This document shows, one piece after another, positions 1 to 64,000 of a stretch of 64,000 nt of DNA. Source of the DNA: Ardenticatenaceae bacterium (lineage in GTDB: Bacteria > Chloroflexota > Anaerolineae > Promineifilales > Promineifilaceae); contig JACKBR010000021.1 of assembly GCA_020634495.1 (NCBI GenBank), positions 25,699 to 89,698 on the forward strand. The letters are read 5' to 3'. The position numbers were made by a program, and so were the translations under genes. The notes beneath the pieces were generated by a model. That model worked only from the letters and a program-made list of their open reading frames with translations. It was not told the origin of the DNA and did no database searches. Positions within the stretch are counted from its first letter, which is position 1. Every line of letters begins with the position of its first letter.

Positions 1-10
1 TCCACTGCTG

Positions 11-40
11 TTGGTCAATTTTATAAAATTGACCTACGGA
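11..40. repeat. Palindromic repeat, copy 1
   Basis: Ten-bp inverted repeat GGTCAATTTT/AAAATTGACC with a short ATA spacer, flanked by TT and TACGGA. Two further copies lie at 18221-18250 and 18391-18420. On the minus strand it reads CCGTAGGTCAATTTT, and its TAG is the stop codon of the adjoining GNAT gene. It is REP-like, with no transposase nearby. Confidence 0.85.
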
Positions 41-1152
41 GAAGCAGGCCATAAGTTGGGCCACTCCGGGTTTTGGTGATAAGGGGCAAATTCAGGCAAG
101 GCTTCCAGTAATTCTTTGTCCTTAAAGCCTGCGGCAATCGCCTCTTGCAAATAATCAATGGCCACCGGCTCTTCAAGATGGGCCATTGCTCGGGCAGCTA
201 AAAAGTAAATGTAAGCAGGCGGTTCATCATCCACTTCGATGGCGATTTCCAGCATGTCGGCGGCTTCTTCGTACATTTGTGCCTCGAAGAAGTAGAAGCG
301 GCCCAACTCTGCGTAATGCTGGGCTTCGTTGGTGTGGAATTCGTAAAAGTGATACGGCCGTTCAAACACAAAACCCACGTTAACGGCCGTTCCAATCGAG
401 CCAGGATTATCCGCGCCGCAGTCCCAGCCGATATGTTTGAAGCCCGCCTGCTGGCAAAATTCTACGGTGGCGGCAGTTACGGCCGTTGCCAGACCGCGCC
501 GTTGGTGGGCCGGAACCGTTTGGATGCCAATTTCGCAAGCATCCCCCACCGTCACGTCCGCCAGACACCAGCACACAATCTCGTTTTGGTGCAAAGCGGC
601 AAAGCCAAAGCCATTTTGCAAAAAGTTGGCTTCGTTCTGCCAGCCAATGCGGATCGAATCGGCGATGTGTTTGGGCAGCCGCTGGCCTTGTTCCGCCAGT
701 AAAGCGGCATCCAAACGGGCAATTTGGTAGCCTGCGGGCAAAATTGTGCGCCAATCGAGCCGCGCTTTGTCAAAAAGGTAGTAATGATTGTCGCCCCAAA
801 TCGGCGGCCAGCGCCAGTCGCCCAAAATGTCGGCCAGCGCGGGTTCCCACGCTTGTGAATCCAGACAAATGTCCAGCACAGGATTGTCTGGATTGACCCG
901 GTCGCCAGCCAGCAGGGTAGCCGCCAGCTCTGTCTTGAGCGCATTGTTGAAGGCGGCGTTGTCTGGATTGCCTACCAAATAAGTGCAGTCCAGCGACACG
1001 GCAAAACCGCTGCGGGGGGCGTCCAGGTTGTCTACGTAGACGCGGCCGGGACTGGTTTGTTGGAGAACGGCCGTTACATGCACATTCCACTCAGCCATTT
1101 TGGCAAAAAGGGAAGTTGCCTTGGCGAATTGTTCTGGTTTTAAGCGAATCAT
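34..1152 (-). CDS. GNAT N-acetyltransferase with C-terminal TPR-like region
   Basis: A 372-residue protein predicted to transfer an acetyl group from acetyl-CoA; the substrate is unknown. The GNAT core lies at about residues 140-275, and the acetyl-CoA pyrophosphate-binding loop is visible as QRRGLAT (217-223), followed by a helix and the ADNPGS segment. Residues 1-130 may be a degenerate first GNAT domain. Residues 278-350 are helical and Ala/Glu-rich and resemble one or two TPR-type repeats. The protein is cytoplasmic, with no signal sequence or membrane segment. The ATG start lacks a strong SD. The TAG stop lies inside a dispersed palindromic repeat, so the C-terminus was probably set by repeat insertion. 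It stands apart from RsgA by about 220 bases of repeats and is probably monocistronic. Confidence 0.8.
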   Translation of the reverse strand: MIRLKPEQFAKATSLFAKMAEWNVHVTAVLQQTSPGRVYVDNLDAPRSGFAVSLDCTYLVGNPDNAAFNNALKTELAATLLAGDRVNPDNPVLDICLDSQAWEPALADILGDWRWPPIWGDNHYYLFDKARLDWRTILPAGYQIARLDAALLAEQGQRLPKHIADSIRIGWQNEANFLQNGFGFAALHQNEIVCWCLADVTVGDACEIGIQTVPAHQRRGLATAVTAATVEFCQQAGFKHIGWDCGADNPGSIGTAVNVGFVFERPYHFYEFHTNEAQHYAELGRFYFFEAQMYEEAADMLEIAIEVDDEPPAYIYFLAARAMAHLEEPVAIDYLQEAIAAGFKDKELLEALPEFAPYHQNPEWPNLWPASP

Positions 1153-1164
1153 AGTCTGTGTTCT

Positions 1165-1262
1165 TTTATTAGGAACACAGAGTTGCGCAGAGAACCGCAG
1201 AGCTACACAGAGAAAAAACTCTGAGAAACTCTGCGCCTACTCTGTGTCCCTCTGTGTTCTGC
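1165..1262. repeat. Dispersed CACAGAG-type repeat
   Basis: Imperfect tandem and inverted units built on ACACAGAGTT / CGCAGAG, folding back on itself (CTCTGCG, CTCTGTGTTC on the right arm). Related tracts occur at 3028-3062, 3140-3222, 17318-17410 and 48938-49010. It lies between the GNAT gene and rsgA, and no gene is seen here. Confidence 0.75.
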
Positions 1263-1375
1263 TTTTTCCATTCAAAAGTTCCAAAATTAGCTGGATAAAC
1301 AACGCTGGTTTTCCAAGTTGAGCATGTGAGCCACGCCAGGAACGACATGCTGTTGATTCAATTTTTTAAGAATGG

Positions 1376-2572
1376 TTAATCAAGTTCAGACAGAACTTCA
1401 TATAAGTTGACATAATTATCATAGCGCCATTGGGCGATACGGCCGTTTTCCACCGCATCCTTCACCGCACAGCCTGGCTCGTGCGAATGAGTGCAGTCAT
1501 TAAAGCGGCAAAAACCCACCACGCCCGCCAGATCAGGATAAAACGTAATCAGGTCATCGGGGTGCAGACCATGCAGCCCCATGTCCTTAATGCCGGGCGT
1601 ATCGACGACGCTGCCGCCCATTGCCAGAGGTAGCATGATGGCCTGGGTGGTGGTGTGCCTCCCTTCGCGGCTTTTCAGGTTGCTCACCTCGCTGGTGCGC
1701 AGCTGCAAGCCGGACTGCACGGCGTTGAGCAGGGTCGATTTGCCCACGCCGGAAAGCCCGGCCAGCACCGTCGTTTGCCCGCGCAAAAAGTCGCGCACCG
1801 GCTCAATCCCGTCATTTTCAGCGGCGCTGGTGAGGAAAACGGGAATGTCGAGGGCGCGGTAGGGGGCAACGGCCGTTTCCACCTCCGTGACCCGTTTTGC
1901 CAGATCGATCTTGTTGAGGCAAACGGCCGTTTTCAAGCCATTTCGCGCTGCCCCAATCAAATATTCATCAATCATTTGCAGCCAAATTTTTGGCTCGCGC
2001 CAGGCGGCCACTACCAGCAGTTGGTCAATGTTTGCAGCCAGGATTTGCTTTAGATGCACATCAAAGCTGTCGGCGCGGGCCAGGCCGCTGCGGCGCGGCA
2101 GCACCCCTTCCACCAGGCCGCGCTCGTCGCTGAGCGGCTGCACCAGCACCCGGTCGCCCACGGCCAAAATGTTGGTGTAGCCGGTGCCTTCGGCGGTGAG
2201 GATGCCGCGCACGTCGCACACAATCGTGTTGCCGTTTACCTCGGCGCGGCACAGGCCACGGCTCACTTCTACCACTTTGCCCAGCAAAAATGGCGTCTCA
2301 GCGGCCATTGCTTGCCATTGGTCATCGTTTAGGCTGGCTTGCAGAACGGCCGTTGCCTGTTCTGTCACTGCTTTGCGCCGATCTAGCTCATCCAGCGGCA
2401 TGATGCGCTGATCAGCAATCTGGCCTTCTTCATCGGGCACCAGCGGCTGCCAATCGACGCGATGCTTTTCCTGGTTAGCGGCCGTGTTGTGCCGCAGCTT
2501 TTTGCGACGCCCTTTTTCGGCGTCCCACGCTTTGCGCTGCTGCTGGCGAATCTCTTTTCTCTTTTTACTCAT
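1376..2572 (-). CDS. rsgA: Ribosome small-subunit-dependent GTPase A (RsgA/YjeQ)
   Basis: A circularly permuted GTPase that acts in late maturation of the 30S ribosomal subunit. The order is an OB-fold (about 95-160), G4 NKID (about 220), G1 GLSGVGKST (about 272), G3 DTPG (about 324), then the C-terminal zinc knuckle with the Cys/His pattern FCRFNDCTHSHEPGC. The G4-G1-G3 order is diagnostic of the family. The 398-residue length is longer than usual because of a Lys/Arg/Gln-rich N-terminal extension of roughly 75 residues, which could contact rRNA. I chose the ATG at 2572; an in-frame TTG four codons upstream is possible. The SD is weak (GGA followed by an A-run). Confidence 0.95.
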   Translation of the reverse strand: MSKKRKEIRQQQRKAWDAEKGRRKKLRHNTAANQEKHRVDWQPLVPDEEGQIADQRIMPLDELDRRKAVTEQATAVLQASLNDDQWQAMAAETPFLLGKVVEVSRGLCRAEVNGNTIVCDVRGILTAEGTGYTNILAVGDRVLVQPLSDERGLVEGVLPRRSGLARADSFDVHLKQILAANIDQLLVVAAWREPKIWLQMIDEYLIGAARNGLKTAVCLNKIDLAKRVTEVETAVAPYRALDIPVFLTSAAENDGIEPVRDFLRGQTTVLAGLSGVGKSTLLNAVQSGLQLRTSEVSNLKSREGRHTTTQAIMLPLAMGGSVVDTPGIKDMGLHGLHPDDLITFYPDLAGVVGFCRFNDCTHSHEPGCAVKDAVENGRIAQWRYDNYVNLYEVLSELD

Positions 2573-2586
2573 ATTTTTTTCCAAAT

Positions 2587-2656
2587 GGGACGCGGATTTA
2601 CGCGGATGACGCGGATAAGAAATAAATCAGCGTTTATCGGCGTTCATCAGCGTCCT
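2587..2656. repeat. Dispersed GACGCGGAT / ATCAGCGTC inverted repeat
   Basis: Left arm of GACGCGGATTTACGCGG-type units and right arm of GCGTTTATCGGCGTTCATC-type units, forming an imperfect hairpin between rsgA and the next gene. This simple repeat style is common in intergenic regions of several phyla. It contains no gene. Confidence 0.6.
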
Positions 2657-3002
2657 ATTTTTCTATAGACATGCACCAGCCGATGAGGCGGCGCACGAAG
2701 TCGTTGGTGGGGTACGGTTTGCTGTCGTGTTTCCAGCGGGGCACCTGCACCTCTTTGGCTCCGGGCTGGCGGGGAAACTGCTCCCCTTCCACCCGGAGCG
2801 TGGTGAATTCATCCCCTTCTTTGGGGATGCGGTAATGCACAATGAACTTTTTGTTGGTGGCAATGATGTGTACAATCCGCTCCGGCGTGTGATCAACAAA
2901 GCCGCCCTCTTCGGGAATGTGTTCATCTTTGCTCTCGACGTACCAGATGTACGGCCGTCCTTTCACTTTTACCTTGCGTTTGCCTTTTGTATTTACTGCC
3001 AA
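2655..3002 (-). CDS. Conserved-looking hypothetical protein, 115 residues
   Basis: Function not recognised. The protein is small, soluble and charged, beginning with a basic KGKRKVKVKGRPYIWY stretch and followed by alternating beta-type segments (VHIIATNKKFIVHYRI) and an RWKHD motif; it lacks Cys clusters and membrane segments. I place the start at a TTG (3002) because a perfect SD (GAAGGAG) lies 6 nt upstream. A longer reading frame beginning at 3092 would add 30 residues encoded entirely by a dispersed GCGGAGAACGC repeat (giving FSAFSAFSA), which is unlikely to be real. It may be co-transcribed with rsgA, since both are on the minus strand. Confidence 0.55.
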   Translation of the reverse strand: MAVNTKGKRKVKVKGRPYIWYVESKDEHIPEEGGFVDHTPERIVHIIATNKKFIVHYRIPKEGDEFTTLRVEGEQFPRQPGAKEVQVPRWKHDSKPYPTNDFVRRLIGWCMSIEK

Positions 3003-3027
3003 ATTGCGCTCCTTCGAAAATAATTTA

Positions 3028-3222
3028 ACCGCGGAGAACGCGGAGAACGCAGAGAAAAATTTGGTAAATCTGCGCAATCTGCTGATTTTCATTCATGGTG
3101 GTCAACGACAGTCGGTGTCGTCTCCTCTGAAAATAAAAAGCGGAACACAGAGTTTCACAGAGAAAGCGCAGAGTTTCACAGAGAATTCAGAGAAAAATCT
3201 GTGCAATCTGTGTAATCTGCTA
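3028..3222. repeat. Two tracts of the CGCAGAG / CACAGAG dispersed repeat
   Basis: 3028-3062 has GCGGAGAACGCGGAGAACGC and 3140-3222 has ACACAGAGTTTCACAGAGAA units followed by ATCTGTGCAATCTGTG. Same family as at 1165-1262. They fill the gap between the tandem-GNAT gene and the upstream hypothetical gene, and no terminator-like hairpin with a T-run is evident. Confidence 0.7.
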
Positions 3223-3224
3223 TT

Positions 3225-4232
3225 TTACAATGGTTTGCGGTAGGTGGCGGATAGCTTATCGGCTTGAAAGCCGAGTCCTGTATAAAGCTGCACAGCCCCT
3301 GTCGTGTCTTCGGTATCGACACCTAACGCCGCTTCTTCCATACCTTCTTTTTTCAATACTTGCAGGCTGCGGGCGATGAGGGCTTTGGCCAGGCCCTGGC
3401 CGCGCCAGAACTGTCGCACAAAAATGCCTTCAGTGTTGCCACGCAAACGGCCGAATGCTTCATTCTCTTTCGTGTCGATGTAATTTAACACACCGCCAGC
3501 CACTTCTGTCCCGTTCCAGCCAATTTGAAACAGGGTCGGATCAAAACTCGGCTGCTCTGACCAGGCGTGAAAATCCTCATCGGTCCATTCCGTCTCGCCC
3601 CAATTATCTTTGAATGCTTCCCGGCACGCCTCCCAGATTTTGCGCCACTCTGTGTGCGAACCCTGGCGTACTTCAATGTTTTCAGGGAGCGGGTAGTTGG
3701 GGATGTTGTGGAGCGACGGCCGTACCATTCTAACAAAGTAACGTACCGGCTTATACCCTTCGTCTTGCAGCGCCTCTGCCCAATTGACATCGCCATCACT
3801 GGCAAAGCTGGTGAGGAACTTTGTGCCGTTTGACGGATGGCTTTTTGCAATTTGACGCAAACGGGATTCGTTAAATTGCAGCATGGCCCGGCGGATTCCT
3901 TCACCTCGCCAATCTGGGCGCAGCTGGGCAAAATGAGCATAGTTGTGAATACCGTCGAGCTGTACTTCCCACCAGCATCTGCTGTACCCAATCATTTCGC
4001 CATGAACTTCAGCAAAAACCATATCTTGATAAGGATCACAATTTGTCATGTGCCGGTAATTGCTCCGGGTCTCTTCAACAGTGGTTGTCCAATCATTGCC
4101 ATCCACAATATTGCTGCGGTTGATGATCTCAACCATCGCGGGAATATCTTCATCACCCCGAAAATGACGAAAAACCAGGCCAGGAACGGCCGTTTCCATC
4201 TTCACATCGATCAAATTATTTTGAATACGCAT
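3225..4232 (-). CDS. Tandem-GNAT acetyltransferase (last gene of operon)
   Basis: A 335-residue protein with two GNAT folds. The N-terminal half (about 15-155) has the degenerate loop WRGEGIRRAML, and the C-terminal half (about 185-335) has a canonical acetyl-CoA loop WRGQGLAKALIA followed by GVDTEDTTGAVQLYTGLGF. This two-domain layout resembles mycothiol-synthase-type and antibiotic-modifying double GNATs, but the substrate cannot be read from sequence. It is a close paralogue of the next gene upstream (4246-5262), sharing VRPSLHNIPN/VRPSLDDIPH and the C-terminal YRKPL/FRKPL, so a tandem duplication is likely. SD AGAGGAAG precedes the ATG. It is the last gene of a tightly spaced seven-gene minus-strand operon with ABC exporters, suggesting a role in detoxification or in modifying an exported compound. 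Confidence 0.85.
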   Translation of the reverse strand: MRIQNNLIDVKMETAVPGLVFRHFRGDEDIPAMVEIINRSNIVDGNDWTTTVEETRSNYRHMTNCDPYQDMVFAEVHGEMIGYSRCWWEVQLDGIHNYAHFAQLRPDWRGEGIRRAMLQFNESRLRQIAKSHPSNGTKFLTSFASDGDVNWAEALQDEGYKPVRYFVRMVRPSLHNIPNYPLPENIEVRQGSHTEWRKIWEACREAFKDNWGETEWTDEDFHAWSEQPSFDPTLFQIGWNGTEVAGGVLNYIDTKENEAFGRLRGNTEGIFVRQFWRGQGLAKALIARSLQVLKKEGMEEAALGVDTEDTTGAVQLYTGLGFQADKLSATYRKPL

Positions 4233-4245
4233 GTCTTCCTCTAAT

Positions 4246-5262
4246 TTACAGAGGCTTACGAAAAGTAACGCCTCGCTTCACTTCCTTAAAGCCCAGGCTG
4301 CGATAAAGCTGCAAAGCCCCGTTGGGATTTTGGCCATCCACGCTCAAGGCGGCATCTTCCATGCCAGCATCCTTTAGCACCTGGAAGCTGCGCGTGATGA
4401 GCGCTTTGGCCACGCCACGCCGCCGCCAAGGGCGACGCACAAAGATGGTTTCCGTGTAGCCACGCTGGCGATCATGCTCTTTGTTTTCGGCTTCATCAAC
4501 GTAGTTGAGCACGCCACCGGCAACCTCATCCCCATCCCAGGCGATTTGCCACAGATCGGGGTTGAAGGTTGGGTATTTTTCCCAGACGTCAAACGATTCC
4601 TCTGGCCATTCAGGCGAAGCCCAATGGTCGCGGAACGCCTCGCGTGCCCCTTCCCAAATTTGCCGCCATTCGGCCAGGCTGCCCCGGCGAACCTCAATGC
4701 CGTCTGGCACGGGGCAGTGGGGGATGTCGTCGAGAGACGGCCGTACCATGTCGAACCCGTAGCGCACAACTTTGAAGCCTTCATCTTGCAGCAGTTGATG
4801 CCAACTCACTTCGCCCTGGCCCGCCCAACTGGTAAAAAACTGGTTGATGGCTGCCGGATGCTCGGTGCTGATTTGGCGCAGACGTTTTTGCAGATGGTGG
4901 ATCATTGCCCGGCGGATGCCGTGAACGCGCCACTGGGGCAGCAGTCTGGCAAAAAAGTAATAGCTGTACCCTTCATCTTTGAGATCGTGCCACCAGCAAC
5001 GGCCGTATCCCACCACAGCCTCATCAACCTCCACAAAAATCATGTCCGTTGCCGGATCGCAGTTGGAGAGATAGCTGTAATCGGCCGCGATGTCCTCCAG
5101 ATTGGTCACATAATCAGACTGGTCTGCTTCGCGGCTGCCATTGAAGATGTCCACAATGTGCGGATAGTCGCTCTCACCCTGAAAGCCACGAAAGCGCAGC
5201 CCTGGCACAGCAGGCATTTCTGCTACTTCAATTTCGTTGTTCACTAATTCAATACTAGACAT
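4246..5262 (-). CDS. Tandem-GNAT acetyltransferase, paralogue of the next gene
   Basis: A 338-residue double-GNAT protein. The first domain (about 20-160) carries WRVHGIRRAMI. The second (about 190-338) carries WRRRGVAKALITRS and VDGQNPNGALQLYRSLGF, the usual acetyl-CoA loop and Tyr-containing end of the fold. It is cytoplasmic. It sits 13 bases upstream of its paralogue and 23 bases downstream of an ABC exporter gene, with a strong SD (GGAGGAG), so it is almost certainly co-transcribed. Keeping both copies may mean two related substrates or dosage. The function is inferred from the fold only. Confidence 0.85.
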   Translation of the reverse strand: MSSIELVNNEIEVAEMPAVPGLRFRGFQGESDYPHIVDIFNGSREADQSDYVTNLEDIAADYSYLSNCDPATDMIFVEVDEAVVGYGRCWWHDLKDEGYSYYFFARLLPQWRVHGIRRAMIHHLQKRLRQISTEHPAAINQFFTSWAGQGEVSWHQLLQDEGFKVVRYGFDMVRPSLDDIPHCPVPDGIEVRRGSLAEWRQIWEGAREAFRDHWASPEWPEESFDVWEKYPTFNPDLWQIAWDGDEVAGGVLNYVDEAENKEHDRQRGYTETIFVRRPWRRRGVAKALITRSFQVLKDAGMEDAALSVDGQNPNGALQLYRSLGFKEVKRGVTFRKPL

Positions 5263-5285
5263 AATGTTACTCCTCCTGCATTCAA

Positions 5286-7091
5286 TTACAGTCTTAACTG
5301 CATGTTGTACAAATTTGCATACGTGCCACCTAAGGCGATCAATTCTTCATGCGTGCCTTGTTCATCAACCCCTCGCTCTGTCAAAACAACAATGCGCTCC
5401 GCATTTCTCACAGTGGATAGCCGGTGGGCAATCACAATGGTGGTGCGATTGTTGGCCAACTTTTCTAATGATTCCCGAATGGCTTGCTCACTTTCGTTAT
5501 CTAAAGCGCTGGTTGCCTCATCAAAAATGATAACGGGTGGGTTTTTCAAAAAGACGCGGGCAATGCTCAACCGCTGCTTTTGTCCACCAGACAACTTCAC
5601 GCCGCGCTGGCCAATATCCGTGTTGTACCCGTCTGGCAAAGCCATAATGAAGCGGTGCGCATTTGCCCTTTTGGCAGCGTCTACAATTTCCGCCGTGCTG
5701 GCATTCATGAGGCCATAGCGAATATTTTCGGCCACCGTTCCGGCAAAAAGGTACACATCCTGCTGCACCAGCCCGATGTTGCGCCGCAGTGTGCCCAGGT
5801 GAATGTTCTTGATGTTGTTGCCATCCAAAAACACCGCGCCCTCATTCACCTCATAAAACCGGGGAATTAAGGAGCAGAGCGTGGTTTTGCCAATGCCAGA
5901 CGTGCCCACCAGGGCCACAAACTCCCCGGCCTGTATGTCTAATGAAAGATTCTTAAAAACATAATCAGCTTCCTCTTTGTACTTAAAGCTAACATTTTTG
6001 AAGGTTACATTGCCCTGAACCTGTTCCAGATGGTTGGCGTTTGGCGCGTCTTGAATGTCTGGTTCTACTTCCAGAACTTCCATGAATCGCTCAAAGCCAG
6101 CGATGCCTTCCTGGTAAAGTCGGGTGAAATTGCCGTAACGGCGAATCGGTTCAATAAGAATGCCCACGCAAAGCAGAAACGTGATCAGGTCTGGCAAATC
6201 CAGCGAAGCTTTGACAATGCCAATGCCGCCAAAAACAATCACAGCCACCGTCATGAGCTGGGTAAAGGCGATTAACCCTTCATAAAAAAAGGTTTCGCTG
6301 CGGATGCTATCGCTTCTGCTTTGCAAAAACCGGTTATCTTCCTGGGAAAATTTCTTTGCCTCGACTGCTTCATTGTTAAACGATTTCACGACGCGAATCC
6401 CTGCAAGCGTATCTTCCACCTGGGCATTGATGTCGCCGATTCTGTCGCGGCTTTGGCGCAAGGCGGCCTTCATTTTTTTGTTGAAATGGAAGGCATAGAT
6501 GGCCATGATGGGCAAAAAGAGAAAGACGATGAGCGCCAACCTGGCGTTGATGGTGATTAAGATGGCAAACGCGCCCATGAAGTTCAGCGATGAAATCACA
6601 ATATCCTCAGGGCCATGATGAAACAGTTCAGCCAGATTGAATGAATCATTGGTGAGCCGCGTCATCAGCTGCCCCACTTTTTGCTCGTCGTAAAAGCGAA
6701 ATGAGAGCTTTTGGTAATGGTCAAACAGCTCGCGGCGCATGTCTTGTTCCATTTTGGCCCCCATCATGTGCCCCTGGTAGGCCACAAACATATTGCCCAG
6801 GGTATGAATGACGATAAGCCCCAGCATGACTGCGCCCATGCCGTAGATTTGGTTAAGTTTGGCTGCCTCGCTGCCCGCCAGTACATTTTTGGTAATGTAG
6901 CTGACGCACAGCGGTATGAGCAGGGTGGTGGCGGAAACGACAAAAGCGCAGGCCATGTCTGCCCAAAACAAACCCATGTACGGCTTGTAGTAGGAGAGGA
7001 ATTTTCGGGCACGGCCGTTCCCAAAACCAAATTGCTTGCGGCCGTTTTCACTCAAAATTGGCCGTGCCGCTAATATTTCTATACTGCCCAC
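5286..7091 (-). CDS. ABC exporter half-transporter (TMD-NBD), canonical ATPase
   Basis: A 601-residue type I ABC exporter subunit that would use ATP to move a lipid, peptide or drug across the membrane. Six membrane helices span about 30-325. The ATPase domain has Walker A GTSGIGKTT (396), signature LSGGQKQ (500), Walker B plus catalytic Glu FDEATSALD (about 524) and H-loop His in IAHR (about 557). All catalytic residues are intact, so it could work as a homodimer. The start is a GTG directly abutting the TAA of the upstream ABC gene, with SD GGGGAGAT; translational coupling is likely. The substrate is unknown; the context of acetyltransferases and a leader attenuator suggests drug or toxic-compound export. 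Confidence 0.93.
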   Translation of the reverse strand: MGSIEILAARPILSENGRKQFGFGNGRARKFLSYYKPYMGLFWADMACAFVVSATTLLIPLCVSYITKNVLAGSEAAKLNQIYGMGAVMLGLIVIHTLGNMFVAYQGHMMGAKMEQDMRRELFDHYQKLSFRFYDEQKVGQLMTRLTNDSFNLAELFHHGPEDIVISSLNFMGAFAILITINARLALIVFLFLPIMAIYAFHFNKKMKAALRQSRDRIGDINAQVEDTLAGIRVVKSFNNEAVEAKKFSQEDNRFLQSRSDSIRSETFFYEGLIAFTQLMTVAVIVFGGIGIVKASLDLPDLITFLLCVGILIEPIRRYGNFTRLYQEGIAGFERFMEVLEVEPDIQDAPNANHLEQVQGNVTFKNVSFKYKEEADYVFKNLSLDIQAGEFVALVGTSGIGKTTLCSLIPRFYEVNEGAVFLDGNNIKNIHLGTLRRNIGLVQQDVYLFAGTVAENIRYGLMNASTAEIVDAAKRANAHRFIMALPDGYNTDIGQRGVKLSGGQKQRLSIARVFLKNPPVIIFDEATSALDNESEQAIRESLEKLANNRTTIVIAHRLSTVRNAERIVVLTERGVDEQGTHEELIALGGTYANLYNMQLRL

Positions 7092-9011
7092 TTAAACCAT
7101 CTCCCCTTGCCACAAGGCCTGCATTTCTACTGATGTTGCCAACAGTTCATCCAGCGTTCCCTGGGCGGCGATACGGCCGTCTACCAGCACAATGATCTGG
7201 TCGGCTTGCTGCAACACCGCCCGGCGATGGCTTACCACCAGGCAGGTGGGAGATTGGAGATTGGCAGCTTGCAGCTGCGAGATTGGAGATTGATTACTAA
7301 AATCTCCAGTCTCTAATCTCCAGTCTCCATTAAAAATCCCCTCCCACAGTTGCGCCTCCGTCTCCACGTCTAAGGCGCTGGACAAATCATCAAATACCAG
7401 CAGTTCCGCCTCGCGCACCAGCATCCGGGCGGTGGCGGTGCGCTGCACCTGGCCGCCAGACAGGCGCACGCCGCGCGGCCCCACGACGGTATCCAGCCCG
7501 GCTTCTAGCTGGGCGATGTCTGGTTGCAGCACGGCCGTTTGCAACGCCATCTCCAACCCATCCTCCGGCAAACCCAGCAAAATGTTGTCCCGCAGCGGTT
7601 CGCTGAACAGGCGCGGCACCTGCGGCGTGTAAGCCGCACGGGGTGGGGTGAAGAAGGTGGCGGGATTGGTGATAAGACGGCCGTTCCAGCGAATCTCACC
7701 GCCAGCCGCAGGCAGCAAACCCAGCAGCGCCCGCAGCAGCGTCGTCTTGCCTGAGCCGATCTTGCCCGTAATCACCGTAAAGCTGCCGCGCGGCAGGGTG
7801 AAGCTGATGTCTTCTAGGGACCAGGAATCAGTGGTCAGTGGGTCAGTGGTCAGGGGGTCAGTATTTACTGAATACTGATTACTGAATACTGAATACTCAA
7901 ATCCAAGTCCTTCAACTTCCAAAACCTCAAGCCGATCTTCCGCCGCCTTCACCGGCTTCTGAATAGCCGGAACTGGTTCATCTTCATAGATGGGCACGTG
8001 GGCCACCAGGCTTTCTGGCGGGGCGGCTGGCGTGATGGCTTGCAGGCGATCCAAAACCACGCGCTGCTGGGCAATCTCAGACAAATAGCTGCCAATTTGC
8101 GCCGGAAAGCGAGAGACGAAGAAAAGGTAGCTGGTAAACAGCACAAAATCACCGACGCTAAACGTGCCTTGCTGCAACGAAAAGCCAGCCATAATCACCA
8201 TCAAAGCCACGGCCACGTCCCCCATGTTGTCCGTGACGGATTGGAAGATGGCCCAAAAGAGGCCAAAGCGAACGTTGGCCACGCGCCGCGCATCGCTTAA
8301 TTCGCGCAGGTAGCCAATGGTGCCTGTTTCCGCATCGGCCACTTTGATGGCCTGGATGGCCCCGAACGTTTCGCCCAAAAAGGCCGCAACGGCACTGTCG
8401 CTAACCCGGCTAATGCGCACGTAAGTCAGGAAGCGCCCCCAGGCCCAGCGGGTGAGAAAGAAAACGCCGATGAGGGGCAGAATGGCAACGGCCGTAATCC
8501 CCGGTGCAATGCGAAACATGATGATCAGGGCAAAAATGGCAAACGTCGTGTGGCCGCTGATTTCGGGAACCCAGGTGGGGAAGTCAGCAAAATCAGCCAG
8601 ATCATCATCTAACCGGTTGATGACATCCCCGGTAGGCACGGGCAGCGGCTCGGCACCTGGCTTGTGCAGGATGTTTTGCATGACGTTGAGGCGCATGAGC
8701 GATTGTGCCGCCATGCGTACCTTGGCCGCCCCCCAATTGCCCAGGATGTCAAACACCATTCGGCTCAGTTCCACACCAATGATGAGCAAGAGCAGAGTCC
8801 AAAGGGCGTTCGGAAGAGCAACGGCCGTTTCCACCGAACCATTCAACTGATCAAAGTAACTTTTTTCCAGCCAGCCCGGTACCAGCCGCATACCAAAAGC
8901 GTACAGCGCCATCGCCACGCTTAGCACAAAATGCCACGGCCGGTAACGAATCAGCGACCAGGTTCCTGTTTTAATTGGAAGTTTGTCGAAGGTCGTTTTA
9001 CTGTTGTTCAT
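7092..9011 (-). CDS. ABC exporter half-transporter with degenerate catalytic site and repeat-encoded inserts
   Basis: About 639 residues: an N-terminal six-helix membrane domain and an ATPase domain with Walker [10 protein letters not shown] (about 416), signature LSGGQVQ (about 517) and Walker [11 protein letters not shown] (about 541). The catalytic Glu is replaced by Asp, the hallmark of the degenerate half of heterodimeric exporters such as BmrCD or TM287/288. Two stretches are encoded by short DNA repeats: about residues 372-398 (before Walker A) and 563-588 (between D-loop and H-loop). I chose the ATG at 9011 because SD GGAG sits 5 nt upstream; it overlaps the previous gene by 14 bases. 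A likely partner is the ABC subunit at 9618-11435, which has an intact Glu but an altered signature. Confidence 0.9.
7249..7334. repeat. GAGATTGGAGATTG-type repeat inside ABC exporter gene
   Basis: Units of GGAGATTGGAGATTG and its complement AATCTCCAGTCTC form an imperfect inverted tract within the coding sequence, adding about 26 residues between the D-loop and the switch His without breaking the frame. Related units occur at 10326-10402. Confidence 0.8.
7818..7901. repeat. CAGTGGTCAGTG / ACTGAATACTGATTAC repeat inside ABC exporter gene
   Basis: Short tandem units alternating GGTCAGTGGTCAGGG and ACTGAATACTGATTACTG inside the reading frame, giving a Ser/Thr/Asn/Gln-rich insert in the beta1-beta2 hairpin ahead of Walker A. 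The same unit occurs at the equivalent place in the exporter gene at 9618-11435. Confidence 0.85.
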
Positions 9012-9621
9012 TTTTCTCCAAATTTGCCAGCACAAGCTGGCACAAATCATCGACAGATTTGGTGCCATCCTGATAAAGAACGTTTATCTGCAATGCGTCT
9101 GCCTGCGCTTTCATGAGGTTGTTGTACCAGAGGCTGCGCCCCATGAAGTTAGCAAACATGCGCTCTGGATCGGCAGAGCCTTCCAGAAATTCATCGTTTT
9201 TTCGCTCGCGGGCTTCTAAAACGGTGGGATCAATCACCAGCCAGCCAGCCCACACATTTGGCAGTTGCAGCTGCGCCACCCATTCCGGCCGGATGTGCCA
9301 GCCGTCTATGACAATGCCGCGTTTTAGATAGGTATATTTTTGGATGAGCCGCGCCACCATTGGCCAGGTGGCTTCGTGCCGCAGAGTAGCGTCGGCGATG
9401 AGTTCATCCACGGTGCTGTTGGTGAAATATTCGGTATGTGGCCCTTTGCGCAGGGCATGAATGCCTGGATGGGTTTCTGGTGTAGTGACGGCGATTACGG
9501 CCGTTACCAAATCATCTATCGTCAGGGAATTAACGCCCAACTTGACGGCCAATGCAGAACCCAACGTGGTTTTGCCCGCCCCAGGCGCACCACCGATCAA
9601 AATCACTTTATTGCTTATCAT
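8998..9621 (-). CDS. P-loop kinase, 2-phosphoglycerate-kinase-like
   Basis: A 207-residue P-loop NTPase of the adenylate/shikimate kinase class. Walker [11 protein letters not shown] lies at about 10-19, there is an Asp-rich IDDL after the first helix, and a helical lid contains [17 protein letters not shown]. The spacing and the [13 protein letters not shown] segment resemble proteins annotated as 2-phosphoglycerate kinase or zeta-like small-molecule kinases; the substrate is uncertain. It is encoded between two ABC exporter genes: its ATG overlaps the TGA of the upstream gene (ATGA), and its 3' end overlaps the next ABC start. This coupling argues for a shared function, for example phosphorylating the exported compound or a resistance role. 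Confidence 0.75.
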
Positions 9622-11435
9622 GCTAATGCCTCTTCAATGCCAGTTTTCAACAGTTGCGAAAAACGCGAATCAGGGTCGTTGAGCAGTTGCAAACGTGGCC
9701 CGTGTTCCTGAATACGGCCGTTTTCCAAAATCAAAATATCGTCGGCCCGCTGCACAGTGCGCAGGCGGTGAGCGATGATGATGGCGGTACGGCCGTACAG
9801 CAAGGTATCAATCGCTCGCTCTAGCAGCTGCTCCGTGGCCGGGTCCAGCCGGGACGACGCCTCATCCAAAATCACCAGCTGCGGATCGCGCAAAAAGACC
9901 CGCGTAAAGGCCAGCAGCTGCGCCTGCCCGGCTGAGAGACCCTGGCCACCCGTTTTCAGTTCAGTGTCCAGACCGTCTGGCAGGCTGGCCAGCCAGTCGC
10001 CCAGCCCCAGCGTGTGCAGCGCCGCTTCAATTTCTGCATCAGGAATGGGCGGCTTGCTGGGGTCATAGCGACGAAACAGCGTCAGGTTGTCGCGCACGGT
10101 GGCGGCAAAAAGCTGCACCTCCTGCGTCACCATGCCGATGTGCTGCCGTACGTTGGCTAGGCCAACATTTCGCAAATCAATGCCGTCCAGGGCAATGCTG
10201 CCTGCGTCCACATCGTACAGCCGGAAGAGCAGCCGGGTGAGCGTGGTCTTGCCGCTGCCGGTGCGCCCCAGCAGGCCCAGGACTTTGCCAGCTGGCAGTT
10301 CAAACGTCACGTCGTGCAAGACGTTTTGAGACTGGAGACTGGAGATTGGAGATTGGTTGCCGTTCACTGAATACTGATTACTGACCACCGATAACTGATC
10401 TTTATAGGCAAACGAAACGCTGCGGAAGGAAACGGCCGTTGCCTCCGCAGGCAGCACGGCAGAAACTGATTCCTTCACTTCTGGCTCTAGCTGCAAAAAT
10501 TCGTTGATCCGGCCCACGCTGGCCACCGCCCGCTGCAAATCGCTAATTTGCCGCCGGATGTACTTGATGGGGGATTCCATCAGTCGCACGTAAGCCACCA
10601 GCAAAAACAGCGTGCCAATGCTAATTTGCCCCTGCAAAAAGAGAGTGCCTGCCAGCGCCAGCGCCGCCACGATGGCCAACACATACAGCATGTAGCTGCT
10701 GCTAAAGGTGTAGCCGCCAATCACCGATGCCCGAATGCGGCTCTGGGCCACATCTGCCAGCAAGGGATATAGCTTCTGAAAAACATAAGCCTCACCGCCA
10801 TTGGCCCGAATATCCTCCGTGCCGCCGATGCGCTCTTCTACGTAGCCGTGCAGTTTGGCGTATGCTTTGCTCACGTCGCGCCACACGTTCACCGTGGGTT
10901 TGCGGATTACTTGCAGTAAACCCAGGGTCAAAACGCCATAAGCCAACCCGACCAGACCCAAACGCCACTCTTCGACAAAAAGTAGCGCCAGGATGCCAAT
11001 GACCAGCACGGCGTTGCCCAACACCTGCACCAGAAGCCGGGAAAAGAATTCGGCCAGGTTGCTCACGTCGCCATCGATGCGCTCAATGAGTTCGCCGGGG
11101 GTTTGCAGCTTGTGAAAGCCCATGTCCAGCCGCATGATGTGGGTAGCCAGATCGACCCGCAGGTTGTTGGTGGCCGCCCAGCCCAAATCTTCGCTCAGGT
11201 AGGTGGTCCACAGCGCCACAGCTTTTTGGGCAACGGTTACCGCAAAAAACAACAGGCCTAGATTGACCAGCAGCCGTACGGCCGTACCGCCCTGTGCCGC
11301 ATCTAAAAAGTCCCGAATGACCTGTGGGCCATAAAGCTGCAAACCAATGCTGATGGCCAGTAAGCTGCCCAATCCAACAAGACGGGTGGTGAACGGCCGT
11401 AAATATTGTTTCAGTAAGTCCCAACTACTTAACAT
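9618..11435 (-). CDS. ABC exporter half-transporter, altered signature motif
   Basis: A 605-residue half-transporter. The membrane domain covers about 20-310. The ATPase domain has Walker A GRTGSGKTT (390), signature LSAGQAQ (500, Ala replacing the first Gly), Walker B ILDEASSRLD with catalytic Glu (about 525), and H-loop IAHR. An intact Glu with a non-canonical signature is what the consensus half of a heterodimeric exporter usually shows, fitting a pair with the 7092-9011 product, which has Asp plus a perfect LSGGQ. Residues 346-372 are repeat-encoded, at the same hairpin as in that partner. The start ATG immediately follows the TAA of the RIO kinase gene, with SD AGGAGGG. Confidence 0.92.
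   Translation of the reverse strand: MLSSWDLLKQYLRPFTTRLVGLGSLLAISIGLQLYGPQVIRDFLDAAQGGTAVRLLVNLGLLFFAVTVAQKAVALWTTYLSEDLGWAATNNLRVDLATHIMRLDMGFHKLQTPGELIERIDGDVSNLAEFFSRLLVQVLGNAVLVIGILALLFVEEWRLGLVGLAYGVLTLGLLQVIRKPTVNVWRDVSKAYAKLHGYVEERIGGTEDIRANGGEAYVFQKLYPLLADVAQSRIRASVIGGYTFSSSYMLYVLAIVAALALAGTLFLQGQISIGTLFLLVAYVRLMESPIKYIRRQISDLQRAVASVGRINEFLQLEPEVKESVSAVLPAEATAVSFRSVSFAYKDQLSVVSNQYSVNGNQSPISSLQSQNVLHDVTFELPAGKVLGLLGRTGSGKTTLTRLLFRLYDVDAGSIALDGIDLRNVGLANVRQHIGMVTQEVQLFAATVRDNLTLFRRYDPSKPPIPDAEIEAALHTLGLGDWLASLPDGLDTELKTGGQGLSAGQAQLLAFTRVFLRDPQLVILDEASSRLDPATEQLLERAIDTLLYGRTAIIIAHRLRTVQRADDILILENGRIQEHGPRLQLLNDPDSRFSQLLKTGIEEALA
10326..10402. repeat. Composite GGAGATTGG + ACTGAATACTGATTAC repeat inside ABC exporter gene
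   Basis: Combines both unit types seen in the 7092-9011 gene (GACTGGAGATTGGAGATTGG followed by CACTGAATACTGATTACTG) and stays in frame, encoding a Ser/Asn/Gln-rich loop ahead of Walker A. Confidence 0.85.
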
Positions 11436-12413
11436 TTACCCTCCTGAGCTTGAACCAGGCCCCATGTACGGATCCCATAAGCTGTGCGTCAGCGAAACCG
11501 GATCGGTGGCAATGCCAAAGCTGCTAAAGTATTCGCAAACCCGCGTGATGTCCCGTTCCAGCAGCTCGTAGGCGTGTGGATTGTGCCGCGCCTCCACCAT
11601 TTGCGGGAAGTCAATCAGATAAACTGAGCCTTCCCAATACAAAATGTTGTATGCCGAGAGGTCGCCATGAATCAGATGGTTGTCCAGCATCAGGGCCACA
11701 TTGTCCAAAATGTGCTTGAACAGTGGCTCTGCCTCTTCTTTTGGCAGGCGCACCTCGCTAAGCGTGGGGGCCGGGCCGTACTCATCGCCAATGTAGGCCA
11801 TCAGGATGGTGTTTCCCTGGTGGGCAATGGGTTTGGGCACGCTGGCCCCAGCCTTAAAAAGCTGGGTTTGGGTGCGGTACTCGTTGCCAATCCACCATTG
11901 AATATCCACTGATTTGCCAAAATTGGTTTTCTTGCGCAGGGCCGTTTTTACCCGCCGTCCTTTCATCTGCTTGCCTTGCTCATCGCGCAATACGCGGCCT
12001 GCTTTGTAAACAGCATCGTTTTTTAGATGGCGCAGCATTCGCGGACGGTACAGCTTGGCGGCGATGAGTTCCAGGCCAGTGGCCGGGTGTGCCGTGCAGG
12101 CGTAGACGTTGGCCTCCTTGCCACCTTTCACCAGCCGCGTCACGTCAGTGACAATCTGGTCGCGGTAAAAGGGGCCAACCGATTCGGTCACCCACTGCCG
12201 CTCGTGGTGGCGTGGGTCGATGGCTTTGGCGTAGGTGGGAACCCAATTTTCAATGCCGTCGTCCATTTCTTGAATTTCGCGGATGATTTGGCGGGAACGG
12301 CCGTTGCTCTTCTTTTTCTTTTTTCTTGGCCCAGGCCGGTTCCGCCGGGCCTCCCGACTGTTGTCGTCGAACTGGTACGCTTCGTATTTCTCAAAAGCCT
12401 CAAACTTGTCCAT
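11436..12413 (-). CDS. RIO-type serine/threonine protein kinase
   Basis: A 325-residue atypical kinase of the RIO family. The nucleotide-binding loop is KGGKEANVY (96-104), the catalytic Lys lies in AAKLYRP (120), the catalytic loop is HGDLSAYN (249-256), and the metal-binding segment is IDFPQ (267-271), the RIO version of DFG. A basic Lys/Arg-rich N-terminal region (about 20-45) precedes the kinase. In archaea and eukaryotes RIO kinases act on ribosome maturation; the role of bacterial members is poorly known. It is the first protein of the seven-gene operon and lies about 100 nt downstream of a leader ORF and two terminators, so its expression is probably set by attenuation. The SD is weak. 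Confidence 0.88.
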   Translation of the reverse strand: MDKFEAFEKYEAYQFDDNSREARRNRPGPRKKKKKSNGRSRQIIREIQEMDDGIENWVPTYAKAIDPRHHERQWVTESVGPFYRDQIVTDVTRLVKGGKEANVYACTAHPATGLELIAAKLYRPRMLRHLKNDAVYKAGRVLRDEQGKQMKGRRVKTALRKKTNFGKSVDIQWWIGNEYRTQTQLFKAGASVPKPIAHQGNTILMAYIGDEYGPAPTLSEVRLPKEEAEPLFKHILDNVALMLDNHLIHGDLSAYNILYWEGSVYLIDFPQMVEARHNPHAYELLERDITRVCEYFSSFGIATDPVSLTHSLWDPYMGPGSSSGG

Positions 12414-12513
12414 GAGATTGATTTTGGGCCGGTTTTAGAATGATCCGGCGAACATCCCAAGATTCTTTAGACAGGAATTGTGGCTTTTGTTTGGTTTAGG
12501 GTAAGAGAGAAAC

Positions 12514-12547
12514 AAAAAGCCACCGAGCAAAATTGTGTGTCGGTGGC
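12514..12547 (-). terminator. Rho-independent terminator T2
   Basis: Minus-strand RNA: 8-bp stem GCCACCGA/TCGGTGGC (12547-12540 with 12526-12519), a 13-nt loop and a TTTTT tail. It is the second of two tandem terminators between the leader ORF and the RIO kinase gene. Confidence 0.85.
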
Positions 12548-12569
12548 TGAGCTGCCAAAAATAGGCAAC

Positions 12570-12600
12570 AAAAAAGCCACAGGTTTTGTACACCCGTGGC
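12570..12600 (-). terminator. Rho-independent terminator T1 of the attenuator
   Basis: Minus-strand RNA: stem GCCACGGG/CCTGTGGC (12600-12593 with 12583-12576, one G-T wobble), 9-nt loop and TTTTTT. Its 5' arm and loop can instead pair with the end of the leader ORF, so it is predicted to be conditional. Confidence 0.88.
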
Positions 12601-12718
12601 CACAAAATCATCCAAAAAGGATTACGCTTGGATTCTTAGCAGTTAACAGGTGTACCCACACAACGTCCGATTACGTTTTCGAAGATGTTGCTTTTCACTT
12701 TTGCCATCTTGTGGGTAC
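12588..12718 (-). promoter_or_regulatory. Alternative RNA stems: anti-SD, antiterminator and terminator
   Basis: Three segments compete. Segment 1 (GTACCCACA, 12718-12710, just after the SD) pairs perfectly over 9 bp with segment 2 (TGTGGGTAC, 12660-12652, inside the leader ORF). Segment 2 extended (GTACACCTGT, 12655-12646) pairs over 10 bp, with one wobble, with segment 3 (ACGGGTGTAC, 12597-12588), which is the 5' arm and loop of terminator T1. Pairs 1:2 and 2:3 exclude each other, and 2:3 excludes T1. This is the layout of a leader-peptide attenuator: a ribosome paused early would free segment 2 to form the antiterminator. Pairings were read by eye; no folding energies were computed. Confidence 0.7.
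12636..12707 (-). CDS. 23-residue leader peptide
   Basis: A 23-codon ORF starting ATG GCA AAA GTG with a perfect SD (AAAGGAGGT) 8 nt upstream, ending in TAA. The peptide begins MAKVKSNIFE, ends GTPVNC, and has Cys at 16 and 23; it has no signal peptide or membrane segment. A promoter lies 46 nt upstream of its ATG and two terminators follow. Codons 16-21 overlap the RNA segment that can pair either with the region next to the SD or with the terminator, so the ORF most likely senses ribosome progress and controls read-through into the kinase/ABC exporter/GNAT operon. An alternative is a secreted or modified Cys peptide exported by the operon; no leader/core pattern or recognisable maturase supports that. 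Confidence 0.75.
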   Translation of the reverse strand: MAKVKSNIFENVIGRCVGTPVNC

Positions 12719-12752
12719 CTCCTTTCAAAATTTTTGTTTGGTTAACGCCGAC

Positions 12753-12781
12753 AGTCTACCATGCCTTTTTTGGACGGTCAA
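12753..12781 (-). promoter_or_regulatory. Sigma70-type promoter of the leader/attenuator
   Basis: Minus strand: -35 TTGACC (12781-12776), 17-nt spacer, -10 TAGACT (12758-12753). Predicted transcript start is near 12746, about 40 nt ahead of the leader ATG. The spacing and both hexamers are close to consensus. Confidence 0.75.
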
Positions 12782-12794
12782 GCATTTTTTTGAA

Positions 12795-13469
12795 TCAGCC
12801 TCCTGACACCGGCCTTGGTGGATCGGCAACAACGGGGAAGGCTTCATACCGAATTGAGATGTTTCGGCAAACCAATGGATTGGAATCTACCAGCTCATAG
12901 CCAACAATTTGAAACTTAACCACATGGTCATCTAAGGTTTTGAAAAGGTAGATAAAGCCATCGGCTGGGACATTTCCTTTGTGCAGGTAATACAGATCGA
13001 AGTAACCTGTTTGTGCATGTTTTTGTGCCGCAAAATTGGCATCTCGAATATCTCGATATTTAATGGATTCAAAATTTGCAGTGCCATATTCAAACCAACT
13101 GACGCCCTCAAACACTCTTAAAGATTCCATGTTTTCTGGCCAACAGCCGAACTGCAAATCCCAATCCCGGTCTGTTTGTGAAGGGGCGGCGCTAATGTGG
13201 CCTGTTTCAAAATCAATTGCATCCAGCCCCTGAAGCGTTGCTTCTTGCGGGTCGCCAGACAAGGACTGCGGCGAGAAATTGATCCAATCTTCTAAATTGT
13301 TTTCGAGGTCGTTTTGGGCTATGCGGGTTGCTTCATAATTCGTTGGCGGGTCAATATAATTTAACAGCGCAACAATACCACCCCCGGCAGCAAGCAAGGC
13401 GATGATGACACCAATTATCCACTTGAACCAACTTGCGCAACCGCCTCGATTTTGTGTTTCTTGTGACAT
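12795..13469 (-). CDS. Membrane-anchored hypothetical protein
   Basis: Function not recognised. From the ATG at 13469 (SD AGGAGA 6 nt upstream) the product is about 224 residues: a short Gly/Cys-containing cytoplasmic start, one hydrophobic helix (WFKWIIGVIIALLAAGGGIVALL, roughly residues 15-37; shown here only to mark the helix by its first and last residues W and L), then an extracytoplasmic domain with several aromatic residues and conserved-looking DWDLQFG and GYFDLYYLHKG segments. A longer start at 13499 is possible but has no better SD. The leader promoter begins just past its stop, so transcription of the leader operon is separate. Confidence 0.6.
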   Translation of the reverse strand: MSQETQNRGGCASWFKWIIGVIIALLAAGGGIVALLNYIDPPTNYEATRIAQNDLENNLEDWINFSPQSLSGDPQEATLQGLDAIDFETGHISAAPSQTDRDWDLQFGCWPENMESLRVFEGVSWFEYGTANFESIKYRDIRDANFAAQKHAQTGYFDLYYLHKGNVPADGFIYLFKTLDDHVVKFQIVGYELVDSNPLVCRNISIRYEAFPVVADPPRPVSGG

Positions 13470-13694
13470 GCCTTTTCTCCTGATTTTAGGCTGCTCCAAA
13501 TGGGCACTTTGCGGCCATTTGCAGGCAGCAAATGGAACTAACGGTTAATGGAGTTGGTAAAGCACGAATGAAATCTATAATCATAAACGGGGGAGACGGC
13601 CGTTTTCCCGCAATCTGCTTAGACACATCAGGAACATCTTGGCTGTTGGCAGCGTTGCAAAGGTATATTTTGTTAGGCGGACTGGAGGATGTAG

Positions 13695-15029
13695 ATGAGA
13701 GTTAGAGTCAGTTTTATTTGCCTGTTAGTTATTTTGCTGGCAGCTTGTGCCCCCGGCGGCGCAGAACCTGAATTGGTGGAAACGGCCGTTCCCACCCAGG
13801 AAATCCACCTCGATGCCCAATCTTATGCCGATGATTTAGGCGTGAGCCTGGAAGAAGCCTCGCGTCGCCTGAACCTGCAAGAGGCAATTGGTGAATTGGG
13901 GGCATCTTTAGAAGCCAACGAAACCGACACCTTTGCCGGATTGTGGATTGAGCATGAGCCAGCCTACAAGGTTGTGGTGGCGTTTGTGGGAGATGCGGGG
14001 GAGGCGGTGATACGGCCGTATCGCCAAACCTATCCCCAACTAAGCGACATCATCGAAATTCGCACCGCGCAGTACACCCTGGCCGAACTGCTGGCCGCCC
14101 AGCAAGAAGCATTCAACATCGTGGCGAAGCTGGAGCCGATGTCCGTTGCGGGCGGTGTGGACGTGATGCAAAATCGCGTTTACCTGACAGTGGGCAACCC
14201 AGAGCTGTTCCTGCAAGCCGTGGCCGATGCTGGCTACGAACTGCCGCCGCTGGTGGCTGTGGAGCCAATCGACCCTGAAAATATTCCCGAAAGCAATTCT
14301 GGTGGTTTGGATGAATACGCTGGGGTGGACGGCCGTACAATCTACTTTCCTCGTCAGGCCCCAGCCGTAGCGGGCATGGATGCTTTGCTAGAAGGCAGCC
14401 TCGTCCTCGATGAAAATGGCTGCCTGCGCGTGCAGCATGAAAGCGTGCCTGTGGACGATGCGCCAATCGTCATCTGGCACTATGATTTTTCGCTGGAAAT
14501 TAATGGTGAGTCCATCACCGTGCTGAACGGTGATGGCGAACCGGTTGGCCGCGTCGGCGAATGGACGCGCCTGGGCGGTGGGGAAGGCGGGCGCACGCTG
14601 GCAGAGTCGGAGATGCCTGCAAACTGCCCTGGCCCATACTGGATTTTGGGCAGCATCGAAACGATGGCCGAGCAAGCTATCCCCGATATTTACCTTCAGC
14701 CAGTAAGCACCGGCAGCGGGGCAATTTACTATTTTCAGTCCAAAGCGGCCGTTGCTGAAGGCAGCATCAGCGGCTCCTTAAACGTCGAGGATGGCTGTTT
14801 CCGGGTGGATGGCTACACAATCTTTTGGCCGCCAGACGTTTGGCCCGATGAGGACGCCGACCCATTGCAAATTGTGTACCGCAAAGATGGCATTGAGGCG
14901 GTGCTGTTTGCCGTGGGGGATGAAATTACGCTGACTGGTGGAGAGAAAACGGCCGAAAATTACCGCTTCTTCGAAAACAAAGTCGCCTGCCCTGGGCCGT
15001 TTTGGGGCGTGGCCCCGCTTTCACCCTAA
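13695..15029 (+). CDS. Putative lipoprotein, 444 residues
   Basis: Function not recognised. A lipoprotein signal (hydrophobic stretch ending LLAAC, Cys at about 19) indicates anchoring on the outer face of the membrane. The mature part seems to contain two similar beta-rich modules, each with a central CLRV/CFRV and a CPGPYW/CPGPFW motif (near residues 235-320 and 360-440), suggesting internal duplication; the paired Cys residues could form disulfides. SD GGAGG lies 7 nt before the ATG. The gene is convergent with the di-haem/beta-helix gene, with a 15-bp perfect hairpin between them. Confidence 0.7.
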   Translation: MRVRVSFICLLVILLAACAPGGAEPELVETAVPTQEIHLDAQSYADDLGVSLEEASRRLNLQEAIGELGASLEANETDTFAGLWIEHEPAYKVVVAFVGDAGEAVIRPYRQTYPQLSDIIEIRTAQYTLAELLAAQQEAFNIVAKLEPMSVAGGVDVMQNRVYLTVGNPELFLQAVADAGYELPPLVAVEPIDPENIPESNSGGLDEYAGVDGRTIYFPRQAPAVAGMDALLEGSLVLDENGCLRVQHESVPVDDAPIVIWHYDFSLEINGESITVLNGDGEPVGRVGEWTRLGGGEGGRTLAESEMPANCPGPYWILGSIETMAEQAIPDIYLQPVSTGSGAIYYFQSKAAVAEGSISGSLNVEDGCFRVDGYTIFWPPDVWPDEDADPLQIVYRKDGIEAVLFAVGDEITLTGGEKTAENYRFFENKVACPGPFWGVAPLSP

Positions 15030-15031
15030 TC

Positions 15032-15064
15032 AGGTGCGACGCACTTCAAAAGTGCGTCGCACCT
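15032..15064. terminator. 15-bp perfect hairpin between convergent genes
   Basis: AGGTGCGACGCACTT and its exact complement separated by only 3 nt. It has no clear T-run on either side, so it may act as a bidirectional terminator by stem strength or be a dispersed palindromic repeat. Confidence 0.6.
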
Positions 15065-15069
15065 CAGGT

Positions 15070-17307
15070 TTAGAGCAATTGGCTCACCAAAAAGCCGAGG
15101 ATGTTGCTGTAGCCACGACGGGCAAAATTAGGCCAGCCGTCACCGGGCACCAGCGGTGGGAACGACGAGGCGCTTGCCTCGTTGAAGCGGTTGTTCAGCC
15201 CGGTGCCGTCCCACATAATATCGGCCGTGGGGATGCCCAAATCGCGCACAAAGGGATCCGCATCGTAGCCATTGTTTTCATAGATGTTGTCGTGAATCCA
15301 ATTGTTTTCTGGCAGTGGCCCCACGTCTACCTCGTTCACGTCAAATGCACCCGTGCTGGTGAGGCTGAAAATGGCCACGCCGGTGGTTTTATTGTTGCTG
15401 ATGACATTGTTGTAAACTTCCGCGCTGTCGGTGGCCAGTAGCAAAATGCCCACGCCAGATGGGGCAATCCCGGCAATGGCTCCGGGCGGGGCAAAGTTTT
15501 CGTGGTTGTTGTCCTCGGTGATGTTGTCGTAAACCAGCGTATTGGCCGAGATTTTAGAGGTGAGCTGGGGCAGCAGAACCACGAAGATGCCGACGGTGTT
15601 GTCGTAGGCGTGGTTGTTGTAGATTTCGCCGCCAAAAGTGTTTTCTAGCTCAATGCCCAGCACATTGCCATAAACCACGCTGTCCCGCACGATGACGTTT
15701 TCGCACTGCCCGGCGTAAATCCCGGCATCGTCCACGCCAGTGACTTCGACGCGCTCAATCAACACGTCGGTGCTGCGCACGGGGTAGACGCCGTAGGTGC
15801 CTACGTTTTCGGCAAATATGTCGTGGAAATGCACGCCCGTCACGCCCTCGACCAGGACGCCGTTGTCGGTGTAGTTGCGCACATGCAGGTTGCTTACAGT
15901 GAAGTTGTTGCCAGAAGCGATGACGCCTTCGGTCAGCTTGCCCTCACCGTCGAAGATGGGCCATTCGCCTGCCGCGTTGGGAATGCCGCGCAGGGTGATG
16001 TTGTTGATGTCGATGACGACGCGCTCGTGGTAGACGCCGTAGGGCACTTCGATGGTGTCACCGGGGCGGGCCCGGTCTACGGCCGTTTGCACACTTTCTC
16101 CATCTGCCACCACAATCGTCGTTGGTTCCCGGTCGGTTAAATCAATGCCCGTGTCGCCACCAACATTGTGTGTTGCCACTTCAGCCCGCGCTGCATTGTC
16201 GCTTGGTTGGATGACGGGTAGGCCGCTGGGAACGGCCGTTGGCACATCAGGCAACCCACTCTCATCGGTCAGCGCGTACAGGAACGCTACTAAATCGAGC
16301 CGCTCCTGGTCGGTCAGGTCAAAGCCCTGCACAAAGACATCCACATTTTCCTGGCCGTGCAGGCGACCCCCGCCGTCGGCGTAAAAATCAACCACCGCGT
16401 CCAGCGTTTCCAGCGAGCCGTTGTGCATGTAGGGGGCGGTCAGGGCAATGTTGCGCAGCGAGGGCACTTTGAACGCGCCCTGTGAACCATCGGCCACCAC
16501 GCCTGCCCGGCCCGGATCGTCGCTGGGCACACCGACCACGCGGAAGCTGTCGCTGGCGAAGGTCGGCGCGGTGTGGCACTCAAAGCAGCGCGTTGCCCCG
16601 GAGCGGAACAGGGCCAGGCCGCGCCGCTGGCTGGGCGTCAGGGCATCGACGTTGCCCGCCGCGTACTGGTCAAACGGGCTGTTGTTGCTGATGAGCGTGC
16701 GCTGGAACGCTGCCAGCGCATTTTCGATGTTTTCCAGGGTGACGCCGTCGGCAAAGGCGGCATTGAACATCGTTTCGTATTCGCCAATGGCGGCAACTTC
16801 GGCTACCAGGGCGGCAGTGTCGCTAACCCCCATTTCGTCGGGATGGGTGAGGGGGACTTCAGATTGGGCTTCGAGGGAATCGAGACGGCCGTCCCAAAAC
16901 AAATTCTGCGCATAGCCAACATTCCACAATCCGGGCGTGTTGCGCGTGAGTTCTGTGCCGCTGGGGCCGATGGCGGTGGAACGGCCGTCGCTAAAGCCCA
17001 AATCCGGCTGGTGGCAGGTGGCGCAGGCGATGTCGTTGTTTTCTGACAACACGGGGTCGAAGAAGAGCAAATAGCCGAGTTCTGCTTTGGCGTCGGTGGT
17101 GGGGTTTACGGCCGTTTCGTTCAGTGGCGGAAATTCGCGCTGCAAGCCCGTGTACGACGGCTGCACGCTGCTGGCCCCCGCGCCATGATTTTCGCCAACG
17201 TCAGGGTCAGCCTCCGCAGGAACGATGGCGGCGACCACAAAAATGATGAGCAGCAGGGCGACCAGAACGCCCAAAATGCGAGCGATCCATTTTAGGACAG
17301 TGGACAT
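15070..17307 (-). CDS. MauG/di-haem cytochrome c peroxidase-like protein fused to a parallel beta-helix
   Basis: A 745-residue exported protein. A signal/anchor helix spans about 8-29. Residues 55-350 form a di-haem domain with two haem c sites, CATCH (95-99) and CFECH (241-245), plus a likely axial Met in APYMHNG (294). Residues about 385-745 are a right-handed parallel beta-helix with NosD/PbH1-type repeats (recurring YNN, VYGN, GIYA-type turns). Di-haem proteins of this class reduce peroxide or oxidise partner proteins; beta-helices typically bind or cut polysaccharide, or act as scaffolds. The fusion is unusual. SD GAGGAG precedes the ATG. A lipoprotein cytochrome c is encoded just upstream on the same strand and may be its electron partner. 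Confidence 0.88.
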   Translation of the reverse strand: MSTVLKWIARILGVLVALLLIIFVVAAIVPAEADPDVGENHGAGASSVQPSYTGLQREFPPLNETAVNPTTDAKAELGYLLFFDPVLSENNDIACATCHQPDLGFSDGRSTAIGPSGTELTRNTPGLWNVGYAQNLFWDGRLDSLEAQSEVPLTHPDEMGVSDTAALVAEVAAIGEYETMFNAAFADGVTLENIENALAAFQRTLISNNSPFDQYAAGNVDALTPSQRRGLALFRSGATRCFECHTAPTFASDSFRVVGVPSDDPGRAGVVADGSQGAFKVPSLRNIALTAPYMHNGSLETLDAVVDFYADGGGRLHGQENVDVFVQGFDLTDQERLDLVAFLYALTDESGLPDVPTAVPSGLPVIQPSDNAARAEVATHNVGGDTGIDLTDREPTTIVVADGESVQTAVDRARPGDTIEVPYGVYHERVVIDINNITLRGIPNAAGEWPIFDGEGKLTEGVIASGNNFTVSNLHVRNYTDNGVLVEGVTGVHFHDIFAENVGTYGVYPVRSTDVLIERVEVTGVDDAGIYAGQCENVIVRDSVVYGNVLGIELENTFGGEIYNNHAYDNTVGIFVVLLPQLTSKISANTLVYDNITEDNNHENFAPPGAIAGIAPSGVGILLLATDSAEVYNNVISNNKTTGVAIFSLTSTGAFDVNEVDVGPLPENNWIHDNIYENNGYDADPFVRDLGIPTADIMWDGTGLNNRFNEASASSFPPLVPGDGWPNFARRGYSNILGFLVSQLL

Positions 17308-17317
17308 GGGATTCTCC

Positions 17318-17467
17318 TCTAATGATTAACCGCAAAGAGCGCGGAGGACGCAGAGAAAATCTATGCAATCTGCAAAACTTCCTGATTTTTCACGGTTTTT
17401 CTCTGTGTCTGGTTATGGTTGTTGATGAAGCCTAATCGTAAATCGTAAATGGCAAATCGGCAATGAA
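17318..17467. repeat. CGCAGAG-type and AATCGTAAATCG-type repeats
   Basis: 17318-17410 belongs to the CGCGGAGGACGCAGAG / TTTTTCTCTGTGTC family. 17432-17467 is a different short tandem tract (TAATCGTAAATCGTAAATGG). Together they fill the gap between the di-haem gene and the cytochrome c gene; no gene is seen. Confidence 0.6.
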
Positions 17468-17497
17468 GTAACTGGCCAAAATTTATTTGCCGAAGAT

Positions 17498-17881
17498 CTA
17501 TTCGAGAGTTTGCAAATAAACGATGACCGCGTCCAGCTCTTCCCCGGTGAGCTGCTTGCTGAGTGAGGCGGGCATCAGGTTTTCAAACCCTTCCACCAGG
17601 TAAGCCTCTGGCTGCATCACGGAGGTGAGCAGGTAGGTGTAGGCATCCTGGCCATCCACGCGGGTTGCGGCGCGGCTGGCCACGCCCGCCAGCGAGGGGC
17701 CAACGATGATCGTGTCTGGGGTGGTGCTGTGGCAAGCGCCACAATCACGGGAGAAAACTTGCTTGCCCTGCTGCGCCTGCGGGCTGAGCGTGGGCGTGGG
17801 CGGAGCCGCCTCTGCCCCGCCGCCACAGGCAGCCAAAAAAAGCAGATAAAGGATGAGGAAAGGTTTGAGGCGAATCGGCAT
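17498..17881 (-). CDS. Lipoprotein cytochrome c
   Basis: About 127 residues from the ATG at 17881 (a TTG seven codons upstream is an alternative). The lipobox LLFLAAC puts it on the outer face of the membrane. A single haem site is CGACH in the first third, with a probable axial Met in ENLMPASLSKQLTGEEL near the end, typical of small class I cytochromes c with the final helix DAVIVYLQTL. It is upstream of, and on the same strand as, the di-haem/beta-helix gene, consistent with a periplasmic-type electron transfer pair, though about 190 bases of repeats separate them. Confidence 0.88.
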   Translation of the reverse strand: MPIRLKPFLILYLLFLAACGGGAEAAPPTPTLSPQAQQGKQVFSRDCGACHSTTPDTIIVGPSLAGVASRAATRVDGQDAYTYLLTSVMQPEAYLVEGFENLMPASLSKQLTGEELDAVIVYLQTLE

Positions 17882-17903
17882 TGGGTGAAAAAAGTAGGGC
17901 AAA

Positions 17904-17963
17904 AATCAAAGATTTCGCAGATTAAAAAGATTCAATCTGGTAAATCTGCAAAATCTTTGATTG
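17904..17963. repeat. Inverted repeat ATCAAAGATTTCGCAGATT
   Basis: Arms ATCAAAGATTTCGCAGATT (17904) and AATCTGCAAAATCTTTGAT (ending near 17961) with a 20-nt spacer. It lies between the small Cys-rich gene and the cytochrome gene; it could be a terminator-like hairpin or part of a dispersed repeat family. Confidence 0.55.
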
Positions 17964-17968
17964 CTATT

Positions 17969-18202
17969 TTATGGGCCAAACATGTCTAAAACGGGCGCAT
18001 AGGAGCAGCGGCAGCCGTCTGGGTGGGAACAGCCTTCCAGCGGCAGTTCGGGTACGTCGTCGAATTCGTAAGCGCCAGCGGCGGCGCGGCAGGCGGGGCA
18101 GCAGTCCCGGTTGGCCATGATGCGTACTTTGGTGGCCAGGCCATTTTTAATTTGATCCAGCGCCTTTTTTTGGGTGGCGCGTTTGGTTACGTCTGCGTCC
18201 AT
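17969..18202 (-). CDS. Small Cys-rich protein, possible zinc ribbon
   Basis: A 77-residue protein of unknown function. A helical, basic N-terminus is followed by DCCPACRAAAG and a second cluster GCSHPDGCRCSY; four to six Cys plus a His could bind one metal ion. It is cytoplasmic. SD AAGGAT precedes the ATG. A palindromic repeat lies just upstream (18221-18250). Confidence 0.65.
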   Translation of the reverse strand: MDADVTKRATQKKALDQIKNGLATKVRIMANRDCCPACRAAAGAYEFDDVPELPLEGCSHPDGCRCSYAPVLDMFGP

Positions 18203-18220
18203 GAAAATATCCTTAAGCAG

Positions 18221-18250
18221 TTGGTCAATTTTTAAAAATTGACCTACGGA
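18221..18250. repeat. Palindromic repeat, copy 2
   Basis: GGTCAATTTT/AAAATTGACC-type palindrome with TACGGA flank, as at 11-40. Here it lies upstream of a gene and not at a stop codon. Confidence 0.85.
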
Positions 18251-18307
18251 ATGGTAATTTGTTGCCTGGGGATTTTACGGGTAAGCGGTGGGGATGGCAA
18301 GGGGGAA

Positions 18308-18341
18308 GAGTGAGAAGTAAAAAGTGAGAAGTGAAAAGTGG
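18308..18341. repeat. AGTGAGAAGTAAAA short tandem repeat
   Basis: Units AGTGAGAAGTAAAA / GTGAGAAGTGAAAA between two palindromic repeat copies. The 211 bases between the genes hold only these repeats and one ACGGCCGT site. Confidence 0.7.
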
Positions 18342-18390
18342 GGGAACGGCCGTCTCTCAACCAAATAGCCGCCTGGTTTGAAGCAAACTG

Positions 18391-18420
18391 TTGGTCAATT
18401 TTGCAAAATTGACCTACGAG
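18391..18420. repeat. Palindromic repeat, copy 3
   Basis: Third copy of the GGTCAATTTT palindrome, with the end variant TACGAG. As in copy 1, its TAG supplies the stop codon of the minus-strand gene (18414-21653). Confidence 0.85.
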
Positions 18421-21400
18421 ATCAAGGCCGCGGGGGTGGCGCGGCGGCGGGTGGCGATAAGACGGCCGCTTCCAATCTGCTCTACGTAATGGGTCATGCG
18501 CTCGCAGGTGGCGACCAGTTCGTCGAATTTGGGTTCGTCTAGCAGCAGCAGGCGGCTGTCTACCACGGCCCGGACGCTGGCGTGGTATGGCGTATCGGCA
18601 AAGAGGGCGTATTCGCCAAAATGTTCCCCCGGCCCTAATTTGCCAATAATTCTCTCCTCATCGTCTTCTGTTACAAACACCTCCACTTCCCCCTCGGCAA
18701 CGATGTACAGGTGGTTGCGCGGTGCGCCCTGCTGCACAAATTGCTCCCCGGCAGCCACGCGGCGCGGCTGGAGCCGGGCATCCACCGAGGCTAATTCCTG
18801 TGGGCTGAGGCTGCTGAAGAGCGGCATCTGCCGCAGCAGCCCACGTGCCTGTGCCCCGGAGCTAACCTGCCGGGCCAGGGTGGTGTCGGCGCGCAGCAGG
18901 GGGTCAAACTGGTCGCGGTGAATGACCAACAGGGTGATGGGGCTGAGGGCGCGGTAGGTGAATTGGTAGCTGCCGGTTCCGGCGAGTGCGGCCGTTCCAA
19001 AATAACCGCCTGTTGCCAAAACCGCCTGCTGTACCCCGTTGTGAAACACGCCAATTTCCCCCTCTTCGATCAGGTAAAAATAGAGCGCCTCTCGCTCGGC
19101 GTGGGCAATGACCTGATTGTGCCGGGTGCGCCAGCGGCGCATCACCTTCAGCAGTTCATCCACGCCTTCCTGGTCAAATCCGGCAAACAAGTCTGCCTGG
19201 CGAATGAGGTCGATGCGCTTATCGCGGGACTGGATGAAGCCCTGGGCTAACTGCGCCCCCCATTCAGTTTTGGCCAGCACATGCCGGGCCAGCGTTTCGG
19301 CATCCAGCCAATCCAGGCTGTCGTAAGCGGCCTGGCCTGCTTTGCGCGTGAAGGGCGTTCCGGCCAGATCATCCAGGCGGTCTACGGCCAGGAGCAGCGC
19401 TTTTTGGGCGTGCTGGCTCAAATCCAAAATGGAGGCGTCGGGGTCAGGCACGCCCAGGGCGGCCATCTGGCCTTGAATGAGTTCGAGCCGCCGCTGGCCG
19501 AAGATGGCTTCGTAGCTGGTGAAGAGGGCAAACATGAACTGGCTGTAGCTGTTGAGCAGCCGCTGCCGCTCGCTGAAAACGCCGGTTTGGCTCTCGGCAA
19601 CATCGGCGCGGGAAAATTGGGCCAACGCACCCAGCAGCAGGTAGAGCAGGGCGGCATACAGCCAGATGGTGATGACGGTGAAATCGAGCTGGGGATACAG
19701 CTGCAGCCAGGGCGTGACCAGAATGGCCAGGGTGAGCAATGCCCAGGGCAGGGCAAAGCGGGAGCGGGCAAAGTTGATGAGCAGGGGGGCCATCAGCGCC
19801 AGCCCCAGACCGGTTCCCAGGCAAATAACGGCCGTTGCCAACCAACGGCCGTTTACCGACAATTCTTCCACGCCCACCAGGTAGGCCATGCCGGTGTAGG
19901 TGGCTACGCCCAACAAAATGAACAGGGCCATTAGCAGGCGGTCGCTGGCTTCCAGGTAGCCGGGGTTGATGGTGTACCAGGCGACGATGCCTGCGGCCAG
20001 AATGGCTCCGGCTGCGGCAATCAGCGCCAGGTCGCGGCCAAAGGTGTTGTTTTCTGGGCTAATCCAGGCCAGGGCCAGGGTGAAGGGAACGGCCGTCAGC
20101 GCCCACAGCGCCCATTGAAAGCGAGACCCCGGCAGCTGCCGCGCCACGCCGACCAGGGCGGCAATAGTGCCAATGTGCAGCAGCCAGACAAAGATGCCGT
20201 GCCCAAAGCTGCTAGGGCCACCAGTCAGGCTGCGCAGGCCAAATTGCAGCAGGGGCAGGCCAACGATGATGGGCAGGCCCAGCAGCAGGGCCAACACATC
20301 GGTGCGGGCCAGCAGTTGGCGGCGGGACAGCCATTCCAGCCCGGCCTGGATGCGGCTCCAGCTGTAGACGCCCAAATAGTAAAGCGCGGGCAAAATGAGA
20401 ACGGCCGTAATCAGCCCCACAATTAATTTGCCCCACCAATTGCCGCTGTTCCACAAGTTAAAGAAAAATTCGCTGACGTACCCTTGCCAGAAGGTAAAGG
20501 CCAGCCACAGGGCAAAAAGGGAGTAAACCAGAGCCATCACGCCAAAAAGCAGGTAGATGCGCTCGGCGCGGGACAAACTCTGCCAAAATTTAGGCGGAGT
20601 GCCTGCTTCGCGCAGGCGGGACCACGCTTCATGACGCAAAAAATGGAAGGCGCGGTCACGCAGGCCGGGCATTTCCAGCCAATCCATGAGCATGAAGTAG
20701 CCATCCAGTTCCAGGAGCGGGTTCAGGTTGACAAAGACGCTGAGGTAGGCCAAAAAGCCAACCTGGAAGAGGAAGGTGGCCAGGAGGGTTTGTTGGAATT
20801 CGGGGGGGGAGAAGGCGGAAACGGCCGTTAGCACCACGCCCACCAATCCACCCAGCATCAGCCCGGAATATGGCCCGGCCCAGGACACCTTGATGCGGTC
20901 CAGCCGGGGCGACAGCCAGGTATCGCGGGTATCGACAAAAAAAGCGGGGAAGCCCCAGTAGACCAAAAACCCACCGCGATCCAGCTCCCGCCCGACGTGT
21001 TTGGTCACCAGCCCGTGCGCCAGTTCGTGCAGACCAATTACCAGCAGATTGGCCAGCAGCAGGGTGAGCACGCCCAGGCCGCTGCCGGTGATGTTGTAAT
21101 TGCCAAAAAAGTAGCCCAGCCCAAAAAGGAAGCCGCCGCCCAGCACCAGAAAAAAGAGCAGCGTTTGGGCCAGCGGCCAAAAGAGCGGCTTGAGCTGTTT
21201 GTACAGTGGCGTGAAAAAATCGTCCAGGCCGGAGGTGGCCAGCTCGGTGTAGAGGAAGCTTTTGAGCAGTTTTTGGCCCCGGCTGGCGGGGGCGCGGGCG
21301 GCCAGCTCGGCTTCGATTTGATCGTATATTTTGACGTTGGGCGCTTGCAGGAAACGGCCGTCTTTCAGTTCACCAATCAACGAGGTCAGGTGGCCAATGG

Positions 21401-21653
21401 GCAGCGTTTTGTACCGTTTGAGGCTGTAGAACAAGAGGTCTTTGATGGATTTACGGCCGTTCATCTGCCACCACAGCGCGTAATCTTCCTCGCCTAAACG
21501 CAAATATGATTTTGTCTCAGGTTCTTTGATGACGTAGTAAGGCTCTGTTTTGCTTTGCAGCCGCGATACCACAATCCGCGGATTGCGCAGCGGCTTGTAG
21601 GCGGTGGGGCTGGTGGCTTCGTCAAGCGCCTGCCAAAATTCCTCGGTGGACAT
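18414..21653 (-). CDS. Polytopic M50/site-2-protease-like protein with two cyclic-nucleotide-binding domains
   Basis: A 1079-residue membrane protein. Residues about 20-110 look PqqD-like (LRLGEEDYALWWQMNGRKS). Then comes a site-2-protease core: zinc motif HELAH (209-213) within a membrane helix and the second motif NPLLELDGY (311-319), both intact. Further membrane helices follow to about residue 680. The soluble C-terminus carries two cNMP-binding-type beta-barrels: about 840-930 (IEEGEIGVFHNG, GGYFGTAAL) and about 945-1055 (IVAEGEVEVFV, GEHFGEYALFADTPYHASVRA), the second closer to the consensus. A nucleotide signal may gate intramembrane proteolysis; this is inference. The TAG stop is supplied by a dispersed palindrome. 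It is divergent from the smpB unit. Confidence 0.82.
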   Translation of the reverse strand: MSTEEFWQALDEATSPTAYKPLRNPRIVVSRLQSKTEPYYVIKEPETKSYLRLGEEDYALWWQMNGRKSIKDLLFYSLKRYKTLPIGHLTSLIGELKDGRFLQAPNVKIYDQIEAELAARAPASRGQKLLKSFLYTELATSGLDDFFTPLYKQLKPLFWPLAQTLLFFLVLGGGFLFGLGYFFGNYNITGSGLGVLTLLLANLLVIGLHELAHGLVTKHVGRELDRGGFLVYWGFPAFFVDTRDTWLSPRLDRIKVSWAGPYSGLMLGGLVGVVLTAVSAFSPPEFQQTLLATFLFQVGFLAYLSVFVNLNPLLELDGYFMLMDWLEMPGLRDRAFHFLRHEAWSRLREAGTPPKFWQSLSRAERIYLLFGVMALVYSLFALWLAFTFWQGYVSEFFFNLWNSGNWWGKLIVGLITAVLILPALYYLGVYSWSRIQAGLEWLSRRQLLARTDVLALLLGLPIIVGLPLLQFGLRSLTGGPSSFGHGIFVWLLHIGTIAALVGVARQLPGSRFQWALWALTAVPFTLALAWISPENNTFGRDLALIAAAGAILAAGIVAWYTINPGYLEASDRLLMALFILLGVATYTGMAYLVGVEELSVNGRWLATAVICLGTGLGLALMAPLLINFARSRFALPWALLTLAILVTPWLQLYPQLDFTVITIWLYAALLYLLLGALAQFSRADVAESQTGVFSERQRLLNSYSQFMFALFTSYEAIFGQRRLELIQGQMAALGVPDPDASILDLSQHAQKALLLAVDRLDDLAGTPFTRKAGQAAYDSLDWLDAETLARHVLAKTEWGAQLAQGFIQSRDKRIDLIRQADLFAGFDQEGVDELLKVMRRWRTRHNQVIAHAEREALYFYLIEEGEIGVFHNGVQQAVLATGGYFGTAALAGTGSYQFTYRALSPITLLVIHRDQFDPLLRADTTLARQVSSGAQARGLLRQMPLFSSLSPQELASVDARLQPRRVAAGEQFVQQGAPRNHLYIVAEGEVEVFVTEDDEERIIGKLGPGEHFGEYALFADTPYHASVRAVVDSRLLLLDEPKFDELVATCERMTHYVEQIGSGRLIATRRRATPAALIS

Positions 21654-21694
21654 AACGTAAGTTTAACATGTCTGGTGAGTCTGGTGAAGAGGCA

Positions 21695-21723
21695 AGTTGC
21701 TTCCCTGAAAGTTGCGCTATAAT
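21695..21723 (+). promoter_or_regulatory. Probable promoter of the zinc-ribbon/smpB unit
   Basis: A perfect TATAAT at 21718-21723, with TTGCTT 15 nt upstream as a poor-spacing -35. It lies in the divergent region, about 100 nt ahead of the first plus-strand gene. Confidence 0.45.
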
Positions 21724-21825
21724 CGAGTCTGTCATTAGCAGCGTAAGTTTATTCAAACGAGGAGGGAGCATTCTCAAATGCGACCGGCATCTTGAGGATG
21801 CCAAACTCCTCAGGAGCTTGGGAAG

Positions 21826-22203
21826 ATGGGATTTTTGAAGAAGTTGTTTGGCGGCGGGGAACAATCGCCCAAAAAATATGTGGATAAGCAAGGCGTTTAT
21901 TTTTACGTCGTTTGCGATAATTGTGGTACGCGGGTGCGGGTGCGGGCCGACAAGCAGCACGATTTGCAAAATACGGGCAGCGGCTATGAATGGCACAAAA
22001 CAATTGTGGACAGCCGCTGCTTTCGACGCATTCAGACGGTGGTGCAGCTGGACGCCAATTACCAGATGGTGAACCACGAAATTTCAGGCGGCCGTTTCAT
22101 CACCGAAGAAGAATATCTGGCAGCAGAAGCCGCTGCTGAACAAAATAGTCTGAGTGAAACGACAGAGAACGATAATCAACATGAAACAACAAGCGACCGG
22201 TAA
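21826..22203 (+). CDS. Small zinc-ribbon-like hypothetical protein upstream of smpB
   Basis: A 125-residue protein of unknown function. It starts MGFLKKLFGGG (a short amphipathic end that may touch the membrane), then YFYVVCDNCGTRVRVR with a CxxC pair, a further Cys in DSRCFRR and an acidic tail. With only three Cys the metal site would be incomplete unless a His takes part. The last codons overlap the smpB start by 23 bases, so the two genes are co-transcribed and probably translationally coupled. Confidence 0.7.
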   Translation: MGFLKKLFGGGEQSPKKYVDKQGVYFYVVCDNCGTRVRVRADKQHDLQNTGSGYEWHKTIVDSRCFRRIQTVVQLDANYQMVNHEISGGRFITEEEYLAAEAAAEQNSLSETTENDNQHETTSDR

Positions 22204-22651
22204 AAAGGTAATTTCCAAAAACAGAAAAGCGCGTCATGAGTATGAATTGCTGGAGATTTTTGAGGCGGGTTTGGTGCTGACCGGCACAGAAATTAAGTCG
22301 GTGCGGGCCAACCGGGTAAGCCTGGCGCGCAGCTACGTGCAGCCGCGTGATGGCGAATTGTGGCTGGTGGGGGCAAACATTGCTGAATATGAGCATGGCA
22401 ACCAGCAAAACCATGAACCAGCCCGCCCGCGCAAGCTGCTGCTGCACCGCCGGGAAATCAACAAGATTTTGGATGAATTAGCGCAAAAAGGGTTAACGGC
22501 CGTTCCCACCATGCTCTATTTGAAAAACGGCCGTGCCAAACTGGAATTTGCCCTGGCGCGTGGTAAAAAACTGCACGACAAGCGGCAAACCGTGGCCAAG
22601 CGGGACAGCCAACGCCAGGTTGAACGCGCCCTCCGCGAGAAGTATCGTTAA
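22181..22651 (+). CDS. smpB: SsrA-binding protein SmpB
   Basis: A 156-residue tmRNA-binding protein of trans-translation, which rescues stalled ribosomes together with SsrA RNA. Family hallmarks are KNRKARHEYELLEIFEAGLVLTGTEIKS-type opening (residues about 11-38, KNRKA and GTEIKS), NIAEYEHGN, RKLLLHRREI, and the basic C-terminal tail KLHDKRQTVAKRD ending REKYR, which threads into the A site. The chosen ATG is at 22181; an upstream in-frame start would add nine residues not seen in the family. No tmRNA gene is visible in the following intergenic region. Confidence 0.96.
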   Translation: MKQQATGKKVISKNRKARHEYELLEIFEAGLVLTGTEIKSVRANRVSLARSYVQPRDGELWLVGANIAEYEHGNQQNHEPARPRKLLLHRREINKILDELAQKGLTAVPTMLYLKNGRAKLEFALARGKKLHDKRQTVAKRDSQRQVERALREKYR

Positions 22652-22680
22652 GAACGTTCCCCATTTTTACCCTCCAAAAA

Positions 22681-22739
22681 TAGAGAATGATGCGTGAAGC
22701 GTGAAACGTGATGGTGTGCTTCTCACGCTTCACGTTTCA
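22681..22739. repeat. GCGTGAAGCGTGAAACGTG inverted repeat
   Basis: Arms GCGTGAAGCGTGAAACGTG and CTCACGCTTCACGTTTCA form an imperfect hairpin after smpB. A sister tract lies at 58856-58906. It may end smpB transcription, but there is no T-run. Confidence 0.75.
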
Positions 22740-22914
22740 GCCAAAACGTACAAAGCCCCCGCGTACCTTGTGAGATTTTTGACAGATTACTGACAGAGTT
22801 TTGTTCACGTCTTATGGTATAAATGAAACCAGAGACAGGGCCGCGTGTAGGAAGTGCACATCAACATCGCTATGAACAAAACAGCCTCGGATTGCGCTTT
22901 GGAGTGAGAGTCAG

Positions 22915-25900
22915 ATGAGGCAACAACCAGCATTCAACCTCTTAATTGGTGAAGAGAATCCCCAAATCAGCAGCCGAATGAAACGGTATTTGCAAGGGCA
23001 ATGCGGCTTTGCCGTAACGGCCGTTGCCACCACAGAAGATTTGTTAGCGGCGCTGGCGGCCGGACATGGTGAGGAACACGGCCGTTTCAACATTTTGCTC
23101 ATTCCCGATGCCTTGCCCTCCCTCAAAAAGAACAAGCCCGTCGTCATTGCCCGGCGATTGATGCCCTATATTCACGAACAATATCCCGACCTGTTTACCT
23201 TCATCTTGTCAGACAGCGATTTTTCGGCGGTGGAACTGCGGCGCGTGGGGGTGCAGCGGCAGCTGCCTGCCCAGCCCAAGCTGCCAGAGCTGGGGCTGGC
23301 CGTGCAGGATGCAGCCGACTATTTGCATCTCAAGCGCCTGGCCCTGGCCACCCAGGACCAAACGAACCAATGGCGGCGCGAGGTGCAGCACAAGCAATCT
23401 CAACTGTTTACCCTGCGCCAAACCACTCGCGCCATTACCAACCAATCCAAACGAGATGAGCTGCTGTGCCTGATTTTGCAGCAAGCTGTCACCCTGTTGG
23501 GGGCCAAGGGCGGTGGCATTTACGAATATGATCCATCGCGGGAATTATTGACGGTGGTGGTGGATTACGGCCGTAAAGCCAGCAAAATGCGCGGCTCTAC
23601 CCTGAAGATTGGCGAAGGCATGGCCGGGCAGCTTGTATCCACAGGCGAATCGCACCTGATTGTGCCTCACTATGCCGAATTTGATGGCAAAAAAGGCATT
23701 TTTGCCAAAGAGCGGCCAGACAGCGCCGTGGTAGAAGTGCTGCTGCGCCTTCAGTGGCAAAACCATATCGTGGGGGTTTTGTACATCGATGATGACGTTG
23801 GGCGCGATTTTACGCCCCAGGATGCCCGCCTGCTGCAAGTTTTTGCCGACCAGGCGGCTATCGTTTTTGCCAATGCCGATCTTGTGCTGCGCGACCACAC
23901 CAAAGTGAATCGCCTGCAACAGCTTTCCCAGGCGGCGGGGCAAATCATGAGCAATTTGGGCCGTATCTCCCCGGAAGAAATGCTCAACCTCATTGCCCAA
24001 CACGCAACGCAAATTTTGGAAGCTGAGGCGGGATCCATTTTGCTGGTGCGGCGGCCTGGCTTCTTGAGCTTTGAAGCGGGCTATGGCTACACCTCTCAGG
24101 GCATTCAAAAGGGGCGTGAGTTTGCGGTACGCACCGGGCATCGCACGGGGCTAACGGGCCATATTGCCTACGAAAAGAAATTGTTTAAGGCACATGGCGA
24201 AACGCTGGTCACACATCCGGCCGTACGCGGGCGGGAGCATCCCTACATGAAATCGCGGGAATGTTACAGCATGTTGGCCATTCCGCTGCTGTTTGAGCAG
24301 GCCGAAGAGGAAGAGCCAGCGCTGCTGGGCTTGCTGCGCCTGGACAATAAAAAGAGCCGTCGCGGGGATATTGGCCCCAACTACTTTTTTACTGAAGAGG
24401 ATGAGTGGATCGGCCGTTTATTTGCCAAGACCGTGGTGGCGGCCATTGAAAGCGCCCGGCTGGTGGGGGAGATTAGTGAGCGTAAGTTGCGCTATGCTCG
24501 TTTGTTGGAAACGGCCGTTGACGGGGTGATTACCAATGACAGAAATGGCAAAATTACCTTTTACAACAAGCAGGCAGAAAACATTTTAGGCTATGAACGG
24601 CAGAAAATTTTGGGCCTGCCCGTGCGCTCCATTTTTGCTGACCCGTTAGAAACCCGCCACATCACCCAAGAGCTGTTGCTCTCGCCAGACGGCCGTTTGC
24701 GTGATTACGAAACAGTGGTGCTGGATGTTAATAACAAGCCAGTTCCCATCCGTCTTTCGGTGACCTGGCAGTATGATGCCAACAAGCAAAAAGCGGGCGT
24801 GGTGGGATATTTCCGGGATATGCGCTCGGTGACGGAGACGCAGCGGCGGCTGAATCTGATTGTGTCGGCCAGCAACATGCTGGCCCAGGCGGACAATCTG
24901 GCGGTAGGGTTGCAAGATTTGGCCCAGATGATGGTGAATCATTGGGGAACCTCTTTTTGCCGCATCTTTTTGCTGGATGCGGAGCAACAAGTTTTGACGA
25001 CCCAGGCGGTTTACCCGGTGCAAAAAGAAAATGACGGGTGGGCCTGGGAGCCGCAGATTGGGTTGGAAACGGCCGTTTCTGAATGGCATCGTCTGGATGA
25101 ACTGCTGAACGAACGCTCCGCCAGCCTCATTCGCAAAGAAGGGCGGCACGGCCGCCACATTTTGCAAAACTGGCATGAACGGCTCAAGCTAACCCAGCCC
25201 ATCCAAACCTTGCTGGTGGTGCCCTTACGCAGTGGCGACCGGGTGGTGGGTCTGATGGACCTGGGCGAGCTGCGTGAAGAAGAAGTAGGCACCCTGTCTG
25301 TAGAAAAGCAAAATTTAGCCATTGCCCTGGCCAAGCAAACGGCCGTACTCATCGACCGGCTCAACCTTTACGAACAAACCCGGCGGCGCAACCAGCTGCT
25401 AGAAAGCCTGGACGAAACGTCCCGCAACATTCGCGGCATCAAAGAGTCGCCCGTGCTGCTGCGCGAAGTCATTCGCCTGGCAGCCCGGCTGGTCAACTGC
25501 GACAAGGGCGGCCTGTTCATCAACAGCCCGCACATGGGCGAACTGACCCTGAGCGATGTGTACGGCCTTAAAACCGAACTCATTGGCAGCATCATCAGCC
25601 ACGCCGACGGCATGATTGGCCAGGTTGCCCGGCTGGGCGAAACCTGCTTCACCAACCAGTACGGCCAATGGCCCAACCGCACGTCGCTGTGGGAACCAAA
25701 TAACTTTGCCACAATGGTAGCGATTCCCCTGCGCCACGCTGGCGAAGTAGAGGCTGTTCTTTTTATAGCGAATGAAGAAAATGAGCACCGCTTGAGCAAG
25801 GTAGATATCGAAGTTTTAGAACGGTTTGCTCTCCAGGCGGCAATTGCCCTGCACACTTCCCAAATCATTGGGCGCGAGCAGCGGCTCTTTTCCCAGCTAA

Positions 25901-28900
25901 AAATCTTGCATCGCATCAGCAACTATATTCAATCATCCACTGAAATGGACAAGATTTTGCATGTGGTGCTTACCGGGGTTACGGCGGGCTATGGGCTGGG
26001 GCTAAACCGGGCGGCTATTTTGCTGCTAGATGAGATGGGCGAGTATCTGGTGGGTCGGATGGGCATTGGCAATTTTGAAGCGCAGCAAACACATCTAGAT
26101 TGGGCGCGGGATCATCGGGAGGGGCTGTTTGATTTTGGGCGTTATTTGGAGCTGCTCGATTTGGAAGGCATCAAGCTGACGCCCGTTGGCGAGGCGATTA
26201 TGCAGTTAAAAGTGCCGCTGCAAACGGCCGGAACCGATTTGCTTTCTCGCGTGATTGTGCAGCGCAAATGTTTGCAGGTAACGCAGTTTGAATATGACCG
26301 TTTGCCGTCTGCCTTTGTGGAGCTGTTTCAGCCAGATTGGCCCTTGGTCGTGGCTCCGCTCTTGGCCGGAGATCAGGCAATTGGGTTGCTGGTGGCAGAT
26401 AACAAGTTCACCAAATCGCCGATCACACGTGAGGACGAGGAGCGATTGCTGACTTTTGCCAATACGGCCGCAATGGGCATAGAAAAGAATCGACTGTTGG
26501 AGGAAACGGCCGTTTCTCGCAACCGGCTGCGTTCTTACTACAGCGCCAGCAATGCCCTGGTGCTTTCCACCGATCCCGATTTGGTCTGGCGAGACATTGT
26601 GCATCAGGCGCAAAAAACAGCCCATGCCAGTGGCGCACGGCTGGTACTCATCGATATGGAAGCGGGCAACATCACCGACCTCATCTTGTCGGAATCTGAT
26701 GATGTGGACGTGGACAGCGCCATCCGCCCCAATGGCCTTTCTATGGCCGTGATGAAGAGCGGCGAACCGCAAATTGTAGAAGATTTTGAGCGGGATAGTG
26801 AGCGGGCCAACCCGTCATTTTTCCAGCGCGGCATTCGGGCGGCGGTTGGTTTGCCCGTGTCGGTGAACAGGCTGCGCATTGGCGTGATGTGGATCTATTT
26901 TTCAGAGCCACGACGCTTTGTGCAGTCAGAAGTGGAGGCGCTGCAACTGTACGTGAATCAGGCGGCCATTGCTTATGAAAATGCCCGCCGTCTGAAGGAG
27001 CTGGAACATTTGCGGCAGGCGGCCGAATCGCTGGCGGTGGCGGCCGATTTGCAGGCGGTTTTGGAGCAAATTGTGTTGGGGGCGCGCCAGGTGTTGCAGG
27101 CGGATTCGGCCGTTATTTGGTCGTACGATAACACCCACCGCCAGTTTGATCTGGCCCATTCAATCCACTCTGGCATTCCAGCTTCAGTCTGGCAAAAGCA
27201 CATCAAATCTGGCCCCAGCAAGGGCGGTACGGCCGAAACGGCCATGGAGCTTGGCTGGATTGGGGTACAAAATGTAGACGATTTGGATAAGTACCGCTTT
27301 ATTGGCGAAACGACGCATGGCTTGCTGCAAGAAACGGGGGTGCGCAGCTTTCAGGGGATTGCCTTGCGCGTAGGCGAGGAAAAGCTGGGTGTGCTTTATG
27401 TTAACTACAATTCGCCACACAGCTTCTCGGCCGAGGAGCAGGATATTGCTAAAACGTTTGCCAACCATGCAGCGCTGGCGCTGCGCAATGCCCGGCTGCT
27501 GAGCCGCCTGGGTAAGGCGCGGCAGGTATCGAGCATTGTGGCGAATGTGACCACGTTGGCCAAGCTGGAAGACACGCTGCGCTCTGTGGTGGATGGTACG
27601 CATGAGGCGCTGGGCTGCGATGCGGTGACGCTTCATGTGTATGATCAGGAGAAGGACAAGGTGGTTTTACCGCCGACGATGTACGGTATTCGGGATGAAC
27701 GGCCGTTCCATCAACCACCTGCGCCAGATTCCCCCGTAATGTTTGTGTTGAGCCATACGCAAAAAATGCAGATTGCCGACAACGCCGCCGAAGACCAACT
27801 GTTTGCCGATACCGATTTTATGGCGGGGGAAGATGTGGCTTCTTATGTGGCGGTTCGCCTGAGTGTGGGCATTGCTACGGTGGGGGTGATGTTTATTTAC
27901 CATCGCCAGCAGCGCCATTTTACCGAAGAAGAGCTGGAGCACATTGAGCTTTTTGCCAACCAGGCGGCAGTGGCCATTTTTAATGCCCAACTTTTTGAAC
28001 GACGTGCCCGGCGCACGGCCGTTTTAGAGGCAATTTACGCTGCTGGCAAAGCGGTCAACTCAACGCTCAAACGTGACGAGGTGTTGAACCACATTGTGGA
28101 GCAGGCGTGGCGGCTGGTTGGTTTTCCTAACCGGCAAATTACCTATGCCAGCATCTGGCTGCGGCAAAGCCCAGACAAGGCCAATTTAGTGGCGGCATAT
28201 CCACCAGAGGAGCTGCGGCATACGCAGCGGGCTGTGGGGGGCAGTACCGTCAAGCGCGGCTCAGGCAGGAACGGCCGTAACGGGATCATCTGGCGGGCGT
28301 TTGATTCGGGGCTGTCTGTGCCTGTGGAAAATGTGCGGGAAGACCCCGACTACCTGCCTTCGCACGAAACGACGCTTTCTGAGCTGGTGGTGCCCATTAT
28401 TTTGGAGCAAGAGGTGGTGGGCGTCATTAATGTGGAGCATGCTGAATACGATGCGTTTGATGAGGAAAACACCAGGGCTTTGGAAGCGCTGGCGGCCCAG
28501 GCGGCCATTGCTTTGCAAAATGCTCGTTTGTACCAGAAGGTTGTGAACCATGCGGAGCTGCTGGATGCGGCGGCGATGGTGGCCAGCTATGCCAACAGCC
28601 TGCTGGATGAAGAGCAGCTGCTGGACAATGTGGTTCACATCATTGCGGAGCGCATTCATGCCTACCATGTGGCTGTCTTTTTGCTGGACGATGAGAATGA
28701 ATTTGCCGTGATGCGCAGCGCTTCTTCGGTAAACGGCCGTAAATTGATCAACGACCAGTTCAAATTGGCGGTGGCGTCGCAAAGCATTGTGGGTACGGCC
28801 GTTCGGCGCGGCGAATTTATTTTGGTGGCCGACGTAACGCAAGACCAGCGATTTTTGCCCAATCCAGAACTGCCCAGAACCCAGGCGGAGCTGGTCTTTC

Positions 28901-30789
28901 CCTTAAAAGTTCAGGGGAATGTGATTGGCGTGTTGGATGTGCAAAATACGGCCGTTTGGCAGTTGGCCGACGAGGATATTCGGGCGCTGCAAACGATGGC
29001 CAATCAACTGGCCAACGCCATTCACAACGCCCGCCTGTTTGCCCAGGCGCAGGCCCAAACGGGTGCCCTGCGCGTGCTGTACGAAGCGGGGCAGGCAGTG
29101 ATTAGCTCTTTAGACATCAACAGCACCTTGCAAACAATCGTGGAAAAAGCGTGGGAACTGACGGAGGCAAACGGCCGTAAAGCCGGGTTTAGCTGCATTC
29201 TCATGCGCAATGGCGGTGAGTTGGAATTTTTAGCAGCTTATCCAACAGATGCCCTGGCCGGCCTCCAGGAAAATGTCCACAGCATTCCGCTTGAAACAGA
29301 CGGGGCGCAGGGCATCACCGGACGCGCCTTCAAAACGGGTAAACCCCAACTGGTGCCAGACGTTCAGGCCGATCCCGATTACATCATTTACGACGGTGAC
29401 ACGCGATCAGAATTGGTGGTCCCCATTCGTGTAGACAGCAACATCATTGGTGTCATCAACATTGAGCATCCGCAAGCCAACGCCTTTAGCGAACAAGACC
29501 AGGCGACGCTGGTGTCCCTGGCAGCCCAGGCCGCCATTGCCATCCAAAATGCAGAAGCGTACCGCGAAGCAAAAATCTTGCAGCAGCTTGGCGTCTCCCT
29601 GGTGAGCACCTTGAACCTGGATGAAATGCTGCAAATTATTTTAGATGCCGCCATGGAGCTGACGCGCACGACCAGCGGCAGCATTCTATTTTGGGACGAT
29701 GTGCAAGAGCGGTATTTTCCAGCTTACAATTCGGCTGGCCCAGGCCAAAAGCCGCAGCAATATAACACCTCAGCCCGCGTCGATGGCGGTTTTTCGCGCT
29801 ACGTCATCGAGCAGCGCAAGCCGTTTATCATTTACGATTCGTTGGTGGAGGACAACATCAATCCGATGATTCTAAAGAAGAACCGTCGATCACTTATTGG
29901 GGTGCCGGTGCAGGCAGAAGGCAAGGTTATTGCGGTTTTGCATGTGTACAGCCAGGAGCCGCAGCGCTTTTTTGATCACCAGGTGACGCTGCTGCAAACG
30001 TTGGCTAACCAGGCAGGCATGGCCATTGCCAAAGCCAACCAGCATGAGGAGCTGAAAAAGACAAAAGGGCTGGTGGGGGCGCGTACCGCGCTGGCCTGGA
30101 TGGGCATGGCGAGCAATGCCTGGCGGCACAGCATTGAGGGAGATGCTGTCAATATTCGCAATTTGGTGGATGCGATTTTGCCCAATGTGACTGACCTGGT
30201 GGCCAAAGAGCTGCTGCCCGACCATGTGGCCGACGAGCTTGAGGTCATTTCTGGGTTGGCGGAGAAGATTTTTAATCATCCCATTACGCCGCCGCTGCGG
30301 TCTGAGCAGGGGGCGGCGGCTATTTCGGTCAATGAGCTGATTCAGGAGCGTTTGGCCCAGCTTTGGGAGGATGACAAATACGCCAAATTGACGTTCCCGG
30401 AAATGGACTTGGGGCAAACTGAGCAGGTGACGGTGTGGGTTAGCCCGGAGTGGCTGCGGCTGGCGCTGGACCTGGTGGTGGATAATGGCCTTGAAGCGAT
30501 GATTGGCTGTGCGGTGCAGCAGTTGCGGATTGAAACGGCCGTTGCCGAAAATAATCTCGAAATCATTGTGCAAGACAGCGGCAAGGGCATTGCCCCAGAT
30601 TTACTGCCCGTGCTGTTTCAATATTCTGAAATCCGCGAACCACGCGCCGGAAATTTGGGACGCGGTTTATTGATGGTGCAGGCGATCTTGCAGACGTACG
30701 GTGGTGACATTTACGTGCAAGATTCAACGCCCGAAGGTACCAGAATGGTGCTTTGTCTGCCTATCTACATGCAGCAGCAGTTGTGTTGA
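22915..30789 (+). CDS. Giant multi-GAF sensor protein with PAS and histidine-kinase-type ATPase
   Basis: A 2624-residue cytoplasmic signalling protein. Order: receiver-like domain lacking a clear phosphoacceptor (about 8-130); GAF1-2 (about 175-515); PAS (about 525-640); GAF3-12 (about 650-2380), each recognisable by endings such as FANQAAIAI.NARL; a helical segment with AWMGMASNAWRHSIEG (about 2400); and a HATPase_c domain with N-box DNGLEAM, G1 DSGKGI and G2 GRGLLM. No standard HisKA dimerisation box is seen; the His in WRHSIEG is the best phosphoacceptor candidate. It has no membrane segments. Two response-regulator genes follow on the same strand, so it probably phosphorylates one of them. 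The frame is intact over its whole length. Confidence 0.88.
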   Translation: MRQQPAFNLLIGEENPQISSRMKRYLQGQCGFAVTAVATTEDLLAALAAGHGEEHGRFNILLIPDALPSLKKNKPVVIARRLMPYIHEQYPDLFTFILSDSDFSAVELRRVGVQRQLPAQPKLPELGLAVQDAADYLHLKRLALATQDQTNQWRREVQHKQSQLFTLRQTTRAITNQSKRDELLCLILQQAVTLLGAKGGGIYEYDPSRELLTVVVDYGRKASKMRGSTLKIGEGMAGQLVSTGESHLIVPHYAEFDGKKGIFAKERPDSAVVEVLLRLQWQNHIVGVLYIDDDVGRDFTPQDARLLQVFADQAAIVFANADLVLRDHTKVNRLQQLSQAAGQIMSNLGRISPEEMLNLIAQHATQILEAEAGSILLVRRPGFLSFEAGYGYTSQGIQKGREFAVRTGHRTGLTGHIAYEKKLFKAHGETLVTHPAVRGREHPYMKSRECYSMLAIPLLFEQAEEEEPALLGLLRLDNKKSRRGDIGPNYFFTEEDEWIGRLFAKTVVAAIESARLVGEISERKLRYARLLETAVDGVITNDRNGKITFYNKQAENILGYERQKILGLPVRSIFADPLETRHITQELLLSPDGRLRDYETVVLDVNNKPVPIRLSVTWQYDANKQKAGVVGYFRDMRSVTETQRRLNLIVSASNMLAQADNLAVGLQDLAQMMVNHWGTSFCRIFLLDAEQQVLTTQAVYPVQKENDGWAWEPQIGLETAVSEWHRLDELLNERSASLIRKEGRHGRHILQNWHERLKLTQPIQTLLVVPLRSGDRVVGLMDLGELREEEVGTLSVEKQNLAIALAKQTAVLIDRLNLYEQTRRRNQLLESLDETSRNIRGIKESPVLLREVIRLAARLVNCDKGGLFINSPHMGELTLSDVYGLKTELIGSIISHADGMIGQVARLGETCFTNQYGQWPNRTSLWEPNNFATMVAIPLRHAGEVEAVLFIANEENEHRLSKVDIEVLERFALQAAIALHTSQIIGREQRLFSQLKILHRISNYIQSSTEMDKILHVVLTGVTAGYGLGLNRAAILLLDEMGEYLVGRMGIGNFEAQQTHLDWARDHREGLFDFGRYLELLDLEGIKLTPVGEAIMQLKVPLQTAGTDLLSRVIVQRKCLQVTQFEYDRLPSAFVELFQPDWPLVVAPLLAGDQAIGLLVADNKFTKSPITREDEERLLTFANTAAMGIEKNRLLEETAVSRNRLRSYYSASNALVLSTDPDLVWRDIVHQAQKTAHASGARLVLIDMEAGNITDLILSESDDVDVDSAIRPNGLSMAVMKSGEPQIVEDFERDSERANPSFFQRGIRAAVGLPVSVNRLRIGVMWIYFSEPRRFVQSEVEALQLYVNQAAIAYENARRLKELEHLRQAAESLAVAADLQAVLEQIVLGARQVLQADSAVIWSYDNTHRQFDLAHSIHSGIPASVWQKHIKSGPSKGGTAETAMELGWIGVQNVDDLDKYRFIGETTHGLLQETGVRSFQGIALRVGEEKLGVLYVNYNSPHSFSAEEQDIAKTFANHAALALRNARLLSRLGKARQVSSIVANVTTLAKLEDTLRSVVDGTHEALGCDAVTLHVYDQEKDKVVLPPTMYGIRDERPFHQPPAPDSPVMFVLSHTQKMQIADNAAEDQLFADTDFMAGEDVASYVAVRLSVGIATVGVMFIYHRQQRHFTEEELEHIELFANQAAVAIFNAQLFERRARRTAVLEAIYAAGKAVNSTLKRDEVLNHIVEQAWRLVGFPNRQITYASIWLRQSPDKANLVAAYPPEELRHTQRAVGGSTVKRGSGRNGRNGIIWRAFDSGLSVPVENVREDPDYLPSHETTLSELVVPIILEQEVVGVINVEHAEYDAFDEENTRALEALAAQAAIALQNARLYQKVVNHAELLDAAAMVASYANSLLDEEQLLDNVVHIIAERIHAYHVAVFLLDDENEFAVMRSASSVNGRKLINDQFKLAVASQSIVGTAVRRGEFILVADVTQDQRFLPNPELPRTQAELVFPLKVQGNVIGVLDVQNTAVWQLADEDIRALQTMANQLANAIHNARLFAQAQAQTGALRVLYEAGQAVISSLDINSTLQTIVEKAWELTEANGRKAGFSCILMRNGGELEFLAAYPTDALAGLQENVHSIPLETDGAQGITGRAFKTGKPQLVPDVQADPDYIIYDGDTRSELVVPIRVDSNIIGVINIEHPQANAFSEQDQATLVSLAAQAAIAIQNAEAYREAKILQQLGVSLVSTLNLDEMLQIILDAAMELTRTTSGSILFWDDVQERYFPAYNSAGPGQKPQQYNTSARVDGGFSRYVIEQRKPFIIYDSLVEDNINPMILKKNRRSLIGVPVQAEGKVIAVLHVYSQEPQRFFDHQVTLLQTLANQAGMAIAKANQHEELKKTKGLVGARTALAWMGMASNAWRHSIEGDAVNIRNLVDAILPNVTDLVAKELLPDHVADELEVISGLAEKIFNHPITPPLRSEQGAAAISVNELIQERLAQLWEDDKYAKLTFPEMDLGQTEQVTVWVSPEWLRLALDLVVDNGLEAMIGCAVQQLRIETAVAENNLEIIVQDSGKGIAPDLLPVLFQYSEIREPRAGNLGRGLLMVQAILQTYGGDIYVQDSTPEGTRMVLCLPIYMQQQLC

Positions 30790-30820
30790 CCGGAACGCTA
30801 GTTTTGGAGAAGAAAGAAGA

Positions 30821-30863
30821 GTGATTTTACCATCAAACTGAAGCCCCTTTTGGTAAAAATCAC
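30821..30863. other. Intergenic hairpin upstream of response regulator
   Basis: Arms GTGATTTTACCA (30821) and TGGTAAAAATCAC (30851-30863) with one bulge. It lies between the sensor kinase and the first response regulator gene, which starts 55 nt later. It could attenuate or stabilise the shared transcript. Confidence 0.4.
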
Positions 30864-30918
30864 CCATTGGTAAAAACGTTGATCTTTTGGCAACTTTTTC
30901 CAAGAAGGGGACATCGCT

Positions 30919-31287
30919 GTGGAGCGAAAACGAATCGCTATTTTAAGTAATAATGGGCAGTCGCCCTGGCTGAAGCATACATCGGAACTTTTAGGGAGTT
31001 TGGGTATGTTGAAGATGTTAACCGAGGATAGTTTGGCAGAGGAACCAGACGAGTTTTTTGACTTGATGGTTGTAGATGCCAGTGGCTTGCAGATTGAGCT
31101 GGGGGAACGAGTGGGTTGGTTACACGGCCGTTTTCCAGACGTGCCCATTATCGTGTTGACCAACTCGCCAACCTGGCGGCGGGCACGCGCAGTTTTGCAG
31201 GCAGGCGCATCCGACTATTTGCGCCGCTCCGTCAACGACGAAACGTTGTTGAGCCGCTGCCGGTCTTTGCTTGAATGCTCGCTTTGA
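30919..31287 (+). CDS. Single-domain response-regulator-like protein
   Basis: A 122-residue protein with a CheY-like fold: beta1 KRIAILSN, beta3 FDLMVVDAS with the candidate phosphoacceptor Asp, beta4 PIIVLTNS with the conserved Thr, and RAVLQAGASDYLRR around beta5 (the conserved Lys is replaced by Arg). The usual acidic pair after beta1 is missing (NN instead of DD), so phosphorylation may be weak and the domain may act as a binding module. The GTG start has SD AAGGGG. It lies between the giant sensor kinase and a second response regulator, on the same strand. Confidence 0.72.
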   Translation: MERKRIAILSNNGQSPWLKHTSELLGSLGMLKMLTEDSLAEEPDEFFDLMVVDASGLQIELGERVGWLHGRFPDVPIIVLTNSPTWRRARAVLQAGASDYLRRSVNDETLLSRCRSLLECSL

Positions 31288-31321
31288 GTATGTACTGTTA
31301 TGCACACGAGGAGGTGCCGTT

Positions 31322-33310
31322 GTGGGTAAAGTTGCAGATTTTCAAATATTGTTAGCCGATGATGATCAGATTTTTTTGCGGACTTGTCGCAGCCGGTTGG
31401 AGGAGGCTGGCTACACGGTGTTGAGCGCCACCAACCCCGATGACGCAATTGATATTTTGCAAACAAAGCGGGTTCATCTGGCCATTCTAGATTTGCGCAT
31501 GGAGCGGGATGATGATGAGAAGGACAAAAGTGGTTTGCTGGTGGCCAAGCAGACCTCCCGGTTGATTCCCAAGATTATTTTAACCAAATTCCCGGCGTAC
31601 CAGGATGTGGTTGAGGTGCTCAAGCAGGATTTGCAAGGCTACCAGGCAGCGGTTGAGTTTTTAGATAAGCGGGACACGAAGCCCAATCAACTGGTAACGG
31701 CCGTTGAAGAAATCCTGGCCCAATTTGTGAACATCAATTGGGAACTGGGCATCGAGTGGCAGCCACACAACACCTTTTTGCAGTTGGTGAACTGCCTTTC
31801 ACCCAACCTGCCAGATTCTCAGCTGGCTGGCCGCTCGGCGGAGTTTGAAGATTTGTTCCGCAAGCTGTTTCTGGATTTTGTGCAGATCACCATTGGGCAA
31901 ACGTTTACCCAGCACAACGGCCGTTTGATGCTGCCTGTTTTTGCCTACGATCCGGCCGGAGCCGAGACGCGCTATATTGTTTCTTGTGGCTGCCAAACGG
32001 CCGTTACCGCCGAAAACCAGCGGTACCAAAAGCGCGTGCCAGACCGGCTCAGCGTCAAAAATTTGGGCCAGCTGCACACGGTAAAAACCACCAACTTCGG
32101 TGCTACCGCCTACAACTTCATGGGCAATGATTTAGAAGCAACAGCTCCTATCCGGGAACTTTACCGCAAACGAGCTGTGGAAAATTTGCTGCCCGCCATT
32201 GACCATCTGTACCAGACAAACCTGGGTGGCTGGTATGAAACAGGCCGGGAGCAAAACAAACAGGCCGATCTGCACGCCTTTTTCCACCAATGGTTGCAGC
32301 TGGATGATCTTATTCCTTCGATGACGCAGCTTCAGCGGCTGCTGCCGGCACTGGCAGAACGCGCATTGGCGGCAAATGTCGTGGAGCTGGAGGTAGAAGG
32401 GCGGCAGCTTTCTTTTCGGCTCAAGCGCGATGATCAAACTTATCGTTTTCCCAATCCGGTGGCGCTGCTAGGCCAAAACCGGCTGCCGCAAACGCGGCGG
32501 GCGCTGTGGGGCATTACGCACGGCCGTATCAATGGAGACACGGTGCTGGTTGACCAGCAAAATCACGCCTGGCTGCTCGATTTTGCCCAGGTGAGCCGGG
32601 CACCCTTGTTAATCGATTTTGTCTCATTGGAAACGGCCGTGAAATATGATCTTTTCAACCATCGCGCCTTTAGCCAGCGGTTGGCCATCGAAATTAAGCT
32701 GAACGAGGTCAACCAGCTGCAAGACGATATTAACCTGGACAATCTGGAGTCTGACGCCATCAATGCTTTGTGGATGATTGAGCGGGTGCGCCAAAATGCT
32801 GCCAGGCTGGCGGGCTGCGATTATGACGCCTACCAGCAGGCGCTTTTCTTTTGTGCCATCGCCCGCATTGCCAGCTTTGACCCAGACACGTTCTACACGC
32901 CGCGCAAAGTGGCCGCCTATGCCCATGCGCTGCTCTCCGCAGCCATGCTGGCTGAACAGTGGCAAAACATTCAAACGGAGACGGTGCCAGAAGAAGCCAG
33001 CAGCGGCATCTGGTTGGATCACCGTGACAAGCGGGTGTGGGTAGAAGCCCAGCCGGTAGAGCTAACCAGCCAGGAATTCAAAATTATGCGGTATCTTTAC
33101 CAAAACCCAGGGCAGCTGTGCCAATATGACGATATTTTGCAGGATGGGCTAAATGAGTCTGGTGATCCTGACCCAGATGAGCTGAACCGGCTGCATACGG
33201 CCGTAAGCCGCTTGCGCCGTAAAGTAGAGCCAGACCCCCGCGCACCACGTTTTCTTTTTACAGTTCATGGGCGTGGCTACCGGCTTTATTTAGCGCCGCA
33301 GCTTAACTAA
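31322..33310 (+). CDS. Response regulator with kinase-like middle domain and OmpR-type DNA-binding domain
   Basis: About 662 residues from a GTG with a strong SD (GAGGAGGT). Residues 1-135 are a receiver domain: LLADDDQIF acidic pocket, ILDLRM phosphoacceptor Asp, ILTKFPA, and FLDKRD with the conserved Lys. The middle (about 150-520) resembles the aminoglycoside-phosphotransferase/kinase-like fold: an HGRINGDTVLVD catalytic-loop-like segment and WLLDFAQV in the metal-binding position, with catalytic Asp apparently replaced. The C-terminus (about 575-662) is a winged helix (LTSQEFKIMRYLY, TAVSRLRRKVEPD, RGYRLYL). It probably links the upstream multi-GAF kinase to transcription. The kinase-like domain could be a pseudo-enzyme ligand sensor. 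The longer start at 31271 overlaps the preceding gene and lacks an SD. Confidence 0.85.
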   Translation: MGKVADFQILLADDDQIFLRTCRSRLEEAGYTVLSATNPDDAIDILQTKRVHLAILDLRMERDDDEKDKSGLLVAKQTSRLIPKIILTKFPAYQDVVEVLKQDLQGYQAAVEFLDKRDTKPNQLVTAVEEILAQFVNINWELGIEWQPHNTFLQLVNCLSPNLPDSQLAGRSAEFEDLFRKLFLDFVQITIGQTFTQHNGRLMLPVFAYDPAGAETRYIVSCGCQTAVTAENQRYQKRVPDRLSVKNLGQLHTVKTTNFGATAYNFMGNDLEATAPIRELYRKRAVENLLPAIDHLYQTNLGGWYETGREQNKQADLHAFFHQWLQLDDLIPSMTQLQRLLPALAERALAANVVELEVEGRQLSFRLKRDDQTYRFPNPVALLGQNRLPQTRRALWGITHGRINGDTVLVDQQNHAWLLDFAQVSRAPLLIDFVSLETAVKYDLFNHRAFSQRLAIEIKLNEVNQLQDDINLDNLESDAINALWMIERVRQNAARLAGCDYDAYQQALFFCAIARIASFDPDTFYTPRKVAAYAHALLSAAMLAEQWQNIQTETVPEEASSGIWLDHRDKRVWVEAQPVELTSQEFKIMRYLYQNPGQLCQYDDILQDGLNESGDPDPDELNRLHTAVSRLRRKVEPDPRAPRFLFTVHGRGYRLYLAPQLN

Positions 33311-33325
33311 TGTTCGTGTGATGGC

Positions 33326-33430
33326 TTGTCATGCCGAGCAAGCGAAGCATCCCTATGGGCATTGTCTTACGTAGGCAAAATGTTGGGATGATGGTCTTTG
33401 GAGGGATTCTTCCCTGCGGTGAGAATGACA
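33326..33430. repeat. Dispersed repeat with TGTCAT/ATGACA ends
   Basis: About 105 bp, starting TTGTCATGCCGAGCAAGCG and ending GGTGAGAATGACA, with inverted ends and an internal GGGATTCTTCCCTGCGG. This kind of element is common between bacterial genes and has no coding capacity. Confidence 0.65.
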
Positions 33431-33483
33431 GTCGTAGGCGATAGCAGGAGGCATAAACAGGTATCTGGTAAAAGGAGTTCGCA

Positions 33484-33585
33484 ATGATTCAGGTTACCTT
33501 TGCATTTTTAGTGATTTTGTTTTTGATTGCAGTCATCATAGGGTTGGTGGTTGGCGTGGCCTTGGCTCGCCCCACCATTCGTTAA
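33484..33585 (+). CDS. 33-residue single-pass membrane microprotein
   Basis: Start ATG with SD AAAGGAG 7 nt upstream, 33 codons, TAA stop. It begins MIQVTF, continues as one uninterrupted hydrophobic helix (Ile/Leu/Val/Gly, residues about 5-28), and ends with a short positively charged tail ARPTIR, predicting the C-terminus in the cytoplasm. No homologue is recognised. It stands alone between the response regulator operon and the convergent zinc/ABC genes. Short size lowers certainty, but the SD and clean hydrophobic design support expression. Confidence 0.55.
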   Translation: MIQVTFAFLVILFLIAVIIGLVVGVALARPTIR

Positions 33586-33618
33586 CGAGGAATTCTGCGT
33601 TTTCGGATTAGTCAAGCG

Positions 33619-33831
33619 TTACTCTAAATCTTTCAGCGTTACGGGGTCTTGCTGTGGCGTGCAAACGCCACACCAGACAGCGCCCGCCACAACAAACGCT
33701 TTGTACTGGCCCGTTGTGGTGCGGTAAGAATGAATGATATATGGTTTTTCTTCCGCGTGTGTTTTGCAAACGGCCCGGCCACAAAATTTACAGGCGGCGT
33801 GTGCCGGTCTTTCACAGTGCCAGCATTCCAT
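33619..33831 (-). CDS. Small zinc-binding protein
   Basis: A 70-residue protein with an N-terminal Cys/His cluster CWHCERPAHAACKFCGRAVC and KTHAEE, resembling B-box or treble-clef-like zinc fingers, and a second pair CGVC near the C-terminus. It probably binds one or two zinc ions; no function is recognised. SD CGGAG precedes the ATG, and the gene begins 3 nt after the ABC-2 permease stop, so it is the third gene of that operon. Confidence 0.7.
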   Translation of the reverse strand: MECWHCERPAHAACKFCGRAVCKTHAEEKPYIIHSYRTTTGQYKAFVVAGAVWCGVCTPQQDPVTLKDLE

Positions 33832-33834
33832 TTC

Positions 33835-34656
33835 TTACTCCGTGAACTCTAAATCTTTATTGGCAAATAGATCGGCGGCCAGGAGAAACAGCACGGTGGC
33901 ATACAGCAGCAGAATTGCCGGAGCCAACGCCTGGTTGGCCGTGAAGAATCCTTTGGTAATGCCATCGGCCAGGGCCTGAAACGGCCAAAAAACAAAGCCA
34001 AACAGACGGCTAATCATGTTGTCGTCTGCCAGCGATATGGTGTTGGCGTAATTCTCCAGGCGTGTGCTGATGTCCACCCAGCCCTGGCTGACGGCGTAGC
34101 GGCTGATGCTGTTTGCCAGGCTGGCCAGACTTTCATTTTTTAGCCCCTGGCCAAATAGCAAGATGGCCAGCAGCCCAAATACGTAAATGCGTGACCAGCC
34201 GATGGTGACAAAGTCTGAAGCGTGCAGGGCTAGAACGGCCGTTACAATCATAGGCGCTAACCAGAGTGGTGGAATCTCTAGCAAATGGCCCAGCGTGAGG
34301 GATGGCCCATTGAGCAGCGCCAAAACCGCCAGCAGCAGTTGGTAAATGAGGGTTACGATGAGGCTGCTGAGCAAAACGGCCGTTACAAATTCCACCCGGC
34401 TCCGTAGACGCACCAGCAATGGATAATGCTGGGCATTGTTGGCGCGGGAAGCTACGCTTAAGGTGACCAAAAAGGCCAGACCTGCCCCAAACCCACCAAT
34501 GAGCAGTTGGTAGTAAGCTACATCTGGCGTTATTTGCTGCGGATTAAACAGCACAAACCACACAGCCAGCGTGATCAGCAGGTAAAAAAGACCCGTCAGG
34601 GAAAAAAGCACCGTTTTAATAAAATAGCGGGCTAAAGTGAAAATTCGATGAATCAT
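33835..34656 (-). CDS. ABC-2 type transporter permease subunit
   Basis: A 273-residue integral membrane protein with about six hydrophobic helices (for example FYLLITLAVWFVLFN, VTAVLLSSLIVTLIYQLL, APAILLLYATVLFLLAADL). It has no ATPase motifs. The ATG at 34656 overlaps the TGA of the ATPase gene (ATGA), showing translational coupling to its partner. A much longer in-frame reading runs upstream but is an antisense-frame extension through the ATPase gene. It probably exports a lipid, polysaccharide or drug, or works in a stress response; the substrate is unknown. Confidence 0.82.
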   Translation of the reverse strand: MIHRIFTLARYFIKTVLFSLTGLFYLLITLAVWFVLFNPQQITPDVAYYQLLIGGFGAGLAFLVTLSVASRANNAQHYPLLVRLRSRVEFVTAVLLSSLIVTLIYQLLLAVLALLNGPSLTLGHLLEIPPLWLAPMIVTAVLALHASDFVTIGWSRIYVFGLLAILLFGQGLKNESLASLANSISRYAVSQGWVDISTRLENYANTISLADDNMISRLFGFVFWPFQALADGITKGFFTANQALAPAILLLYATVLFLLAADLFANKDLEFTE

Positions 34657-35525
34657 CGTACGGCCCTCGCATAAATTTCGGCCAGCGTTACGTGTTTTTG
34701 TTCGACGTGCAGCACATCGTATTGGGATTGCAGCAGCAAGGCTAGAATTTCGCGGCGGAGCTTCATCGCCTCGCCCCGCAGCTGAATTTTGTTCCCCTGC
34801 ACCCGAATTTCTGGATGCTGGGCCTGGACAATGGGCGCAATCTCCGCCAGGTCGCGGTCTGCCTGAATGAGCGTGTGTGGGCTGATGGTGAGGGCTTCGA
34901 CCATGCTGTTTTGGTAATGCACCTGGCCGTTGTTTAGGATGATGAGCTGGGTGCAAACGGCCGTAATCTCCTCAAGTTGGTGCGAGCTAATCACAATCGT
35001 TTTGCCTGTGGCGTGCAGCTTTTTAATAAGTATCTGCATTTCTGCCTGGCCGTTGGGGTCTAATCCGTTAGAAGGCTCATCCAACAGCAGCAAAGGTGGA
35101 TCGCCCATGATGGCCTGGGCCAGCCCCAGCCGTTGGCGCATCCCTTTGGAGCAGTCGCCAATACGCTTGTTCGCCTGGCTGACCATATCTACCTGCACCA
35201 GCACGTCAAAAACTGCTTTTTCTTGGGCTGCCGGGGGAATGCCACACAGGTTTGCCACCATCATTAAATAGTCGCTAACGCGCAGGCGGTTGGGGAAAAG
35301 CAAGCGGTCTGGTTTGTAGCCAATGGCGGGCCAACGGCCGTTTATGGGCCGAATTTGCCCGCTGTCGGGATGAAGCACTCCGGCAATTAGCTTGAACAAA
35401 GTGGTTTTGCCTGCGCCATTTGGCCCCAGCAGTCCCACAACTTCACCGCGCCCAACCTGCACAGACACATTGTCTAAAGCTTTAAGTGAGAAAAATTGTT
35501 TGCCAACGTTGTGAATCTCAATCAC
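34653..35525 (-). CDS. ABC transporter ATP-binding protein (ABC-2 system)
   Basis: A 290-residue ATPase. Walker A GPNGAGKTT (about 34-42), Q-loop region, signature in the form CSKGMRQRLGLA, Walker B LLLLDEPSNGLD and H-loop ISSHQLEE. The SKGM-type signature and DEPxxGLD are typical of CcmA/NatA-type exporters. C-terminal residues 210-290 form the accessory domain common in these subunits. The GTG start (35525) has SD AGGAT. It is the first gene of a three-gene operon with the permease and a small zinc-binding protein. Confidence 0.92.
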   Translation of the reverse strand: MIEIHNVGKQFFSLKALDNVSVQVGRGEVVGLLGPNGAGKTTLFKLIAGVLHPDSGQIRPINGRWPAIGYKPDRLLFPNRLRVSDYLMMVANLCGIPPAAQEKAVFDVLVQVDMVSQANKRIGDCSKGMRQRLGLAQAIMGDPPLLLLDEPSNGLDPNGQAEMQILIKKLHATGKTIVISSHQLEEITAVCTQLIILNNGQVHYQNSMVEALTISPHTLIQADRDLAEIAPIVQAQHPEIRVQGNKIQLRGEAMKLRREILALLLQSQYDVLHVEQKHVTLAEIYARAVR

Positions 35526-35586
35526 GGTTTAATCCTGGGTTCTTTTTTGTCGCGCTGGGTAGTGTAACATAGTGTGCCTGATCTGG

Positions 35587-36372
35587 TTATGAAGCGGCCA
35601 GGGGTATCTGCACCAGAATCAACGACAAATCATCGGTGTGGTCTTGTGCGGCCTGCATCAGGACAGGGGCAAGCTGCTGGGGGGAAACGGCCGTTTGCAA
35701 AAAACCTGCCAGCATCTCATCGGCCAGCGTGCCCCAAATGCCATCGCTGCACAGCAGCAGCCAGTCACCCGGAAACAGCCGCTGCGTAAATAGATCAAGC
35801 TGCGGCTTGTCTGTGGCTCCCAGCGCATGGGTGAGAACATTGCGGTACGGGTGGGTTAGCGCCTGCTCGGCGGTGATTTGCTCTTGCCGCACCAGCCAGG
35901 CCACCAACGAATGATCCTGGGTAATTTGCTCCAGATGGTTTTGGCGGAAGAGATATGTGCGGCTGTCGCCGGCATTGGCCACAATCACTACCTGGTCCAG
36001 GACAATGGCGCAGGTGATGGTGCTGGCCATGCGGTCATCTTTGGTGTGGGTCATTGCCTGGATGTTTTCATTGGCTAAGAAGATGGCTTTTTTAAGCTGC
36101 TGACGTAAACGAGTGATGGTTTTGTCGGAAACGGCCGTAATCACCGGCCAAATCTTAGAAAAATGAGCGGTGAGCGTATCGATGATTGTCTGGCTGGCAC
36201 GACTGCCATCTTTCAGGCCCCCAACGCCATCGGCCACAATAAACAGGCCATAGGCAATGCCGCTCCCGGTTTTGCCAGAAATGGCCCAAACAGCATCCTG
36301 GTTTGGAGCTTGCCCAGGATGCTTGGCCTCGGTGGCTGCTGCAAAAAGTAGATGGGTGTTATCTTGTGCCAT
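35587..36372 (-). CDS. PP2C-family serine/threonine protein phosphatase
   Basis: About 261 residues, dephosphorylating Ser/Thr on proteins. Motifs: ATEAKHPGQ..NQDAV (about 13-28), ADGVGG with the metal-binding Asp (47-52), VVIVANAGDSRTYLF, and LLLCSDGIWG with a second metal Asp; a final Asp lies in DHTDDLSLILV. It is Stp1-like and cytoplasmic. I favour the ATG at 36372, which matches the family's N-terminus; a TTG at 36460-36462 would add 30 residues and overlap the upstream gene. A partner kinase is not adjacent; the RIO kinase is 24 kb away. Confidence 0.88.
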   Translation of the reverse strand: MAQDNTHLLFAAATEAKHPGQAPNQDAVWAISGKTGSGIAYGLFIVADGVGGLKDGSRASQTIIDTLTAHFSKIWPVITAVSDKTITRLRQQLKKAIFLANENIQAMTHTKDDRMASTITCAIVLDQVVIVANAGDSRTYLFRQNHLEQITQDHSLVAWLVRQEQITAEQALTHPYRNVLTHALGATDKPQLDLFTQRLFPGDWLLLCSDGIWGTLADEMLAGFLQTAVSPQQLAPVLMQAAQDHTDDLSLILVQIPLAAS

Positions 36373-36446
36373 GTGTGGTGTAAAACGGCCGTGTTTAATG
36401 CCGAAAAGGCGAGTTCGCCAACCCGCCTTCTCGGCCAAATGAATCT

Positions 36447-38210
36447 CTAATAAAACTCCCAACCAAAATCAACTTCTAGCCGCTCTTCGCCAGCCGCTAG
36501 ATTAATGCCTTGTAAACCAACCCCGTAATTGGGCCAGGTCCAATCGCCAGGAACCATCAGGTCAACGTTTTCAGAGCTAAACGGCTCGATGGCGACACAG
36601 TACAAACCAGCGTCTAATCCTTCAAAGCGGTACAAACCTGCGCTGTCGGTAACCGCCAGGGCCAATACCGTGTTGTCTGGCACGATGGCATCTGCCGGGC
36701 AAGCGCCTGCGGCCAGCTTCACCGTAATGCCCTCCAGGCGCGGCTCGTTTCTGAGTTCGCCATCGCCCCGGTAAAATCCGGTACCATCGACGCTAATGTC
36801 TGTGCAGCCCGCCGAAGGTTCGCCACTGCTGGTGAAGAAGCAAATATCTTCCCAAACCACGCCGCCAATCGCGGCCGAATTGGGTTCGGCCGTGGCTTCT
36901 GGCACGCCGACCTCAATTTGCACCCAAATCACCTGATCAGCAAAACCATCCACCCCAAACGGATTGCCCGCGGCATCGGCCAGCAGCCAATCGCTGCGGT
37001 AGGTGCCCAATGTTTCTGGGGCGGTCAGCGGCACGCTGAGGTCAATGGTTTGCCCTGGCACAACGGCATTGGGCAGCGGCAGGCTGATTTCTCCACCCAA
37101 ATCATCGCCTCCGGCAAAAATCAGGCTGTAGTTGGTGGTCCAGGGACAGGTGCCAATGTTGCGCAGCCGCCACGTCTTCTCAAACGATTCGCCTGGGGCA
37201 AACACGGTGTCGTCTGGCACGTTGATGTCTTGCACAAAGGCAATGCTGTTGGTGCAGTTTGCGGCGTCTACATCTGGCACAGGCAGGAACTGGTAGTCCC
37301 AGCCAAAGTTAATGCCCGTTACCAGATCGCCATCTTCTAGCGTAACGGTGGTGCCCAACATTTCGCTGTCTGGGAAAGTCCAGCCACCGGGGAGCAGCAG
37401 CTCGTTTTCTACGTCCAGCACGTTAACAGACACGCAGTAGGTGCCTGCGGAAAGATCGGTGAAGACGTAATCGCCGTCCTCGTCGGTGGTGGCAGTTTGG
37501 ATGGTGCTCTCTGACGGGCAGGCATTTTCACTAAGGTTCACCAGCACGCTCGCAATTCCTGGCTCTTCGTCTTCAAGCAAACTGTTGGCCTGGAAGCCGC
37601 CATCAGGCGAGGCGATGCAGCCTGCGGAAGGCACGGCCGTTTCGTCACTGCCATCCCCCCCAGCCACGGCGCACAAATCATGCCAGATACGGCCGTTGAT
37701 AATGCCCATATTGGTTGCTTCTGGTACGGCCGTTGCGGTGGGTTCCGCAGATTCTGCCTGGGCTACATTGTCTACCTGCAAAGTAAAAGAGCCATTGATG
37801 CCGTTTACACTTACATCGTAAGTGCCTGCACTTAAGCCCAGCACATCCAGCGAAACGGTTTCCTCAAAAGGCACCAGCGCTTCTGTACACAGCTCACCCG
37901 ACTGGCGCAGCGTGGTAATGTTGATATCAAACCGGGTACCTGTTTTGCTGGTTTCTACAGAATCAATCGACGTACAACCATCGGGTAAATCGCCCCTGGC
38001 CCGCACGTTTACCTGCACCGGAAACGATTCCAGAATTAATATTTCGATGCTGTCAACAGTGGCTTCTTGCTGTACAGGGGCGTCAGTGGCAGACGGTGTG
38101 GCGGGTAAAGTTGGGGTGCTGTCAGCGTTGGCGTCCGGGTCTTCGTTGCCCCCACAAGCTGCCAGGGCACCCAGAAGGAGTAAAAAAATAAAAAGCAATA
38201 TCTTCTTCAT
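36447..38210 (-). CDS. Secreted lipoprotein with SdrD B-like and NBR1-Ig-like domains
   Basis: About 587 residues. The lipobox is in LGALAACGG (Cys near 18). Modules in order: a short N-terminal beta domain, an SdrD B-like domain (about 165-300, SENACPSESTIQTATTDEDG with Ca-binding-like DEDGDYVF), an NBR1-type Ig-like domain (about 320-435, VFAPGESFEKTWRLRN, TCPWTTNYSLIF), and a second SdrD B-like domain (about 450-585). It is probably an adhesion or cell-surface scaffold protein. The ATG at 38210 is preceded by SD GGGAG. It overlaps slightly with a possible longer PP2C start. Confidence 0.82.
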   Translation of the reverse strand: MKKILLFIFLLLLGALAACGGNEDPDANADSTPTLPATPSATDAPVQQEATVDSIEILILESFPVQVNVRARGDLPDGCTSIDSVETSKTGTRFDINITTLRQSGELCTEALVPFEETVSLDVLGLSAGTYDVSVNGINGSFTLQVDNVAQAESAEPTATAVPEATNMGIINGRIWHDLCAVAGGDGSDETAVPSAGCIASPDGGFQANSLLEDEEPGIASVLVNLSENACPSESTIQTATTDEDGDYVFTDLSAGTYCVSVNVLDVENELLLPGGWTFPDSEMLGTTVTLEDGDLVTGINFGWDYQFLPVPDVDAANCTNSIAFVQDINVPDDTVFAPGESFEKTWRLRNIGTCPWTTNYSLIFAGGDDLGGEISLPLPNAVVPGQTIDLSVPLTAPETLGTYRSDWLLADAAGNPFGVDGFADQVIWVQIEVGVPEATAEPNSAAIGGVVWEDICFFTSSGEPSAGCTDISVDGTGFYRGDGELRNEPRLEGITVKLAAGACPADAIVPDNTVLALAVTDSAGLYRFEGLDAGLYCVAIEPFSSENVDLMVPGDWTWPNYGVGLQGINLAAGEERLEVDFGWEFY

Positions 38211-38290
38211 AAAATTCAATCTCCCATATTTTGTATAGGAAGTCGCGTTAAAATGTGTGTGGTTATATTAAAGAATATTCTGTGGTTTGC

Positions 38291-39349
38291 TTACGCAGAA
38301 AGCAAATAAGCCAAAATTAGCTGCGCACTGTTTTGTAAAGCGTCCCGATGCGTGCGCTCATAGTGGTGAGAAGCATCAACGCCTGGCCCAATGAGCGCCA
38401 CGCGCACATCGCCACCAGCCCGCCAATAAGATTCCCCATCAGAGCCGTAATAAGGATAAATATCGGTAGCGTAGCGCAGGTTGTTGGCCTGGGCCAGCGC
38501 TTCTAAGTGACGGCGCAGCCCCATATGGTACGGGCCAGCAGAGTCTTTGGCACAGATCGTCACGGAATACTCATCTGAGGTTTGTTGGGGGGCCACAACG
38601 GCCATATCAATGGAAATGAGGTCAGCTAAGTTGGGCGGGAAGCCGGTTGCGGCTCCGTGCCCCACCTCTTCATAGTTGCTAATGTGGAAGTAGCTGTCCT
38701 GGGCTGGCTGCAAACCGGCTTCGGCCAGGGCCAGCATGGCACCATACATGCAGGCAATGCTGGCTTTATCATCCAGATGGCGTGAGCGAATAAAGCCTGT
38801 GCTGGAAACTTCCACACGGGGGTCGAAGGCGATGACATCGCCCACGCGGATGCCGAGCGCGTCGGTTTCTTTTTCAGTGGTCGTGTGGGCATCGATGCGG
38901 ACTTCGATGTTGGTGTCGTCTCGCGGGAGGCCGCGATCTTTGCTGGTGTGGGCGTGTATTGAGGCATGGGTTGGTAGGATGGTGCCGCGATACACCTGGC
39001 CATTGCTGGCGTAAATGGTAACGCCTTCACCTTCTACAGATGTCCAGCTCCAGCTGCCAAGTTGAGTTATACGGAGACGGCCGTTTCGCTTGATCTGCCG
39101 CACCATTGCCCCCAGCGTATCGACATGAGCCGTTAAACCACGTGGCGCATCTTGCTTTTTTCCAGGCCAGTGTGCCACCAATATTCCCTTGGGCGTACGT
39201 TGTAACGAAACGGGCAAATCTGCAAACGAGGTCGCAAATTTTTCCTCAAGCCAGGCGATGGCCCGATCTGTATCCCCAGTTGGGCTGGGTGTGTTGAGCA
39301 ATTCAACCAGAAACTCAACCATCACATCTACATTAGCCAAAGGCAGCAT
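38291..39349 (-). CDS. M42-family metallo-aminopeptidase
   Basis: A 352-residue zinc peptidase of the M42 glutamyl-aminopeptidase/endoglucanase-like family. Metal ligands and catalytic residues are visible in LTAHVDTLG (His, Asp), RHLDDKAS (bridging Asp), NYEEVGHG (catalytic Glu plus Glu ligand), SIDMAV (Asp) and the final VDASHHYERTH (His). A PDZ-like beta insert at about 80-180 is typical. It would trim peptides in the cytoplasm; some relatives are linked to osmoprotectant synthesis. SD AAAGGAG precedes the ATG at 11 nt. It is divergent from the S8 protease gene. Confidence 0.9.
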   Translation of the reverse strand: MLPLANVDVMVEFLVELLNTPSPTGDTDRAIAWLEEKFATSFADLPVSLQRTPKGILVAHWPGKKQDAPRGLTAHVDTLGAMVRQIKRNGRLRITQLGSWSWTSVEGEGVTIYASNGQVYRGTILPTHASIHAHTSKDRGLPRDDTNIEVRIDAHTTTEKETDALGIRVGDVIAFDPRVEVSSTGFIRSRHLDDKASIACMYGAMLALAEAGLQPAQDSYFHISNYEEVGHGAATGFPPNLADLISIDMAVVAPQQTSDEYSVTICAKDSAGPYHMGLRRHLEALAQANNLRYATDIYPYYGSDGESYWRAGGDVRVALIGPGVDASHHYERTHRDALQNSAQLILAYLLSA

Positions 39350-39463
39350 AGGAATGTTTTCTCCTTTTTGCGCTCAATCATGATTTTATTGGTTACATGA
39401 AACGCAGCCAACAGGACACGCCATTTTGAGTTCATGCCCCACGCAGCGGATTATAAAGTATGG

Positions 39464-39623
39464 TCTGTTTGTTAACAATGTTTGGCTCTTGGGGGGCAAC
39501 AGGACAGCGGTGCTATGACGGATTCGCTATACCTGTTGGCCTGGCTTGGGTTTATTCTGTTGTAACAATTTTCGTAAGCAAACATCCTTATTTGCTGTGG
39601 CGAAAAATGTGGAACCAAACAGA
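39464..39623 (+). promoter_or_regulatory. Possible structured 5' RNA upstream of S8 protease
   Basis: An enclosing 8-bp pair TCTGTTTG/CAAACAGA (39464-39471 with 39616-39623) surrounds two hairpins: CAACAGG/CCTGTTG (39497-39503 with 39532-39538) containing AGCG/CGCT, and TTTTCG..AGCAAA/TTTGCT..CGAAAA (39569-39606). This could be a three-way junction. It matches no riboswitch class I recognise. The roughly 380 bases between the M42 and S8 starts show no convincing gene. Pairings were read by eye, and chance is not excluded. Confidence 0.35.
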
Positions 39624-39729
39624 TTTTGGAGAGGTGGGAGCCTTTCCCCTTTTACTATTTTATTAAATTTAACTGTTGGCAACGAACCTGCCCTGCCTGG
39701 TTTGGGTTGGCCGCTTGTGGAGATTGATT

Positions 39730-42458
39730 GTGAAGTTGGCAAAATATCACTCTATTACCCCCTCGGTGTTTTGGCGTTATGGGTTAGCCTGGTTCATGTT
39801 GGTTCTTTTCATTTTGTTGGCTTGGGGAACGGCCGTTTCCGTTCAGGCCAGCGTGCCAAGACAACAGTCGGATTCATTTAGCCAGTTAACAGCCCAGGCA
39901 GAACAGGCAGGAACCGTGCGGGTGCTGGTGCAGCTAGACATGCCCTTCCGCCCCGCAGGTGCTTTAGACAATGAGCAGGTGGTTCAGGCCCAGCAGTTGG
40001 AAATTGATAGCGTACAAGAAAATGTGCTGGATGAGCTGGCCGATACCAATACGGCCGTTATCGCCGCCTTCGAATATATTCCTTACCTTGCTCTAGAACT
40101 GGACGCCGCTGCCCTGGAGACCCTGGCCAGTTTGCCCCAGGTTGTGGCCATTGAAGAAGATATTCCGGTGCCGCCCGCCCTCAGCAGCAGCGTGCCCGTC
40201 ATTGGGGCAGACCAGGCGTGGGCCAGCGGCTACACCGGCGCAGGCCAGACGGTTGCCATCTTAGACACCGGCGTCGATACGGGCCATGCGGCCTTTACCA
40301 CAGGCGGCAGCCGCATTGTTTCACAAGCGTGTTACTCCACCACCAACGGCGCTTACAGTTCTACGACTGTTTGCCCGGGTGGGGTGGAATTTTCAACGGC
40401 CGTTGGTTCCGGGGTAGATTGCACAGACGCCGTTGGCCCCTCAAACAGCAAAGCCCAATCCGATTGCAGCCACGGCACCCACGTGGCCAGCATTGCCGCC
40501 GGAGATGATGGCGGCAGTATCGTGGGGGTTGCACCAGAGGCCAACATCATTGCCATCCAGATATTTTCATTGTTCAACAGCACCAGCTACTGCGGCGGCT
40601 ACAGCAACTGCGTACTCACCTTTACCAGCGACCAAATTTTAGCCCTGGAGCGTGTGTATGAACTGCGCGATACCTACAACATTGCCAGCGTCAACATGAG
40701 CCTGGGCGGTGGGCACATTTTCGGCTTGCGACAGCGACAGCCGGAAAGTTTTTCGCCATCGATAATTTACGGTTCAGGGCATTGCCACCATTATCGCCTC
40801 TTGGCAACAATGGCTACCGCGACGGCCTGAGCGCCCAGGCTGCATCCTCGGCCACAGCGTGGGGGCAACAGACGATGCCGACACGCCCGCCTTCCAGCAA
40901 CGCGCCGTTTCGATTTGCTGGCCCGCGTGAGCATTTATACGCGGCTGTTCCTGGTGGGTTGGGCAAACAAGGCACGTCGATGGCTACGCCTCACGTGACG
41001 GGAGCCTGGGCTTTATTCAAGCAAGCCGTGCCTGGGGCGTCGGTGGACGAAGCGCTGGCTGCCTTCCAGGCGGGTGCGGTGTTGGTGGATGATAATCGTA
41101 CCAGCGGTGTAGAAACTGATCTGGCCCGCATTCAGGTACCCAACGCCATCAATTCTTACGTGACTGGGCTGACCATCAGCGCCACTGCTTCAGAAGAATT
41201 TTTACTGCCGGGCGATCTGGTTACTCTGACGCTTGAAGTGAGCAATGACACGGGTACTGCGGCTTCGCAAGTGGTGCTAACCGCGCCCCAGTTGGATGCA
41301 CTCACATTGCAAATGGGGTCATTAAGCGGCGATGCGGCCGTTGTGAACAATGAGATCGTGTGGACAACCGGACAGACGTTGAATCCTGGCCAATCGCTCA
41401 GCCGCAGCGTCACTTTTGTGGTGAAGGCCAACGCCACGGCGGGGGCAACCACGTTTACCGCAACGGCCGAATCATCAACAATGGATGAGGCGCGGCAGGC
41501 AACGGCCGTTCTCAACATCAATGAAGTCGTTGGCTGTGGCTTTAGCGATGGCTTTGAGTCTGGCACCTTGAGCACGGCCTGGGAAACGGCCGTAACCGAA
41601 GAAGGCCGGGTGCGCGTTTTAACAAACCTGCCCCGCAGCGGCAGCTACAGCGTTATCCTGGACGACAGCGTGGCTGGCGCAGCCAAATCCGAAGCCGCCC
41701 TCATTCTCACGGCCGACCTCACCAACCAGGCCGAGGTGACCTTAGATTTTGGCTGGTATGATCTGGGCGATGAGTACGACGCCGCCTACGATGGCCTTTT
41801 TGTGCGCGAAACGCCAAATGATGCCTGGACAAAAGTGTATGATTTTGCCGGCAGCAATCACGAAGCGTTCCAAGAGGCACAGATTGATTTGAAAGCCGCT
41901 GCCCAGGCTGGCGGATTCTCGCTCTCGGATCGTTTTCAAATTAAGTTTGGTTTCTACGATAACTTTGCCTTCAATGCCGAAAACATTGGCGCGGGGGATG
42001 GCTACGCCATTGACGACGTGGGTCTGACCTGTGTGCCCAAAGGTTTGGTGGCAACGCAGCTGGTAGACAACCCCAATCCGCAGCCCGGCGAGAGCGTAAA
42101 TTTCCAAATCAAGGTGACCAACAATGAAACGGTTACGGCCACCAACTCGGTCATTAACTTTATTATGGCTACTGGTTTGCAGCTCAATGGCGAAGTGGTG
42201 ATTGATGGCATTACGGCCGTTTCTGGCCAGCTTGGCAGCACCCCACCCCTGTTAGCCAGCGGCATCGAGATTGGTCCAGGTCAAGAAATTATCATCACCG
42301 TGCCCACCATCGTTTCTGAAGATTTAGCCCCAGGCACCGTGTTAGAAAATATTATCATCGTGAGCAGCAATGAGTTTGGCAGTCCCCCCCCCTTTAGCCA
42401 ATCTATCATTGTGGAATTTAGCAATTACGCAACCTTTGTTCCTTTTCTGACCCATTAA
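39730..42458 (+). pseudogene. Secreted subtilisin-like (S8) serine protease, frameshifted
   Basis: A GTG start with SD GGAG precedes a signal peptide and an inhibitor I9-like propeptide (about residues 60-150). The catalytic Asp is in ILDTGVDTG and the His in SHGTHVA; the frame breaks between about 40735 and 40935. The catalytic Ser GTSMATPHVTG is in the next frame. The C-terminus adds two DUF11-like beta modules around a jelly-roll-like domain and ends FVPFLTH. In the broken stretch the expected SLGGGTFSACDSDS and IATIIASGNNGYRDG sequences can be rebuilt by about eight one-base changes, mostly in homopolymers (GGG for GG, TTTTT for TTTT). That pattern suits consensus error at least as well as decay. 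If intact it would be an exported protease of about 900 residues. Confidence 0.8.
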
Positions 42459-42461
42459 GAG

Positions 42462-42501
42462 AAAACTGCCTGAAGTAGCAACATCACTTCAGGCAGTTTT
42501 T
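42462..42501. terminator. Bidirectional rho-independent terminator
   Basis: Stem AAACTGCCTGAAGT / ACTTCAGGCAGTTT, about 10-nt loop, T-run on the plus side and A-run on the other. It separates the S8 gene from the convergent synthase gene. Confidence 0.9.
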
Positions 42502-42544
42502 GCGTCAATCTTGTCAGCCGACCGCAGGTACGGCTGCGTTTCTT

Positions 42545-43876
42545 CTAGCCAAATCGTTCTTTGAGCAAATCGGCCAGGGCAGGTTGGCCAATGCCCTGAT
42601 ATTCATAGCGCACCCGCTGGCTGGGCAGCTTGATGTTGATAATCTTGCCCAGGTCAATGGGTGTGGCGATGATGACCAGCTCGGCATTAGACCGGTTGAT
42701 GGTTTCTTCCAGATCGGCAATCTGGTCGCCGCCGTAGCCCATCGCGGGCAACACCGCCCCTGTGCCGGGGTATTTTTGGTAGGTGGCGGCAATGGATCGA
42801 ACGGCAAACGGCCGTGGGTCTAAAATCTCTGCCGCGCCAAACTTTTGCGCCGCCACCACGCCTGCACCGTACGCCATCTCGCCGTGGGTGAGGGTGGGGC
42901 CATCTTCCACCACCAGCACCCGCTTACCGCGAATCGCCGCCGGATCGTCCACAAAAATGGGCGACGCGGCCTGGATGATGGTGGCGGTTGGGTTTACCGC
43001 TCGGATATTTTGCTGCACGGTGAGGACGTTTTGAAAATCGGCCGTATCGACCTTGTTTAGAATAACGGCCGCAGCCAGCCGCAAATTGGCTTCGCCGGGA
43101 TGGTAGCGCAGTTCGTGGCCAGGCCGGTGCGGGTCGGTTACCACAATGTGAAAGTCAGACAGGTAAAATGGCAAATCGTTGTTGCCACCGTCCCAAATGA
43201 TGATGTCCGCCTCTTTTTCCGCCTCGCGCAAAATCGCTTCGTAATCTACACCCGCGTAGATAACCGCACCGCGCTCGACATACGGCTCGTACTCTTCCCG
43301 CTCTTCGATGGTGCAATCGTGCCTGTCCATATCCTCGTAAGTGGCAAAACGCTGCACAGCCTGCGCCGCCAGATTGCCATATGGCATGGGATGGCGAATG
43401 GCGACAACTTTTTTGTAGCCTAGCTGCTTTTGCAGCACGTTTAGCACATAGCGCGAGGTCTGGCTTTTGCCACAACCAGTGCGCACGGCACAAATAGAGA
43501 CGATGGGTTTGCTAGATTTAAGCATGGTCAGGCGCGGGTTCATCAGGCGGAAGCCAGCTCCAGCAGCCAGCACCCGCGAAGCAATGTGCATGACGTATTC
43601 ATGCGCCACGTCTGAATATGAAAAATAGACATCGTCAATTTGATGTTGGCGAATGAGCTCTTCCAATTGGTTTTCGGGGTAGATGGGAATGCCTTTGGGG
43701 TAGAGTGGGCCAGAAAGTTCAGGGGGATAGCGACGGCCGTCTATATTTGGTATTTGTGTGGCGGTGAAGGCTACCACCTCGACCTGGTCGTTGTGGCGCA
43801 GCGCCGTGTTAAAGTCATGAAAATCACGACCAGCTGCGCCCATGATGAGCACGCGCTGGCGGTTTTGCTTAGTCAT
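42545..43876 (-). CDS. Cyclic 2,3-diphosphoglycerate synthase-like NTPase
   Basis: A 443-residue protein matching the archaeal cyclic 2,3-diphosphoglycerate synthetase family. The N-terminus is a Rossmann-like domain (RVLIMGAAGRDFHDFN), followed by a P-loop NTPase domain with AVRTGCGKSQTSRYV (about 150-164), IIIWDGGNNDLPFY and ILNKVD. In methanogens the product is a thermoprotectant; bacterial homologues have no established role, so the call is by family. SD GAGGAGG lies ahead of the ATG. It is monocistronic, convergent with the S8 gene and divergent from the beta-oxidation gene. Confidence 0.8.
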   Translation of the reverse strand: MTKQNRQRVLIMGAAGRDFHDFNTALRHNDQVEVVAFTATQIPNIDGRRYPPELSGPLYPKGIPIYPENQLEELIRQHQIDDVYFSYSDVAHEYVMHIASRVLAAGAGFRLMNPRLTMLKSSKPIVSICAVRTGCGKSQTSRYVLNVLQKQLGYKKVVAIRHPMPYGNLAAQAVQRFATYEDMDRHDCTIEEREEYEPYVERGAVIYAGVDYEAILREAEKEADIIIWDGGNNDLPFYLSDFHIVVTDPHRPGHELRYHPGEANLRLAAAVILNKVDTADFQNVLTVQQNIRAVNPTATIIQAASPIFVDDPAAIRGKRVLVVEDGPTLTHGEMAYGAGVVAAQKFGAAEILDPRPFAVRSIAATYQKYPGTGAVLPAMGYGGDQIADLEETINRSNAELVIIATPIDLGKIINIKLPSQRVRYEYQGIGQPALADLLKERFG

Positions 43877-44109
43877 AAAGACCTCCTCAGTTTGGAAATG
43901 TGGATGGTTCCAGTTTAGCGAGACGGCCGTGTTTAGCCCCTAACGATTGTCATGGCTTTGTCTGTGATTTGTCAGAAAATGTTTTTTCGCGTGCCGCTTT
44001 CCGCAGAAAAAAAGGCGCAGAAATTGAGAGTCGCATATACTATCTACATCGATAAAAATTGCAGTAACCAGGCGATATGCTGGCCAATAATGTTGTAAAT
44101 GGAGTTGGT

Positions 44110-46239
44110 ATGGCTATTCATTATGCAAAAGATGAACAACAAATTGTTACCCTGACCTTAGACCACCCAGCACGGTCTGCAAATGTCATTAACGCTAAAT
44201 TTGGGGCGGCGTTGGCCACCATGCTGGCCCGCTTGCAGGCAGAATCTAATTTGGCAGGCGTCATCATAACCTCGGCAAAGAAAACCTTTATGGCCGGTGG
44301 CGATCTGGAGTGGCTGTATGCCGCCACGGATGCCGCCGAAGTGTTCCACAGCGTTGAAGCAGTGAAGGCTGGATTTCGGCAGCTAGAAACGCTGAGCGTT
44401 CCGGTGGTGGCAGCTATCAACGGCACAGCCCTGGGGGGTGGTTTGGAGTTGGCCCTGGCCTGCCACCAGCGCATTGTGCTAAACGATTCGCGCATCAGGC
44501 TCGGTTTTCCAGAAGTGACTTTGGGATTGCTGCCGGGCGGTGGCGGCGTTGCCCGTTTGCCGCGCCTGATTGGCCTGCAAGCTGCCTTTCCGCTACTGAC
44601 CGAAGGCACACAGCTAGACCCCACGGCCGCGCAAGCCGCCGGTTTGGTAGATGCCCTGGCGCAAGACACGGCCGATTTGCTGGCTCAGTCCCGCGCCTGG
44701 ATTGTGGCCAACCCGCAGGCAGCTCAGCCGTGGGACAAACCCGGCTACCGCATTCCTGGCGGCGATCCGCGCCAGCCTCGCGTGGCCCAAATGCTGGCGG
44801 TGGCCCCAGCCATGCTCAAAAAGCGCACCTATGGCAATTATCCTGCGCCAGAGGCAATTTTAAGCGCCATGGTGGAAGGGGCTCAGGTTGATTTTGCCAC
44901 CGCCAGCCGGATCGAGTCGCGTTATTTTACTCAGCTGGCTACCGGGCAGGTGGCCAAAAACATGATCAATGCCTTCTGGTTCCAGCTAAATGAGATTAAT
45001 GCCGGGGCCAGCCGCCCGCAGACGGTGCCGCCGCAAACGACGCGCAAAGTGGGCGTGCTGGGCGCGGGCATGATGGGGCACGGCATTGCGTATGTCACGG
45101 CCGTTTCCCACATAAACGTCGTCCTCAAAGATGTCACGCTGGAACAAGCCGAGGCGGGCAAAGCCAAAATTGCTGCTTTGCTAGATAAGCGCGTGGCCAA
45201 GGGCAAGTTAAGCCCCGCCCAGCGCGATGAAGCCCTGGCACGCATTCAAACCACCGCCGAGGCGGCCAATCTGGCTGACTGCGATTTGATTATTGAAGCT
45301 GTGTTTGAAGATCGTGACCTGAAGGCCAGGGTGACCCAGGAAGCGGAAGCGGTTTTGGCAGAAACGGCCGTCTTCGCCTCCAACACCTCCACCTTACCCA
45401 TCACCGGGCTGGCGATGCAGTCAAAACGGCCGCAAAAATTTGTTGGCCTGCACTTCTTTTCCCCCGTAGAAAAAATGAAGCTGGTTGAAATTATCACTGG
45501 GGCAGAAACCAGCGATGCGACGCTGGCCAAAGCGTTTGACTTTGTCCTAAAAATTGGCAAAACGCCCATTGTGGTGAACGACAGCCGGGGCTTTTACACC
45601 TCCAGAGTGTTTGGCACCTATCTGGGGGAAGGGCTGGCCATGCTGGGCGAAGGGCAGCATCCGCGAGCGATTGAGGCAGCCGGTTTGCAGGCGGGCATGC
45701 CCGTTGGCCCGCTGGCCCTGGCCGACGAGGTGAGCCTGGGGCTGATGCGGCACATCCGGGAGCAAAGACGCAAAGATTTAGAGGCAGAGGGGAAGCCTGT
45801 GCCCAGCCATCCATCTGATGCGGTGCTGGATGTGATGGCGGGGGAATACGGCCGTTTAGGCAAAGCCCACGGCGCTGGATTTTATGAATATCCCGTAGGC
45901 GGCAAAAAGCACCTCTGGCCAGACCTGCAAACCATCTTCCCAGCACAGGGCACACCGCTGCCCCAAACGGAAATGATGGAGCGCTTCATGTTTGTGCAGG
46001 CATTGGAAACGGTGCGCTGCCTGGAGGAAAACGTGGTGACCAGCGTGGCCGATGCCAACATTGGCTCCATCTTTGGCTGGGGGTTTGCCCCGTTTAAGGG
46101 GGGGACGCTGCAATACATCAACGATTATGGTTTGGCGGCGTTTGTGCAGCGCAGCCAGGAGCTGGCGCAAAAGTTTGGCGAGCGGTTTGCCCCACCAGCG
46201 AAACTGCTGGCCATGCGGGACGCAGGGCGAACATTTTAG
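44110..46239 (+). CDS. Multifunctional enoyl-CoA hydratase / 3-hydroxyacyl-CoA dehydrogenase (FadJ/FadB-like)
   Basis: About 709 residues acting in fatty-acid beta-oxidation: hydration of enoyl-CoA and NAD-dependent oxidation of 3-hydroxyacyl-CoA. The N-terminal crotonase domain (about 1-190) has GTALGGGLELALACH, the oxyanion-hole segment and GFPEVTLGLLPGGGG with the catalytic Glu. The Rossmann domain starts at GVLGAGMMGHGIA (about 313), with NTSTLPIT and GLHFFSPVEKM following, and C-terminal dehydrogenase domains run to the end. The ATG at 44110 has SD GGAG; an upstream in-frame ATG lacks one. The partner thiolase is not in this window. An AGPS-like gene follows. Confidence 0.93.
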   Translation: MAIHYAKDEQQIVTLTLDHPARSANVINAKFGAALATMLARLQAESNLAGVIITSAKKTFMAGGDLEWLYAATDAAEVFHSVEAVKAGFRQLETLSVPVVAAINGTALGGGLELALACHQRIVLNDSRIRLGFPEVTLGLLPGGGGVARLPRLIGLQAAFPLLTEGTQLDPTAAQAAGLVDALAQDTADLLAQSRAWIVANPQAAQPWDKPGYRIPGGDPRQPRVAQMLAVAPAMLKKRTYGNYPAPEAILSAMVEGAQVDFATASRIESRYFTQLATGQVAKNMINAFWFQLNEINAGASRPQTVPPQTTRKVGVLGAGMMGHGIAYVTAVSHINVVLKDVTLEQAEAGKAKIAALLDKRVAKGKLSPAQRDEALARIQTTAEAANLADCDLIIEAVFEDRDLKARVTQEAEAVLAETAVFASNTSTLPITGLAMQSKRPQKFVGLHFFSPVEKMKLVEIITGAETSDATLAKAFDFVLKIGKTPIVVNDSRGFYTSRVFGTYLGEGLAMLGEGQHPRAIEAAGLQAGMPVGPLALADEVSLGLMRHIREQRRKDLEAEGKPVPSHPSDAVLDVMAGEYGRLGKAHGAGFYEYPVGGKKHLWPDLQTIFPAQGTPLPQTEMMERFMFVQALETVRCLEENVVTSVADANIGSIFGWGFAPFKGGTLQYINDYGLAAFVQRSQELAQKFGERFAPPAKLLAMRDAGRTF

Positions 46240-46282
46240 TATACATTTTGCCAGGAATGGTAATCTGATTGATAATGCAGGG

Positions 46283-46302
46283 TGGATTACGGCCGTAATC
46301 CA
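46283..46302. repeat. 20-bp perfect palindrome containing ACGGCCGT
   Basis: TGGATTACGG and its exact complement with no spacer, followed by an A-run, 25 nt ahead of the AGPS-like gene. One of very few intergenic copies of the octamer; a possible regulator site or hairpin. Confidence 0.7.
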
Positions 46303-46327
46303 AAAAAATTAGGAAGAGAGAAAACCA

Positions 46328-48127
46328 ATGGCAGATAAATCACTTGATAAAGAATCAAGTGGCGAAGATATTCGCTACGATCACAAATGGGGATTTACCG
46401 ACACCTATTTTAAGGTAAATCCAGACAAAACGGTTACCGTCACAGGCAGCCGCTATGCGCTGTCCGGTACCGTCATGCACGAATTTTTGCCCTTCGTTGA
46501 AGAAATGCTGGACATCAAAATAGATTATGACAACCTGAAACCAGAGGTCAAAAATAAACCCGCTGCCCCGCCCAAACTCAATGAAAGTTTTCACCAGGCC
46601 ATACAGGCGCAGCTCTCCCCAGAAAAAATTACCATCGACGACCGCCAACGGTTGATCCACAGCCACGGCCAGACAACGGCCGATGAAGTGTACAAAGTGC
46701 TCTACGGAGCGCTTGATCGCGTCGTGGACCTGGTGCTTTTTCCCGAAAGCCAGCAAGATGTGGAAACCATTGTTGAGCTGGCCAAAACGCACGATGTGTG
46801 CCTGGTTCCTTACGGTGGGGGCACCAGCGTGAGCTGTGCTTTGCAGCTGCCCCAAAACGAATCCCGCTCCATCGTTTCTGTGGATATGCGCCGCATGAAC
46901 AAAATCTTGTGGATTGATCACGAAAACTTCCGGGCGGGTGTGCAGGCGGGCATCTCCGGCAAGGATTTGGAAGAGCGGCTGGAGCGCCTGGGCTACACCA
47001 GCGGCCATGAGCCAGACAGCCTGGAGCTGTCTACGCTGGGTGGCTGGATTGCCACCAACGCCAGCGGCATGAAGAAAAATCGCTACGGAAATATTGAGGA
47101 CATTGTGGAAGCGGTGACGATGGTGACCGCTAACGGGGTCATTGAACAAGGGGCAGCCATGCCGCGTCAGTCGCTGGGGATAGACCCTCAGCAGGTGGCG
47201 TTTGGCAGCGAGGGCAACCTGGGCATCATCACCAGCGCCGTCATTAAAATCCATAAGCTGCCAGAGGCTAAAAAGTACGGTTCGCTGGTCTTCCCCAATT
47301 TTCAGGCTGGCACGGAATTTCTTTATGAGCTGTCCCAAACGGGGACGCTGCCTGCCAGCATTCGCTTGCTAGACAACATTCAGTTTCGCTTTGGTTCGGC
47401 GCTGAAGGGTGAACCGACACGCATGGAAGCGATCATTGGCGAAATTCAGAAGTTTTTCCTGCTTAAGGTGAAGAAGTTTGATCCAAATGAGCTGGTTGCC
47501 GCCACAATTGTGATGGAAGGGACGAAGGAGCAGGTAGATTATCAGGCCAAGCTGATTAACCGGCTGGCAAAGCGGTATGGCGGCATTGCCGGGGGCGAAA
47601 CCAATGGCCAACGCGGCTACATGCTTACCTATGCCATTGCCTACATTCGTGATTTTCTGACGGATTTCCACATTATTGGGGAGACGTATGAAACGACGGT
47701 GCCCTGGAACAAGGTGCAGGCGGTGATTGATGCGGTGGCCAAGCAGGTGTTTGAGAAGCACGCGGCATATGGTTTGCCAGGACGGCCGTATATTTCGCCA
47801 CGCATTACCCAACTGTACCATACCGGGGTTTGCATTTACTTTACGCACGGTTTTTCGGCCGTAGGCGTAGAAAACCCAGATGAGATTTTTGCTGAGATTG
47901 AACACTCCCTGCGCGAAACGATTATGGCCGCGGGCGGTTCCATCTCGCACCATCATGGCGTGGGCAAAATTCGCAAGGATTTCATGAAGTACACCATCTC
48001 ACCAGCCAGCGCCAGGCTCATTAAAGAGATCAAAAAAGCCAACGATCCGCAAAACATTTTTGGCATTCGCAACAATGTTTTTGCTGAGACTTCCGAGCCG
48101 GAAGCGGTGGCTGAGACAGATTTGTAA
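46328..48127 (+). CDS. FAD-linked oxidase, alkyldihydroxyacetonephosphate-synthase-like
   Basis: A 599-residue flavoprotein of the VAO/PCMH fold. The FAD-binding segment has VPYGGGTSVSCAL (about 160-172), LSTLGGWIATNASGMKKNRYGNIED (about 233-257) and FGSEGNLGIITSA; the C-terminal cap has YFTHGFSA and HHHGVGKIRK. The overall order and N-terminal region are closest to alkylglycerone-phosphate synthases, which make the ether bond in ether lipids; lactate or glycolate oxidases are the other possibility. SD GGAAGAG precedes the ATG. It follows the FadJ-like gene at 90 nt with a palindrome between, so co-transcription is possible. Confidence 0.85.
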   Translation: MADKSLDKESSGEDIRYDHKWGFTDTYFKVNPDKTVTVTGSRYALSGTVMHEFLPFVEEMLDIKIDYDNLKPEVKNKPAAPPKLNESFHQAIQAQLSPEKITIDDRQRLIHSHGQTTADEVYKVLYGALDRVVDLVLFPESQQDVETIVELAKTHDVCLVPYGGGTSVSCALQLPQNESRSIVSVDMRRMNKILWIDHENFRAGVQAGISGKDLEERLERLGYTSGHEPDSLELSTLGGWIATNASGMKKNRYGNIEDIVEAVTMVTANGVIEQGAAMPRQSLGIDPQQVAFGSEGNLGIITSAVIKIHKLPEAKKYGSLVFPNFQAGTEFLYELSQTGTLPASIRLLDNIQFRFGSALKGEPTRMEAIIGEIQKFFLLKVKKFDPNELVAATIVMEGTKEQVDYQAKLINRLAKRYGGIAGGETNGQRGYMLTYAIAYIRDFLTDFHIIGETYETTVPWNKVQAVIDAVAKQVFEKHAAYGLPGRPYISPRITQLYHTGVCIYFTHGFSAVGVENPDEIFAEIEHSLRETIMAAGGSISHHHGVGKIRKDFMKYTISPASARLIKEIKKANDPQNIFGIRNNVFAETSEPEAVAETDL

Positions 48128-48148
48128 CGGAAGAGAAAAGGAGTCTAT

Positions 48149-48916
48149 ATGAATAATAAAACGCTGCGCAGCGTTTTGATTGGCGCATTAGGCATTTTGA
48201 TTTTGCTGCTCATTGTGGCGATTGTCTTGGTTATTCAGGACAATCGATCAACGGCCGATTCTGCTGAACCAACGGTTGAGGCGGTGGCTGATGTGCCTGC
48301 AACTGAAACCGTTGCCCCGGCCGAGCCAACCGTTTTACCCCCGGCAGTGGTTGAAATTTTACCCACAGACACCCCGCTGCCGTCGCCCACGGCTACGGAA
48401 ACGCCTTTACCCACGGAAACGCCGCTGCCCACCAGCACGGCCACGGCCGTTCCCCCCACCAACGTACCGCCGCCAACGGCCGTACCCGCCACCAGCACCC
48501 CCGTGCCGCCAACCAACACGCCCGTTCCCTCTGGGCCACAGCCTGCTAACGCCAACGGACTTGTGGGACAGAGCTTTGCCTTGCAAGACGGCCGTTCCTC
48601 GTTTACCCCAGGCGGGCAAATCTGGTATGAATGGCGCATTGGCAATACGGCTGGGGTAGGCGTGCCCTATTCCACCATTGGCGTGATGCCCCGCCGCAAC
48701 GGGCAAGATATTGTGGCCTGGTACCAAAACAACTGGGGTGGCAACAACGACGTGATGCCGCCAGAAGGTTTGAGCTGGCCATCGTGGATGGCCATTCCAG
48801 AAACGGGCGATTTTACCATTCGTCTGGTTGTTTGTTTTGATGGCTTTCAAAATTGCCTGAGCGGTGGCGGTAAATTCCACACCCTTTCCCAAGAAATTCC
48901 GGTGAGTATCCGCTAA
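48149..48916 (+). CDS. Membrane-anchored protein with Thr/Pro linker and C-terminal beta domain
   Basis: A 255-residue protein of unknown function. An N-terminal uncleaved helix spans about 9-31. A low-complexity extracellular linker (about 38-130) is rich in Pro, Thr and repeated LPTETPLP and VPPTN units. The globular C-terminus (about 135-255) resembles an Ig- or CBM-like beta sandwich (GQSFALQDGRSSFTPGGQIW opening, VVCFDGFQNC with a likely disulfide). SD GGAG is 6 nt before the ATG. It follows the AGPS-like gene by 21 nt, so it probably shares its transcript, perhaps as a cell-surface protein. Confidence 0.72.
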   Translation: MNNKTLRSVLIGALGILILLLIVAIVLVIQDNRSTADSAEPTVEAVADVPATETVAPAEPTVLPPAVVEILPTDTPLPSPTATETPLPTETPLPTSTATAVPPTNVPPPTAVPATSTPVPPTNTPVPSGPQPANANGLVGQSFALQDGRSSFTPGGQIWYEWRIGNTAGVGVPYSTIGVMPRRNGQDIVAWYQNNWGGNNDVMPPEGLSWPSWMAIPETGDFTIRLVVCFDGFQNCLSGGGKFHTLSQEIPVSIR

Positions 48917-48937
48917 AAACCTCTCCGAATATTGGCC

Positions 48938-49010
48938 ACAGAGTTCACAGAGGTTTTTGAGTTCAAAGCCTCTGAATTCTCTTTTTCCTCTGTGGCTTTT
49001 CGGAAAGATT
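48938..49010. repeat. CACAGAG-type dispersed repeat
   Basis: CACAGAGTTCACAGAGG with the complementary arm CCTCTGAATTCTC and CCTCTGTGGC; hairpin-forming, same family as at 1165-1262. Confidence 0.65.
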
Positions 49011-49034
49011 CTAAGGTCTGGAAACAAGAAAAGC

Positions 49035-49082
49035 GGCTCTAATTTCGGCAATTTTACCGAAATTAGAGCCTTTCTTCTTTTT
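49035..49082. terminator. Rho-independent terminator between convergent genes
   Basis: A 14-bp stem GGCTCTAATTTCGG / CCGAAATTAGAGCC with 8-nt loop, then TTTCTTCTTTTT. Points out of the 48149-48916 gene; the convergent GH3 gene ends just past it. Confidence 0.9.
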
Positions 49083-49095
49083 AGATGGCGTGGGT

Positions 49096-51783
49096 TTATT
49101 CAGTCTCCCCCAGGCCGTAGCCAAAGGGGAAAAGCGGTGCAGCTTCGTCCAGGGTGGCAAAGTCAAAGGGCAGTTGCTCGACGCTGCGCGGCCAGGTGTA
49201 GGGGAGCTTGCCGGTAAACGGCCGTTCGCCAAACAACACATCCGCCACGCCTTGCCCTTCTGTGCCCGGCAGCCAGGCGGCAACCAGGGTATCCCAATTG
49301 TCAATCAGGTCAGTGATAATCAGCGGCCGCCCAGAAATCAAAACGACGGCTAACTGATCGCAAACCTCTTCCATGCGCTGCAAAACGCGCAGATCGCTCA
49401 CGGGCAGGCGCAGGTCGGCGCTGTCGCCTTGACCTTCGGCATACGGCCGTTCCCCCACCACCGCCAGACAAACGGCAGGCTCATTGGCTGGTAACTCTTC
49501 AAAGCGGCCAAATTCATTGTAGAAAACGGCCGTATCATCAGACACCGTCGCTTCGATCGCCTGTAAAATGGTTGTGCCGACGGTAGTTTCACCTTCTGCG
49601 CCCTGCCATTCAATGGTCCAACCGCCAGACTGAATGCCGATGTCGTTTGCGGCCGTTCCGCCAACGTACAAAGCAGGCAACTCTGGTGACAGCGGCAGCA
49701 AGTTACCTTCATTTTTCAGCAGCACCTGCGACTGAGCCACCGCTTCTCGCGCCACTGCTCGATGCGCATCGGAGCCAACCTGTTCCAGCAACGCCGCGTC
49801 CGAGAACGGATGCTCAAACAGCCCCAGTTCGTACTTCACGGTCAGGATGCTGCGCACGGCTTCATCGATGCGTTCTTCAGAGATGTCGCCCGCTTCAACC
49901 GCTTCCAGCACGGTGTTGATGAAGCGATTGTAATCGTAAGGCACCATGTTCATGTCTACCCCGGCGTTGATGGCCGTGACAACCGCTTCGTAATAATCGT
50001 TGGTGATCTGGTCAACGCCCGCCCAGTCGGAGACGATAAAGCCGGGGAAGCCCAGTTCGCCGCGCAGCACATCACTGATCAGGTATTGCTGGGCGTGCAT
50101 CTTCATGCCGCCCCAGCTGGAGTAGGAAATCATGATGTTCTGCGCGCCAGCTTCGATAACAGCCGGATAGGGTGCCAAATGCACGGTGCGCAGCGTCTCT
50201 TCATCCACGTCAGTCACGCCCTGGTCGATCTGGTAGCTGCCGGTGGTGGAACTGCCCCACACAGCCCCGCCATCTCCCACAAAATGTTTGGGCGTGGCCA
50301 GCACCGTGTCTGGCGCGGCCAGATCATCTCCCTGCAAGCCGCGCACGTAAGCGGTTGCCAGAGCGGTTACCAGCTCGGTGTTTTCGCTGTACCCTTCATA
50401 GGTGCGGCCCCAGCGAATGTCTTGCGGCACAGAAACGGCCGGAGCGTAATTCCAGTAAATACCGGTGGCAATCATTTCAACGGCCGTTATCCGGCCAATT
50501 TCAGTCATCAGTTCTGGATTGTTAGCCGCGCCCAGGCCAATGTTGTGGGGGAAGATGACCGTTCCGACCACGTTGCTGTGGCCATGCACCGCGTCTACAC
50601 CATAAATCAGGGGGATGCCCAGGTAAGCGTCCAGCGCTGCGGCCTGGAAGCCATCGACCATAGCCGCCCAGCTTTCTGGCGTGTTCGGGTCGGGGTAGCC
50701 ACCGCCACCGCTAAGCAGGCCGCCAAGGCCCAGGGCAGTAATGTCGTCAGGGTTGATGCTGTTCTTTTCCACCAGCGTCATTTGGGCAATTTTGTCCATG
50801 AGCGACATGCGCGCCAGCAGGTCATCTACCCGCTCGGCGATGGGCAGTTCCGGGTTTTTGTAGGGAGCGTCGGCAGGAACTTCGGGCCGTTCGGGGCCGG
50901 GCGTGGGTTCGGGCACGTTGGCCACCACGTCACTTTGGCCAATCTCAAAAAAGAGTAGCTGCCCAAAAACGCTGGGGTTTTGGTAAGAAGTGTCGCCCAT
51001 GTCGAAGATGGACCAGATGACTTTCCGGTTGCGGTCACCTTCAGAGGCGCTGTTGAGGTGTACCTGGAAGCCGATGACGTTGCCGTGTTCTCGCTGAATG
51101 TTCCAGGCGCGATTTTTGAGGGGAACGGCCGTTTCCACCACATAACCGGTCTCCGTTAGAGCAACCTGTACCTGCGCTTCGGCCATATCAACCTGCACAC
51201 CGCCCAGCACCACCTCTTCCACGGAGCGCCCGGCGTTCAGCGGCGGCACGGTGATTTGCGCCACGCCATCTTTGTAGGAAGTCAGCCCCAAATCGCCAGA
51301 GGCATTGAGATAAAACTCCACCGAATCTTCGTTCCAGTAATCTGTGCCGTGCTCGCCGCTAACGACGTTGGTGTCGGCCACATCGGCCATCAAATAAAGG
51401 GTGTCACCATCGGCGGCGGCGGCAAAGGTAATGGTGGTCGCGCCCTGCACAGCGGCCGAAAGTTCTGGAATGGTGACCTGGGGCACACCGGCCCAATCGC
51501 TCAGATCACCGTCCAGCGTGATGGCTACGGGGAAGGGAGCGTAATAAACTTCACCAGGAACGCCGCTGGGCACAAGCTGGTTGTTCGCGGCCACAGGTTC
51601 TTCAGCAGAGACGGCCGTTTCCTCTGAGTCTTCGGCTTCGGTAGGGAGGTCGGTAGGCACGGCCGTTTCCTCTCCCACGGTTGCTGAATCAGGCGTTGTG
51701 CTTTCTTCGGCATCGCCGCAGGCCACTAAAATGAATAAAACAGTTAGCAGGGTCAAGGCCAAACGGCCGTATTTTGTTAACAT
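49096..51783 (-). CDS. Secreted GH3 beta-glucosidase lipoprotein with N-terminal CBM9-like domain
   Basis: An 895-residue exported enzyme. A lipoprotein signal ends in FILVACGD, followed by a Thr/Glu-rich linker and a CBM9-like beta domain (about 65-265, LDGDLSDWAGV, MADVADTN). The GH3 catalytic domain starts near 290: YGVDAVHGHSNV, WGRTYEGYSE, KHFVGDGG (Lys-His pair) and the nucleophile Asp in FIVSDWAG (about 585). The second GH3 domain carries LLKNEGNLLPL. It hydrolyses beta-linked glucose from oligosaccharides. SD GGAG precedes the ATG. It is adjacent to a second GH3 gene and shares strand and locus with GH16 and sugar uptake genes, consistent with beta-glucan use. Confidence 0.92.
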   Translation of the reverse strand: MLTKYGRLALTLLTVLFILVACGDAEESTTPDSATVGEETAVPTDLPTEAEDSEETAVSAEEPVAANNQLVPSGVPGEVYYAPFPVAITLDGDLSDWAGVPQVTIPELSAAVQGATTITFAAAADGDTLYLMADVADTNVVSGEHGTDYWNEDSVEFYLNASGDLGLTSYKDGVAQITVPPLNAGRSVEEVVLGGVQVDMAEAQVQVALTETGYVVETAVPLKNRAWNIQREHGNVIGFQVHLNSASEGDRNRKVIWSIFDMGDTSYQNPSVFGQLLFFEIGQSDVVANVPEPTPGPERPEVPADAPYKNPELPIAERVDDLLARMSLMDKIAQMTLVEKNSINPDDITALGLGGLLSGGGGYPDPNTPESWAAMVDGFQAAALDAYLGIPLIYGVDAVHGHSNVVGTVIFPHNIGLGAANNPELMTEIGRITAVEMIATGIYWNYAPAVSVPQDIRWGRTYEGYSENTELVTALATAYVRGLQGDDLAAPDTVLATPKHFVGDGGAVWGSSTTGSYQIDQGVTDVDEETLRTVHLAPYPAVIEAGAQNIMISYSSWGGMKMHAQQYLISDVLRGELGFPGFIVSDWAGVDQITNDYYEAVVTAINAGVDMNMVPYDYNRFINTVLEAVEAGDISEERIDEAVRSILTVKYELGLFEHPFSDAALLEQVGSDAHRAVAREAVAQSQVLLKNEGNLLPLSPELPALYVGGTAANDIGIQSGGWTIEWQGAEGETTVGTTILQAIEATVSDDTAVFYNEFGRFEELPANEPAVCLAVVGERPYAEGQGDSADLRLPVSDLRVLQRMEEVCDQLAVVLISGRPLIITDLIDNWDTLVAAWLPGTEGQGVADVLFGERPFTGKLPYTWPRSVEQLPFDFATLDEAAPLFPFGYGLGETE

Positions 51784-51818
51784 AATCTAATCTCCAATCT
51801 CTGTTTGTTTGGCAAAAG

Positions 51819-54275
51819 CTACGTCGCCACTGTTGATAGCTGCTGTGATTCGGGGTCGGTGCTGGTGGCAACGGCCGTTTCATCAACCCAATTTAGCTGG
51901 CCGTACAGCCGAATATCGCGGGACGAACTGCCGACGCGAAGTATAAACAGACCCGGTTCAGTTATCCAGGCGGATTGGGCCGTATCGTAGAAGGCCAGCG
52001 ACTGTTCGGTCAGGGTCAGGTTGACGGTTTTGGTTTCGCCCGGTTGCAGGGCTACTTTGGCAAACGCTTTTAGCTCTTGCAACGGCCGTACCACCCGCGC
52101 GGCATCATCCTGCACATACAGCTGTACCACTTCTTGCCCGGCAGCGGAGCCGGTATTGGTCACGTCAACCTGCACCACAATCTCATCGCCTGGGCCAAAC
52201 TCGGTTCCGTTCAGGCGCAGATTGCTGAAGGCAAATGTGGTGTAAGAGAGCCCGTGTCCAAAGGGGAAAAGCGGCGCAATTTCTTTCTGGTCATAGTAGC
52301 GATACCCCACAAAAATGCCTTCGCCGTAATGCACACGGCCGTTTTCACCCGGATAGTTGATGTAGGCTGGGTTGTCTTGCAGCCGCTGGGGGAACGTGGT
52401 GGGCAATTTGCCCGATGGGGTGACGTCGCCAAAAAGCACGTCGGCCAGAGCATGACCGGCATCTTGCCCGCCGTACCACTGCTGCAAAACGGCCGTTACA
52501 GAATCCACCCAGGGCATTTCCACCGGCGAGCCAACGTTGAGCACCACCACCGTGTTGGGTTGGCGGCAGCTACGCGGGCAATGAGTTCATCTTGTGCCCG
52601 GCAGCTTCATATCAACGCGGTCAAACCCTTCACTTTCCCATTCGCGGGAGAGCCCGGCTACCACAATGGCTACATCGGCCTGAGCTGCCAGCTCAACGGC
52701 CGTTTGAATCGGATCAGCAGGAAGCGGGGCACACAGCCCAGGCGCAAGGTGCGCCAGCGGCTGTCTGAATCGGTGACGTACTCAACCAGGATGGAAACGG
52801 GCTTGTTGGCTTCCAGCGTCAGGTCAACGGCCGTTCGCTGATCCAGGTCGCCCGCCCACTGATCCAGCACCACGTCACCGTCCACCGCCAGCCGCGCCTG
52901 GCCGATGCTCCACATTTGCAGCTGGTAGGTGCCGCTTTCTGGCACGGTGAGCGTGCCTTGCAGCCGCAGTGAAAAATGGGTGGGGTCTACAAAAGGATTG
53001 ACGGTGCCAAACCAGGCCAGTTCGCTTTTGCCCACAACGGCCGTATGCGCCGGTTCGCCGCTCAGGTCTAAATTATGAAAATAAGAAAGCGTCAGGCCGG
53101 AACTCTGGCCGTCAACGGCCGTTAGCCAGGCCGGGTCGATGAGCGGTGGCTGGCGGTGCACCACCGTGCCGAAGGCATACGCAACCGTCAGCGCCTCGCC
53201 CGCCCGCTGCTGAATCCCTTCCAGCGGCGAGACGGCCCGATGCGGATTTACCTGAGAGCTGCCGCCGCCCATAATTTGAGCCCATTTGGCATTCTCGCCA
53301 ATGACGGCGATGGTTTGGGGCTTTTCAGGTTGAGCGGCAGCAGATCACTTTCGTTTTTGAGCAGGACGATGGCTTCGGCAGCCACTTCTCTGGGCAGTTG
53401 TTCGCTGGTTGGAATCAGCTCTCGGCGTTTGGTGACCCGTTCGATCAGCCGGAACAGGCGGCGGATTTTGTCGTCAATGCTGGCCTCATCCAGATCGCCG
53501 TTGGTAACGGCCGTTACAATTTTCTCCGGGTCCATCCAGCGGGCCGGGCCGGGCATTTCCAAATCCAGCGCGCTGTTGATGACGCCGTCGCTGTAGGTGC
53601 CGTACCAGTCAGAAATTACCAGCCCGTCGTAGCCCCAGCTGTCCTTCAGCAGATCGCGCAGCAGCGGATCGTTTTCGCTGGCGAAGGTGCCGTTGATGCG
53701 GTTGTAGGCGCTCATGACCGACCAGGGATTGGCTTTTTCCAGGGCAAGGCGAAACGGTTCCAGATAGATTTCGTGCAACGGCCGTTCCGCCACTTCTGAG
53801 CTAATCGAAAAGCGCTCAAACTCCTGGTCATTGGCCACAAAATGCTTGATGCAGGCCGAGACGCCCTGCTTTTGCAGTCCGTTAATGTAGGCGGCGGCAA
53901 TGGTGCCGTTGAGGTAGGGGTCTTCGGCAAAACATTCAAAGTTGCGTCCGGCAATGGGCGTGCGGTGGATGTTGACCGTCGGAGCCAGCAGCATGTGGGC
54001 TCCTTTGGCGCGCACTTCAGCCGCCAGCGCCAGCCCCACCTGCTCAATGAGTTCAGGGTTCCAGGTAGCGCCCATGGCCACCCCCACCGGAAAACAGACG
54101 GAGGTTTTGCCGATGTTATCGTCCATGCCGCGCACGCCGTTAGCCGTCGCTCACCTGAATGGCGGGATGCCTAATCGATCCACGCAACAGTGCGCCACAT
54201 ATCGGCCCCGGCCAGCATGGCAGCTTTTTCTTCCAGAGTTAGTTCGTTTATCAAGTTGTCAATTGAATGATTCAT
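51819..54275 (-). pseudogene. GH3 beta-glucosidase with PA14 insert, frameshifted
   Basis: Starts at ATG 54275 (MNHSIDNLINELTLEEKAAML). The reading is interrupted at about 54140-54190, 53270-53330, 52730 and 52560-52610. The intact pieces in order are the GH3 N-domain (CFPVGVAMGATWNPEL, KHFVANDQE, nucleophile Asp in VISDWYG), the start of the C-domain (IVLLKNESDLLPL), a PA14 domain (SGTYQLQMWSIGQARLAVDG) and the C-terminal part with FPFGHGLSYT and a fibronectin III-like end. The layout is that of PA14-containing GH3 enzymes. Several breaks are losses of single bases in C-runs (CCC for CCCC; two C missing before TAACGG), so a sequencing artefact is plausible. No lipobox is visible. Confidence 0.85.
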
Positions 54276-54325
54276 ATCTTCTCTAAATTAAATTTTTGTA
54301 ACTTCACAAGACCCTAAGGTTGTCA

Positions 54326-54338
54326 TTGAAAGTTTCAA
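54326..54338. promoter_or_regulatory. Weak operator-like palindrome TTGAAAGTTTCAA
   Basis: Odd-centred palindrome in the gap upstream of the GH3 gene (54276-54450). It shares half-site TGAAA with the two perfect LacI-type operators near 62735 and 62829. Low confidence. Confidence 0.3.
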
Positions 54339-54450
54339 GTAAGATCCCTCTTTGCTAAACTTAAGTTAAATTCAAGGGCTCAGAATCGCATGACAAGTTC
54401 AAATAAGAACATTTACGTTCTAAGGTTTCACGGTAATCTGACCTTTGGAG

Positions 54451-57400
54451 TTAAACCCTTAGGTCTTGCCAGACGCCGACACGCACCAGTTTGATCTGTC
54501 CGTCGCGGTTGATAATGTGTTGGGTCGTTTGGGGATCGAGTTTGCTGGAGTGGCTGATGTGGCAACGGCTGTTCCTCCACAACCTCAATTTGCCCCTCAT
54601 CCCCCAGGGTGTAAACGATGGGCGTCTGGCAAAAGGTGAAGGCCAGCGAACCGGCTGGCAGCGGCACCGACTGGTTTTGCCCGGTCACGTCCACGTAAGC
54701 AAAACTGTCTGGGGCGGTTAAAAACTCATCGGGACGCAGCAGGGTGGGGGCAAAACAGAGCTGCCCATCCCGCAGCGAGACGCCCAGCTCACCCCAGCGA
54801 GTCAAAATTTCCTCTTTCACCTGGCCAGTCATGCCTGGCTGGCGCGCCCGCTGCCCCAGGGCGTGTGCGAGTAGGGATCGGTGGGGAACGCGCCGTACAC
54901 GTCTGGCGTTTTGTTGAAGCTCAGTCCCGCCCGGATGTCGTAATAAGCGTCGGCCAGGGAGGGTTACGGCCGTATCCGCCCCGTCATGCACCGCCTGCAA
55001 ATAACATTCTTGCGTGGCCAAGCAAGCTTGGACACCATGTGCCAGTAATGCTGCCCAGCCCTTCGTAGGCAAAAAAGGTGCCGGAGCGCCCGGTAAATGC
55101 CCGATGGTTGAACGTCTCTTCAAACAATTCCAGCATAAACGGCCGTTCAGCTTGCACCAGATCAGCCAGCGCTGGCTCCTGCGCCAGACTGTCCAGCACC
55201 CGGTTTACGTCGTTGGCATTGCGGAAACGGCCGTTAAAATGAAACACCCCCGCCGCATCCTGAGCCAGCAAACGGCCGTCGCCCGCCGCCGCCAGGGCGG
55301 CAACCAGTTTGGAACCAGCCACCTGCGCCGCAGACACGTTGTTTTTGTGCAAAAAGCCAGGCAGTTGGCGATTGGGATAAAGCATGTAGGAATGCTGGTC
55401 GGCGCGATACAGATCGCTGCGGCGTAAGCCATGCAGCAAACGTCAGCGCCGCCTCTGGAGCCAGCATCCCTGATGAGAGCAGCGCCACCTGCCCTTCCAG
55501 CATCAGGTAAAGATGCTCAACGGCGGCGGTTTGGTCGCCAAACGCAAAATATTGTAGGTGTGCGTCAGGCCATCTGGCCGCAAATTGGCTTGCAGCGTGG
55601 CTTCGATGTAGGTTTGAGCCAGAGCCAAAAAGGCACGCAAAGCGGCCGCGTCGATGGTCATCTGCGCTGGCGGTGGGCTGCCTCCTGGTAAATGGCTGCC
55701 CGGTAGCTGGTTGCTGCTGTGCCTAGGGCATCCATCACCGCCCGCCGCGCCTCAGCGCTGAAGCCGGTGGACAGATGAGCCTGGTAGGTGGTGAAGATGG
55801 TTTGCACGGCGCTGAAGAGGGTGGCAACGGCCGTATTCACCACAAACCTGTCGCCAGCCATGCCGTCTAACTGGGCCAGCCAAAAAGCGATGAAGCGGCG
55901 CAGGTAAGCTGTTGTGACAACGACAAGCCTTTGCCCACCAGGGCATTGTTGGCGTCGTTCCACTCCGGGCGCTGGGTGTTCATCCAGATGCCGCCGTCCG
56001 GCACCAGGTTGGTTAGCTTGGCCAGCAGCAAAACCAGCAGCTTTTCAGCCATCGTCACGTGGATGACCTGCTTGTTAGCGTCTTGAATGAGTCGAGCGTC
56101 GGTTCCTTGTTGGGAGACGGCCGTTTCTAACCTTTCTTCACTTTCCCAATCAAACAAGATGGTGTTGGACCAATCGGCCAGCATCTCCGGGTACGATTTT
56201 AAGCGGTAGGGCACGTTGGCGTAGGCAAAAACAGGCTGGTGCCACAGCTGGGCCAACGCGCCGGGCTGGGTTTGCTCGGCAATCTCCAGCAGCTTTTGCA
56301 GGTAGATAATTTGATGATCGCTCCAGTAACCGATATTGGCCCAGGGATTGTCTGGCTCCGGCACTTCCCACTCAAGGCCAGCTCGCGTCACGCGGTACGG
56401 ATTGTAGCCGTCGGCCGTTGTGGCGTTCAGGAATTTAGCAATCAACCCCACGGCGTAATCGGGAAAAGAGAGGGCCAGCGGCTCCCAATTTTGGAAGATG
56501 TCGCGCCAATTGCCCTGGTAATCAAGGCGCGGTGAGCCGTCGGTTTGTTTTACATTGATGGAAAAATAGTTCCACGGGCGGCTGGGATCGCCATGCCGCC
56601 GGCTGAAGGTCAGCGGCAGATATTCAAAGCAGAGGCGAATCAAATCTGGGTGGCCAGATTCGGCGGCCAGGGCATACAAATCGCCAATGTGCATTTGGGC
56701 GGGCAGCCCGGCAAGCCACGCTGCCTGAGCGTCAAAAATTGCCCGGTTGCGCACCTGCACAAAGTCCATGAAATCTTGCCGCGCCATCTGGTAGCCAGCG
56801 GCAAAAATGCCGCCGCGCATAATGTTGAACAGGACGTTGGCAAAGTGATGGGTTGTGGTGGCCTGCTGGGCTGAGCGCTGCAAGCCGTCGGCCGCGGCCA
56901 CATAGCGCACCAAATCGGCCGTGCCCTGGTCGATGTCGGCTTCTAGCTGTTGGGCAACGGCCGTTTGCCCCTGATTCAGCAGCTGGATTAACCGGGTGAT
57001 AGCGGCGCGGTTCTGGTTGACATCGGCCACGATGTGCCACTGTTTTTCCTGGCCTGCCGGGAGGGTAAATGTGCTGCTGACAAGGTACGCGCCTGCCTGA
57101 CCACAAATATCGTGCTCCGGGGTGGGGGAACGGCCGTATCGAAACGCATCCACCTGCACCGTACTCAGCAAATGCGTGGGATTTTCCAGCCCCACCTGCC
57201 AGGCGACCGTTGCCAGCAGCGATTCGCTCGGTTCGGCCTGGTCGGTCAGCGTGGCGCTGAGGGCAAAGATACCCAGCCCGGTTTCTGGTTCCAGCTCATT
57301 GCGCTTGTAGGCGTGCAGCAAATTGCTCATGGTGGTTTGCAGGGCAACCGTTGCCCCGTACGGCAGCAAATTTTGCAGGCCATCCAGCAGCTCAATCTGG

Positions 57401-57924
57401 CAAGCTTCGGAGCCGTCGTTTTGCAGCCAGCCGGTGCGGACAAAGCCAAAACGGTCGCCGGTGCGCCACGCGGTGCGCAGGGTCAGTCCTAAATCGTGAT
57501 TGATTTCCTCAAAAATGAGCTTGTTGCCCCAGCTATTTTTGTACAGATGGCGTTCGCAGCGGTACAAACCCGCATAGCGGTTGGAAAATGGCTCCCAGAG
57601 GTGGGAACGGCCGTTGCGCGTCACCCGTACAATTGTCTTCCCACCGGTTAGCTCATTGTGCGCAGCAATCTTGTCTTCTGTTTCGTAGGGGAACAGCGCC
57701 GATTCGGCGTTTTGCCGTCCGGCGGTTAGTCCCCCCGTGCTGGCAATAAAGAGCCAATGATCGGTACTGCTCACCAGGCTCATGAAAAAGGAGGGCATCT
57801 GGTCGTAGTGGGCAATGCGATAATACGTTTCGCCCTGAAGATGCACAAAGCTGCCGGTGGGCGCGTCTGTTTTAGGCATCATTGGCGTGTCACAAACCAG
57901 AAGTTTGTTTTTCTCGTTGCTCAT
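54451..57924 (-). pseudogene. GH94-like (cellobiose-phosphorylase-type) enzyme, frameshifted
   Basis: A large carbohydrate enzyme of about 1150 residues if repaired. The first 680 residues (57924 to about 55880) are intact: an N-terminal beta-sandwich (SFVHLQGETYYRI, WEPFSNRYAGLYRCER) and the start of an alpha-barrel (NWRDIFQNWEPLALSFPDYA, IYLQKLLEI, TQRPEWNDANNAL). The rest is spread over other frames: VVTTAYLRRFI, RNANDVNRVLDSLAQ, FFAYEGLGSI, then QVKEEILTRWGELGV and the natural C-terminus LVRVGVWQDLRV. Breaks lie near 55900, 55680, 55440, 55050, 54960-54860 and 54550. GH94 membership is by overall impression; GH15/GH36-like alternatives remain. SD GAGGGTGG adjoins the ATG. Confidence 0.7.
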
Positions 57925-57964
57925 CCACCCTCAATCCTCGTTGTGGAAAAACTGATTGATAAAT

Positions 57965-58822
57965 TTACTGGTCAGCAGGTCGCTGATAAACGCGCACATA
58001 ATCAACCCGCATTTGCTGCGGGAAAGTGGTTGTTTCATCGGGGGAACCGGGCCAATTGCCGCCCACAGCCACGTTCATGATGATGAAAAAGGGATGGTTG
58101 TAAACCCATTCACCGGGCACATCGTCTGGGGTGATGGCGAAGGTAAGCTGGTCATCAACAAACCAGCGAATCGTTTCCGGTTCCCACTCTACGGCATAGA
58201 TGTGAAAATCTTCGGAGAAGGGGGCGGCGACGTTGGTGAAGGGGCTGCCCACGCCATTGCCGCCGGAGTAGCCAGGGCCGTGAACTGTGCCGTAAACGGT
58301 GTGCGGCTCCCGCCCAATATTTTCCATCACGTCAATTTCGCCGTTGTTGGGCCAGGTGCCGCCTTCTGCGCCCAGCAGCCAAAAGGCGGGCCAGATGCCT
58401 TGTCCGGTGGGGATTTGGATGCGGGCTTCAAAACGGCCGTATGCCCAACTATGCAATCCCTCCGTCTTCATGCGCCCAGACGTGTAATCGCCGCGCAGAA
58501 ACTCTTCTTCGTGGGCTTCAATGATCAGAATGCCATCCTCAAGCCGTACATTTTCTGGCCGGTCGGTGTACCACTCTAATTCATTATTGCCCCAGCCGCC
58601 GCTGCCCCGGCCCAGATCAAAGGCCCACTTTTCTCGGTCAACCGCATCCCCGTCAAACTCGTCCTGCCACACCAGCTCCCAACCGTCACGCACCCAGTCT
58701 GGCGTTGGCGTGGCTGGTACGGCCGTTGCAGTTGGTGTGGGAGAGGACATGGACACGCTGCCTCCCCCACAGCCAACGGCCGTTAGGAGGATAAGAGATA
58801 CAAAAATGATAAATCGGTGCAT
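57965..58822 (-). CDS. GH16 endo-beta-glucanase (laminarinase-like) lipoprotein
   Basis: A 285-residue secreted enzyme. A lipobox ends in VGCGGG, followed by a Thr/Pro linker and a GH16 beta-jelly-roll from about residue 45 (WQDEFDG, ENVRLEDGILIIEA). The catalytic motif GEIDVMEN (ExDxxE, about 160-167) matches the laminarinase branch of GH16, cutting beta-1,3 or mixed-linkage glucan outside the cell. WPAFWLLG and WEPETIRWFVDD are other family landmarks. No good SD is visible. It is downstream of the sugar permease genes on the same strand and separated from them by a GTGAAACGTG repeat. Confidence 0.93.
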   Translation of the reverse strand: MHRFIIFVSLILLTAVGCGGGSVSMSSPTPTATAVPATPTPDWVRDGWELVWQDEFDGDAVDREKWAFDLGRGSGGWGNNELEWYTDRPENVRLEDGILIIEAHEEEFLRGDYTSGRMKTEGLHSWAYGRFEARIQIPTGQGIWPAFWLLGAEGGTWPNNGEIDVMENIGREPHTVYGTVHGPGYSGGNGVGSPFTNVAAPFSEDFHIYAVEWEPETIRWFVDDQLTFAITPDDVPGEWVYNHPFFIIMNVAVGGNWPGSPDETTTFPQQMRVDYVRVYQRPADQ

Positions 58823-58855
58823 GGTTTTTTAGTGATGGATGATTTTGGTGGGAAA

Positions 58856-58906
58856 CGTGATGCGTGAAACGTGAAAAACCTCACGCTTCACGTTTTACGT
58901 TTCACA
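58856..58906. repeat. GCGTGAAACGTGAAAA repeat
   Basis: GATGCGTGAAACGTGAAAAA with the complementary CTCACGCTTCACGTTTTACG arm; same family as 22681-22739. It lies between the permease operon and the GH16 gene and might end the permease transcript. Confidence 0.75.
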
Positions 58907-58909
58907 AAC

Positions 58910-59974
58910 CTATTTCTCTACCCCAGTCACCACCACGCCCTGCATAAACTGCTTTTGCGCCAGGAAGAAAATAATCACGGGCACGATGGCCGAAACCAGC
59001 GAAGCAGCTTGAATCAGGTTGGTGGATTGTGAATAGAGATTGTTAAATGCTGTTAGTCCGACGGTGATCGGGAATAGTTCGGGTTTACCAGCCAGGTAAA
59101 TCAGCGGCCCAAAAAAGTCGTTCCAGGCCCAGAAGAAATGGAAGAGGGCAACGGCCGTAAGCGCAGGCCCCGACATCGGCAGAATAACTGACGTGAAAAT
59201 CCGAAACGGATTTGCGCCATCAATCATGGCCGCCTCATCCAAATCGCGCGGAATCGCCATAAAAAATTGCCGCAGCAAGAAAACATTGGTTCCCCAGGAG
59301 AAAAACGCGGGCACAATCAGCGGCAGCCAGGTGCCTACCCAGCCCAACTTTAAGAACACAAAATAAGTTGGAATTAAGGTTACCGCACCCGGCAAGATAA
59401 CCGTCGAGAGCATGAGCATGAACAAAACGCCCTTGCCCGGAATGCGGAAGCGCGAAAAACCATAAGCCACCAGGGCAGAGGACATCACCGCCCCAAACGT
59501 GGTAATCGAAGCGTACATGAAGGTGTTGCGCAGCAGAACCAAAAAATCAACCGTGTTCCACGCCTCCACAAAATTGGCCCACTGCGGCGCAGACTCCCAG
59601 GCGCGTTCTAGCTGCCGCCACTGCCCTTCCCATTCAAACGGGCCTGCCTCCGGGTTTTGCGGATCAACAAATTCGCTGCTTTGTCGCCCTTTCTTGTAAA
59701 GCGCCAGCTCTCGCATTTCGCCGTCAATGGGCACCAGATAAATTTCGTACTCTTCCCCTTCATAGGTAAACTTTCGCTCGGCAGCGGGCCACCAGGGAGC
59801 GCCAATTTTGGAAAATTGGCTGTCTGTTTTAAGGGCGGTTACCACGCCGTAAATCATGGGAATGAGGAAAATGAACAGCACGGCGAGGGCCAGGCCAGTC
59901 AGGCCCATTTTCATGCCGCCCACTCGCAGCCGCTTGGGAACCACTTTAGATCGTGTTACTGTTTTGGCGCTCAT
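58910..59974 (-). CDS. Sugar ABC transporter permease (MalG-like)
   Basis: A 354-residue inner-membrane permease. The first helix (about 22-45) is followed by an unusually long extracytoplasmic loop of about 80 residues (QFSKIGAPWWPAAERKFTYE onwards), then five helices and the cytoplasmic EAA loop LDEAAMIDGANPFRIFTSVILP (about 246) that docks on the ATPase. It pairs with the 59975-60958 product to import an oligosaccharide. The ATG overlaps the TAA of that gene (TAAATG) and has SD GGAGG. No ATPase (MsmX/UgpC type) gene is present here, so a shared ATPase elsewhere is likely. Confidence 0.92.
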   Translation of the reverse strand: MSAKTVTRSKVVPKRLRVGGMKMGLTGLALAVLFIFLIPMIYGVVTALKTDSQFSKIGAPWWPAAERKFTYEGEEYEIYLVPIDGEMRELALYKKGRQSSEFVDPQNPEAGPFEWEGQWRQLERAWESAPQWANFVEAWNTVDFLVLLRNTFMYASITTFGAVMSSALVAYGFSRFRIPGKGVLFMLMLSTVILPGAVTLIPTYFVFLKLGWVGTWLPLIVPAFFSWGTNVFLLRQFFMAIPRDLDEAAMIDGANPFRIFTSVILPMSGPALTAVALFHFFWAWNDFFGPLIYLAGKPELFPITVGLTAFNNLYSQSTNLIQAASLVSAIVPVIIFFLAQKQFMQGVVVTGVEK

Positions 59975-60958
59975 TTACCTTTCCTCCGCCGCGTAGTAAA
60001 CCCAATAGCGAGCCGTGCCAAATAGAACGGCCGTAATTACCAAAGCCACAATGAACATCAGCCACGCCAGAGTTGCCCCGTACCCCATATTGAAAAATGA
60101 GAAGGATTGCTTGTAGAAATAGACCATGTAGAAGCGAGTTTTGCCTTCTGGGAACCCCGTGCCGCCGTTCAGCACAAACGGAGCCAAAAAATATTGCAAC
60201 GAACCAATAACCCCCAGAACAAGCTGGTAAAAGATAACCGGCGTGATCATGGGGATGGTGATTCTGCGCAATCTTTGCAGCCAGGTAGCCCCGTCAATTT
60301 CGGCCGCTTCGTAAATTTCTGTAGGAACGCCCTGCAACCCGGCCAGGAAAATGATCATGGCATTGCCCACGCCCCACAAACCAAACATGGTGTAGGCGTA
60401 ATAAATCAATTTGGGGTCGGCCAGCCAGCGGATGCCCTCCGTGCCGGTTGCCTGAATCCCCGTCAGGCGTTCAATTAAAATGTTGATCCAGCCCGTTTGC
60501 TCGTTCAAAACCCCGTTCCAGATGAGAACGCTGGCAACCAGAGGAATCATGGTGGGCATGTAGAACAAGGTGCGGTACAGGTTCTTGCCAATGACGTGTT
60601 CTGAATTCATCAGAATGGCCAAAAAGAGGGCAAAACCCAATCCAATTGGCAGGGAGATGGCGGCAAAGTGAACGGTGCGAACGAAAGAAAGCCGCACTTC
60701 TTCATCCACCACAAGGGCGCGGTACCAGTTATCAAACCCAATGAACGCGGCTTCATCGGGCACTGCCGGGTTAAAATCGTATAGAGAAAATACGAAGGAA
60801 GCGATCATGGGGAGAAAATAAAAAAGCAAGAAACCAACCATCCAGGGACTTAAAAAAGCCAAACCCCAACGCGCTTCTTTTTTTTCCAACCTGGAAAGTT
60901 TACGTCTTCCCCTGGCTCGCTCTTGCCTTAAAAGGGTTATCCCTTCAAAAACAGACAT
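59975..60958 (-). CDS. Sugar ABC transporter permease (MalF-like)
   Basis: A 327-residue permease with six hydrophobic helices and the EAA loop YEAAEIDGATWLQRLRRITIP (about 216-236). The basic cytoplasmic N-terminus (LSRLEKKEARWG) is typical. Strong SD GGAGGTGAT precedes the ATG. It is second in the operon binding protein - MalF-like - MalG-like. A stable hairpin between the binding-protein gene and this one would allow more binding protein than permease to be made. Confidence 0.92.
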   Translation of the reverse strand: MSVFEGITLLRQERARGRRKLSRLEKKEARWGLAFLSPWMVGFLLFYFLPMIASFVFSLYDFNPAVPDEAAFIGFDNWYRALVVDEEVRLSFVRTVHFAAISLPIGLGFALFLAILMNSEHVIGKNLYRTLFYMPTMIPLVASVLIWNGVLNEQTGWINILIERLTGIQATGTEGIRWLADPKLIYYAYTMFGLWGVGNAMIIFLAGLQGVPTEIYEAAEIDGATWLQRLRRITIPMITPVIFYQLVLGVIGSLQYFLAPFVLNGGTGFPEGKTRFYMVYFYKQSFSFFNMGYGATLAWLMFIVALVITAVLFGTARYWVYYAAEER

Positions 60959-60980
60959 CAGATCACCTCCAAAACGAATG

Positions 60981-61020
60981 AGTCAACCCGGTTTCTTATC
61001 TTTAAGAAACCGGGTTGACT
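60981..61020. other. Intercistronic hairpin in the sugar transport operon
   Basis: A 17-18-bp stem AGTCAACCCGGTTTCTTA / TAAGAAACCGGGTTGACT with a tiny loop. There is no strong T-run, so it is probably an RNA-stabilising or partial terminator element after the binding-protein gene. Confidence 0.75.
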
Positions 61021-61041
61021 GGTTTTAGTGAAAGAGAGTGG

Positions 61042-62559
61042 TTATTCTGCCGCGTCGAAAATTGCTTGCAGGTCAGTGATCAGGGTCTCAATTTCTGCAT
61101 CAACATCAACATCTGGCGTGTTGGCCAGGTAGTTCCAGAACTCATTGTAACGGTCGGTGGTTTCCTGGAAGCTGGGCATCCAGCTTTCGTGGTTGGGGTT
61201 GTCGGCATAGGCGATGCTGTCTACCACAACCTGCCAGTTGATCTCTTGGCCGGGGAAGTTTGTCTCTGTGTAGGTATCGAAATAATCGCCCTGCAAAGAA
61301 AGACGCGCTGGCATGGCTCCGTAGATGGTGGTCAGGTCAGTGACATTCTCAGCGCTGAGCATGTAGGTGAGCACCTGGAAAGCTGCTTCTGGATTTTCGC
61401 TGCCTTTGAGGATGCCAAAGGTGTCGGCGTGCATCTTGGAGGTGACAACGCCATTATACGAGGGGGTTGCCGCAAAGGCCCAGCTAAAGGGCACATCACC
61501 CAACGCCCAAGGGGCTACGTACCACATGTGCATGTGGATCATGGCCAGGTTGCCAGAGGAGAAGGGGCCGCCAGCGCCTTGCAGGAAGTCTGCACCGCCG
61601 TAAGGGCCGTTGGGAACGAACCAGCTATCCCACCAACCATCATAGGTCCATTTCCAGGCATCCACCCATTCTTGGGGAACCTGGGCATTGCCTGCGTCAT
61701 CCACCAAGGAGCCAGCGCCAAAGAAGGTGCCGATGCCACGGGGATCGGTCCACTGGTTTTGGAAGCCAAACTGCACGATGTTTTCGGGATCAAATTCATC
61801 CATGGTGGCGTCGTTGCCGTTGGCATCGACGGTTAGCTTCATGGACAGTTCACGAAGTGTTTCCATGTTCCATTCGTGTTCTTCGCCGTTTTCATCTACG
61901 TAGGGAGCGCCATATTCTGTTGGCGGGTAGGGGAAGCCGCCTTCATCGAAGAGGTCTTGGTTGTAGATGATGAAGGAGGGGAAGATGCCAAAGGGGATGC
62001 CCAACTGGCCTTCTTCTTTTACCTGGTAGAACTCCACCATTGCCGGATCGTAGTCGCTCAGGTCGTAATTATTGGCGTCGATCAGGGGCTGGAGGTCTAG
62101 CCAGGCACCTTTGAAGCCGTCGCGGCCTTTGATGCCAACGGGGCCAACGATGTCGGGGGCGTTGCCAGCGGCAATTTGGGTGGCCAGGGTGTCGGCTGCG
62201 CTGTCCGCGTCTACAATTTCCAGCACCAGTTCAATTTCGTCCTGGCTGGCGTTATATTTTTCAACAAAGGCGTTTTGCGGCTCAAAGGTGCCTTCGTCGG
62301 AGCCAGCGCCTAAGCCAACAAACCAGCGAACCCGAATTCTATCGCCTGTTGTTTCTTCGGCTGGGGCTTCTTCTTCAGTGGGAGCAGCTTCTTCGGCTGG
62401 GGCTTCTTCTTCAACGGCCGTTTCTTCTTGGGTTTCAGCTGCGGTTTCTTCTTGGGTTTCTTCAACGGCCGTTTCCGCATCACCCCCGCCGCAGGCCACC
62501 AGCAGCATACTGGCAATGGCAAATAGGCTGATCAGGATAAATAAACGTGACTTTTTCAT
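61042..62559 (-). CDS. Sugar ABC transporter substrate-binding lipoprotein
   Basis: A 505-residue extracytoplasmic binding protein. The lipobox in ASMLLVACGGG (Cys near 22) is followed by a Glu/Ala/Thr-rich linker to about residue 72 (ETQEETAVEE, EEAPAEE units), then a cluster B-type two-lobed fold (WFVGLGAGSDEGTF, ADTLATQIAAGNAPDIV, WAFAATPSYNG). It captures oligosaccharides, probably beta-glucan fragments given the GH3/GH16 neighbours. SD GAGGAG precedes the ATG. It is the first gene of the transport operon, divergent from lacI, and should be controlled by the operators at 62735-62748 and 62829-62842. Confidence 0.93.
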   Translation of the reverse strand: MKKSRLFILISLFAIASMLLVACGGGDAETAVEETQEETAAETQEETAVEEEAPAEEAAPTEEEAPAEETTGDRIRVRWFVGLGAGSDEGTFEPQNAFVEKYNASQDEIELVLEIVDADSAADTLATQIAAGNAPDIVGPVGIKGRDGFKGAWLDLQPLIDANNYDLSDYDPAMVEFYQVKEEGQLGIPFGIFPSFIIYNQDLFDEGGFPYPPTEYGAPYVDENGEEHEWNMETLRELSMKLTVDANGNDATMDEFDPENIVQFGFQNQWTDPRGIGTFFGAGSLVDDAGNAQVPQEWVDAWKWTYDGWWDSWFVPNGPYGGADFLQGAGGPFSSGNLAMIHMHMWYVAPWALGDVPFSWAFAATPSYNGVVTSKMHADTFGILKGSENPEAAFQVLTYMLSAENVTDLTTIYGAMPARLSLQGDYFDTYTETNFPGQEINWQVVVDSIAYADNPNHESWMPSFQETTDRYNEFWNYLANTPDVDVDAEIETLITDLQAIFDAAE

Positions 62560-62692
62560 TGAGAATTCTCCTCTCTTTATTGACTTGGAAGGATATTTTG
62601 AATGACTTGTATTACTTGGGTATGTCTGCTTTCTCTTCGCTCGAAATCAACCTCCTTCTAGCAACTGTGGCTAAGAACCTCTTTCCCAAAAT

Positions 62693-62706
62693 TGAAAACG
62701 ATCTCT
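62693..62706. promoter_or_regulatory. Half-conserved LacI operator
   Basis: TGAAAACGATCTCT: left half identical to the two perfect palindromes and right half degenerate. Nearest of the three sites to the binding-protein gene. Confidence 0.45.
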
Positions 62707-62734
62707 GTAATTTTGCGGATATTTTGCTTGAAAT

Positions 62735-62748
62735 TGAAAACGTTTTCA
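62735..62748. promoter_or_regulatory. LacI-family operator 1
   Basis: Perfect 14-bp palindrome TGAAAACGTTTTCA with the central CG typical of LacI/GalR-family sites. It lies in the 311-base divergent region between the binding-protein gene and lacI. Confidence 0.85.
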
Positions 62749-62822
62749 GGATATTAGCACTTAGGATGCTGAATGTCAATAATATCCCCTGCATATCGTC
62801 GTTTATTACCCCCTAATCTCGC

Positions 62823-62849
62823 TTTACTTGAAAACGTTTTCAGTATACA
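62823..62849 (+). promoter_or_regulatory. lacI promoter with operator 2 inside
   Basis: The second perfect TGAAAACGTTTTCA (62829-62842) lies between a possible -35 TTTACT (62823-62828) and -10 TATACA (62844-62849; short 15-nt spacer). Binding here would block the regulator's own promoter, suggesting autorepression. Confidence 0.65.
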
Positions 62850-62870
62850 ATTAAGTAGAAGGAGTGAGCG

Positions 62871-63893
62871 ATGCTGGAAAATAAAAACAAAGTGACGATT
62901 CTCGACATTGCCGAAAAAGCCAATGTGTCCCCCAGCACAGTGTCTCGTGTCTTGCGAAACTCAACGGGTGTTGCCCAAAATAAGCGCGATGCCGTGATGC
63001 AGGCCGTGGCTGAGCTGGATTACCGGCCCAATATTTTTGCCCAGAGCCTGGCCAGCGGTCAGTCGATGACCATTGGGGTTTTGACGCAGAATTTTGGCAG
63101 TCCTTTTTATGATGGGATTTTGCAGGGCATTTTGCTGGGCATGGAGGATACCAATTACTGGCCGCTTTTTGCCGACGGCCGTTGGCAGCCCAGCATTGAG
63201 CAGCAGGCATTGAAGCTCCTCCTGGACCGGCGGGTGGATGGCATTATTATTGTGGGTGGGCAGCTGGAGGAGGAAACGCTTAGTAAAGTGGCGGAAAAAC
63301 TGCCGCTGATTGTGGCCGCCCGCGAGCTGAAAACGCTGCCGGAACATTGCCTGTTTGTAGACAATTTTCAGGCTGGCTACCGGGCAACCAAATATTTGCT
63401 GGATATGGGACATCGGGATATTGCTCATATTACGGCCCCGATGGCCTACCAAAAATCGGTTGATGACGTTTACCGGCGGTTTGAAGGATACCAGCAGGCG
63501 CTGCGTGACGTGGGGCTAGAGCCGGATCCGCGCCTGGTTGTGGAGGGGAATTTGCAGCAGCAGTCTGGCGTGTTGGCGGTGGAGATGTTGTTGTCGCGGG
63601 GACGGCCGTTTAGCGCAATTTTTAGTGCCAATGATCAAATGGCCTTTGGCGCACGCCTGGCGCTCTACCGACGGGGCATTCGCGTGCCGCAAGACGTGTC
63701 CCTGGTGGGGTTCGACGACGAAGGATCGGCCGCGTACATGATTCCGCCGCTCACCACGGCACGTCAGCCAGCCGATGAAATTGGCCAAATTGCCGCCCAG
63801 GCCATTTTGGAAATGGTTAATGGGGGCGCTCCCCAACTGCCCGTTTTTGAAGTTGAGCTGGTTATTCGTGAATCGGTGAGCCGTCACCGCTAA
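62871..63893 (+). CDS. LacI/GalR-family transcriptional repressor
   Basis: A 340-residue regulator. The N-terminal helix-turn-helix is VTILDIAEKANVSPSTVSRV (about 8-27), followed by the hinge segment. The periplasmic-binding-like effector domain runs from TIGVLTQNFGSPFYDG (about 65) to VELVIRESV, with FVDNFQAGYRATKYLLDMGHRDIA and FSANDQMAFGARLALYRRG typical of the family. SD GGAG precedes the ATG. It is divergent from the sugar transport operon and probably represses it and the glycosidase genes, released by a beta-glucan-derived oligosaccharide. Effector identity is inferred from context only. Confidence 0.95.
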   Translation: MLENKNKVTILDIAEKANVSPSTVSRVLRNSTGVAQNKRDAVMQAVAELDYRPNIFAQSLASGQSMTIGVLTQNFGSPFYDGILQGILLGMEDTNYWPLFADGRWQPSIEQQALKLLLDRRVDGIIIVGGQLEEETLSKVAEKLPLIVAARELKTLPEHCLFVDNFQAGYRATKYLLDMGHRDIAHITAPMAYQKSVDDVYRRFEGYQQALRDVGLEPDPRLVVEGNLQQQSGVLAVEMLLSRGRPFSAIFSANDQMAFGARLALYRRGIRVPQDVSLVGFDDEGSAAYMIPPLTTARQPADEIGQIAAQAILEMVNGGAPQLPVFEVELVIRESVSRHR

Positions 63894-64000
63894 ACAGCCT
63901 CCTGGCCAGTAGTTTGGCGGGCAAGCTGAATGGTGGGGAAACGGCCGTTACGGCCAGAGTGAAGGATGGCACGGTAAGCGGCTCGGCGGGACGCTGGCCG
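63890..64000 (-). CDS. Possible 3' end of a gene running off the window
   Basis: An open minus-strand frame with no stop from the right edge down to a TAG at 63890-63892, ending TTGQEAV. It contains one ACGGCCGT read as Asn-Gly-Arg, as in many genes of this window. It is too short to identify and overlaps the lacI stop by 3 bases. Confidence 0.3.
   Translation of the reverse strand, partial: RPASRRAAYRAILHSGRNGRFPTIQLARQTTGQEAV

Follow-up and report, generated by a model that had tools for sequence, protein, structure and literature searches.

The minus strand of positions 12781-12513 of the window, by which we mean the whole stretch of 64,000 nucleotides from an Ardenticatenaceae bacterium analyzed here, contains a promoter, an SD sequence, an ORF of 23 codons and two intrinsic terminators ahead of a gene for a RIO1-type protein kinase. 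This raises the question of how RNA polymerase can pass two terminators on its way into the operon, and to which cue it would respond. A ribosome stuck at the start of the short ORF appears to be required for the leader to turn on a stress operon, which comprises a RIO kinase, exporters of the drug type, acetyltransferases and possibly a ribosome GTPase. We regard it as probable that the leader is a ribosome-controlled transcription attenuator, which is turned ON by an arrest at the leader start that is most likely caused by antibiotics.

Organization of the leader and the downstream genes

The leader consists of the following elements (alignment A2 is described below):

12753-12781, minus strand: sigma-70-type promoter TTGACC-17-TAGACT with a TG before the -10 element (site scan)
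12717-12722, minus strand: SD sequence AGGAGG of the leader ORF, conserved in alignment A2
12710-12718, minus strand: segment 1, GTACCCACA, overlapping the SD flank; partner of segment 2 (anti-antiterminator)
12636-12707, minus strand: leader ORF, 23 codons and stop, MAKVKSNIFENVIGRCVGTPVNC (reading frame; frame kept in relatives)
12657-12664, minus strand: segment 2a, GTTGTGTG, the bases of which pair partly with segment 1, or with the T2 loop
12652-12660, minus strand: segment 2, TGTGGGTAC, partner of segment 1
12646-12655, minus strand: segment 2b, GTACACCTGT, partner of segment 3 (antiterminator of T1)
12588-12597, minus strand: segment 3, ACGGGTGTAC, 5' arm and loop of T1
12570-12601, minus strand: terminator T1, a 10-bp hairpin (12601-12575) and U-run, -17.1 kcal/mol, arms co-vary
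12575-12584, minus strand: segment 4, 3' arm of T1; GTGGCT (12580-12575) is able to pair with the 5' arm of T2 (12548-12543)
12513-12548, minus strand: terminator T2, hairpin (12548-12518) and U-run; its loop CACACAA (12539-12533) complements segment 2a

The promoter, the SD sequence and the 23-codon ORF had already been recognized in an earlier reading of the bare letters (the sequence-only reading) and are present as claimed there. Segment 2, which this reading had put at codons 16-18, is correctly located, whereas its exact limits differ, as TGTGGGTAC begins with the third base of codon 16 and ends with the second base of codon 19 (12660-12652). The ORF ends at 12636 and T1 begins at 12601, which places T1 outside the ORF. 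A simple scan of positions 8000-16000 returned TTGACC-17-TAGACT as the sole promoter-like site of the minus strand and T1 as the top entry of the terminator list, from which T2 is absent because its loop exceeds the loop limit of the scan. The totals of these scans were not above chance (4 promoter-like sites with 4.8 expected, 14 terminator-like sites with 10.9 expected), and therefore we placed weight on conservation. The pair of GTACCCACA and TGTGGGTAC occurs once in the window and not at all in shuffles, and the naked window leader folds into 1:2, T1 and T2 with a z of -3.9, a stability equaled by 0 of 200 shuffles. Upstream of the promoter, an ORF of 234 residues (12795-13499, minus strand) gave no Pfam match.

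Behind the leader, the following genes are located:

11436-12413, minus strand: RIO1-type protein kinase, first gene after the leader (PF01163, 6.2e-38)
9618-11435, minus strand: ABC exporter half-transporter (PF00664/PF00005)
8998-9621, minus strand: P-loop kinase-like protein (AAA_33, zeta-toxin domain; Pfam)
7092-9068, minus strand: ABC exporter half-transporter (PF00005/PF00664)
5286-7091, minus strand: ABC exporter half-transporter (PF00664/PF00005)
4246-5262, minus strand: GNAT acetyltransferase (PF00583, 1.2e-18, two stretches)
3225-4232, minus strand: GNAT acetyltransferase (PF00583, 1.5e-16)
1376-2584, minus strand: RsgA-like GTPase (PF03193, 3.7e-49)
34-1152, minus strand: GNAT acetyltransferase (PF12746, 3.2e-31), an unsure member of the same transcript

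Membership of the RsgA-like GTPase in the transcript is likewise unsure, since 640 nt separate its gene from the last GNAT gene. A search with the kinase yielded 6098 similar proteins, and those named among the 120 matches listed belong to Chloroflexota, e.g., Promineifilaceae, Ardenticatenaceae and Leptofilum; a plasmid search returned 10 records, every one below 35% identity.

The exclusive pairings co-vary in related leaders

Relatives were collected by scanning GTDB contigs with an alignment of the kinase, and the best 80 loci were kept, resulting in 81 sources together with the window. A script that requires an SD sequence, a short ORF and a terminator only identified a leader in 44 of the 81 sources, with a spurious-looking one in L040. 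In L020, L025 and L033 inspection by eye of the sequence up to 300 nt ahead of the kinase revealed a leader ORF and complementarity of the 1:2 type with no clear intrinsic terminator, and a switch at these loci may act on translation or Rho. The genomes of three kinase loci among the best matches to the Chloroflexota alignment (L022, L060 and L063) are labelled as Proteobacteria, Planctomycetia and Bacteroidetes; these taxon labels or bins may be wrong.

For the analysis of covariation, 28 chosen leaders including the window were aligned with MAFFT (alignment A2). Segments 1, 2 and 3 shift jointly, from GGTAC, GTACACC and GGTGTAC near the window to GGCGC, GCGCC and GGGCGC in distant leaders, and the 1:2 register of close relatives is two columns off that of the distant leaders. 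Pairings 1:2 and 3:4 together pair 85.2% of the cells of A2 (slid maximum 48.6%) with 68 two-sided changes versus 28.2 in shuffles, and 0 of 500 shuffles matched the percentage or the score. For 2:3, 86.0% of the cells are paired (slid maximum 57.7%), 33 two-sided changes compare with 14.9 expected and again none of 500 shuffles matched percentage or score; two of the five measures are unexceptional, as 47 and 99 of 500 shuffles reach them. In 37 leaders the own-locus duplexes 1:2 and 2:3 were both stronger than those with permuted partners (0/5000 each), in a test for which the script picked the strongest terminator, in several loci T2 and not T1. Both the A2 shuffles and the permuted-duplex tests retain the relatedness of the rows.

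To get further leaders, a covariance model (R1) was derived from A2 that includes 1:2 and 3:4 and omits 2:3. It matches 51 of the 81 sources at E<0.01 (28 of the 81 being its own training rows), and in L039, L042, L045, L048, L051, L056 and L057 a distance of 1-7 kb separates the match from the downstream kinase. A further set of 92 matches from 91 of 92 sources (L114 had none) was aligned to R1; it omits L103, L112, L115, L117-L120, L121-L144 and L152. No 30-mer is common to these leaders and any A2 row, a 20-mer is common to three pairs, and RIO is the first ORF in ten of the leaders. Pairing 2:3, which is absent from R1, pairs 733 of 850 cells in this set (86%; slid maximum 0.60), and the own 1:2 and 2:3 duplexes beat permuted ones (0/5000). 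The three mutually exclusive pairings 1:2, 2:3 and 3:4 proposed by the sequence-only reading hold in this analysis: they co-vary in the 28 aligned leaders, and 2:3 is paired again in the 92 additional ones. Of the 139 leaders at hand one has too little upstream sequence, and a promoter with 9 of 12 consensus positions is found upstream of 113 of the other 138 versus 7% of mononucleotide shuffles.

The reading frame is kept, the peptide is not

An ATG follows the SD sequence under our spacing rule in 78 of the 92 further leaders, with 14 lacking such an ATG. In 73 of these 78 the frame of the ORF runs through segment 2 without a stop codon, compared with 22 and 40 for the other two frames. The stop codon follows segment 2 at a distance of 9-12 nt in 42 of the 78 leaders and of 6-20 nt in 61, so that a terminating ribosome would cover segment 2. 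The script found 120 distinct peptides of 9-35 residues with no conserved residue near the N-terminus and diverse positions 2-9; 117 of the 120 ORFs start with ATG, a share that is partly built in because the script favors ATG and GGAGG. Conservation of the leader peptide, which the sequence-only reading had named as a check, is thus seen for the ORF and not for the peptide sequence. This combination suits a sensor that responds to ribosomes arrested close to the start codon, like that of vmlR, and by analogy with that leader, drugs that arrest ribosomes at the start codon might cause an arrest independent of the peptide.

Directly before the stop codon, 45 of the 120 peptides end in Arg, which perhaps tunes the dwell time of the ribosome on segment 2. 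We also considered a toxin or bacteriocin for the Cys-containing ORF of 23 residues and dropped this reading, because its C-terminal letters overlap an RNA pairing segment and the peptides of relatives differ.

Candidate control of the second terminator and folding with a masked ribosome site

The sequence-only reading had found no obvious antiterminator for T2, but two candidates emerged from our analysis, namely 2a with the T2 loop and the 3' arm of T1 with the 5' arm of T2. In the window 2a complements the T2 loop as GTTGTGTG:CACACAAT, the match extends over 9-10 nt in L001, L003 and L010, and L258 has two-sided changes (GCGTTACG:CGTAACGC). The own score of 18.0 versus 14.5 for permuted partners (0/5000) was obtained, with longer T2 loops admitted, for 29 rows from 27 loci, two of which contribute two alternative starts, and some rows are near-duplicates. 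Matches of at least 8 nt are mostly found in close relatives, and in several distant leaders (L028, L031, L037, L069, L075 and L080) the best run has only 5-7 nt. In an alignment of 14 rows, in the register of which L003, L277 and L255 are unpaired, this helix passes the slides (80.4% versus a maximum of 64.1%) and fails the shuffles (130 of 500 reach the percentage and 65 of 500 the score). The second candidate had an own energy of -16.2 versus -12.5 kcal/mol for permuted partners in 11 leaders (0/5000), which come from a search for T2 with loops of at most 12 nt, hence without the window, L001 and L002; L022, L040 and L047 were excluded. It is stronger than every other same-locus terminator in seven of the nine loci having any, the exceptions being the near-identical pair L003 and L005. 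As 2a complements the T2 loop and the 3' arm of T1 the 5' arm of T2, one freed segment could therefore disarm both terminators through a three-way junction, which is the weaker part of our model.

Folding of the window RNA up to a point before the 3' arm of T2, with the leader start masked as by a ribosome, gave 0.99 for 2:3, 0.98 for 4:5, 0.92 for 2a:T2 and 0.00 for T1. In the same RNA T1 amounts to 0.91 when naked and to 0.91-0.94 with a ribosome at codon 16, at codon 20 or at the stop codon. The folding in the window therefore follows the pattern predicted by the sequence-only reading, both for a ribosome at the leader start, which was expected to favor 2:3 and to block T1, and for free RNA or full translation, which were expected to favor T1. 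A mask at codon 8 favors T1 and one at codon 12 mostly 2:3, thus the response to later stalls is not simple. As a control, 5 of 40 shuffles of the T2 half lowered T1 as much. On the complete window RNA T1 and T2 win under every mask, therefore the switch would have to be kinetic. The same follows from the enforced three-way junction, which is 4.6 kcal/mol better than T1 before the 3' arm of T2 exists and 5.0 kcal/mol worse than T1 and T2 once T2 is complete, so that the outcome would be decided by kinetics.

Mask folding was extended to 22 two-terminator leaders from the 27 loci (L108, L250 and L261-L263 were excluded). The start mask lowers T1 to at most 0.11 in 17 of them and leaves it at 0.30-0.89 in the other five (L002, L004, L069, L080 and L255). 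With a ribosome at the stop codon T1 is at least 0.60 in 13 of the 17 compliant leaders; 11 of the 17 have T1 below 0.5 already in naked RNA, and therefore only the window and a few relatives show a clear OFF state without ribosome. Inspection by eye suggested a third terminator, sharing the arm sequence of T1 and T2, in L003 (about 4477-4512) and ahead of the kinase in L276 and L280.

Distribution of the leader and genes behind it

Of 20 genomes selected among those with kinase loci, 18 gave a match to R1 at E<=1 and 16 at E<=0.001. In the family the model matched 33 of 52 genomes (E<=0.001), in the class 111 of 298 (E<=0.01, strict filters) and in the phylum 26 of 301 (E<=0.001), 19 of these 26 being already known from the class search. 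Another phylum, that of an Armatimonadetes-labelled genome, served as a control and yielded matches in 7 of 151 genomes at E<=0.01; therefore single matches near 1e-3 are not trusted. The one control match below 1e-5 (L235, 101-243) is a Tyr-run leader, read by eye as RYYYYASS, which is followed by a terminator and by a gene that Pfam identifies as tyrosyl-tRNA synthetase-like. Among 12 inspected matches outside the main set, from the control phylum and other genomes, few resemble the leader.

In the order of G001 the kinase is present in 35 of 56 genomes at 37 places. The leader is located within about 500 nt upstream at 26 of these places and at 1.3 kb at one more; the ten places without a detected leader include three at contig ends. 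Nine of ten picked genomes have one strong RIO1 gene (E<1e-30), always with the leader upstream (9/9), which is no unbiased rate because the ten were picked among genomes with leader matches. A leader is also present in Longilinea arvoryzae (L035), a relative that has been cultured.

Other copies of the leader are followed by ABC exporters, ABC-2 pumps, GNAT arrays, RsgA-type GTPases and MFS pumps, which for the most part belong to the classes found downstream in the window. We compared 96 fetched leaders having a downstream ORF of at least 100 residues by phmmer with the window proteins and a few regulon seeds, leaving out three weak matches (L115, L119 and L120) and L173, which has no ORF. 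The first ORF was an ABC exporter in 20, GNAT in 18, RIO in 11, an ABC-2 ATPase in 10, RsgA in 8 and LeuRS in 2 cases, with 27 unassigned. Pfam counts, which overlap, were ABC_tran 27, Acetyltransf_1 19, ABC_membrane 17, Acetyltransf_3 15, RIO1 11, RsgA 8 and MFS 3 for 89 first ORFs (seven of the 96 loci with a far first ORF were omitted and L188, at 999 nt, was retained). The leuS leaders (L112, 371-542; L118, 426-532) are of another kind: their peptide is rich in Leu, the terminator is similar, and they look like classical Leu attenuators. Of 24 loci from the class search, some of which are the same loci as A2 rows, the first gene is RIO in 16, ABC in 4, RsgA in 2 and unassigned in 2.

Two genomes carry four leaders each, before RIO, a GNAT array, an ABC-2 pump and an ABC exporter pair, all on one contig of 4.1 Mb (G231) or 4.4 Mb (G046); in the window the RIO, ABC exporter, GNAT and RsgA classes are gathered behind one leader. 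Among the twelve closest loci (L001, L003-L013), nine have a relative of the first window exporter at most two genes from RIO, and RsgA adjoins or nearly adjoins RIO in L010, L021, L028, L045, L051, L056 and L057. Two strong RsgA genes (E<1e-50) are present in each of G001 and G751, one of them 7-9 kb behind the leader, and G009 has two strong RsgA genes, neither of them close to a leader. The link of the leader to exporter-type genes drawn by the sequence-only reading is borne out by the same gene classes behind leaders in many Anaerolineae genomes. These data support the leader as a regulon element of Anaerolineae, with a RIO1-type kinase as first gene in the window, and the genes behind it are of resistance type, with a putative role in resistance.

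Alternative explanations

Trp-type amino-acid leader attenuators use the 1:2, 2:3, 3:4 logic, and a classical attenuator of this type, in which the ribosome stalls at the codons of an amino acid in short supply and T1 is prevented, would share the pairings found here. It is also in line with the Leu-rich leader before leuS in genomes with a RIO leader (L112, L118) and the Tyr-run leader before tyrS in another phylum (L235). However, the window leader has no regulatory codon run and its ON position is the ORF start, the window peptide contains no run of a single residue, positions 2-9 of the 120 peptides are diverse, a late stall in the ORF covers segment 2 and favors T1, and the first genes are mostly pumps, GNATs, RIO or RsgA, so that we consider this explanation very unlikely. 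RIO1 and RsgA are small-subunit maturation factors elsewhere, and the leader might sense poor initiation or a lacking initiation component (fMet-tRNA, initiation factors or immature 30S) and the operon repair small subunits. The arrest window at the start codon in mask folding, the seven loci in which RsgA and RIO are neighbors and the second strong RsgA gene behind the leader in G001 and G751 would fit such a sensor; the prevalence of efflux pumps and GNATs among the first genes of the regulon and the fact that a complete lack of initiation favors T1 in the window argue against it, and we regard it as rather unlikely.

Two terminators ahead of a gene would also be expected if termination were constitutive, the ORF incidental and the operon driven by a promoter nearer to the kinase. 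The simple scan revealed no promoter-like site on the minus strand in 12414-12513, where the sequence-only reading had considered another promoter as an argument against attenuation; moreover 1:2 and 2:3 co-vary and the ORF is kept, which makes this explanation highly unlikely. A regulon-wide RNA with a terminator could also be a ligand-binding riboswitch with an incidental ORF. Rfam gave no match at gathering score, or near it, for the whole window and only chance-level matches at E up to 5 for 12400-12900, conservation sits in the pairing segments and the SD sequence with no aptamer-like core seen in A2, and the ORF is kept; a riboswitch is therefore highly unlikely.

Proposed mechanism and comparison with known systems

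For the attenuator controlled by ribosome arrest, the computations establish the pairings 1:2, 2:3 and 3:4 with their covariation, a kept ORF and a regulon. Judged from predicted translation and predicted fold, an ORF with SD sequence, an intrinsic terminator and covarying exclusive pairings would qualify the leader as ribosome-mediated. During fluent translation the ribosome would reach the stop codon and cover segment 2, leaving segment 3 free, and T1 would form; with no ribosome segment 2 would be paired with segment 1, segment 3 would again be free and T1 would form as well. A polymerase passing T1 would then encounter T2. A ribosome arrested in roughly the first five codons would cover segment 1 and free segment 2, whereupon 2b would pair with the 5' arm of T1, the 3' arm of T1 with the 5' arm of T2 and 2a with the T2 loop. 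The resulting three-way junction, in kinetic competition with the terminators, is assumed to disarm T1 and T2 and to let the polymerase enter the operon. Ribosome stalling would thus be the trigger, and the cue an arrest or slow progress at or just after initiation, most likely by translation-inhibiting antibiotics, with the peptide sequence hardly mattering.

It is conceivable, with somewhat less than even confidence, that Anaerolineae possess a class-wide alarm for start-arrested ribosomes, in which a bipartite antiterminator turns two tandem terminators into a harmless three-way junction, and that a RIO1 kinase and an RsgA paralogue take part in inducible ribosome protection beside pumps and acetyltransferases. 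If true, this would extend antibiotic-type leader attenuation, which the literature surveyed describes in Bacillus, Listeria, Streptococcus, E. coli and Sinorhizobium, to a class that is mostly represented by metagenomes, and to a whole regulon instead of a single gene. A bacterial RIO1 kinase would gain a testable cue, the arrest at translation start, and a way would be shown for one RNA segment to silence two terminators in series. Among the papers listed from a largely open-access literature for tandem terminators, attenuation, leader peptides, Chloroflexi and RIO kinase, none was seen to describe the leader, and the main text of one survey (PMC2965389) contains no word beginning with "chloroflex".

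The sequence-only reading had compared the leader with bmrB of Bacillus subtilis, which is described as an ORF with terminator, antiterminator and anti-antiterminator before the ABC multidrug exporter genes bmrCD, and at which ribosome-targeting antibiotics raise read-through (PMC4191407). The same arrangement ahead of exporter genes is predicted for the window, where a response to antibiotics would follow the same logic. The ORF of bmrB has about 53 residues and contains the terminator (PMC4191407). The window ORF ends before T1, and the window leader differs further in its two terminators and a RIO kinase as first gene. In Listeria the rli80-hflXr leader, an attenuator with an ORF of 14 residues, is reported to control a GTPase that acts on the ribosome and duplicates a housekeeping gene, and its peptide contains the macrolide-arrest motif RLR (PMC6310831). 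The duplicated GTPase recalls the second RsgA in G001 and G751, whereas window-type leaders have no conserved motif. A comparable case is the uORF of E. coli topAI-yjhQ, which is said to sense several classes of ribosome-targeting antibiotics (PMC12121999). In the vmlR leader of B. subtilis, as described, the uORF is located inside the anti-antiterminator, arrest of the initiating ribosome lets the antiterminator form and variant tripeptides work (PMC9226507). By analogy, the window leader may share an anti-antiterminator holding the uORF, an arrest near the start and indifference to the peptide sequence; vmlR differs in its three-codon uORF, its ABCF target and one terminator with a hairpin over the SD sequence of the target (PMC9226507). 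The proposed attenuator is conserved and of a known general kind, and its lineage, regulon and two-terminator anatomy are apparently new.
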